A DNA stretch of 36,424 bases from Gammaproteobacteria bacterium. GTDB taxonomy: Bacteria > Pseudomonadota > Gammaproteobacteria > Pseudomonadales > Azotimanducaceae. The stretch lies in the NCBI GenBank assembly GCA_009837185.1, contig VXUA01000075.1, positions 1 to 36,424 of the forward strand. The letters are read 5' to 3'. The notes under the pieces are model-generated. The model ran no database searches. It saw only the letters and a list, made by a program, of their open reading frames with translations, and was not told the origin of the DNA. A program made the translations under genes and the position numbers. Shown here one piece after another: positions 1 to 36,424 of the stretch (position 1 is the stretch's first letter; each line of letters opens with the position of its first letter).

Positions 1-247
1 GGGGACGTCAGGCTCGGGTGGGACCTTACTTCTTGTATGTTTTGTTATCGGAAAGACTGTCTGAGGGTTGACCAGAGTAATTGTTTTTTTCGTACTTCTT
101 GGCCTAGCAAATAGGAAGGCTACGGATCCGCTCATTTTGTAGGAGTATTGAACTGTCAACTCATGCACATGAATTCTGACAGTCCCATGTTGATTTACGC
201 CGGTTCCTCCATAAGCTTCTTATCAAGCTCCTAATTCTCTGCATAGT

Positions 248-1900
248 TTGGAAATTACCTCATCTTGGGTTAAGCCTCCTCGGCAAATCGGAGGTTTGGA
301 TCACCTTGGTGTTCAGGCTCCCGGTATCAACATCTACGGACGTCTTCTACCTGGTATCACCAACGTTACTGACCGTGCGCGTTACTACTCGTTTTACCCA
401 TGGTTGATTTGGAGCTTTGATCGCCACGGTTTTAGAAAGTACGACGACGAGTTCAAAGAGCGATTACGCCGAGCTGACTGTCTGTTTACACTCATTGCAT
501 TGCGACATGCCCACGTTACCGGAACTGACTACGAAGACCATGCTGAAGCAATGGTCGGTAGTAATACGCTTGCGAGGGTTGTAAGGGAACTCAAGCTCAA
601 CGAGACGCTGACTCTATCTGATTATTCCCTACGGGAAGGAGCTAAGACTCGCTATTTCAAAAACCCATTGGGAGGTCTTGGACAGTACTATTTAGGTGTA
701 CTTCGTGAACTGAAAATGTTGGATGGCGACACATCGGGAGTTCTGAAATACACTACACAGATTGGGAAAGTGATCGCTGAGTACATGAACATGGGGTTCG
801 ACGGAGATTTATTTCTCAACCTCGTGGAATCCGACAAGATTTCAAGCCAGCAACTTGACGATCTTAGTAGCGCGTGTCCTTGTCAGTTACGTAATAATCG
901 CAGAGAGGCGGAGTTTCTTGTTGATCTCTTTTTCGCTCGAGATCTGTTTTACGATCCTGAAGCTCTGTCGCGACGACACAGTTTGCAATCAATTCTCCAC
1001 CTTTCGAGTCTACTCGCAGAGGACGGTGATGAGATTTCAGAATTCAACTTTAGGGCTTGTGCGTATTCCGACAGTCTTCCCAACAACCAAGATTGGCCCA
1101 TTCTCGACTCTTTAGCACAAATTCGTGCGAAATGGGCAGTCTATGCACGTCATGAACTATTGTCAGTTGCCACGCAAGGACTGTTTTATGCTTTGCTCGA
1201 TGGTTATGAAGCATCAGTTGAACGTTTTCACGATAGTGTACAACTTGTGGAATGGTTTAGTGCTTTGCACGAGACTCAGGATGCTCTCGACGCGATCGGC
1301 ACTAACACTCGCTTTTCCTCCATCATTGAGATTGCAGGGAACGAGTTGCCACCTCTGACTAACTGGTCCGATCCAAACCACGAAATCCAACATGCTGAAC
1401 GTCTCGTGCGGCTCTGTCGCAGCGAGAAGTCTGCTGAGAACCGACGTGAAGTTGTTGTTGCAGCACTCCGTGTGCTGATCGCGCTTGCCCAACGGTTCTC
1501 AGCCGAGGACCGTGCTTACGGCGATCTAGTATTTGAAGACGGATACTTCAGTTATTATCCGCTTAATCTCCAATCTTTTCAATATCACGTAGTTAACACA
1601 TGGTCTTCGTTGACTGCAAGGCAAGTATTGAACTGGTTACTGCAGTACTGGTGTATCGAGAACCATATGCGCGTAGCTCTTAGGAAACTTCGGACTCAAT
1701 CGCAGTCGACCTTTCGCATTCGTCCGGCAGATCGAGGGTTCGAAGTAACCGAGATACCACCAGCCGTACATACCAGACCTCGCTTCAACCAAGCCGTTCG
1801 CATTCTTAAAGATCTGGGGATTCTTGAAAGAGAGGATTCTGGTCTCTGGGTTCCAAGCAGTCTAGGCATAAGCCTTCTGGAGCTGGGTGATGCTTTTTAA
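248..1900 (+). CDS. DUF6361-like protein, partner of the downstream PLD protein
   Basis: I do not know a biochemical function. The N-terminal segment LPGITNVTDRARYYSFYPW (residues 34-52) matches, with identical spacing, FPGITSLQTHLRYVLFIPW (residues 49-67) of the DUF6361 protein at 13311-14525, so I infer distant homology. Both also have a following N/R-P...YY...L-R stretch (here around residues 138-155). The rest (550 aa) is mostly helical, and the C-terminal 60 residues resemble a winged helix. The start is a TTG at 248 with no clear Shine-Dalgarno; an in-frame stop at 212-214 rules out a long upstream extension with ATG, GTG or TTG. The gene overlaps the next by 11 nt, indicating translational coupling to the PLD protein. 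The same gene order recurs at 13311-16327, which points to a conserved two-protein module in defence. Confidence 0.75.
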   Translation: MEITSSWVKPPRQIGGLDHLGVQAPGINIYGRLLPGITNVTDRARYYSFYPWLIWSFDRHGFRKYDDEFKERLRRADCLFTLIALRHAHVTGTDYEDHAEAMVGSNTLARVVRELKLNETLTLSDYSLREGAKTRYFKNPLGGLGQYYLGVLRELKMLDGDTSGVLKYTTQIGKVIAEYMNMGFDGDLFLNLVESDKISSQQLDDLSSACPCQLRNNRREAEFLVDLFFARDLFYDPEALSRRHSLQSILHLSSLLAEDGDEISEFNFRACAYSDSLPNNQDWPILDSLAQIRAKWAVYARHELLSVATQGLFYALLDGYEASVERFHDSVQLVEWFSALHETQDALDAIGTNTRFSSIIEIAGNELPPLTNWSDPNHEIQHAERLVRLCRSEKSAENRREVVVAALRVLIALAQRFSAEDRAYGDLVFEDGYFSYYPLNLQSFQYHVVNTWSSLTARQVLNWLLQYWCIENHMRVALRKLRTQSQSTFRIRPADRGFEVTEIPPAVHTRPRFNQAVRILKDLGILEREDSGLWVPSSLGISLLELGDAF

Positions 1901-4448
1901 AGTATCACTTCTCGACGAACTGCGAAAGGGTGGTTTCGAAGCGTCGTTGATTACCACCTTCAATGCGTACCTTCCTTTCTATGAAGATGTCGTACTACGT
2001 CGACTCGTCAACGTTGGAGTTCGACACAACTTGTTGTTGATGGATGCGCGACAATTCAGTGTCTCACTTGAACACCATCCTCCTAGATTTGCAGGTCGGT
2101 CCTACACATTAACACCCATCGGTGTTCCAGGTGCATTCCATCCAAAGTTGATCTTTTTGGTAGGGAAGAAGAAAGGTCTTATTGTCGTTGGCAGTCATAA
2201 CATGACGCTCTCTGGATTTGGATTCAATCGTGAACTAACGAATATCATTCGGATCGCCACGAAAGGGGATGAAGCTGGAGTCGCACTAGCGAACCAAATC
2301 TGGTCGGAGATTCAGCACTGGATTGATACGTCTTCGAAGGACACTCCTTCAAAGATCCGAGATAGTATTTTCAGGTTCCAAGAATTTGCACCTTGGCTTG
2401 GCGCGAATGAGTCTGAAACGGACAGTGAGATTCAACTTCTAGCAGGCCGAACCGACGGACCGACTCTTTGGGAACAACTCTGTGATTTGGTCAGCAATCC
2501 TGTGAAAGAGATCTTTCTCACAGGCGCGTTTTTCGATGAAAATCTTGACTTTTTGAACCGAATCCAAACTGACCTGCAGCCAGATCAAATTGTGGTGGCT
2601 ATTGATCCCAATACAGTGGAGATTCCCACAGATTTGCAAATTCCTTTAAATGTTCGTTTTGTTCATGCTGCTAATCTTGGTACTGATTCAAACAATGACG
2701 ATGCTTCTGGATATCTCCATGCGAAAGGAATGTTTCTGCGTCAGCAGAACAACGATTGCCTGTTCGTTTCTGGTAGTGCTAACCCAACCCGACCGGCTTG
2801 GTTAGCTAGTAACAGCAATGGAAATTTTGAATTGATGGTGGCTCGTATGGGAGCGGTAGCTGAAAGTGCTGCTATTGATCTTGGATTTACAGAGATTCCC
2901 AATTTACCGGAATTGAATGACTGCGATTGGCAGACTATCGCAAACAGCCCATCAAGAGTTACGAGTGAGATCTCACCTAACTGCAAATTTGGCATCGCAA
3001 TTGTCAAAGACGACGAAATCTACATCGATTCAGACTTAGCGAACGACCTTCAGAGTTGCAAGACCGTCTTGCTTAATGTCGACCGCCAGGAAATCGACCA
3101 AGGAACGGGTCTCGTACAGAAGGAAAAGCAATACATTGCGACTTTCAATCGTGAGGAACTATCGCGAGCACACTTTCTTCGCTGTGTACTTGGTACTCAA
3201 ACGGTTGCAAATCTATTGTTGCATCACACGCAGATTGTTGAAGAACAAGCTAGAACGGGAGTTCAGAGGGAGTTTAGAAACGCCTTACTCAGCTTGCAAA
3301 CAGACAGACCAAATATTGAATTGCTGATTGGTTGTCTCGACAAGATCGCGTTGTCTGAAAACGCGAATGTTTCACCCGTGTCGGCTCGCAGCTCATCAGT
3401 AGCAGGAACTGAGGACGACTCAAGTGATGCCATTCCCGACAGCTTAGCGATCGATGTGTCGGAAGTCAAAAAGAGAGAGTCAAGACTTCGCTTGATGCAT
3501 AGTAGTGACCTCGGCTACTTACTAGACACTTTGATCTTTCATCTTAGATTTCAAGAAGAACGAACAATGGAGTCGGTCGACCATCGAGGCCGTTCTGAAG
3601 AAGAGCAGGTCGGTGAAGATGATTCCGAAGAAGCAGACGAATCCGGTCTCACCCAAATCAAACGTGACGAACTTCTGAATCTCTGTCACACAAAAGTCCG
3701 TACAGTGGTGCGACGTATCACCACGCACTTAAATGCATACGCTGAGCTGAGTGGTCAAGCCCAGATGATTGAAGCATTTCCCGGGGTGCTCGTTCGCTTA
3801 TTGGGTGTTTTGGCTGTTCTGCGCGAACTCAGACGTTGCGATGGTCGGGCTCAGTGGGTGGATCAAGGCAAAACGACTGTCCCCGTTGATGAGCGGACGC
3901 GCTTATTTAGAGAGGTGATGTTCAGCCTCATCGAGAACGAACCATCGCTACTACATATGGAAAAATTGGGTGATGAGTTGGTAACCAGCGAGGAAGTGGC
4001 CAGGCTGAAAGGAATGTTGCTATGGCTCGCTTGGGATTGTGGCGTTCATTTCGAGCAACGAAAGCCATTTAAGGAAACTTTCGAGATGGAAGTCGAGCGT
4101 CTTGAAACTAATGCAATGTTGCTTGCATTAGCTCAAACGGTACAACAGGATGAATTGGTGATTGAAGAAGCTCGTCAGAGTATCGGTGGTTTGGGTTGGA
4201 TAGATGGAGTACATAGCATAGCGATCAAATGCGACGCTATCCGTAACAGAGAATCGCCCGTACACTCTGCCGAAGCTGTGAAACCTGGTGACGTGGTAAT
4301 TCGCCGAAACTATCAAAGTGAGAATCTACGAATAGTCGCTAGTGTCCGAGACGATGGGATTGTGTCGATGTTTAAGTTCTCGTTACCCGAAGAAAGAGAC
4401 CAACTGCGGAGTAAGTATTTGTTGACCACCAATCTTTTCTCATACTGA
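1890..4448 (+). CDS. Phospholipase D-like nuclease-family protein with long C-terminal extension
   Basis: A protein of 852 aa counted from ATG 1890. An adjacent in-frame GTG at 1887 is possible, but GGAG at 1879-1882 is well placed for the ATG. Two PLD half-motifs are visible. The first is FHPK (H84, K86) followed by VGSHNMTLSGF; the second is LHAK (H277, K279) followed by SGSANPTRP. PLD-superfamily proteins of this type act as phosphodiesterases or nucleases, or as nucleic-acid-binding subunits in defence complexes such as DISARM. The second motif has a proline after the Asn, so catalysis there may be altered. Residues after about 440 contain an acidic, low-complexity linker (about 560-590) and then a helical region of unknown role. 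The gene overlaps the DUF6361-like gene by 11 nt. No helicase follows this copy, unlike the second module; one could lie outside the window. Confidence 0.8.
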   Translation: MLFKVSLLDELRKGGFEASLITTFNAYLPFYEDVVLRRLVNVGVRHNLLLMDARQFSVSLEHHPPRFAGRSYTLTPIGVPGAFHPKLIFLVGKKKGLIVVGSHNMTLSGFGFNRELTNIIRIATKGDEAGVALANQIWSEIQHWIDTSSKDTPSKIRDSIFRFQEFAPWLGANESETDSEIQLLAGRTDGPTLWEQLCDLVSNPVKEIFLTGAFFDENLDFLNRIQTDLQPDQIVVAIDPNTVEIPTDLQIPLNVRFVHAANLGTDSNNDDASGYLHAKGMFLRQQNNDCLFVSGSANPTRPAWLASNSNGNFELMVARMGAVAESAAIDLGFTEIPNLPELNDCDWQTIANSPSRVTSEISPNCKFGIAIVKDDEIYIDSDLANDLQSCKTVLLNVDRQEIDQGTGLVQKEKQYIATFNREELSRAHFLRCVLGTQTVANLLLHHTQIVEEQARTGVQREFRNALLSLQTDRPNIELLIGCLDKIALSENANVSPVSARSSSVAGTEDDSSDAIPDSLAIDVSEVKKRESRLRLMHSSDLGYLLDTLIFHLRFQEERTMESVDHRGRSEEEQVGEDDSEEADESGLTQIKRDELLNLCHTKVRTVVRRITTHLNAYAELSGQAQMIEAFPGVLVRLLGVLAVLRELRRCDGRAQWVDQGKTTVPVDERTRLFREVMFSLIENEPSLLHMEKLGDELVTSEEVARLKGMLLWLAWDCGVHFEQRKPFKETFEMEVERLETNAMLLALAQTVQQDELVIEEARQSIGGLGWIDGVHSIAIKCDAIRNRESPVHSAEAVKPGDVVIRRNYQSENLRIVASVRDDGIVSMFKFSLPEERDQLRSKYLLTTNLFSY

Positions 4449-4730
4449 TCCAATTCATTACTCAGAGGGTGCGCAGATTTCGGTGAGGGCAACATCACGA
4501 AAGCTCGTTCCTAGTGATACGGTACCCTGTGAGGCTTTCAACGGAGGCTGTTGGGCGGGTCGAAGGAGTATTCTTCTAGCCTATCATACAACTATGTCTT
4601 ATCAGAACGATCTCTCTCGAAATCATCAACGTACAATGAACGGTTGATTTGGTTGAGACTTTCGGCGTGGTACACTTTTTCATCTACTACGCACTGTCAT
4701 TACTAATCATCGTAGTAAGGAGCGATTCGA

Positions 4731-5918
4731 ATGAACGATGCAATACACAATCTTGCTGTTATCGATTTTGAAACGACAGGCTTCCGATCCAAAACCGACA
4801 GAGTTGTAGAAGTAGGTATCGTATTTGTAGACCCCAACACATTTGAGATTGTCGAAGAGTGGGATACTCTGATAAACCCGATGCGCGATGTGGGGCCTAC
4901 CCAAATTCATGGCATCACTGCATCTATGGTTGAAATGGCACCGACGTTTGACGAAATTGTCGGTCTTTTATGTGCGAAATTACACAGCCACATATTAGTG
5001 TCTCACAACCTTCCATTCGACAAACGATTCTTAGGATTGGAGTTGGACAGACTCTCAGTTCCGTTTGAATTTGGACAAGGGTACTGTACGCTTCAAGCTA
5101 CAGGCCAGAAACTAACGTATGCGTGTTCCGAAGTTGGATATTCGATTGATTACGAACATAACGCTTTGTCGGACGCTCGAGCAACAACTGCGTTGTTACC
5201 AAAAGTCATTGACAGAATTTCGAACACTACTGCACCATTCGAAGTTTTTGACTCTGATCATCAAGTCAATTCGCGCACTTTAAGACGAGAAACCATAAGT
5301 CCAAATCAACCTGAAAACGTTGCGTGGAAGCGAATCGTGTCTAATGTTCAAGCACCGACTGCGGATAACAACCACGCACAGTACTTATACCTACTTGACT
5401 ACGTTCTTATAGATCGAATAATCGACGATGAAGAAGAGGAAGAACTGAGTAAACTTTGTCGAGATTTGGGTATAGGTCAACGAGAACGTAAGATGCTGGA
5501 TACCACATACGTGGAGTCAGTAGTCTCTGCGGCAGCGAGAGACAACGTTATCACACTTGCAGAACATGAGTTGATCCAGCAGCTAAAAGACTCATTAAAC
5601 GTCAAAATTGAAGTCCCCCGGGTTACGAGTGGCCAATCAAAGACTGCTGAGCTGGGACATGGAACAAACGTTTGTTTCACAGGAGAATCCGTGATAAACG
5701 GAGAGCATTACACAAGAACTAGATTGGAAGGTATTGCAAAGGATATTGGGATCGGTGTGACTGGAAGTGTCACAAAGTCTTCTTGTGACGTACTCGTTGC
5801 TTCTGATGTATCTTCGCAATCCAGTAAAGCAAAAAACGCTAGAAAATTTGGTATACCGATAATCAGCGTGGAAGATTTTCTTGATCGATTTGTACGATCA
5901 GATGTGTCCACAGATTAG
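4731..5918 (+). CDS. DEDDh 3'-5' exonuclease with TerB-like middle and BRCT C-terminus
   Basis: The N-terminal 165 residues form a DnaQ-type exonuclease with all five metal-binding or catalytic residues: D12 and E14 (in VIDFETTG), D97 (SHNLPFDKRF), H143 and D148 (EHNALSDAR). It should remove nucleotides 3'-5' from single-stranded or frayed DNA. Residues about 215-290 are an acidic helical stretch resembling a TerB-like domain. Residues about 309-388 form a BRCT domain (CFTGES near 315, then DVLVASD near 353 and GIPIISVEDFL near 374), as in NAD-dependent DNA ligases. Stand-alone exonuclease-BRCT proteins occur in bacteria, where the BRCT is thought to guide the enzyme to DNA ends or partners. 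AAGGAG at 4717-4722, 8 nt before the ATG, supports the start. It is separated by 282 bp from the preceding PLD gene, so it probably has its own promoter. Its role in the island is unknown. Confidence 0.85.
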   Translation: MNDAIHNLAVIDFETTGFRSKTDRVVEVGIVFVDPNTFEIVEEWDTLINPMRDVGPTQIHGITASMVEMAPTFDEIVGLLCAKLHSHILVSHNLPFDKRFLGLELDRLSVPFEFGQGYCTLQATGQKLTYACSEVGYSIDYEHNALSDARATTALLPKVIDRISNTTAPFEVFDSDHQVNSRTLRRETISPNQPENVAWKRIVSNVQAPTADNNHAQYLYLLDYVLIDRIIDDEEEEELSKLCRDLGIGQRERKMLDTTYVESVVSAAARDNVITLAEHELIQQLKDSLNVKIEVPRVTSGQSKTAELGHGTNVCFTGESVINGEHYTRTRLEGIAKDIGIGVTGSVTKSSCDVLVASDVSSQSSKAKNARKFGIPIISVEDFLDRFVRSDVSTD

Positions 5919-6123
5919 CTCTTTGTTGTTTTCTCCTTCCAAGCCCTGACGTAGATGGGCTAAGACGATTTTCGCTAATTGGATGACGTTTACAATCCAC
6001 GTCGAATTCATTTCAAGAACACTGTTCTACGGCAAATCCCAAAACAAACTGTCTATCAAACTGAGGCAACCTCGGTCGAGAGATAGAAATATACAACAAT
6101 GAAACAATCAAAGAGGAATAAGT

Positions 6124-6450
6124 ATGAATGACTCTAATCGAACCGTAGTTGAACTGTACAGTAATGTCGGTTCAGACGAACCATTTAGAAGTCTCGCAAT
6201 TTCTTTTCAAATGCATGAAATAGGAGGCACAATTCCATGTGTCGGCGATTTTATTCTTGACAGAACCAGGGGTTCAATGTGGGAAGTGACTCATCGTTAT
6301 TTTCGCACTCCTATAAAGAAGGGAATTCCTGTAGTTTTAGTTGTGAAAAACCGGAGTGAATTATGGGAAGAATCGGGAGAATTCATCTTCAATGAAAGTC
6401 AGAACAAGTTCTATGACCACCATTTCCCTAACTCAGAGGACTATCGGTGA
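6124..6450 (+). CDS. Hypothetical protein, first of an overlapping pair
   Basis: A 108-aa protein that I do not recognise. AGAGGA at 6112-6117, 6 nt before the ATG, makes the start convincing. The sequence appears beta-rich (FRSLAISFQ; a hydrophobic strand VVLVVKN near residue 80), with no signal peptide or membrane segment, so it is probably a small cytoplasmic protein. Its stop codon overlaps the GTG start of the next gene, so the two are translationally coupled and probably act together. Such a pair inside a defence island could be a toxin-antitoxin or accessory pair, but no motif supports that. Confidence 0.65.
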   Translation: MNDSNRTVVELYSNVGSDEPFRSLAISFQMHEIGGTIPCVGDFILDRTRGSMWEVTHRYFRTPIKKGIPVVLVVKNRSELWEESGEFIFNESQNKFYDHHFPNSEDYR

Positions 6451-7040
6451 AATACTACATAGACCTCACGGAGCACGAAAACAACCTTGCTGAGAAAATT
6501 GACTTTGGGATAATAAAGCAAACAATGAACGAAGTCCAAGAGGCTTACCATACCAACCAAGAACCTATAGTAAAGTTGATGCGATCCTTATTGAGACGTG
6601 GTGCAATTCCACGACAGCGTATGCTATATTGGGAGGATCCTGAATACAACACCGGTGGATACGGTAAGTCTCGGAGAGAGGTGTTTGAGAGGAATGGAAC
6701 GTGTGGAGAAGACATTTATATCCACATCCATTTCCTTACCTACTTGTACTATTTCCTGTTTGGATCGACTCTGCCGAATTCTGTGATTGAAAAGTTTGAA
6801 AAACAGGTTGGCAATCCAGAATGGATTTCATCGAGTGACATTCTGCTGATTGAGAAGTACGTGCGATCACTCGTAAGAGAGCATGATTTAGAGAAGGACT
6901 ATGCAGCGGAGGAGTTTTTCAAATTATCGCTTGATATTGGACTCGACGTTTACTACGCCAGACGTGTTCGAGACTCGGTGAAAAGGATGCCTAGAGGCGG
7001 ATCTGTAGAAAATGTACCAGGGAGAAATTTACGTTACTGA
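6447..7040 (+). CDS. Hypothetical protein, second of an overlapping pair
   Basis: A 197-aa protein of unknown function, with a GTG start overlapping the preceding stop in a GTGA arrangement. It is mainly helical and charged. It contains an aromatic segment around residues 90-110 (YIHIHFLTYLYYFLFG) that could be a hydrophobic core or a weak membrane-associated helix, and a basic C-terminal tail. No catalytic motif is evident. The coupling to the 108-aa protein is the only functional clue. It faces the minus-strand 215-aa gene, and its last bases (GTTACTG) form an inverted repeat with CAGTAAC at 7061-7067. Confidence 0.6.
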   Translation: MKYYIDLTEHENNLAEKIDFGIIKQTMNEVQEAYHTNQEPIVKLMRSLLRRGAIPRQRMLYWEDPEYNTGGYGKSRREVFERNGTCGEDIYIHIHFLTYLYYFLFGSTLPNSVIEKFEKQVGNPEWISSSDILLIEKYVRSLVREHDLEKDYAAEEFFKLSLDIGLDVYYARRVRDSVKRMPRGGSVENVPGRNLRY

Positions 7041-7237
7041 CTCCTCTAGTTTATCTGGTCCAGTAACTTACCATTAAGTTCTTCCTACACTCGGGTTCTT
7101 CTCAAGTATTCAGATTTAGGTAGCCCGACAGAAGAACACCGTTCTAGAAAAGAATACGAGGGGACTTAAGAATTGTGCTTCTCAAACAAGTACGTTGTAA
7201 CTCCTCCGACTACCTGGAACATCGTAGGCCCAGTAAC
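7033..7237. repeat. Inverted 7-mers GTTACTG / CAGTAAC in the convergent gap
   Basis: GTTACTG at 7033-7039 overlaps the stop of the upstream plus-strand gene. CAGTAAC occurs at 7061-7067 and again at 7231-7237, just before the end of the minus-strand gene. The copies at 7033 and 7061 can pair as a 7-bp stem with a 21-nt loop, which might act as a weak bidirectional terminator. There is no U-run. Chance is possible. Confidence 0.25.
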
Positions 7238-7241
7238 TCTA

Positions 7242-7889
7242 TCACTGCAAGAAGTCAAGCTTCTGGCCAATAACTTGCGCAAATGTCAGTTCAGTGTGCC
7301 TTTGATCTAAATCCAATACCCCGAGCAACGCAATGCCACTTTGAAACATTATCGGTTGGACAAAAGAATCCAGCAAATCTAACTGATGAGATAGAGGATA
7401 ACGCGGTTGTGCATTGTCGTCGTCGAAATTTCGTGCACACGTTTGAATCCCCCCGTGAACCCAATCGTGTAGTACAGACAACTTTTTACTAGCTTTTGAG
7501 ATCCACGGCGAATGGAAAGAGTTATGAGTGCTGATGTCGTCTATCGCTTTGCTAAAACCAGGAAACTTTTTAGTACGACCGTTTTCGTCGCTCTTTTCGT
7601 CAAAGATATCTAACAGCTCCTGCTCGTCTGCACATTCAAATGCCCAAACACCACGAACATAACCCTCAAACAGCGGTCTAGCAAGTGCGAACGCACCGTT
7701 AGGGTGTTCGCGGGCTAGAAGCACCAGAATCGAACCTGCTATGCGCTGGGCGTGTTGCAACAGGCTCGAACAAATATCTAATTTAGTTGTCGAATAGAGC
7801 GGAACTTGATCTTTCGTACAACTCTCAAGCCAGCTGAGTGCGTTGTCTAATTCACCAATCCTATTGGTCAAGTCGAGCGGAGTGATCAT
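7242..7889 (-). CDS. Helical protein resembling DUF6988/DUF5677-type families, STAND partner
   Basis: A 215-aa, all-alpha protein. The segment around residues 60-85, with ARPLFEGYVRGVWAFECA, resembles the R-P-L-x-E signature seen in families annotated DUF6988 or DUF5677, which turn up in defence and phage-associated regions. Molecular function is unknown. It follows the minus-strand STAND gene by 54 bp and is read in the same direction, so it is probably co-transcribed and may be an accessory or immunity factor of that system. No clear Shine-Dalgarno precedes the ATG. The family name is from memory of the motif and should be treated as tentative. Confidence 0.6.
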   Translation of the reverse strand: MITPLDLTNRIGELDNALSWLESCTKDQVPLYSTTKLDICSSLLQHAQRIAGSILVLLAREHPNGAFALARPLFEGYVRGVWAFECADEQELLDIFDEKSDENGRTKKFPGFSKAIDDISTHNSFHSPWISKASKKLSVLHDWVHGGIQTCARNFDDDNAQPRYPLSHQLDLLDSFVQPIMFQSGIALLGVLDLDQRHTELTFAQVIGQKLDFLQ

Positions 7890-7943
7890 TTATGTGTACC
7901 CTATTTTGAAATTTCGTTTGACAATAGAATGAACTACCGTACC

Positions 7944-10900
7944 CTAGTAGGGAGTGCTTAATTCGTCCTCCTCAATCAAAGCATTTAGGTTTCGAGCGGT
8001 CAGTTCTGCGACTTCAGCAACGCGGCGATCTTCATCTTCAAAATACCGTCGACAATAAGTCAGTTTTTGCTCGCATACTTCTCGAAACATTACGTTTCCA
8101 TTAAACCTGGGCTTACTGGCTACGTACTCTGCGATACATTCAGAAGTAGTGACTTTGTGCTCAAGCGCGATTAGTAGAAGAGTGCGCCAATAGTCTCGTC
8201 CCGGTTCGGCTAACGGTGCAAGCTTCTTTCTCGACGAGATGTCCAACATCAAAAAAACCTTGTAGATCTCTTGACTCGAACCAATGCACGCAACGATCTC
8301 TTCATCGGACAAGTGTTCAAAATTCACCTTGGACAAGAGAGTAAGACGTTCTCTCTCTGACAGTAATTTAATGACCTTTACAGATAGATGCTTTGGGTGG
8401 TTAGTTCGACGACCGATTTCTAACTGATACTGACCTTCCAACCATTGCATACCGAATTCATGATCCTCAGTAAAAATCTGTACAAGGAAGTTGTCGCGAT
8501 TCGCATCTCGTCTCCAATGCAATTTTCCGAGTGATATCGCAGCTTTCCAACGTTTTACGCACAAGCTTGGAGGAGGTCGTCCTGTCTCTTGATAGTATGC
8601 AAGTGCTACGTTGTACGAGATACGTTGACGATCAGAATTGAGTAATTCCAACAAGACGTTTACATCTGTGTCCGTTCCTAAACTAATCTCATCTAGAACG
8701 GATAAATTATTGGATATGTAATCAAGTAGTAGGCTTTGATACTGTTGAAAAATTTCCTTGTTTCTTTTTGACCAGTCGAGTAATTCAAAAAGATACTTTT
8801 CATCTTTGTTATGCCGAGCTAACAATTTAACCGTGTGTTTTGGTCTAAGAGCAAAACTCTTACCTATGAACGATTTCAACAAGTTCCCTGGACACTCTGC
8901 CTCTAGGAACGCGATCAGCCATTCATTTGAGTCTTCGACCTCATCAACGATCAACTGACAAAACTCGTACGCTAGTCGTCGGTCGTGCAGGCCAGCATTG
9001 CTTGCTTCTGCATCAAAATTCACAACTAATTCGGCAGTAACTTCAGGACCTAGGGCGAGATATTTGTGAGCCAGTTGTTGTATTTTTTTGAGTGTTGCTT
9101 CTTCCTGACAGTCTATCGGGGAGGAAAATAGTATCTCAAATTCTGAGTCTATATCTACTTCGAAACATTCGAAAAGCTTTTGATCAAACCTCTCGATTTC
9201 CATGAGCAACCCAGGACTGCTAGCAAATCGTTTAGCTAAGTCATTTCTGATCTGTGTTGCAAATTCTTTTCTCTTATATAGTGTGTCCTCGTCTGGAGTT
9301 CTTTCTACATTAGCATGACACCACTGACGAATTAAGTCGATCGTGTCAATCCACATCTCGGAGATATTCGCAGACTCACACAAGTAATCGACAGCATCGT
9401 CCCACAGTCTTTGGAGTTCGTTGGTTTGCTCAATGTTCGGAACGGCTGAGTAATACCATATCTCATCCAGAATTGGCGAGGGCGTAGTTCCTTCCCATGA
9501 ACCCTTAAAGGCTTCAGTGAGCGCAAAGTTTGCAACCCTTGCTGCTTCTTTTCCAATGTTAGTCTTACTCTTCATCCAATTAACTGTGGTTTCAACAAGT
9601 GCTTTACGACGGCTTATTGCTTCTGGATCCTCTTGTGATCTTTCAGTTACCCAAGCGTAGAGTACATCCTGCATTTGAGAAAAGGAACCGTTAAAGTTCT
9701 CACTCTCCTCAATCACATGATCGAAATACTGTGGGAGAAAGCGTTTCGGATTTACCCTTAAGAAACCCCTTGCAGTTTCCAGATATCGCTCTGGAAACTC
9801 TTTGATCACGAAGTCCGCTTCATGCTCCCCAAGGCTCGCAAAGTGAATCAGATCAAGATTGGTCATCTGGTCCTTGTATTGTTTTATTATGAACTCAATG
9901 TGTTGTCGTACTTGAGTACCAAACGCATGTATACAGATTAGTACTTTAAGTGCGCATCGTTTTGAACTGGCTTGTCGAAATAGAGCAAAATAGGTATCGT
10001 TCTTCACTGTAGTACTAAAAAAGACGCTTCGGACCAGTGCATACGCTAACGGCGACGGTCGTACTACGATGTTTTCACCGTGTGTGAAGATGATGCCCGC
10101 GTATGCTAAATCTTGTAAGCGACCCATCAGACTGGTCTCACTCATACTTAGGTGATTCGCGACTGCTTTTAAAGGCATCCCAAAATCACCACCAACAGCA
10201 ATGGCCGCTAACAATGGTTTTGTCTCTCCCTCTATATGCTCAACCAACCTTGGGATGAGCTCTTTCATGAGTGCTTCCCCGGACACAAGATCGGTTAAAT
10301 TTGCAGAACTTCGCGTGTGTAGTTGACACAGTGATACAGCCAATCCTGGCATTCCAGCAGCTTGTTGTCCAATCACTGCTTGAATCTGGCGAGCATACAC
10401 TCCCTGAGCCACCACGATCTCAAAGATCTGCCGACCGCTGAGTGGTTGTAACAAAATGGTGTCTTGATTGTCGATTTGGAGAATCTGTTGGATATCGGAC
10501 ACGAACTTCTCGATCGACCAACAGGACGCGACTATTCGAAAATTCGCATTTATTGTCCTTCTAATATGGTACAACGTTTGTAGCAATTCTGTATCAGAAT
10601 GTGCGTCGTCGTACAGGATAATATCGGGTTGTTTATCTCTTATTTCATCCGCGATTCGGTCTTTATCACCGCCGCATAAGAATAGAGCACCTGACTCGTT
10701 AACGAGATGGTAGAAGATGAATGTTTTTCCAGAGCCTGGTGGCCCAACTAATAAGCAGTCCCCTTTTGATTGTTGAAGAGTTGATAGTTCGTTTTCTCGA
10801 CCTACGATAGTATCACTGAAGATCGGTCTGCTAGATCTCGAGAAAGAACTCAGCGATTGAGGGTATCCTGGAATATTAAATAGCTTTATCCTCCAATCTG

Positions 10901-11501
10901 AATTGGTGTAAAGTTGCTCCGAGAACCAATGTTGGTCATAGATCCCGCCGATTGTGAAACTGTGTTTTCTTGCAAACTCTCTTATTTTTATTCTTGTACT
11001 CTCTCTAACGGTTTTTGTGGTAGCAAGATGCACTCGTCGAGATGTGGTGTAGGAAGAAACTTTTTCTAGATTCCTTTTAAAATTCTGCAATATGTTCGTT
11101 TCTGTAGTCACAATTAAAGGACTGGGTTCAGCATCATCGTCTTCCACCTCTCCATCAAATCCATAATCGCTGCTACCACCGACTAGTACTACACGCAATC
11201 CCGAACGTCGAAGAAGTGATGCTGCACAGTTTTCAAAGTCGGTTGAATCAACTTTCGCATTCAATGCCTCTAAGATTTTTTTATGCAGCGGATCCTTTAT
11301 CGTCGCGTTGTACCCTGACAAAAGAAAACCGGGTGCTTCAAGATCGGACTTCATGCGAAGATATCGTTCTAACCACGGCGGCGCGTGCTCTTCAGTTCTC
11401 TCCCACTTTGAGTAAGTGCTCGAAGTTACGCCCAATTCCGCCGCTAGTTCTTTTTGCGTCAGTCCCAAGCGCCCTCTTAAAGATTTCAATACTTGCGTCA
11501 T
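7944..11501 (-). CDS. XRE-HTH / Mrr-like / STAND NTPase defence protein
   Basis: A 1185-aa multidomain protein. Residues about 3-55 are an XRE-type helix-turn-helix (LTQKELAAELGVTSSTYSKW). Residues about 85-190 look like an Mrr-type PD-(D/E)XK fold (DYGFDGEV with D116; E134), but the usual Q/E-x-K lysine is absent at E134, so it may be a nucleic-acid-binding or inactive version. Residues 253-260 are a Walker A (GPPGSGKT) and residues near 292-300 a Walker B-like DIILYDDAH, followed by a winged-helix-like region and about 700 residues of helical repeats. This is the layout of STAND sensors such as AVAST proteins, which detect phage proteins and activate an N-terminal effector. The DNA-binding N-terminus is unusual and suggests autoregulation or DNA recruitment. 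The 215-aa gene 54 bp downstream is a likely partner. Confidence 0.8.
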   Translation of the reverse strand: MTQVLKSLRGRLGLTQKELAAELGVTSSTYSKWERTEEHAPPWLERYLRMKSDLEAPGFLLSGYNATIKDPLHKKILEALNAKVDSTDFENCAASLLRRSGLRVVLVGGSSDYGFDGEVEDDDAEPSPLIVTTETNILQNFKRNLEKVSSYTTSRRVHLATTKTVRESTRIKIREFARKHSFTIGGIYDQHWFSEQLYTNSDWRIKLFNIPGYPQSLSSFSRSSRPIFSDTIVGRENELSTLQQSKGDCLLVGPPGSGKTFIFYHLVNESGALFLCGGDKDRIADEIRDKQPDIILYDDAHSDTELLQTLYHIRRTINANFRIVASCWSIEKFVSDIQQILQIDNQDTILLQPLSGRQIFEIVVAQGVYARQIQAVIGQQAAGMPGLAVSLCQLHTRSSANLTDLVSGEALMKELIPRLVEHIEGETKPLLAAIAVGGDFGMPLKAVANHLSMSETSLMGRLQDLAYAGIIFTHGENIVVRPSPLAYALVRSVFFSTTVKNDTYFALFRQASSKRCALKVLICIHAFGTQVRQHIEFIIKQYKDQMTNLDLIHFASLGEHEADFVIKEFPERYLETARGFLRVNPKRFLPQYFDHVIEESENFNGSFSQMQDVLYAWVTERSQEDPEAISRRKALVETTVNWMKSKTNIGKEAARVANFALTEAFKGSWEGTTPSPILDEIWYYSAVPNIEQTNELQRLWDDAVDYLCESANISEMWIDTIDLIRQWCHANVERTPDEDTLYKRKEFATQIRNDLAKRFASSPGLLMEIERFDQKLFECFEVDIDSEFEILFSSPIDCQEEATLKKIQQLAHKYLALGPEVTAELVVNFDAEASNAGLHDRRLAYEFCQLIVDEVEDSNEWLIAFLEAECPGNLLKSFIGKSFALRPKHTVKLLARHNKDEKYLFELLDWSKRNKEIFQQYQSLLLDYISNNLSVLDEISLGTDTDVNVLLELLNSDRQRISYNVALAYYQETGRPPPSLCVKRWKAAISLGKLHWRRDANRDNFLVQIFTEDHEFGMQWLEGQYQLEIGRRTNHPKHLSVKVIKLLSERERLTLLSKVNFEHLSDEEIVACIGSSQEIYKVFLMLDISSRKKLAPLAEPGRDYWRTLLLIALEHKVTTSECIAEYVASKPRFNGNVMFREVCEQKLTYCRRYFEDEDRRVAEVAELTARNLNALIEEDELSTPY

Positions 11502-11535
11502 AATATATATTCGTTATTTCAGTAGTTATATATTA
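11501..11535 (-). promoter_or_regulatory. AT-rich inverted repeat over the STAND gene start, possible operator
   Basis: TAATATATA at 11501-11509 and TATATATTA at 11527-11535 form perfect 9-nt inverted arms with a 17-nt spacer, directly at the start codon of the XRE-containing gene. Several TATAAT-like boxes for minus-strand transcription lie in the same stretch. An XRE protein binding its own promoter would be typical, so this is a candidate autoregulatory operator, although low-complexity AT sequence forms such arms easily. Confidence 0.35.
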
Positions 11536-12090
11536 CATATAAATAACCCATTGTTGGAATTTACTCTGAATTTTGTTTTGATGTCCGTTGAACAGTCTAG
11601 CATATTGTCGCATACATGAACACGCGAAACGAAGTGCGCTTGCAGAATTTCTGTTCTATGTAGCGTCCTGAATGGCGTGTTCGTACAGTATCATCGGATG
11701 TTTTAGTCAGACGAGTTCAGTTCTCCCCAAACTCACATCCGCATGACGATTCAAGAGCACCGGGCTAGAGCTTATTGTGCCGATGGACGGTAGTCGTAAT
11801 GTTGCGCTATCAACTTTACTCTGTACTACAGACAGGTAATTTTGGGAATTGCTGTAGAACCACGCTCCACCGCACGTCGCCGTTCATACGCTACTTGGGA
11901 CTGATAGTCCAACCTGTATGCACTCAGTGTCGATTGTAAAACGCGTTCAGGTAGCTAAGTACCTCCAGCTACTTTTCGTACGAGTACGAAGTCGTTGCCG
12001 TCGTTGACGATCAATTCACTCGGTCTCCAACGCCGGTTCAGAGGATTTGAGTAGCTAAAATCCGAAAACAATTTTCGATGGCTCTCACTT
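11502..12090. other. Divergent intergenic region, 589 bp
   Basis: This lies between the minus-strand STAND gene and the plus-strand PLD operon and must hold both promoters. The left 50 bp are very AT-rich. I see no convincing reading frame, tRNA or repeat array in the rest. Near the right end, CGAAAA-CAA-TTTTCG at 12063-12077 is a perfect 6-bp stem-loop, 13 nt before the PLD start codon. No clear Shine-Dalgarno precedes that start, so the hairpin may control its translation or be an operator. Confidence 0.5.
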
Positions 12091-13302
12091 ATGAAGTTTC
12101 TCAATAGCTCTCAAACTGCGACGAAACTCGTTCATCTCATCGAATTACACTCGAATGTGTCTTTTGCGGTTGCGTGGGCTACCTCAGGAAAAGACAATCC
12201 GGTTTTCGACGCACTGCGAGAGGGACGCGAGAAAATACGAACGTCTGTCGTTGGCACGTCAGGCTATATCACGGACCCTCGTTTGTTGGAGTGGTGTATG
12301 CAGAAAAAGTCGCCCGTACGATGCGTCAAAACAGACACTCCATTGTTTCATCCTAAGATATACATCTTGTGGTCGGAAGACCTGTGGGATTTACTAATCG
12401 GAAGCGCAAATTTGACTGGGGGAGGATTGAAATGGAACACAGAATTGATGCTTCACATGAGTAACGACGACTGTAGTGCTGAGTTGTTTCGTAATGCACA
12501 GAAGGAAATCAACAGATATTGGAATCAGTCGGATGAAATAACGAGAGCATGGCTCAATCAATATCGGAAGAAACACAGATTTCACACGACCAACCAGCAA
12601 AAAATTCAAGCTCCTTCCCTGACCGATGTCGAGATTCCAGATCTCCTTCAATTAAGCTGGTCCGAGTTTTATTCGAAAATTCAGTCAAAAGGCGAAGAGT
12701 CCGAAATCAAGAATAGGATGAACCTTCTGCGATTTGCTAAGAAAAAATTCGATGACTATGACCGTTTTAGTGAACTTCCCGATGCTGATCGTCAGTTACT
12801 TGCGGCAACGGTTCGCCAAGATGAGGGCGCGTCCGCAAAATCGGAACTGGAGATTGGATGGTTTGGTTTTCAAACAGGATATGGGGGCTATCGGAAAGCA
12901 ATAAACGACAATAACAGCAATCTGTCGAATGCACTATCATTTATTCCCCTGCCACAATCGACAGATGTTCAAAAAAGTGATTACCTCAGGTGTGTTGAAG
13001 AGTACAAGAGAGCATTTGATGGGAAGAAATATGGTCTAAGCCTCCTTACTCGGTTGCTCGCACTTAAAAGACCTGACGTTTTTGTACCTTGGAACAATGG
13101 AAATCATAGAAAATTGAGAACAGCTCTCGTGCTGAAACCTACTTTGAATACTAGAGACTTCGAGCGATATTGGGGTGATGTAATCGAAAGAATCAGAGAT
13201 GCTCCTTGGCACCACTCACGTCGTCCGATCGCTCGTGTACAAGGCGAAATATGGGACGCTCGGGTCGCGATGCTGGATGTACTGTTCTATGATCCAGATT
13301 AA
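12091..13302 (+). CDS. Single-HKD phospholipase D-like protein, first gene of four-gene operon
   Basis: A 403-aa protein with one PLD motif: FHPK (H87, K89) followed by LLIGSANLTGGG around residues 101-112. One HKD half suggests a homodimeric active site, as in Nuc/BfiI-type PLD nucleases and DrmC of DISARM. The remaining 250 residues are helical and charged, with no recognisable fold; the C-terminal part (about 290-400) is rich in aromatic and basic residues and could bind DNA. Its stop is 8 nt before the TTG start of the DUF6361 gene, so it belongs to the same operon. I infer a nuclease or DNA-end-binding subunit of the four-gene system. Confidence 0.82.
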   Translation: MKFLNSSQTATKLVHLIELHSNVSFAVAWATSGKDNPVFDALREGREKIRTSVVGTSGYITDPRLLEWCMQKKSPVRCVKTDTPLFHPKIYILWSEDLWDLLIGSANLTGGGLKWNTELMLHMSNDDCSAELFRNAQKEINRYWNQSDEITRAWLNQYRKKHRFHTTNQQKIQAPSLTDVEIPDLLQLSWSEFYSKIQSKGEESEIKNRMNLLRFAKKKFDDYDRFSELPDADRQLLAATVRQDEGASAKSELEIGWFGFQTGYGGYRKAINDNNSNLSNALSFIPLPQSTDVQKSDYLRCVEEYKRAFDGKKYGLSLLTRLLALKRPDVFVPWNNGNHRKLRTALVLKPTLNTRDFERYWGDVIERIRDAPWHHSRRPIARVQGEIWDARVAMLDVLFYDPD

Positions 13303-13310
13303 GAAGTAGA

Positions 13311-14525
13311 TTGCTTCAACCCACACTCACATGGCTTGATCTCACGGCAAGAGATCGCGACAGAATGCAAACACTTTTGAACTTGTTCAATGAACCGGGC
13401 ACAGTAGACGAAATGGGTCTGGGTCTGATTCGAGATGCTTTTTCAGGTGAACTGTTTCCGGGGATAACGTCCTTACAGACGCACTTGCGTTATGTCCTAT
13501 TTATCCCTTGGGTGTACAAGAAACTCGACACCCAACGGAACGCAAAAGAAGAATTAAATGAAAGTCTACGGCAGCTCGAAGTCAAACTGATCAAACCACT
13601 TGCGAAAACCGGAGAGACTGGAGTCATCGGTATAAGCGCAGGCGCGAGTATTCAAAGACGACCAAGTTCAATTTACTGGAACTGTTTGCGCACGTGGGGG
13701 ATATTCCAGTACCCTCGTTCTCAAAGTTGGTATCACTCACAATTATCAAGGCAGAGAGATCAGCTTTCTGTTCGCTCAAGCACTCATGATGATCCAACCA
13801 AGGACCGGCCATTTTGGCACCCAAAATTACCTGATACTGCTCCAGACTTTCCTAGGTCTGTTACTTTTGAGCTAAGACAGAAGGAAGCGGCTTTCGTTCA
13901 GGAGCAAATAACGACGCATTGCTCCCGTTCGCTATTGGCATTCTTAGCAAACAATCCGCAAAAACAACTTGATGGAAGTTTTTGGGACCTGTCGGTGATT
14001 AACGAAGCAAGCACATCGATAAGAGAAACAGTGGAGCTTGCTCGACGGTTTTCGTTGTTCGCGGAGAGTATGCCGCTGGTTTATAACTTGATGCTCGCTG
14101 AACGACAGACGAAATTAGCTGAGATTGGTGCTGAAGCAGCGGCACTAGTGGAAGAGTATCAACAGCGTCTTCAAGAATGGATCACACGGGAGAGTGCGGA
14201 GGATGATCTATTCATTCCGAGCGATCTGTGGTGCTTTCTGTCCCAGGTACGTGCAAATCTCAAACATCCTACCAAGCGATTCATTGACGCTTGGGCTGAC
14301 AGGATCGCAGCTATAGGCGTCTCGAACATTGGTACGGATAGGGAGATTCGAGATAGTGTAGAAGAGCAAGAAGTCAATATAAAACGGGAGGAACGCGCCC
14401 GACTCAAAAATATTGATCGTTTACGAGACTGGCCCGGAGGTTCTGGTCTTGGTCGCCTCGATTTCAATTGGTTACGTGCGAAGGAACTATTGTTGGAACT
14501 CTATCAAGGATTAATAAATTGCTAG
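13311..14525 (+). CDS. DUF6361 family protein
   Basis: A 404-aa protein beginning at TTG 13311, 8 nt after the PLD stop. The N-terminus (LTWLDLTARDRDRMQTLL, then DEMGLGLIRDAF) matches the known DUF6361 opening, a W-L-D-x-s...D-R-x-R block followed by a LGIGxIRDAF-type motif. FPGIT (49-53), RY (60-61) and PW (66-67) follow. DUF6361 has no established activity as far as I know, but it commonly sits beside PLD and helicase genes. The next ATG in frame (residue 19) would remove the conserved WLD block, which supports the TTG start. It overlaps the downstream PLD gene by 7 nt. The gene at 248-1900 is a distant relative with the same motif spacing. Confidence 0.85.
   Translation: MLQPTLTWLDLTARDRDRMQTLLNLFNEPGTVDEMGLGLIRDAFSGELFPGITSLQTHLRYVLFIPWVYKKLDTQRNAKEELNESLRQLEVKLIKPLAKTGETGVIGISAGASIQRRPSSIYWNCLRTWGIFQYPRSQSWYHSQLSRQRDQLSVRSSTHDDPTKDRPFWHPKLPDTAPDFPRSVTFELRQKEAAFVQEQITTHCSRSLLAFLANNPQKQLDGSFWDLSVINEASTSIRETVELARRFSLFAESMPLVYNLMLAERQTKLAEIGAEAAALVEEYQQRLQEWITRESAEDDLFIPSDLWCFLSQVRANLKHPTKRFIDAWADRIAAIGVSNIGTDREIRDSVEEQEVNIKREERARLKNIDRLRDWPGGSGLGRLDFNWLRAKELLLELYQGLINC
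14506..14510 (+). promoter_or_regulatory. Ribosome binding site that decides a TTG start
   Basis: AAGGA at 14506-14510 lies 8 nt before TTG 14519, inside the end of the DUF6361 gene. It supports initiation at 14519 rather than at the upstream in-frame TTG at 14468, and indicates translational coupling. Confidence 0.6.
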
Positions 14526-16327
14526 CGTACGACAATCGTGCAGTCGCGTTAGAGCTATTTCGACCTCCATCGGGATCTCGACTCGATTTCGCTGTAGTCC
14601 TTTCTTACACTTTGAATCTTGAGGCACTACTAGCTCTACCTCTCGCTGTCGTTTCGCATCAAGAAGCAGGTATTGAGGAACTTCTACAAGATCCTATCCG
14701 GTTATTACAGAGTCTTCGAGAAGTGGGAGACAAAATTCATGTCTTTGTCGACGAGACTGGTGTTCACGTTCCGCAACGACGACATCCAGTATTTGTCGCG
14801 TTGGAAAGTTGTGTACATCTCGTTCGTGCTCCTAACGATGGTGTTTTTCATCCGAAATTGTGGGTTGCGCGATTTCTTCAGTCTGATGGCACTCCCTCTA
14901 TTCGAGTCGCAATTCTCTCTCGAAACTTAACCTATGATCGATCTCTCGATCTAGCGCTCGTCAGCGAAGCACGACCCCGTGAGGAATTGGTTCCGGGTTC
15001 TAAACCCATTCGCGATCTACTTGAAGAGCTCACTTCATTGAGTAGACCACGGATTCCAAAGAATCTGTCAACTAGATTGAACACAATGGGTGAAGAGATT
15101 TCTCGCTGTGAATTTCTACCACCAGAAGGATTCCATCAATCACCTATTGAATTTCAACCAATCGGAATTCCTGGATACCCTCGATTGAATCTCAATGTCG
15201 AGTACGGAAAACGTGTGTTTGCAGTCGCGCCATTCGTTAACAGAAGTGCTTTAGACGCAGTACGAGTACTGGGACCGACCGAGAGTCGGTTAATTAGTCG
15301 TCCCCATGAACTTGACACAGTACCCGCGGAGTGTTTGGAAGAATGGAGTTCCGTGAAGTTTTTAGATGACGATATAAATTACTCAGATGAGGAGATGGTT
15401 GATGAAGATATATCCAACGAAGATACAAACACTTCACTAGCAGGACTACATGCGAAGTTTGTTGTTGTCGAACACAAGCGATCACAAGCAACTTGGACTC
15501 TTGGATCAGCAAATTTAACTGCCGCTGCGTTCAATGGGCACAACGTAGAAATAGTTGCACAACTATCAGGACACGCAAACCGAGTGGGGATCGACTCGGT
15601 TTGGAAGGAAATCGAAGTCTTTTGCCACGAGTACAAGTCGTCTCAAGAAATGAAAGAGCGTTCCGAGGAAGAACAGAACGCGCGGAAGTTACTCAACGAA
15701 GCTGAAAGCAACTTTCTTGATTCTCAAACACTCCGAATCTCGTGTAAACCAGAGGATTCAGGAGAACTCTGGGAATGGTCTTTAATTGGAGGGTTCAAAA
15801 TTGATCAGGACGTGAAGGTACACGCATGGCCTATCTCTGTTAACAAAGATGAAAGCAAGGAACTTCAGTTGCCGGTCAGTTGGCAGAGCATGCCAGAGGA
15901 GCGATTGATATCGTTTGTAGCGTTTCGCTTCTCGGTCCAAAAATTTCCTGATCTTGATGAATCGTTCGTACTGAATTTACAAATTTCCGGTGTCTGCCCT
16001 GACCGAGTAGACAAAGTACTAAGGTCCGTGATTGACAGTACCGAGAAACTATTGCTATTTTTGCGATTACTACTCGGAGAAAATCATGATGACTGGATTG
16101 TGTCGTCAGAGAATGGAACCAAAGTCCAAGATGTGTTCTACAAAGCAGGCTTTGCGTTGGAGACTCTACTTGAAGATCTTCTGAGGGTAGTTTCTCGTCA
16201 TCCCGATCGTCTTGAGCCGTTTCAGAAACTGATTGCCAACCTCAATGAGACTCCTGAGGGTCGCGCACTCATCCCCAAAAAACTCGAGACACTTTGGCAA
16301 GCAGTCGAACAAGCTCTAGCAAAGTGA
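14519..16327 (+). CDS. Two-HKD phospholipase D-like protein
   Basis: A 602-aa protein counted from TTG 14519. Two PLD half-motifs are present: FHPK (H111? by this start H111 and K113) followed by AILSRNLTYD, and LHAK (H311, K313) followed by TLGSANLTAAAF. The two halves probably form one active site within the chain, giving a phosphodiesterase or nuclease. An acidic loop (about residues 280-305) separates them, and the C-terminal 200 residues are helical. It overlaps the DUF6361 stop by 7 nt and ends 13 nt before the helicase, so it sits at the centre of the operon. It parallels the 852-aa PLD protein at 1890-4448 but lacks that protein's long C-terminal extension. DISARM and Mokosh systems also pair PLD proteins with helicases. 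Confidence 0.83.
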   Translation: MLAYDNRAVALELFRPPSGSRLDFAVVLSYTLNLEALLALPLAVVSHQEAGIEELLQDPIRLLQSLREVGDKIHVFVDETGVHVPQRRHPVFVALESCVHLVRAPNDGVFHPKLWVARFLQSDGTPSIRVAILSRNLTYDRSLDLALVSEARPREELVPGSKPIRDLLEELTSLSRPRIPKNLSTRLNTMGEEISRCEFLPPEGFHQSPIEFQPIGIPGYPRLNLNVEYGKRVFAVAPFVNRSALDAVRVLGPTESRLISRPHELDTVPAECLEEWSSVKFLDDDINYSDEEMVDEDISNEDTNTSLAGLHAKFVVVEHKRSQATWTLGSANLTAAAFNGHNVEIVAQLSGHANRVGIDSVWKEIEVFCHEYKSSQEMKERSEEEQNARKLLNEAESNFLDSQTLRISCKPEDSGELWEWSLIGGFKIDQDVKVHAWPISVNKDESKELQLPVSWQSMPEERLISFVAFRFSVQKFPDLDESFVLNLQISGVCPDRVDKVLRSVIDSTEKLLLFLRLLLGENHDDWIVSSENGTKVQDVFYKAGFALETLLEDLLRVVSRHPDRLEPFQKLIANLNETPEGRALIPKKLETLWQAVEQALAK

Positions 16328-16340
16328 AAGAAACCCAATA

Positions 16341-19300
16341 ATGGACGATCAATCCCTCAATCACATACTCGCGCCACTTAAGCCGTTTCAACGTCGAACT
16401 GTGGATCTTGCCTTTAAGAGGTTGTTTGAGTCCGAGGATACATCGTACCGCTTCCTCGTAGCGGATGAGGCAGGACTAGGAAAAACCATGGTTGCGCGTG
16501 GTGTCATCGCCAAGACGATTCATCACCTTCAAGATTGTGTCGAGCGGATTGATATTGTTTATATCTGTAGCAATACCCGCATCGCAACCTCGAATCTGCC
16601 TAAGCTCCGGCTAGGAAAAGAGACTTCGAATCTGCTAGCAACGCGTCTGACACTTTTAGTTCAACAAACGGCTAAAACCAGCCAGGAGAGCACTTCAAAC
16701 CTTGCTCAAAACAAAGTCAATCTTGTGAGTTTTACACCGGGCACTTCGATTAACCTTCGTAGCCAAGGTGGCATCGTTGAAGAACGACTAATCCTGTTTC
16801 ATCTGCTCAAAGAACATTTCCACTCAACCACGGGACTAAGCAACTTCCTTCAGTGTGGTGTGGGTAATCACCGCTGGATGGAATTGTTGAAAAAGGAATG
16901 TACTTTGGATGAACGTATCGAGAAGAGTTTTTTGACTGCGTACGAACAGGACGATCTTCAAGATCAGGTCGCAGAGTTCATCGCAACCTATGGTGAAGAG
17001 GCTGATTCCTGGCCCGTTGAAGTACGACGAGAACGCCTTAACTTCGTTGGTCGAGTCCGAGAATTATTAGCTTCGGTTAGCGTCGAAGCGCTCCAACCCA
17101 ATTTAATCATCCTCGATGAGTTTCAACGCTTTCGTGACTTGCTCAATCCTGAGATTAAGGATGCCACAACTAAATTAGCTCAAAAGATATTTACGTCAAA
17201 GACTGCTGACGGCTCAGAGGTTCGAATACTACTACTCTCGGCAACTCCCTATCGATATTACGCGTCCAATGCCGAACTTGCGTCTGAGGACCACTATGAA
17301 GACTTTCTAAAGACTACTGAATTCTTGTTTAACCATGACCCTTCCGAAGTAGCTGATTTAAAGAGAAACTTCACAGAGTACTGGAAGGCGATAAACACTT
17401 CTGGAGAGGCCTTTAACGAGAATACAGTTCTTTCAACTAAGCAATGCATCGAGTCTAGACTGTTGAAGGTCATGTCTCGCACTGAAAGGGGGCGGGCAAC
17501 GGAGAGCGGGGATGCGATGGTGTTAGAACGCAAGCATATACTAACAATCAAACCTAATGACGTGATCCAGTATCGATGTACTGACGCACTATTCAACGAA
17601 GTGTGCGACACCGACCCAATGCAATACTGGAAGTCTGCGTCCTACATCACACAATTCATGTACGGGTACAAGTTTGACGATCGCTTAAGAGATCTCTTAG
17701 ACTACAGGACAGGATCTAAGCCTGAAGAATTTCTAAAACTTCTACGAGCCAACAAAGCCAACATACTTCGGCGTTCAGACATTGAACAGTGGAAAAAGAT
17801 AGACCCAGGTAACGCCAAAATTCGTGACTTGATGTCTGAGTTCTTCGATTGTGGTTGGGAGAAACTCCTCTGGGTTCCTCCTACCGTTCCCTATTGGCAG
17901 CTCGAAGGACCATTTAAGGGTATGGAAAACCAAACGAAAGCTCTACTCTTTTCTGCTTGGAACGTAGTACCCGACGTTGTCAGTGGCCTGTTGAGTTACG
18001 AAGCAGAGCGACGCATGGTACGAACAACCCACTTCGATCGAAATTTAAACTACGAGAGACTTTCCCAACTTAGCTCTACACCATTACGATTGGATGGTGA
18101 TCCGAATCCGAAAACCAGCCATCGTCAGTTTGCACTTCTGTTACCCTGTGTTACATTAGCAAACATCCATCCACTGCGAGCGATAAAGATAAACAAAAAT
18201 CCCAAAACTTGGGTGCGATCGCAGGTCACCGAACTGCTAAAAGGGCTTCCAAACCCTTCTACTGGCAAAATCGATCGGCGATGGGAATGGGCTACACTCG
18301 TACTCTTGGACCCTGGTTTAAAGACACTATTATCTGATTGGAAGAGTCTGAATCTCCCCCTCAGTGATTCGAAACATTTAGATGGGTACTTAAAAGATTT
18401 CCTAAACATAGAATCAAAGGATCTCGGACGTCGTCCAAAGGGCTTGCTCAACCTTCTCACCGATTTCGCATTAGGTTCTCCAGCAATCGTAGCGGCTCGT
18501 AGTTTTATTACACATGAAGACTCTAAAGAAGGAGAGCTTAGAAGAAGAGCAGGGGCTCAGATTGCAGGCGCATTTTGGCAATTATTCAACAGACCTGCAG
18601 TAACCTATTTATTGAGAAATCTCTACAAACGATCTACCGGTCGTGAAAAGACTTATTGGCGATTGGTCCTACGATATTGTCGGCAAGGAAACCTGCAAGC
18701 AGTGTTAGACGAGCATTGGCATTGGTTGTGGGAACAAAAGTCTTGGGACGAGACGAAGACTCGCAAAGAAAGCGTAAACGAATGCGTTATTTCAATTAAA
18801 GATGCGGTGGTTCCCAATCCATCTAGAGTGCACGTGCGCTGTTTTGACCAATTGATAAAAAGTAAGAATGGTAACGTGGACGGGCTCAGGCTGAGAACGG
18901 TGTTCGCATTGAGATACGGAAAGAACAATTGGAAGGAGAAAGGTCGAAAACTCACAGATGACTTGGTTCGAAATGCCTTTAATAGTCCGTTTCGACCATT
19001 CGTTTTAGCAAGCACGTCAATTGGACAGGAGGGATTAGATTTCCATCCTTGGTGTCATCGCGTCGTCCATTGGGATCTTCCCAGTAATCCTATTGATTTT
19101 GAACAAAGAGAGGGACGGGTACGTAGATACAAGGGGCATGCGGTGCGTCGTAATGTCGCGTCCAAATGGAAAAAAGATGCACTCGCATTGTGGGACGAGA
19201 ACACCGATTTCTGGTCGCTAATGTTCAAATTTGCGAACGACGATGCACGAGAGCTGAATCGGAGCGATATGGTACCTTGTTGGGTTGTTGATGGGGAGTG

Positions 19301-19502
19301 TAGGGTGGAACAACGGATACCGTTGTTGCCTTATACTAGAGAGGAGTCTTGGTACCGACAACTAAAATATCAACTAGCTGCGTATCGAGTTGTTCTCGGA
19401 CAATCTCGACAGGAGGAGTTCCTTCAGTGGCTTGCTGAATCAAACATTACATCTGAACAACTAAAGAGTTGGTCAATAAATCTTGAACCACCCAGCACCT
19501 GA
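16341..19502 (+). CDS. SNF2-like superfamily 2 helicase/translocase
   Basis: A 1053-aa motor protein. Motif I is ADEAGLGKT (residues 41-49), motif II is DEFQ (259-262, in place of the usual DEAH/DEAQ), motif III is SATP (300-303), and the second RecA domain has STSIGQEGLDFHPW (motif V region) and EQREGRVRRYKG (motif VI, 921-931). It should hydrolyse ATP and track along or remodel DNA. About 550 residues separate the two RecA lobes, far more than in a minimal SNF2 protein, leaving room for a specificity or partner-binding insert. It is the last gene of the operon, 13 nt after the PLD stop. The arrangement suggests that the motor feeds DNA to the PLD nucleases or licenses them. Confidence 0.9.
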   Translation: MDDQSLNHILAPLKPFQRRTVDLAFKRLFESEDTSYRFLVADEAGLGKTMVARGVIAKTIHHLQDCVERIDIVYICSNTRIATSNLPKLRLGKETSNLLATRLTLLVQQTAKTSQESTSNLAQNKVNLVSFTPGTSINLRSQGGIVEERLILFHLLKEHFHSTTGLSNFLQCGVGNHRWMELLKKECTLDERIEKSFLTAYEQDDLQDQVAEFIATYGEEADSWPVEVRRERLNFVGRVRELLASVSVEALQPNLIILDEFQRFRDLLNPEIKDATTKLAQKIFTSKTADGSEVRILLLSATPYRYYASNAELASEDHYEDFLKTTEFLFNHDPSEVADLKRNFTEYWKAINTSGEAFNENTVLSTKQCIESRLLKVMSRTERGRATESGDAMVLERKHILTIKPNDVIQYRCTDALFNEVCDTDPMQYWKSASYITQFMYGYKFDDRLRDLLDYRTGSKPEEFLKLLRANKANILRRSDIEQWKKIDPGNAKIRDLMSEFFDCGWEKLLWVPPTVPYWQLEGPFKGMENQTKALLFSAWNVVPDVVSGLLSYEAERRMVRTTHFDRNLNYERLSQLSSTPLRLDGDPNPKTSHRQFALLLPCVTLANIHPLRAIKINKNPKTWVRSQVTELLKGLPNPSTGKIDRRWEWATLVLLDPGLKTLLSDWKSLNLPLSDSKHLDGYLKDFLNIESKDLGRRPKGLLNLLTDFALGSPAIVAARSFITHEDSKEGELRRRAGAQIAGAFWQLFNRPAVTYLLRNLYKRSTGREKTYWRLVLRYCRQGNLQAVLDEHWHWLWEQKSWDETKTRKESVNECVISIKDAVVPNPSRVHVRCFDQLIKSKNGNVDGLRLRTVFALRYGKNNWKEKGRKLTDDLVRNAFNSPFRPFVLASTSIGQEGLDFHPWCHRVVHWDLPSNPIDFEQREGRVRRYKGHAVRRNVASKWKKDALALWDENTDFWSLMFKFANDDARELNRSDMVPCWVVDGECRVEQRIPLLPYTREESWYRQLKYQLAAYRVVLGQSRQEEFLQWLAESNITSEQLKSWSINLEPPST

Positions 19503-19929
19503 ATACAACCATTGAACCTGTTGACTAGTTAAGAGGGAAGTTCGCTAAACTGAACAGTTTCTTCGCAATCAGCAGTCGCATAACCATCGCTCGTCCGGTG
19601 CAAATTCTCCCCCTGACTTCTATACAAGCGTTTACTTGTACAATTTCTCGCTTTGCGTTTTAGTTCGTGCTTTTCCTCCGCTAGTTATTCTCATGGAAAC
19701 AAACCACTCAAATTCAAGGTTCAACTTCTGTGAAACTGACTCTTCGAGCTGATTTCACGAACGAAAGACAATCTTGAGTTCGCCAAAACTACGGGACTCT
19801 TGCCATTGATTACCGAAGAGTTGTCTGACTCGGTTATTATTTGTTTTATGACTTTCCTAAAGAACCACAAAGATTAGCTGAAGCCCCATGCGATCTGAGA
19901 CAAAACATCGGCTGACCTAATACACACGC
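19503..19929. other. Intergenic region before the methyltransferase, 427 bp
   Basis: No convincing gene is seen. TTGACT near 19522 followed by TAAACT about 18 bp later could be a promoter facing right. AAACTG-AA-CAGTTT at 19548-19561 is a 14-nt palindrome overlapping that area and might be an operator or a weak terminator of the helicase operon; it has no U-run. No separate controller (C-protein) gene for the restriction-modification unit is visible here. Confidence 0.4.
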
Positions 19930-20916
19930 ATGAAGAATAATCCCCTACCTCGCTTAGACTTAGAATCAGAACTACGTGAACAAATATTGCCACACTGCAG
20001 ACTCAGAAAAGGTGAAATTTGGTCTGATTTAAAAAACGGTCATCGTGTGGGGTGTCTTGACGCTACGGAATTCGAAGATGTTTCATCAATCATGGCTGGA
20101 ACGAAGGCGACACTAGCAATTCAAGATCCTCCTTACAACGTAGCAGCGTTAGACATCAGGTCCATTGAAGACTATGTGAAGTGGTGCGAAATTTGGGTCC
20201 AGAACACCACTGACTCTCTGTTACCCGATTCCTCGTTTTATGTTTGGTTAGGTGCTGATCAAAACGATGGATTTCAACCTTTAGCCGATTTCATGTTGAT
20301 GATGCGAAAACAGCCTTTTCGATCGCGAAGTTTTATTACGATGCGAAATCAAAGAGGGTATGGTACTCAAAAAAATTGGATGGCGGTTCGACAGGAATTG
20401 TTGTATTACACGCGCGGAAGTCCAGTTTTTAACGTAAACGCTGAGTACACCGACATTCCAAAGATTTTAAGAGGCTATTACAAGAATGTGGGCGGTAAGA
20501 TTGTCGAGAATTTGGAACGTAGTAAGTCCAACACTATTCGTGCGGGAAACGTGTGGGTTGATATTCAGCAAGTGTTCTATCGCATGGACGAAAATGTGTC
20601 TGGATGCTACGCTCAAAAACCTATGAAGTGTGTCGAACGTATCATGAACGCAAGTAGTTCCACTGGCGATCTAGTACTGGATTTTTTTGCACATTCTGGT
20701 ACAACCTTATTGGCCGCGGAAATACTCGATCGCAAGTGTTTCACCGTTGACATTGATCCAATTTTTGCAGAAATCTCGATTCGGAGATTAGAGAGATTCA
20801 GGAAAACCGGACAGCTTGGCTGGCAAAATGGGCATCCCTTTCAAGATAGTCTACCTGATCTCTCAAACTCGTTACACGAAACCGAAGAGTTAGAAGTTCG
20901 GTTGCCTTTTTTTTAG
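19930..20916 (+). CDS. Beta-class DNA (adenine-N6 or cytosine-N4) methyltransferase
   Basis: A 328-aa protein with the catalytic motif DPPYN (D66-P-P-Y69) near the N-terminus and the AdoMet-binding motif LDFFAHSGTT (250-259) near the C-terminus. This IV-before-I order is typical of beta-class amino-methyltransferases. It transfers a methyl group from AdoMet to the exocyclic amine of adenine or cytosine in a specific site; the middle 150 residues should hold target recognition. The D-P-P-Y form is compatible with either base. It is followed 9 nt later by a PD-(D/E)XK endonuclease, so it most likely protects host DNA as the M subunit of a type II system. The recognition site cannot be read from the sequence. 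Confidence 0.92.
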   Translation: MKNNPLPRLDLESELREQILPHCRLRKGEIWSDLKNGHRVGCLDATEFEDVSSIMAGTKATLAIQDPPYNVAALDIRSIEDYVKWCEIWVQNTTDSLLPDSSFYVWLGADQNDGFQPLADFMLMMRKQPFRSRSFITMRNQRGYGTQKNWMAVRQELLYYTRGSPVFNVNAEYTDIPKILRGYYKNVGGKIVENLERSKSNTIRAGNVWVDIQQVFYRMDENVSGCYAQKPMKCVERIMNASSSTGDLVLDFFAHSGTTLLAAEILDRKCFTVDIDPIFAEISIRRLERFRKTGQLGWQNGHPFQDSLPDLSNSLHETEELEVRLPFF

Positions 20917-20925
20917 AAGAGTTTC

Positions 20926-21639
20926 ATGGAATATTTGCAAGAAGAACTGGATCGTTTACTGAAGGAATATCCTCATCAAAGGGAACTACGTGATCGTTTA
21001 GACTCATTAGCGTCCGTATATCCATTCAACGAGTACGAGTACCTAATATCACACTTGTTAGCAGCGAACGTACTAACATTGGATGCCTACGTTGAGATTC
21101 GCGATGAATACATCGCAAGAAACTTGAATCTGTACATATATGAAATCACTGCACCAAGGAAATTCGGTGAGTCTTGGGCACAAGGACATCTTCATGCACT
21201 CGTTCCCAATCTGCAGAAACCTTCAAAGAAGCTAGATCCAAATTACTCTGGACAGTATGATTTCATGCTAGGAAAGATCAGAATAGAAGTTAAGGCTTCT
21301 CGTGCCGTCGATAAAGAAAAGGACGGCCCACTATATACGAAAGCACTGTCTCACAGATCGAAAAAAGACTTCTTAATGAATTTCCAGCAGATTAAACCAG
21401 ACTGTTGCGACGTATTCGTCTGGATTGCAGTGTGGACAGATGTTATTTGGTATTGGGTTTTGTCCGCGCGAGAAGTACGAGAGAATGAGTTCTATTCTGT
21501 GAGTCAACATCGAGGTAATGTCGGCGAAGGACAGCTTCATCTCAAACGCGAAAACATTCGCGACTTTGATGAATACAAGATTAAGCCCAATAGATTGGAA
21601 CAAGCAATACGAAACGCGTATAAGCGAAATCTCGCATAG
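20926..21639 (+). CDS. PD-(D/E)XK restriction endonuclease
   Basis: A 237-aa protein with the catalytic signature D112 (GQYDFML), then E121-V-K123 (IRIEVKAS), spaced as in PD-(D/E)XK nucleases. This predicts Mg-dependent double-strand cleavage. The region after it (NFQQIKPDCCDVFVWIAVW, residues about 151-169) looks like the conserved core strand and helix following the active site. It starts 9 nt after the methyltransferase stop on the same strand, so the pair reads as a type II restriction-modification unit. The family is not one that I can name with confidence, and the cut site is unknown. Confidence 0.85.
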   Translation: MEYLQEELDRLLKEYPHQRELRDRLDSLASVYPFNEYEYLISHLLAANVLTLDAYVEIRDEYIARNLNLYIYEITAPRKFGESWAQGHLHALVPNLQKPSKKLDPNYSGQYDFMLGKIRIEVKASRAVDKEKDGPLYTKALSHRSKKDFLMNFQQIKPDCCDVFVWIAVWTDVIWYWVLSAREVRENEFYSVSQHRGNVGEGQLHLKRENIRDFDEYKIKPNRLEQAIRNAYKRNLA

Positions 21640-21861
21640 TCAGAGAGTTAAATTCCTAAATTTTTTCTTTGACACCGAATAATGAGCCCCCGTCTTTGGG
21701 TTCTTTACCGAGATCGTATTTTTCCTTGCAGAGTACCAATCACTCTGTCATGAGTGAAACAATTCTTTCGTTTTCGGTCGTGCCTTATCCCTTCCAATCC
21801 CTTTCAAAAATTTTACTCTTTCAATCGAGCAATATGTTTATGTGTTCATATAATTGAATTT

Positions 21862-22179
21862 ATGACTACAAAAGATGAAGAGTTAATTCAGTTGCAGTTA
21901 CTCAAAGACCAAGGAACCGCGAAGAAAAAGTTTGCTTGTCTTGACAAGAGACTGGACGACATCGCGGAACACTTAGAAGGGCTTGCGAGAATTACAAGAC
22001 TCAAGACTTCCCTCCCAGAACTCGATGAAAACGGAAACATTCGAGTAGGATTTAAACCCTTTGTTTCTCATACAGATCAAGATATATTTCAAACTATCGC
22101 CGATCTGCGGGAATGGAAACACAAACTAACGACCCTAAACAAGCAAGTTCGAGACAGTGGAATAGATCCCGCAGACTGA
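21862..22179 (+). CDS. Small helical protein of unknown function
   Basis: A 105-aa protein from ATG 21862. An in-frame GTG at 21754 would add 36 residues rich in Phe and Cys that do not look like protein coding, so I chose the ATG. No Shine-Dalgarno is evident. The sequence is charged and helical, with a possible coiled coil in residues 1-50 (alternating E/L/K) and again in 75-98. It is downstream of the restriction endonuclease by 222 bp on the same strand and converges on the 2133-aa gene. Whether it belongs to either neighbour is not clear. Confidence 0.5.
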   Translation: MTTKDEELIQLQLLKDQGTAKKKFACLDKRLDDIAEHLEGLARITRLKTSLPELDENGNIRVGFKPFVSHTDQDIFQTIADLREWKHKLTTLNKQVRDSGIDPAD

Positions 22180-22508
22180 GAAAACACTGAGTGGTGTCAT
22201 GGCGTGAGAATTGAAGAGCTGTTCATGTTGACAGCATCTCCCCTTGACAGTACAAAACTCGCAACATATACGCAAGAAACGACAGAATATTTTGTATGGC
22301 TATAGCGTGCCACACACGTGGATTCTGAAAAGTTCACACTGAATCCACTCGTCAGACGACTAATTTCGAGTTTGGTTATTCAGATTTACCGTTCAAAAAC
22401 AACACGTTCGCTTATGAGCTAGTGTTTCGTTTCAGATTTCGAGGGAAAGAAAAGACATACTTGAAACCTGTTCGTGGAATACTCACAATTGTGTAGTCGA
22501 AAATCCAC
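22180..22508. other. Convergent intergenic region, 329 bp
   Basis: This lies between the small plus-strand gene and the end of the 2133-aa minus-strand gene. I see no convincing gene and no strong intrinsic terminator. Confidence 0.4.
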
Positions 22509-25500
22509 CTATCCAATCGAGAATGATGAACTCTTAAGAAAATCTCGGAACAGTAACTGTTCATCGTTTTCGTTAATGAGCACGTCGAAAGCATCAGGTC
22601 TAATGACTAATCCAGAACCACACAAGCGAGGCCATGCGAGGAAGTAGTCGCTTGTTTCGTACTCTGTTCGCCAAGTGATCAGTGCCATCACCCGTCCTTT
22701 GCTGTCGTCTAGAGTAAATTGACCTTCATTCTTGATTTGCAGTACTGCGACGAGCCATTGAGTTGGATTTAATACCATGATTGGAATTCCAAGTCCATGT
22801 GTTCTAGGGGCAATGCCTCCAACAACGGGTTGAGCAGCGCCATCGCGGCACAGGAAATTGTGCAAGTCATGACTAATAGACAGATCAACCGGTTCTATTA
22901 ATGGGACAGGAGGCGACATCAACCCGTGGTCGTCTCCTTGGTTCCTAAGTTCGATTGCGCGAAATCTCTCCACAATTTGATTGATTTTGCTATTCCAGTC
23001 CTGATGTAGTACTTCTCGTCTCTCGTGGGTTGCGACTAGTCGCCATCCTTCGTAGGCACCGCTGATGACAGTCGGTACTTCGTGCGGTTCTGAAATCGAC
23101 AATGTACCAGAGATCTCACCGTCTTCCTGATCCTGAAGCGTTTTTCCGTCAACTGTATCATCGACGACTCGATTTCGCAGATTGTTCCAAGATTGATGTC
23201 CTCGATGAGGTGGTGGCGGTATCTCAGGTCTTGGTTGTCGCGTAGCCTCAATGGCCAATGCGGGTTGTGGTTCATTTATTAGAACTTCTGCGAGGGAGTT
23301 TTCTAATTGGACAGGGTCGCTCGACAGATCTTCGTTAATCAGGCGCGCTGCACGCGCGCCTGATGCAGCGTGCTGTATAGCATTCTCTATAGTTTCTTCC
23401 ATATGAATGAATATATCTGGGATGCGCTTTGCAAACTGGTTTTGATAAGCATCACGTTGCCTTTTTGCTCTTCGCTTAAATTCATCACTCTTCCACGCCT
23501 TGGTGAACCTTCTAGTAACAGCTAACCGCAAACCGGGAAGGATCTCTTCAGCCTGGTTCAGCCGATTACCAGCAATTTCATCGACGACGGGTTCTAACTC
23601 GCTGGCAATCTTGTCTCGATAGGTACTGTCCATTCGATCTACAGGACCGCGCGGAATCAAGTCAAGATCCGGTTCAGAAGCACTCGGCAACGGTACTTCG
23701 ACATCGGGTAGTAGCTGTCGCGCTAAAGAGCGGACGACAAGGTGGGGTCTTCCAGCCAATTCGATCAACGCTTCGCGACACGCCGTTACAACTGACGCCA
23801 TTTGATTCTTCGCGTCCGTGATGGTACGAAGTAACCAAGTTAGTGTTGTCACATCAGATATAGTCAATAGTGCAGAATTGATCGCAGGTGCAATTTTGGT
23901 CGGTCGTTCTTCGATCAAAATCTGAATGGCGAAGAGTGTCCGACGTTTTTGCTCTCGTCCGGGATGGAATAAACCCGATAGAATAGCAGTCGCGAATGCG
24001 GTATCGATATCTCCGGGTGGATCACTTCCATGATCTGGTAACGGTGGTTCATAGAAGATTTCTGGATCATCCTCATCGCTTATACGAGGAGCTCTGTTTT
24101 CGATCACTCTAAACGCTTCTTCCCAGATATCGAATGCGAAAGTGGTATCGCTAGCGAGACAACCGTCGGTGAAACCATAAATGAGTGACTGAGTGAGCCA
24201 CATACTTTCACTCCTGCTGGAAACAATGCGTTCCACCTCTTTCGCGACTGTCCGAATTGCTGTCTCGTGACCGAGCTTTACGGCGCGACGAAGCGATTCA
24301 ATATTTTTTTTCGCTCCAAACATTTTCCAATCGCCAACACCCTGAGCACGAGTCCATGCGAGAGTAAAAGCCACGCTTGCTAGCTTGTAGTGCTTATGGC
24401 GTTCAAAACCTTCCGCGAGAGCGAATAGAAGTGTTGAGTTGTGACCGAAACCCCACATATTTCCAATGTCATCAAGCACTATCTCTACCTCTTTATCACG
24501 CTGCTCGTCAAGCAATTCAATCAGCCGGTAACCCAAAATGTTCGTAAATCGTGGTATCCACCCATTTGAATCGGGTTCATCGTAGCGAAATTCCTGACAA
24601 GCGAGCATAGCTTGTCTGATGCCAGCCGCGCCTTCTGTGAAACAGTCGGTAGGTTGATCATGCATCTGCAGTCTGGATCGTTTTGTGCGAGGATGTTGAT
24701 AGGAATCTGGTTTGCCGTCTTCTTGATCACCGGATTCAGGCAATTGAGCAATTTTTGAAGCACTAACGGATGTCGCAATTTCGTTAATTTCGTCGACAAG
24801 TTTCTGGTCTCGATCTAGCGGGTCCTCATCCGCACTATATCCATATTTGACGGGTCGTTCGTCGATCCTTGAAAGCAAAGCATCAAACAATTTTGACGCA
24901 CCGTTCCATTCTTCTTTGTCATACAACACAGAGAGCTGGCGGAGGGCAAATACATCCTCTGGATCTAACGCTTCATCGAGCGTGAGACGTAAAGCTCCTG
25001 CAACTACAGGGTCAGCCTGTTTGTACCAAGCCCTCCAGAGGTCTGATCGCGCACCTTGTAATAAATCATTCGGATCATTGCAAGACCCCAAACTTGGTTC
25101 GATCAACTTGGACAGTCCGCAGGGATCACCCCTTGCAAGAAGTTTCAACCAGCACGCCCACGCTCGACGAGTTCCCCTTCCGTCAGTGTGAAAGGGCACA
25201 CGTTCACACAAAGGTTGAAGTTTGGCGATAAGTTCTCGACTACGTTTAGGGTCGTGTTTGACTAGGTTCATGAGCGGGTCTACTACCTCGTAGATAGTCG
25301 AATCCTTGTGTGATCCATATCCAAGAAGAAGTTGGCATGCATTAGTCCAATGCATTCGCGCTTCGTCTAGTTTGTCATTGGCTAAGCCATGTCTCGCTGT
25401 TAACAATCGATGATGTGCCAGATCCGCGTAGAAGTTTCCGCATCCCCCTGCTTCAATTTCTTCGTTGAGAAATTGTTGAGCTGTATTCCAACGCGTGGGA

Positions 25501-28500
25501 GGTGCGGTCTTGACTACGATACTCAGTAGGCTATGACGACTCAAAGGTCCACCCACTTCCCCATTCATTGATGTGGAAATACAGCCACTGACGTTATCAA
25601 GAATTTCAATTGCCTCTCCCCAGTCATTGTCATTCAAACTGGATACTGCTCGTAGTATGGTTTCGTCTATTATCGGATGAATCGGCAGAAGATCGCATGC
25701 TCGAGGTTCGCCTATGAAGGGATCCTTTACCTCTCCGAGTAGACAGATCGCTGCTAGGGTTTCACTTGATTGATTTTCAGATGGTGCGTTTTCATTCAAT
25801 GCTAAAGCTATCACAAAGCGTAGCCAACATCTGTACCATCCCGGACCGTCTAGCAGAGCTTCTGCGGAGGCTAGACCCAACTTGTCTCTCTTTGCCGCGA
25901 CAACACACGCATCCATCCACTTTAGGACTGTTTGAATCTCCTGAAACGAGACAAAATCTTGCACTTCAGATGTCAGTTTCAAAAGACTTTCGCGGGCTTC
26001 CTCTAAAGGTTGTTGAACCACGTCTTCAACATCAAGACCGAGTGTAGGAATGCGCCAAAGGTAGCCGCTTGGTAAGCCATGTTCAATCGCCTTACCCACC
26101 CATTCGCGAGGGTCGTATTCAGGAGAATTGTCGTTTCGAGATATCGCAGATTCAGCTAGTGCTAAATAAAAAGCGCTTGGATGCGCGAGCTTGGAAATTG
26201 TCTCAACAGCTTTTGAGATACCAAAGGTGTCGAGAATAGCCTGTACCACAAACATTGGAGACAGATCTCCCTTATTCAGACGCTCCACCAAACTGTCCCA
26301 CCTTATTGGTGCATACAAGTTTTTCGCGCTTGCCTCCCGTTGACCTGCAGACTTGTGATTCTGCGTATTACCCGATGTATTCGAACCTCCTAATTGAGCG
26401 AGTCGAAGCCGGCCTCGTAAAAGGGCTGCGTCCAACGTGCTGTTAGGAAAGTCGCTCAATTCTGTTGTTCGCTCGCAACTTTCTTTCGAGTAAGCTAGCA
26501 TGTATTCATGCCATGGCGCGACGATTCCCTTTTCATCAATTACGGAACACATCCGAAGACCGGCCCGTGTCGACATAGTCGGATAACCGTTATGCAAGAG
26601 TCGGTCTGAAAGTACACTACTGCTGATAAGAGGTACAACTACATCTGCGAATCTCTCGACTGTTGACTCGAACCGCTCTTCAGTTTCAAAATGTGCCAAC
26701 GAACGACTCATTTCCACGTAGCGACCGATTATTCCCCATTTATTGATGTCCGTAGCACTACGTACAGCTGTAGTGAGATTCTTGTTGATTTCAGACGCAG
26801 CAAACCCTGCGGCAACCGAGTTGGTAACAAAGTCTACGTCTACATAGTCCAAGACCTCTTGATTGCACTTAGCATCCAAAAGCATTGGAAGCAGGTGCCG
26901 GAATGCACGCGAATCCTCCAATAATCCTTTAGTTTTTAACCACTTAGTGATCCTCTTCAGCAGTTCAATTCGGGCTATTTCATCATCTTGGAACGCAGTA
27001 CAAAGATATCGCGCAAATGACTCATGATAGACTCGCACACCAGCGTGTGTGGCTTGAAACGACAGCACTGGTCGAAGGACTTTTATAGCTGCGTCAACCC
27101 GGTGCCGTGCATCGGGAAGAATTTCTTTCAACTCTTCAACTGATACAGAGAAATCCATGAGCGCAAATACATCAGCTACGCATGCGCTTTCACTTCCCAG
27201 AGAGGTAAGAATGTGCTCATAGTAAGCATCTAGGGTACCATCAAATTCAGGAAGATCTCGGACGATCCTAGCTGGTCGAACAGTTGTATCGATGGATTCG
27301 ACTGTTTCTCTACACAGATATGTGGCGTACAGTGCGTTTCCCGAGGAGCGTTCTGAAAGAGCTTTAATAAATTCCTGCGCTTCAGCTCCTTCTTCTATTA
27401 CCGGGCTCGTTCCTGATTGAATCGAGTCGGTGATTGTTTCTCCACCGATTACACCAAGGCGTTCAGCAAGTTCTCGCAGTTCGGCATCTGTGAGACTTGG
27501 AACATTGATTGTTATGTTTTCGGAGCATTCAAAAGGGTTCATATGCTCACCTGGTTGACTTAAGACGATTAAGACCGAACCAGGTGGTAAACGAAGTGTC
27601 GCAAGAGCTCTTGCCAATAACAATGAAGGATCATATGACGACGATCCACGGATAACACGGGAGATATGGTCTAAACCGTCGACTATGAGCGCAACTGGCC
27701 GGTTATTCGACTTCGCACGAGCGGCTTTGACTGCGTCGGTAAGTGCTTGCTCGTTTGCGGCGAGCTTAGGTCTTTGCTCCGATAGTAAGTCTGAGTCGAA
27801 GTCGGCAAGCCGCGTTAAAAGGCTTCCAAATATTGTTTCGGCTTGGACTCGGGGAAGCTTTTCACTATCTGCATCTCCGAGATAACAATAGTGCTCTGCG
27901 ACTAACCATTCGTCACTATTCAATGCGTCGACAAATTGCTGACAGAGCCACGACTTTCCTTGCCCTGGTGAACCCACCAGCAAGACCGTATCGCCAGATT
28001 CGGCAGCGATACCTGCTTTGTGCACAAGTTCTTTTACAAATTCGGAGCGTTGTACTTCGAGTGATTGATTAACTGGGTTTGCTCGAGATACAGCACCGTA
28101 GTTACTTCGTAGCTGCGTTCGGTGAAACAATTCTGACACAGTAAGAGTTGTAGAGTGGTGCCGTGCGTAGCGCGCGATTCCAACTAGCGCAGAAGAAACA
28201 TCGATTGCCGAACGATGATCATTTGGAAACACTTCTGCTCCTACCTCATCCCGAACACGTCTCAGTAATAAACTCTCGGCCTTGTCGGGCTGCGTCATAT
28301 CGAAGCTCGCACTCGGTGCTCCTAGCTCTATTATTAGGTGATCACAGACCCAAGTGAAGTCGGTAAGCGAAAGAGATTCATCAGAATTTTTTAGAATTTC
28401 AAACTGTTCTTTGGTACCTTTTTGTACGTTGAGGAAAGATGCGCCTCCACCGGAAAGTGCGTCAATATCAAATTTCATTCGGATGGTATCTAATCCCGGG

Positions 28501-28910
28501 ACAAACGGTCCGGGGTCTGGGTCAGCTGGTTTGAGAACTGAGCGCAATCTTGGGTCAGTAGGGCATTGATCGGTCATTATGATTCGGTACGACAGATGAT
28601 TCTCGTCAGAACTAAAACGATTTCGGTCATTCAAAATTGACGAACAGATGCGATCAAGACGAAGATTTCGTGAATCTGAAGTGAATGTTGACAGCGGTAG
28701 GACTTGACCGATATTTGAGGCATACTTAATCTGTACTCGATCTCGAACGCCCGAATGATCCACTGTAGTTAGGTCGTCGAAGATATCGTTCCGAACTAGT
28801 TTCACGTCGATCTGAATGTCTCTTACCGAACCGAGCATTACATCGACAAACCGGAGGGCACTAAGCAAATCTTGGTATTCATAACCTTGATGTGCCCACT
28901 TTAGCGTCAT
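22509..28910 (-). CDS. Cap4/DUF4297-like nuclease fused to STAND NTPase and giant helical sensor (Avs-like)
   Basis: A 2133-aa protein. The N-terminus matches the Cap4/DUF4297 nuclease pattern: GYEYQDLLSAL at 9-19, then D45/D46 (IFDDLTTV) and Q60-I-K62 (RVQIKYA) as the metal-binding D...QxK set. A STAND-type NTPase follows, with Walker A GSPGQGKS (313-320) and Walker B VALIVDGLD (D411, D414). From about residue 560 onward there are about 1500 residues of helical repeat-like sequence, ending in a distinct, partly beta region (about 1950-2133). Proteins of this plan (Avs2-like) recognise a phage protein with the C-terminal repeats, oligomerise through the NTPase and cleave DNA. It is longer than the Avs proteins that I know, so its sensor may be new. 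AGGG at 28918-28921 precedes the ATG by 7 nt. It stands alone in its operon or follows the TIR gene. Confidence 0.85.
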   Translation of the reverse strand: MTLKWAHQGYEYQDLLSALRFVDVMLGSVRDIQIDVKLVRNDIFDDLTTVDHSGVRDRVQIKYASNIGQVLPLSTFTSDSRNLRLDRICSSILNDRNRFSSDENHLSYRIIMTDQCPTDPRLRSVLKPADPDPGPFVPGLDTIRMKFDIDALSGGGASFLNVQKGTKEQFEILKNSDESLSLTDFTWVCDHLIIELGAPSASFDMTQPDKAESLLLRRVRDEVGAEVFPNDHRSAIDVSSALVGIARYARHHSTTLTVSELFHRTQLRSNYGAVSRANPVNQSLEVQRSEFVKELVHKAGIAAESGDTVLLVGSPGQGKSWLCQQFVDALNSDEWLVAEHYCYLGDADSEKLPRVQAETIFGSLLTRLADFDSDLLSEQRPKLAANEQALTDAVKAARAKSNNRPVALIVDGLDHISRVIRGSSSYDPSLLLARALATLRLPPGSVLIVLSQPGEHMNPFECSENITINVPSLTDAELRELAERLGVIGGETITDSIQSGTSPVIEEGAEAQEFIKALSERSSGNALYATYLCRETVESIDTTVRPARIVRDLPEFDGTLDAYYEHILTSLGSESACVADVFALMDFSVSVEELKEILPDARHRVDAAIKVLRPVLSFQATHAGVRVYHESFARYLCTAFQDDEIARIELLKRITKWLKTKGLLEDSRAFRHLLPMLLDAKCNQEVLDYVDVDFVTNSVAAGFAASEINKNLTTAVRSATDINKWGIIGRYVEMSRSLAHFETEERFESTVERFADVVVPLISSSVLSDRLLHNGYPTMSTRAGLRMCSVIDEKGIVAPWHEYMLAYSKESCERTTELSDFPNSTLDAALLRGRLRLAQLGGSNTSGNTQNHKSAGQREASAKNLYAPIRWDSLVERLNKGDLSPMFVVQAILDTFGISKAVETISKLAHPSAFYLALAESAISRNDNSPEYDPREWVGKAIEHGLPSGYLWRIPTLGLDVEDVVQQPLEEARESLLKLTSEVQDFVSFQEIQTVLKWMDACVVAAKRDKLGLASAEALLDGPGWYRCWLRFVIALALNENAPSENQSSETLAAICLLGEVKDPFIGEPRACDLLPIHPIIDETILRAVSSLNDNDWGEAIEILDNVSGCISTSMNGEVGGPLSRHSLLSIVVKTAPPTRWNTAQQFLNEEIEAGGCGNFYADLAHHRLLTARHGLANDKLDEARMHWTNACQLLLGYGSHKDSTIYEVVDPLMNLVKHDPKRSRELIAKLQPLCERVPFHTDGRGTRRAWACWLKLLARGDPCGLSKLIEPSLGSCNDPNDLLQGARSDLWRAWYKQADPVVAGALRLTLDEALDPEDVFALRQLSVLYDKEEWNGASKLFDALLSRIDERPVKYGYSADEDPLDRDQKLVDEINEIATSVSASKIAQLPESGDQEDGKPDSYQHPRTKRSRLQMHDQPTDCFTEGAAGIRQAMLACQEFRYDEPDSNGWIPRFTNILGYRLIELLDEQRDKEVEIVLDDIGNMWGFGHNSTLLFALAEGFERHKHYKLASVAFTLAWTRAQGVGDWKMFGAKKNIESLRRAVKLGHETAIRTVAKEVERIVSSRSESMWLTQSLIYGFTDGCLASDTTFAFDIWEEAFRVIENRAPRISDEDDPEIFYEPPLPDHGSDPPGDIDTAFATAILSGLFHPGREQKRRTLFAIQILIEERPTKIAPAINSALLTISDVTTLTWLLRTITDAKNQMASVVTACREALIELAGRPHLVVRSLARQLLPDVEVPLPSASEPDLDLIPRGPVDRMDSTYRDKIASELEPVVDEIAGNRLNQAEEILPGLRLAVTRRFTKAWKSDEFKRRAKRQRDAYQNQFAKRIPDIFIHMEETIENAIQHAASGARAARLINEDLSSDPVQLENSLAEVLINEPQPALAIEATRQPRPEIPPPPHRGHQSWNNLRNRVVDDTVDGKTLQDQEDGEISGTLSISEPHEVPTVISGAYEGWRLVATHERREVLHQDWNSKINQIVERFRAIELRNQGDDHGLMSPPVPLIEPVDLSISHDLHNFLCRDGAAQPVVGGIAPRTHGLGIPIMVLNPTQWLVAVLQIKNEGQFTLDDSKGRVMALITWRTEYETSDYFLAWPRLCGSGLVIRPDAFDVLINENDEQLLFRDFLKSSSFSIG

Positions 28911-29103
28911 TGTTATTCCCTAGTCCATTCACATTGTTTAATTGGGCGAAGTACGGTTCGCGTTTGGAACAGCATGTTTGCTTTCACTTCGATTCAAAAC
29001 TAAGCATGTCATGGTTTCCAAAGGGGACTCCGAGAAGAAGAACCCACAACTCATAGGTAGGGAATGCGAATTGATCGAAATCAGAATTAACAGATGACAC
29101 GTA

Positions 29104-30207
29104 CTACAAATAAGGAGCTTGAAAAGTTACGAATTCAAGAGCGACTAGCTCTGCCAAGATTTCTAGGCCGCGATTGCCTAGCTCACCGTCTTCAAATTGG
29201 ATGTATCCTAAATCGCTGAAGTCTGATGGAAAATTTACTCCGGCTTCACGAAGGATGATGATTTTTTTACCCCATAAAACGCTTCCTGCACCGAGTTCAA
29301 AAACTACATTTTCACTCGGCCGCCACACCACGTCACCTTTTTCGTTCAAGAACTTTTCATCTTTAGTAAAAATAAATATCCCCGCTGAACAGGTCTTCAT
29401 TAAATCTGCAACTTTTTGAGAAATTGGTCGGCCTTCATGAGGTTGTTCCATCGCAATTTGATAGGGTACTTTAAACCTATCCAGAATCTGTTTTAAAGCT
29501 TGTACCGGCGGTTTGTTCTTTCCGTGAGCAACAAAAATTTTGCTCACAGTTTGAGTCGATTCACTGGGAATCTGTGTAGAAAGCTCTGAAGAACCGGTAG
29601 TGTCTGCAGACTCGTCGAGAATCGAATCTTCCACACTTAGACCAGTTTGGACACGTTTGTCAGAAGGGAGGTTCAAGGACACAATCGATCCTGTCTTGGT
29701 GTCACGAATTACACCTGTGAACTCTCCGTTCTTCTTGAGTATTTCCAAAGCTTGTTCAGCTCTTGGACGTGGTAGTCCCATACGAACTAAAACGTTAACC
29801 GCTATGTCATCTTTAGGAAATTTGGATTTGTCGTATTTGTCATAGAATTCATGCATGAACTTGGGTTTCGATATTGCTTCAAGCATAGCAACCCTGTCTT
29901 CGCCTTCTTCTTCGGGAGCGACAATTCGACGCCCCAAATCCGTTAAAGTAATCTCTGCAACTCCGTATCCACCTTTCGTAAGTCCGTATGCGACTGACGA
30001 ACCACAAAGACCCCGCCAACCACCACTTGTTGGGCTCATGTTAAGAGAAATCGCAATATCGAGCGGTGCCCCAGACTTGCCCGCAAAGTTATCGATCAAC
30101 GCTTGCGCAATCTTCTTGGAGTATTCGAGGGAATAAGTTGGAAACAGTGTTTGTGGGATATTCTTTCGAGGTATCTTAGTGGATATATCTGTATTCTGGT
30201 CTGTCAT
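29104..30207 (-). CDS. Winged-helix-like protein with C-terminal CAP12/Pycsar-type TIR domain
   Basis: A 367-aa protein. Residues about 222-360 match the TIR-like nucleotide-binding domain (PF10137 type): SKIFVAHGKNK at 222-232, AGIFIFTKDEKF at 275-286, and SENVVFELGAGS at 298-309 with the likely catalytic E304. Such domains degrade NAD+ when activated, killing or arresting the infected cell. The N-terminal 190 residues contain segments resembling paired winged helices (TDLGRRIVAPEE; VNVLVRMGLPRPRAEQALEIL), which could sense a ligand or bind DNA. AAGGA at 30217-30221 (on the minus strand) and a near-consensus promoter lie upstream. It is read in the same direction as the 2133-aa gene, 193 bp upstream of it. 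No cyclase gene is in view, so a CBASS or Pycsar assignment is not supported. Confidence 0.85.
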   Translation of the reverse strand: MTDQNTDISTKIPRKNIPQTLFPTYSLEYSKKIAQALIDNFAGKSGAPLDIAISLNMSPTSGGWRGLCGSSVAYGLTKGGYGVAEITLTDLGRRIVAPEEEGEDRVAMLEAISKPKFMHEFYDKYDKSKFPKDDIAVNVLVRMGLPRPRAEQALEILKKNGEFTGVIRDTKTGSIVSLNLPSDKRVQTGLSVEDSILDESADTTGSSELSTQIPSESTQTVSKIFVAHGKNKPPVQALKQILDRFKVPYQIAMEQPHEGRPISQKVADLMKTCSAGIFIFTKDEKFLNEKGDVVWRPSENVVFELGAGSVLWGKKIIILREAGVNFPSDFSDLGYIQFEDGELGNRGLEILAELVALEFVTFQAPYL

Positions 30208-30216
30208 AAGCGAGAT

Positions 30217-30221
30217 TCCTT
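30217..30221 (-). promoter_or_regulatory. Ribosome binding site of the TIR gene
   Basis: Minus-strand AAGGA about 9 nt before the ATG supports the chosen start. Confidence 0.6.
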
Positions 30222-30249
30222 ACATCGAAAAAAGTGAATATGTCGGTAT

Positions 30250-30278
30250 ATTATAGATTAACACATCATATCTGTTAA
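30250..30278 (-). promoter_or_regulatory. Sigma70-type promoter with embedded dyad upstream of the TIR gene
   Basis: On the minus strand, TTAACA (30278-30273) is followed by a 17-bp spacer and a perfect TATAAT (30255-30250). The -35 hexamer is itself one arm of a perfect inverted repeat: ATTAACA at 30257-30263 and TGTTAAT at 30273-30279, separated by 9 bp. An operator overlapping the -35 and the spacer would allow strong repression, possibly by the TIR protein's own N-terminal winged-helix-like region; that last point is inference. Confidence 0.65.
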
Positions 30279-30558
30279 TTTCGAGTTCACAAAAGAAATA
30301 ACGGGGAATAACATGGGAACGTGATAACTACGATCTCGACGTCATTCGTAAATTCGTGCGGAATGGAGGAGGCCTGTCCCCGGTTTGCGATGGAATTCAA
30401 ACACCATCAAGAGTGTTGAGCAAACTTTAGATGAGGATGAAATTGGCTACTCAAGAGCAATTTCGCATTCGAGCGAGACGTCAAATTACACTAGATAACG
30501 AAAAAGTCGTCGATAAATTGGCGACGCAACTCTGTCTAACGATCGCTATTCCAACCAC

Positions 30559-30690
30559 ATGTCTCCCTACGAACTGTGCAGTTCATACTACACTCACTGG
30601 CAGACGATCTCGCAGGGTAGGGTACTCTGCTACGATGAACGATTGATGGGAGTACGAGCATACGCACTCGACATGGCCACAACGAGCTGA
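30559..30690 (+). pseudogene. Possible gene fragment, 43 codons
   Basis: This frame has balanced composition and a protein-like segment (VLCYDERLMGVRAYALDM), but no visible ribosome binding site, and in-frame stops cut it off upstream. I cannot assign a family. It could be a remnant of a transposase or integrase or a chance frame. Confidence 0.15.
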
Positions 30691-30751
30691 TTCCTATTCA
30701 TTCACCACCGTCAATTTCCACAACGTTAAGCCCTTCCACATTCGATCTTGA

Positions 30752-32641
30752 TTAATCGACGCTGGATTCAGGCGCAATTCCAAACCGCGAGACTAGAACC
30801 TCCTTCAAATTGTCGGTGCTCAACTCTCTCTGAAGCATGCAACCTTTCGAGTCTACGAGAAAAGCCTTAGGAATACCTTGCACGCCATACACGACAGGAG
30901 TTTCCTGCTTAAAGCCTCCGATATCGGCTACACTTATCCACGGGAGTTTGTGTTCGTCAGATGCTTCTTTCCATTCCTCGAACGTGTCATCAATGGAGAT
31001 CATCAAGATTTCGAATCCATTTTTGTTGAAATCTGAGTAAATCTCCCTTAAAGCTGGAAAAGTAGCAATACAGGGGCCACACCAAGAAGCCCAAAAGTCA
31101 ATATAAACTAGTTCATTACTTTGCAGGACATCGTCCAGAGCATACTCGGTACCGTTTAAGTCCGGCAGCGTGAACTGAGGAGGTTTTTGTCCCGGCTGGA
31201 GGAGTTCGTCATTCCGCTTTACCGCTAGCCGTCGAGCAAGTTCGTTCCGAGGACGTATCACTCGTCGTTCGACCAAGTCTTCATCTTCGAGAGTTGTTGC
31301 AATCTTGTCGTATAAGGGCAACGCTACGTGTGTGTCGTCCCGATTGATACCGGCAAAGGCACCCAATTCCAACGCCAACAATGTGTTTAAGGGATCCGTG
31401 GAAGTTGAAGCCAACTCATCGATCACGTCGGAGCGCATCTTTTCTAACACTTGGCGTGCGACGACCCAATCCGGGTATTGAAACCCACCAGAAGCACTCA
31501 TGAATGGGCTCAAACCAGGGATTACGTCCTCTAACGGTACATGCTCGCATCCTTCGGCTGTGCGGGGCGTGGAGACTTCTGCGACATCGTCCGATTCACC
31601 ATCGCTCGCCTCGGAATCGTTTGGCTCTACAGCTGCTGTGTCGTTCGCTGTTTGCTCTGAGTCCGCTGACTCTTGAGTCTCCTCACCATCATCAGAAGAT
31701 GTGTCTTGCTCGTCATCTAAATCGTTCTGAACTACCGCTACATCTGAGGGTGGTGTCTGCGCTGCTCTTTCTTTTGCTTCCCAAGCTGAAACGTACTTCT
31801 TCAGATTCTCTAAGTATTCGTCGCTCTGTTGCCAACTCTCGATGAGTTTGACATGTCTAGCATTTTCAGAGCTAGCCATTAATGTGTTAGGAGCACCATC
31901 AGATACAACTGTGACCACGGATTTGGGTCCAATAATAGCGGGACTGTAAGAACGAAACGCCCAACCCGCTTCAACACTGATCGATAAGCTTGATACCTCA
32001 GTGATATCGGCTTCAATGACAAATTTGTTATCACGTATCAGAACTGAACCGTACGGCACTCGCTGCAGACTTCCGTTCTCGTCGTACTCCGAAGTGTCCA
32101 CACTGGCGATCGCCAAAGAAAGATCTTTCATCTTCACTCCACTAACGTCTCCGGACACCGTAAACTTGGTTTCTGGGTCTTTCGCTCGCCGCGATGCGCC
32201 ATATAAGATCAACTGATCTTCAGGATACACATCTTGGTAATCCACCAACGCGAATTCAACCATTCCACCGTCAGGCACGAGAAGTGCAGAAGTCGAAAGT
32301 CTTACTCCGTCACCGATTTGAATCGAAATTTCCACTTCGGTTGACTCGTCGATCTCCCCTTCAAGAGTAACGAGTCCGTCGGTAAATTTCCCAGAAGTTA
32401 ATTCGACCAGATCCGTATTGCCATTTGCATCAGAGACTTCGTGGGTGACTACAAAAGTGGCGGAAGACAAATCCACATTTTGATTGTCAGCGGATTCTTC
32501 CATAGAAGAATCAATTTCTGTTTCCGATTCAACCTCAATGTAGTGACCGGTAATAATGAATGTGCTTGACGGACTACTACCGCATGCAACTAGGAACGCT
32601 AAGACAACACCAAGTATCGTGAATCTAAAGGAATTTCTCAT
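30752..32641 (-). CDS. TlpA/ResA-type thioredoxin-fold lipoprotein
   Basis: A 629-aa envelope protein. The N-terminus is a lipoprotein signal peptide with lipobox LVAC (Cys20). Residues about 25-270 are beta-rich, with no family that I can name (DUF4369-like is a possibility). Residues about 295-345 are an extremely acidic Asp/Glu/Ser linker. Residues about 485-615 are a thioredoxin fold of the TlpA/ResA type with active site WCGPC (520-524) and a cis-Pro loop GIPKAF. It probably reduces or exchanges disulfides of envelope proteins, for example in cytochrome c maturation or oxidative-stress repair. It is divergent from the sterol-desaturase gene across 317 bp. A GGAG motif lies about 10 nt before the start. 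It looks like core-genome material outside the defence island. Confidence 0.88.
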   Translation of the reverse strand: MRNSFRFTILGVVLAFLVACGSSPSSTFIITGHYIEVESETEIDSSMEESADNQNVDLSSATFVVTHEVSDANGNTDLVELTSGKFTDGLVTLEGEIDESTEVEISIQIGDGVRLSTSALLVPDGGMVEFALVDYQDVYPEDQLILYGASRRAKDPETKFTVSGDVSGVKMKDLSLAIASVDTSEYDENGSLQRVPYGSVLIRDNKFVIEADITEVSSLSISVEAGWAFRSYSPAIIGPKSVVTVVSDGAPNTLMASSENARHVKLIESWQQSDEYLENLKKYVSAWEAKERAAQTPPSDVAVVQNDLDDEQDTSSDDGEETQESADSEQTANDTAAVEPNDSEASDGESDDVAEVSTPRTAEGCEHVPLEDVIPGLSPFMSASGGFQYPDWVVARQVLEKMRSDVIDELASTSTDPLNTLLALELGAFAGINRDDTHVALPLYDKIATTLEDEDLVERRVIRPRNELARRLAVKRNDELLQPGQKPPQFTLPDLNGTEYALDDVLQSNELVYIDFWASWCGPCIATFPALREIYSDFNKNGFEILMISIDDTFEEWKEASDEHKLPWISVADIGGFKQETPVVYGVQGIPKAFLVDSKGCMLQRELSTDNLKEVLVSRFGIAPESSVD

Positions 32642-32958
32642 ATCAAATTTGCTCCAAATGTCCTATGCCTTCATCGATCTACGAAAAGCGTGCTCGGACA
32701 ATCTACATGCCTGTCTCTGTACTTTGTTACCTCCAAAGTGCAACTAGCCGAGGCTCAACAGTGATTTCGCTCAATTCTCTAGGAGTGGAATATCTCCCGG
32801 TTGTTTTTGGAAAACTACTTCGTTAGATATACGGAAGTCTAGCTTAGCTTTGGGTTTACCGTGAACGATGATTGGGGGGGTAAGACCGTTCCACTCGTCG
32901 ATCACTTACGCAGGTACTTCGCAGGTTCAACGTATACAAAGAGAGGTACAGTCCAACG
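32642..32958. other. Divergent intergenic region, 317 bp
   Basis: This must contain the promoters of the lipoprotein gene and the sterol-desaturase gene. The stretch has a run of seven G near 32873, and GAGAGG at 32941-32946 may be the ribosome binding site for the rightward gene. No gene is seen. Confidence 0.4.
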
Positions 32959-34431
32959 ATGTGCATTTCCACCGAACCGTTGGTTGTTTCCACTGTAGCA
33001 ATGACATCATTTCAGCATCGGAATTATAGAGGGAAAGCGACTACGGAGATTTATCGAACACGCCAGCTTTTAATCTTGTTAGGGAGTGTATTGTGTTTGT
33101 GTTGGACACTCCTGGCCTCGGCTCAAGAAGAAGATCCGACCGCTATTGAACCGCGTCAACCCTGGCAAGAGAAACAAGCCGAGCTTGACGAAATCTGGAC
33201 GTCTCTAGGACTGTCTGAAGATCAAGAGCGAGAGATCAGCGTGATTACGAGACGTGGATTCATCGAGCAAGCCACCGTGTATCGAGAGCACGGTTTGGCG
33301 TTGGGACAGTTGGTTCAGTCCGACTCACAAGAGCGAAGATCGATACGCGAACTTCGGCGCTTGCGTCGCAACGCGCAAAAGGCGCGAGAAGCGGCGGGAC
33401 CCATCGTTGCGCAACAAGTGGATGATATCTTAGCTTTGCTCACTGAGGAGCAACTCCATAGCGCCACCAAGTTGGAAGCTACGCTCACGGAATTGTTCAC
33501 CTTTGCCAGCCGTCGACAGCCCGTAAGAGACTACATCGCTGGAGTTTCCAAACAATTAGGACCTCCCATAGTGTTTCCCACGTCCGTGTCCGATGGGGAG
33601 AGGGCAACGTTCGGTCGGCGCGGTGGTCTGCTCCTACTGACGTTACTAGGCGTGTTGCTTGGTGCCGAGATGTTATGGTCCTATTTCGGTAAGAAAAAGG
33701 CTTACAACGTCAAGGAAACCTTTGCCAACATTGGAATCGCGGTAGGGACGCAACTGTTGAGACCCGTCTCGACCGTGTGGAGACTATGGGTGTTCGGATT
33801 TTTCGGATTGTTCTTTTTTGCCGGCAACGGCAACGATCTCCCGTGGACGTTTGAGCGTTCGGGTTGGATGTTCTTGATCACGTTCATTGCGGCAGACTTT
33901 GCGTATTACTGGTATCACCGCTTGAGCCACGAGGTTACCTGTCTGTGGACGATGCATCACACTCATCACTCAAGTCCGTACATGAATCTCACGACCGCGG
34001 TCCGTCTAAACTGGGTTGCGAATTTCGTAAGCCCCTTCTTCTTTCTGCCACTAATAGTGATCGGATTTCCCGGTGATTTTGTGGCGTTGTCTCTAGCACT
34101 AGGCCTGTTCTATCAATTGTTCTTGCACACGGAAGCCATTCCTCGATTAGGTTGGTTCGAGGGCAAACTACTTAATACCCCTTCGGCGCACCGCGTCCAT
34201 CACGGCTCGAATACTCAATATATTGATAAGAATTATGGTGGAGCTTTGATTATCTGGGATCGCCTGTTCAAGTCCTATGAACCCGAAGTTGAGAAGGTCG
34301 AGTATGGAGTCACCACAGGAAAGGTCGGGTACAACCCCTTCGTGATCCAACTGAAACCACTGTTCAGCTACATTAGTCGAAACTTTAAGCGGGAACGCAT
34401 CGTCGATAACGAACGGAAGGCTACTGCTTGA
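32959..34431 (+). CDS. Sterol desaturase/fatty acid hydroxylase-family protein with Spy-like N-terminal domain
   Basis: A 490-aa protein. A hydrophobic signal or anchor (LLILLGSVLCLCWTLLASA) spans about residues 37-55. Residues about 65-190 are helical and charged, with LGLSEDQ and LLTEEQL motifs, resembling Spy/CpxP LTxxQ periplasmic proteins. The C-terminal half has several membrane helices and the three histidine boxes of the fatty acid hydroxylase superfamily: HRLSH (320-324), HHTHH (333-337) and HRVHH (411-415). It should bind two irons and hydroxylate or desaturate a lipid or sterol-like substrate. The fusion is unusual. ATG 32959 has GAGAGG 12 nt upstream; ATG 33001 would give a shorter signal peptide and is an alternative. 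It ends before an inverted repeat at 34491-34516. Confidence 0.88.
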   Translation: MCISTEPLVVSTVAMTSFQHRNYRGKATTEIYRTRQLLILLGSVLCLCWTLLASAQEEDPTAIEPRQPWQEKQAELDEIWTSLGLSEDQEREISVITRRGFIEQATVYREHGLALGQLVQSDSQERRSIRELRRLRRNAQKAREAAGPIVAQQVDDILALLTEEQLHSATKLEATLTELFTFASRRQPVRDYIAGVSKQLGPPIVFPTSVSDGERATFGRRGGLLLLTLLGVLLGAEMLWSYFGKKKAYNVKETFANIGIAVGTQLLRPVSTVWRLWVFGFFGLFFFAGNGNDLPWTFERSGWMFLITFIAADFAYYWYHRLSHEVTCLWTMHHTHHSSPYMNLTTAVRLNWVANFVSPFFFLPLIVIGFPGDFVALSLALGLFYQLFLHTEAIPRLGWFEGKLLNTPSAHRVHHGSNTQYIDKNYGGALIIWDRLFKSYEPEVEKVEYGVTTGKVGYNPFVIQLKPLFSYISRNFKRERIVDNERKATA

Positions 34432-34490
34432 AGTGCCTGAATCTGAAAACTATAGGTTTGGTCAGTTACGAAGCTCGCGCAATCTTACTG

Positions 34491-34516
34491 GGTTGAGGTT
34501 TAGCATGACCTCAATC
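34491..34516. terminator. Inverted repeat after the sterol-desaturase gene
   Basis: GGTTGAGGT and ACCTCAATC can pair as a 9-bp stem (one G-U) with an 8-nt loop, 60 nt past the stop. No U-run follows, so it is a weak terminator candidate or a protein-binding dyad. Confidence 0.35.
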
Positions 34517-34844
34517 ATAGGTCAATTCTTTCGCCGTCAGCCGCCTCTCCAGAGTAAGCGTATCGAAATCGAATCCAACTTGCCTGCATAGATATCGCGA
34601 ACCACTTCCAAGCGTGCTAGGTTTAACTCAACCACGGCGCTGGGAATAAAGAACCAAGTTCCCGATATTCCGACAACATTGCTGTCTGCGTTGTCAGAGT
34701 AAATAAATCGAACACCGATGTCGTCTCTGGGTTAGATTCCCGAGGTTCATCCATGATGATTCTGGCTAGACGAACGATCACGAGCAACGAGGCTAAGTTC
34801 TCCTGTCTTTCTCCTGTTGTATACCCGATTGCCAGTAAGCTGCT

Positions 34845-35087
34845 GTGACGAGCGAACGGAGCGAGTTCGTAGAGCGCATCTTGAACCGCAACGGGTTGGA
34901 AATAACGGGTTGCTTCATCGTTGGAACGCGTTGCCTAGAACACACTGGACGAATCGCTGCGGTAACTGCCAGAAATCTGCCACGAATAGTCGCCTATAGA
35001 GACTGTCTAGACAAGTCCATAGAAAGAAGGGGCATGAAGGCAAGGCTGGTTTTTGACGACTGGGTGAAATTAATGGGAATTCCGTAG
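34845..35087 (+). CDS. Possible small hypothetical protein upstream of tnpB
   Basis: An 80-codon frame ending 49 nt before tnpB on the same strand. It has a mixed charged and hydrophobic composition and no ribosome binding site that I can see. It could be a small host gene, a remnant interrupted by the element, or a chance frame. No function is assigned. Confidence 0.25.
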   Translation: MTSERSEFVERILNRNGLEITGCFIVGTRCLEHTGRIAAVTARNLPRIVAYRDCLDKSIERRGMKARLVFDDWVKLMGIP

Positions 35088-35136
35088 ATAACTTGACAAA
35101 CTCGAAAATTGAGTGGGTGGTATATATAATAACAGT

Positions 35137-36402
35137 ATGTATAACCGTTCAATACGATATCGACTCTATCCCATGACGTTGGACAAAGCCAATCTCTTGA
35201 AACAGTGTTTGGGAGCTACTCGGTACGTGTGGAACTATTTCTTAGCAGAAAATCAAAGAATGATGGAGGCTTATCGCGCCGACCCGTCCAACTCGCGGCC
35301 GAATACGACTTTCTTTTCGCTGGGCAAGGAATTTACCCAACTGCGGCGAACCAAGGATTGGTTGGGTGCGCTGCCGTTTGCGCCGATTCGCTACGTGTTG
35401 AAATACCAAGCCGACGCGTGGCAGCAATGTTTCCGTTCTGGCAAAGGATTTCCGAAATTCAAGAGTCGATGGTACGACACGGATTCGGTGACGTTTCCCG
35501 CCGGAAGTTTTAAGCTCAATGATCGATCGTTACATCTCGCGAAAATCGGTCAAGTAGTCATCAGTGGTAACAATCCGTACGCGAACAGTGAGCCGGTATC
35601 CGTGGTAATACGAGAAGAGTGCCGGAAGTTCTATGCCACGGTTTGTCATGGTGTGAAACATGTTGATCACAATCAGAATAGTGAAGTTCTAGGAATCGAT
35701 CGAAATGTGGGACAGTTTGCTACGAGCGAGGGTGAAATCAGATATCTGCCGGATCTAAGCAAGTTAGAGTCGAGACGTCGCCGCTATCAACGCATGATGG
35801 CCAGACGACGGCGGCCGAACCGCAAAAAAGAAATCAAGCCTTCGCATCGATATTTGAAAGCCAAGCAATTAGCTGCGAAGACCAGCCGCAAGATCGCTCA
35901 TATTCGTAATGACTGGCAACATCAAGAGTCGAGACGGATCGCCGATCACTTTCAGTTTGTGGTGATCGAGAGTCTCAACACGCAGGGGATGACTCGGTCC
36001 GCGAAGGGTACGATTGAGCAACCCGGTAAGCAGGTTCGAGCGAAGTCTGGTCTCAATCGATCGATCCTCGCTACCGGGTGGTCGAGCTTCAAGTTAAAGC
36101 TTGCGTACAAAGCGGAGCTGATTGAAGTGGAGCCCAAACATACGAGTCAGAAGTGCCACCTATGTGGACACATCGAAAAAGAGAACCGCAAGACGCGAAC
36201 CAAATTTGAGTGCGTGCGATGCGGATATTCGGGTAATGCGGACATCAACGCTGCATTAAATATCTTAGCCTTGGGACAATCTACCGTTTTGCAAGACTAT
36301 TTTTTGAGAATTTACGCAATTTTGAACAATTTCGGTCGATTCTGTAGAGGGGGCTCTGCCCCCAGACCCCCGAAGTACGGGACCTTTGCTCAAATAAGGT
36401 AG
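35137..36402 (+). CDS. tnpB: TnpB family RNA-guided nuclease of an IS200/IS605-type element
   Basis: A 421-aa protein from ATG 35137 (an in-frame GTG at 35113 is less likely). The N-terminal block RYRLYP...GATRYVWNYFL is typical of TnpB. RuvC catalytic residues are D188 (GIDRNVGQFAT), E278 (VIESLNTQGM) and D369 (NADINAAL), with a CxxC...CxxC zinc finger (C340, C343, C359, C362). TnpB cuts DNA next to a short element-specific motif, guided by an RNA made from the element's right end, and helps retain the element after excision. No Y1 TnpA is nearby, so the element moves only in trans or is stranded. The reading frame continues about 45 residues beyond the ADINAALNI motif through the right-end hairpin, with an atypical tail, which hints at a frameshift or an altered 3' end. 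Confidence 0.93.
   Translation: MYNRSIRYRLYPMTLDKANLLKQCLGATRYVWNYFLAENQRMMEAYRADPSNSRPNTTFFSLGKEFTQLRRTKDWLGALPFAPIRYVLKYQADAWQQCFRSGKGFPKFKSRWYDTDSVTFPAGSFKLNDRSLHLAKIGQVVISGNNPYANSEPVSVVIREECRKFYATVCHGVKHVDHNQNSEVLGIDRNVGQFATSEGEIRYLPDLSKLESRRRRYQRMMARRRRPNRKKEIKPSHRYLKAKQLAAKTSRKIAHIRNDWQHQESRRIADHFQFVVIESLNTQGMTRSAKGTIEQPGKQVRAKSGLNRSILATGWSSFKLKLAYKAELIEVEPKHTSQKCHLCGHIEKENRKTRTKFECVRCGYSGNADINAALNILALGQSTVLQDYFLRIYAILNNFGRFCRGGSAPRPPKYGTFAQIR
36349..36363 (+). ncRNA. Right-end hairpin, likely part of the TnpB guide (omega) RNA
   Basis: GGGGGC-TCT-GCCCCC is a perfect 6-bp stem with a 3-nt loop, followed by a second C-run at 36367-36371. Such GC hairpins near the end of tnpB mark the right end of IS200/IS605 and IS1341-type elements and form the 3' part of the guide RNA scaffold. 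The exact RNA ends, and the guide that would lie just downstream, cannot be fixed here. The hairpin is inside the tnpB reading frame. Confidence 0.55.
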
Positions 36403-36424
36403 GGGCAAGTATCATTGCTGTTGC

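Follow-up and report, generated by a model that had tools for sequence, protein, structure and literature searches.

An Azaca locus preceded by a probably independent PLD-family nuclease gene in a gammaproteobacterial contig

Gene layout of the locus

The window, that is the whole stretch of 36,424 nucleotides of contig VXUA01000075.1 that was analysed, carries four genes in a row on the forward strand, and all four open reading frames and their spacings given in the original prediction were correct on rechecking. Gene 1 (12091-13302) encodes a PLD-family nuclease of 403 aa and is putatively a non-Azaca gene, gene 2 (zacA, 13311-14525, TTG start) a DUF6361 protein of 404 aa, gene 3 (zacB, 14519-16327) a PLD nuclease with two HKD motifs, and gene 4 (zacC, 16341-19502) an SF2/SNF2-like motor of 1053 aa. 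Gene 1 and zacA are separated by 8 nt, zacA and zacB overlap by 7 nt, and 13 nt lie between zacB and zacC. The longest zacB frame extends from 14468 to 16327; the TTG start at 14519, which yields 602 aa and the 7-nt overlap, is favoured by the homologues, whose alignments begin at residue 18 of the longer frame more often than anywhere else. The GC content is 0.447 in gene 1 and 0.458-0.469 in zacA, zacB and zacC. Lying 8 nt upstream, gene 1 is probably co-transcribed with zacABC. A promoter scan gave 6 sites where shuffled sequence averaged 14.8, and is thus uninformative on a separate zacA promoter.

Identity of genes 2 to 4

The proteins of genes 2 to 4 matched the three PADLOC models of Azaca (PDLC03828-PDLC03830) at nearly full length: ZacA with E = 1.8e-112 (residues 3-401 on profile positions 2-394 of 396), ZacB with E = 1.2e-139 (profile positions 4-582 of 586) and ZacC with E = 5.5e-299 (profile positions 5-1016 of 1019). 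Moreover, the genes are adjacent on one strand in the A-B-C order of Azaca, an anti-phage system attributed to Millman et al. 2022 in a table of PMC10952713. The original prediction had proposed a search against named systems as a check on novelty, and a full Azaca match for three of the four genes went largely against it. Its assignments to the single proteins held: ZacA is a DUF6361 protein (Pfam PF19888, 7.5e-56), both HKD motifs of ZacB (H111/K113 and H311/K313 in its numbering) were invariant in one alignment (17/17) and again in 19/19 rows of a second comparison without short frames, and ZacC is indeed an SF2 motor with a long inter-lobe insert. In ZacC, the Walker A lysine K48 lies within GLGKT and was kept in all 19 rows reaching that far, a DEF motif, likewise conserved, occupies residues 259-261, and the insert measures 589 residues from SATP to motif V (about 590 for the stretch from motif III to motif V). 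Such an insert is a family trait, as it spanned 564-616 residues in 20/20 rows.

These comparisons drew on 22 other Azaca loci. Besides two plasmids, one of Cronobacter and one archaeal, they come from genomes of the family, class and phylum to which the window belongs; G041, G197, G819 and G876 had only weak ZacA matches (E 8e-5 or worse) and were not counted. The three-gene order was intact in 17 loci, and of the other five, L019, L082 and L090 have a split gene, L025 ends at a contig end, and L026 has shortened zacA and zacC and no visible zacB. For the motif comparison without short frames, those under 85% of the window protein were dropped (ZacA of L026; ZacB of L019, L025, L026 and L082; ZacC of L019 and L090), and the ZacC motif and insert counts also leave out L025, where the aligned gene is a different helicase. 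Alignment A3 was made without L019, L025 and L026, and alignment A6 without L019, L025, L026, L082, L090 and L092 (split, missing or over-extended frames).

One of these loci lies in a contig of the same genus, with proteins 77-85% identical to those of the window. Its DNA aligned with positions 13314-19503 at 81%, from the zacA start to the zacC stop, and the rest of that contig gave only two DNA matches to the window, of 19 and 23 nt. The dN/dS ratios against this copy were 0.205 for zacA, 0.194 for zacB and 0.153 for zacC, and values of 0.15-0.21 mark all three genes as being under purifying selection. At the level of sequence, the identity as Azaca, the gene order and the intact motifs are thus established.

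Gene 1 and its relation to the cassette

Gene 1 has a single HKD-type motif, as had been predicted, with H87, K89, N107 and E118 invariant in 18/18 aligned sequences, and it thereby shows the HxK...N...E pattern of single-HKD PLD restriction nucleases of the BfiI/NgoAVII type (Pfam PLDc_2, 28.1 bits against a cut-off of 27). Profile A2, built from the window protein and 17 of 19 genome loci (L062 and L063, short partial matches, were left out), matched 7clg_A (4.5e-16), 2c1l_A (9.3e-6) and 4rct_A (1.1e-5). An AlphaFold2 model (mean pLDDT 86.6) retrieved SauUSI (1.8e-8), NgoAVII R (3.2e-5) and BfiI (5.7e-5) in Foldseek, where the best 50 of 307 matches aligned over 121-217 of 403 columns. The N-terminus of gene 1 (about residues 1-170) is therefore a PLD nuclease domain of the SauUSI/NgoAVII/BfiI type; the C-terminal half had no Pfam match and was predicted by AlphaFold2 to be all-helical, unlike B3.

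Profile A2 had matches in 33 of the 150 genomes of the family, most of them confined to the PLD part, and the search for gene-1 relatives (P0001) found them in 11 of 369 class genomes including the window's own, with only two others below 1e-20. Relatives were also present in one viral contig and in 14 plasmid records, two of which were opened, and phage records gave none at E 1e-5.

The original prediction took the four genes as one functional unit, an interpretation that comparison with other genomes did not bear out. Gene 1 stood beside none of the 22 Azaca loci (1.2 kb or more of upstream sequence is covered in 20 of them, and that side is unseen in two), and the 30 loci of gene-1 relatives had no zac genes. 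Three of these 30 were fetched twice (apparent duplicates L040/L060, L051/L064 and L048/L131) and some are cut by contig ends (L041 and L048/L131 less than 450 nt downstream); L137 contains only part of the gene. The adjacency of genes 1 and 2 was thus absent from both sets, an outcome that told largely against the predicted gene order, and we rejected the four-gene operon as a conserved unit, as the shared DNA starts at zacA. When neighbours of gene 1 were clustered over 22 loci, only syntenic or duplicate loci shared any, except for one cluster touching L046. Ten neighbours scanned with Pfam comprised cas3, aconitase, two DNA methylases, cobW, a lysyl-PG synthase domain and four without a match, and a constant partner was rejected since no domain was common to them beyond the two methylases. 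We also rejected gene 1 as an extra ZacB, because the ZacB model matched it only over positions 298-362 of 586 (1.3e-7); a comparison of the two profiles aligned the second HKD motif only (61 columns).

It is improbable that gene 1 is a lineage-specific fourth Azaca component, acting as the second nuclease of a four-gene operon: its strand, its position 8 nt before zacA, its base composition close to that of zacA-C and the lack of a promoter-like site in about 370 nt before zacA (in a scan that was uninformative) would fit such a role, but its absence from all 22 Azaca loci, the same-genus copy included, the 30 relatives without zac genes, the ten Pfam-scanned neighbours that differ from each other and a second copy in this genome (42% identity) without zac genes nearby speak against it. 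Since gene 1 is absent from the other Azaca loci and zac genes are absent from the gene-1 loci, we read the locus as Azaca plus a neighbour. Gene 1 appears not to be part of the Azaca cassette, and the 8-nt gap and similar GC content leave a local functional link with zacABC possible. We are confident that 13311-19502 is a complete and probably working Azaca copy and that gene 1 most likely codes for a separate PLD nuclease, not a subunit. The apparent four-gene system is then Azaca with a probable bystander, and therefore no new system is to be claimed from this locus.

Possible mechanism, a helicase-free relative and known systems

In the literature searched, the passages on Azaca give no account of its mechanism, those of PMC12839542 do not mention Azaca, and no mention of DUF6361 was found. 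By analogy, we infer a joint mechanism against phage DNA, with ZacC as motor, ZacB as cutter and ZacA as adaptor or recognition subunit, and put its chances at about even. The logic is that SauUSI and the R2H2 enzymes NgoAVII and CglI couple a PLD nuclease to an SF2 motor; SauUSI is described in part of PMC7913695 as a PLD nuclease dimer with a translocating ATPase, and its chain 7clg_A was matched by the ZacB profile (1.3e-5) as well as by that of gene 1 (4.5e-16). ZacC would translocate on double-stranded DNA driven by ATP, and ZacB would cut the DNA supplied by ZacC. The two HKD motifs in the single ZacB chain could form a composite active site without a dimerising partner, which BfiI-type nucleases make through dimerising. 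ZacA may join the complex to license cutting of incoming phage DNA; its best PDB match was not convincing (E 0.15), its single-sequence model (pLDDT 39) was discarded, and a scan of viral contigs gave no relatives for alignment, so that with no notable solved relative and no usable model this role is a guess. The Azaca loci with their conserved residues can now be used for testing the mechanism.

A type II methyltransferase gene (19930-20916) and a restriction enzyme gene come next on the strand of zacABC, and Azaca might thus be an ATP-dependent restriction system in which this methyltransferase marks self from non-self. We consider this very improbable, because the gene lies 427 nt from zacC and adjoins a restriction enzyme of its own (REase_II, 4.0e-75), and a similar methyltransferase (blastp, this type only) was found in L022 alone among the family, class and phylum Azaca loci (31% over 87 residues).

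Separately, a helicase-free relative of ZacA-ZacB, consisting of two genes, lies 9 kb upstream of Azaca (248-4448). Of 12 other loci opened, 11 had the two genes side by side in this order (L101, fetched with them, has a 47-residue match only and no second gene), and the proteins of the pair matched 16 and 11 plasmid records, four of which were opened. PADLOC has no name for the pair, which appears more novel than the zacABC locus. Tentatively, and with somewhat more doubt than belief, we suggest that a broader ZacA-ZacB family with an optional motor exists and includes Azaca as one of its branches, that the window holds both the Azaca branch and the helicase-free one, that the pair is an undescribed defence operon of a ZacA-like protein and a ZacB-like double-PLD nuclease whose long C-terminal extension replaces the motor, and that gene 1 is a third, independently acquired PLD nuclease of the same island. 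With related partners present without a motor in 11 other loci, the pair lends itself to asking what the motor does in Azaca.

Among known systems, the PADLOC candidate PDC-M27 shares parts only: the helicase core of ZacC was matched by PDC-M27C (1.5e-16), and in the upstream pair the PLD part by PDC-M27B (1.1e-10), whereas the full-length match of the helicase is ZacC. No mention of PDC-M27, PDC-S48, PDC-S52 or PDC-S35 was found in the literature searched. The locus shares a PLD nuclease domain with SauUSI, NgoAVII, CglI and BfiI, the first three of which have an SF2 ATPase according to part of PMC7913695. SauUSI and NgoAVII come first in the fold search of gene 1, whose N-terminal domain is closest in sequence to this group, but its chain has no motor and a predicted helical C-terminal half in place of a B3 or SRA domain. 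Azaca itself differs from this group in having motor and nuclease on two genes, in the added DUF6361 protein and in carrying both HKD motifs on one chain.

With DISARM the locus has in common a PLD protein and an SNF2-like motor; the DISARM set of DrmA, DrmB, DrmC and a methyltransferase is not present in the four proteins, and membership was rejected, as there were only short motif matches to DrmA, DrmC and DrmD, none to DrmB and none at full length to any Drm protein, with NCBIfam scores far under the cut-offs (15.8 against 133; 48.6 against 610). Mokosh combines a helicase with a PLD domain, its genes being named MkoA/MkoB or MkoC, and no model of that name was among the PADLOC matches of the four proteins at E 0.01, in a library that may hold none. 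The entries for Mokosh and Azaca in PMC10952713 each name a PLD-like domain.

The original prediction of a motor, PLD proteins and DUF6361 acting on incoming DNA had the right kind of system, and even named Azaca for comparison, but not a new one. That the same parts make up a new system, other than Azaca, DISARM or Mokosh, is extremely improbable and contradicted by the sequences themselves: the two-PLD arrangement is all that favours it, against nearly end-to-end matches to the ZacA, ZacB and ZacC models, motif-level Drm matches and the lack of a Mokosh-named match at E 0.01. Because genes 2-4 are Azaca itself, that arrangement is not a new system; one of its two PLD genes, gene 1, appears to be independent and simply adjacent. 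The window shares with Azaca three near full-length proteins, their order and their motifs, and differs in an extra upstream PLD gene that lies outside the shared cassette.

The Azaca cassette and its conservation

Four genes lie on the same strand from 12091 to 19502, as the original prediction had it, and the spacings it gave between them (8 nt, a 7-nt overlap and 13 nt) are correct, the overlap holding if gene 3 starts at the TTG at 14519. Between gene 1 (12091-13302), a 403-aa PLD-family nuclease, and the divergent gene that ends at 11501 there are 589 nt, and 427 nt lie between gene 4 and the next gene; the window is an entire contig (C52, 36424 bases) from a 2.77-Mb draft genome. In PADLOC, gene 2 (13311-14525), gene 3 (14519-16327) and gene 4 (16341-19502) matched the ZacA (1.8e-112), ZacB (1.2e-139) and ZacC (5.5e-299) models, essentially the whole of each model being covered. 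DUF6361 is the Pfam assignment of gene 2 (7.5e-56), and the second-ranked model for gene 4, PDC-M27C, was matched at 1.5e-16 over residues 877-933 only. Therefore, by their sequences, genes 2-4 are the known anti-phage system Azaca, and the locus, with real genes, a known system and one probable bystander, holds little surprise.

ZacA matches, part of them weak, turned up in 12 out of 150 family genomes, 8 out of 369 class genomes and 7 out of 398 phylum genomes, each count including the own genome, and in 45 plasmid records. We compared 22 other Azaca loci, 19 from these genomes (after setting aside four genomes whose matches were all weak) and three from the plasmids (Cronobacter, Agrobacterium and the archaeon Halomarina), and found zacA-zacB-zacC intact and in order at 17. 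A gene is split at L019, L082 and L090, zacA and zacC are shortened and zacB was not seen at L026, and L025 is cut by a contig end; the split or missing genes at the first four suggest decay in some lineages, or sequencing or assembly errors. Against the same-genus copy L022, dN/dS was 0.205 for zacA, 0.194 for zacB and 0.153 for zacC. ZacB keeps its two HKD motifs unchanged in all 19 aligned sequences, K48 of ZacC is present in all 19 rows reaching that position, and the tested positions of its DEF, SATP, EG-D and QR-R motifs are unchanged in 20/20 rows. Since SATP and motif V lie 564-616 residues apart in all 20 rows, the very long insert of ZacC is, on this alignment, a family trait. Elsewhere in the own genome, a ZacA-like fragment (G000:C85:9644-9766) covers ZacA positions 2-42 only (2.7e-10) and may be a ZacA remnant.

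The nuclease gene preceding zacA

Gene 1 was rejected as a ZacB because its PADLOC match to that model is partial. Its relatives, roughly 400 aa long, make up a family in which H87, K89, N107 and E118 are invariant (18/18 aligned), and its profile matched SauUSI (7clg_A, 4.5e-16), BfiI (2c1l_A, 9.3e-6) and the NgoAVII R protein (4rct_A, 1.1e-5). A Foldseek search with the predicted structure (mean pLDDT 86.6) gave SauUSI as its first two hits and NgoAVII as its third; NucT and Zucchini nucleases came next, and BfiI ranked seventh. The C-terminal half has no Pfam match and is all-helical in the predicted model.

Three tests indicate that gene 1 probably does not belong to Azaca and is a bystander: Azaca loci, DNA alignment with L022, and loci of gene-1 relatives. 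When the 22 Azaca loci were queried with 24 gene-1 family proteins, all matches were short and weak (the best spanned 44 residues at E 5e-5) and none was a full gene; in 20 of these loci the sequence upstream of zacA extends for 1.2 kb or more. The whole L022 contig (12,094 bases) aligned to the window with 81% DNA identity over 13314-19503, and the only other matches were one of 19 nt and one of 23 nt, so the shared unit starts at zacA and stops at the zacC stop codon. At 30 loci of gene-1 relatives, among which three pairs look duplicate and two places are truncated downstream, tblastn detected no zacA; the ZacB match was short and weak (45 residues, within the gene-1 relative itself), as was the ZacC match, whose 60 residues fall within a cas3 gene, and the neighbours vary by locus. 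A second gene-1 copy in the own genome (G000:C62:84421-85599, 42% identity) has no zac genes nearby; its neighbourhood was seen again in another locus, L045.

In the loci compared, the zacABC order is conserved, but the adjacency of gene 1 and zacA is not (0/22), and the claim of a single functional unit including gene 1 is not borne out. A local link of gene 1 to Azaca is possible, as only 8 nt part it from zacA here, although its absence from the other Azaca loci and the start of the DNA shared with L022 at zacA speak for the bystander reading. Co-transcription of gene 1 with zacABC is likely; the promoter scan decides nothing on this, since it returned fewer sites than expected by chance.

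A helicase-free pair and other defence-like genes

At 248-1900 (+) lies a gene for a 550-aa ZacA-like protein, which has a motif region in common with ZacA over 48 columns (hhalign E 3.6e-7), and at 1887-4448 (+) one for an 853-aa ZacB-like double-PLD protein with a long C-terminal extension. The match of this second protein to ZacB extends over the two PLD domains (E 9.7e-13, probability 97.8), and its two HKD motifs are invariant (5/5). The two genes sit next to each other in this order in 11 of the 12 further loci inspected (L095-L100, L141-L145), while the twelfth, L101, has a fragment only. Plasmids account for four of the 11, and their annotation labels each of the two genes 'hypothetical protein'. 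No ZacC was detected by tblastn at E 1e-5 in the stretches covered of these 11 loci, and some have a UvrD-type or type III-like helicase nearby. PADLOC, run on the window pair and four of the 11 loci, had no name of its own for the pair and gave weak partial matches only, to ZacA, ZacB, PDC-M27B, DrmC, DpdK or PbeA. The pair looks like a candidate undescribed helicase-free relative of Azaca, the literature having been checked by name terms, which are blind to other names; its relatives and surroundings point to a defence system, and it merits treatment as a separate finding.

The window also encodes a DEDDh exonuclease (4731-5918, +), a candidate defence protein (PDC-S48, 2.7e-94) with a sub-cut-off C-terminal BRCT match; a DUF6988/PDC-S52 protein (7242-7889, -) adjoining a 1185-aa HTH protein (7944-11501, -) with sub-cut-off Mrr and nSTAND3 matches, the two possibly forming a two-gene defence unit; a type II restriction-modification pair (19930-21639, +; N6_N4 methylase and REase_II, the latter 4.0e-75); a 2133-aa protein with a NACHT/AAA NTPase domain (22509-28910, -; partial Avs1b match, 2.6e-13); a CAP12/Pycsar-type TIR effector (29104-30207, -; PDC-S35 match), for which Pfam showed no cyclase in the window proteins it was run on; and a TnpB/IS605 OrfB-like gene at the contig end (35113-36402, +).

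Comparison with known nuclease-motor systems

By analogy with SauUSI and NgoAVII/CglI, ZacC would move on DNA, ZacB would cut it and ZacA would recognise or license, a joint scheme to which we give even chances. Both HKD motifs are in one ZacB chain, and the cassette has no methyltransferase. SauUSI and NgoAVII/CglI are the best-understood relatives of the Azaca parts: in PMC7913695, SauUSI is described as a dimer formed via its nuclease domains with an ATPase moving along DNA, and NgoAVII/CglI as combining PLD and SF2 subunits in R2H2 complexes.
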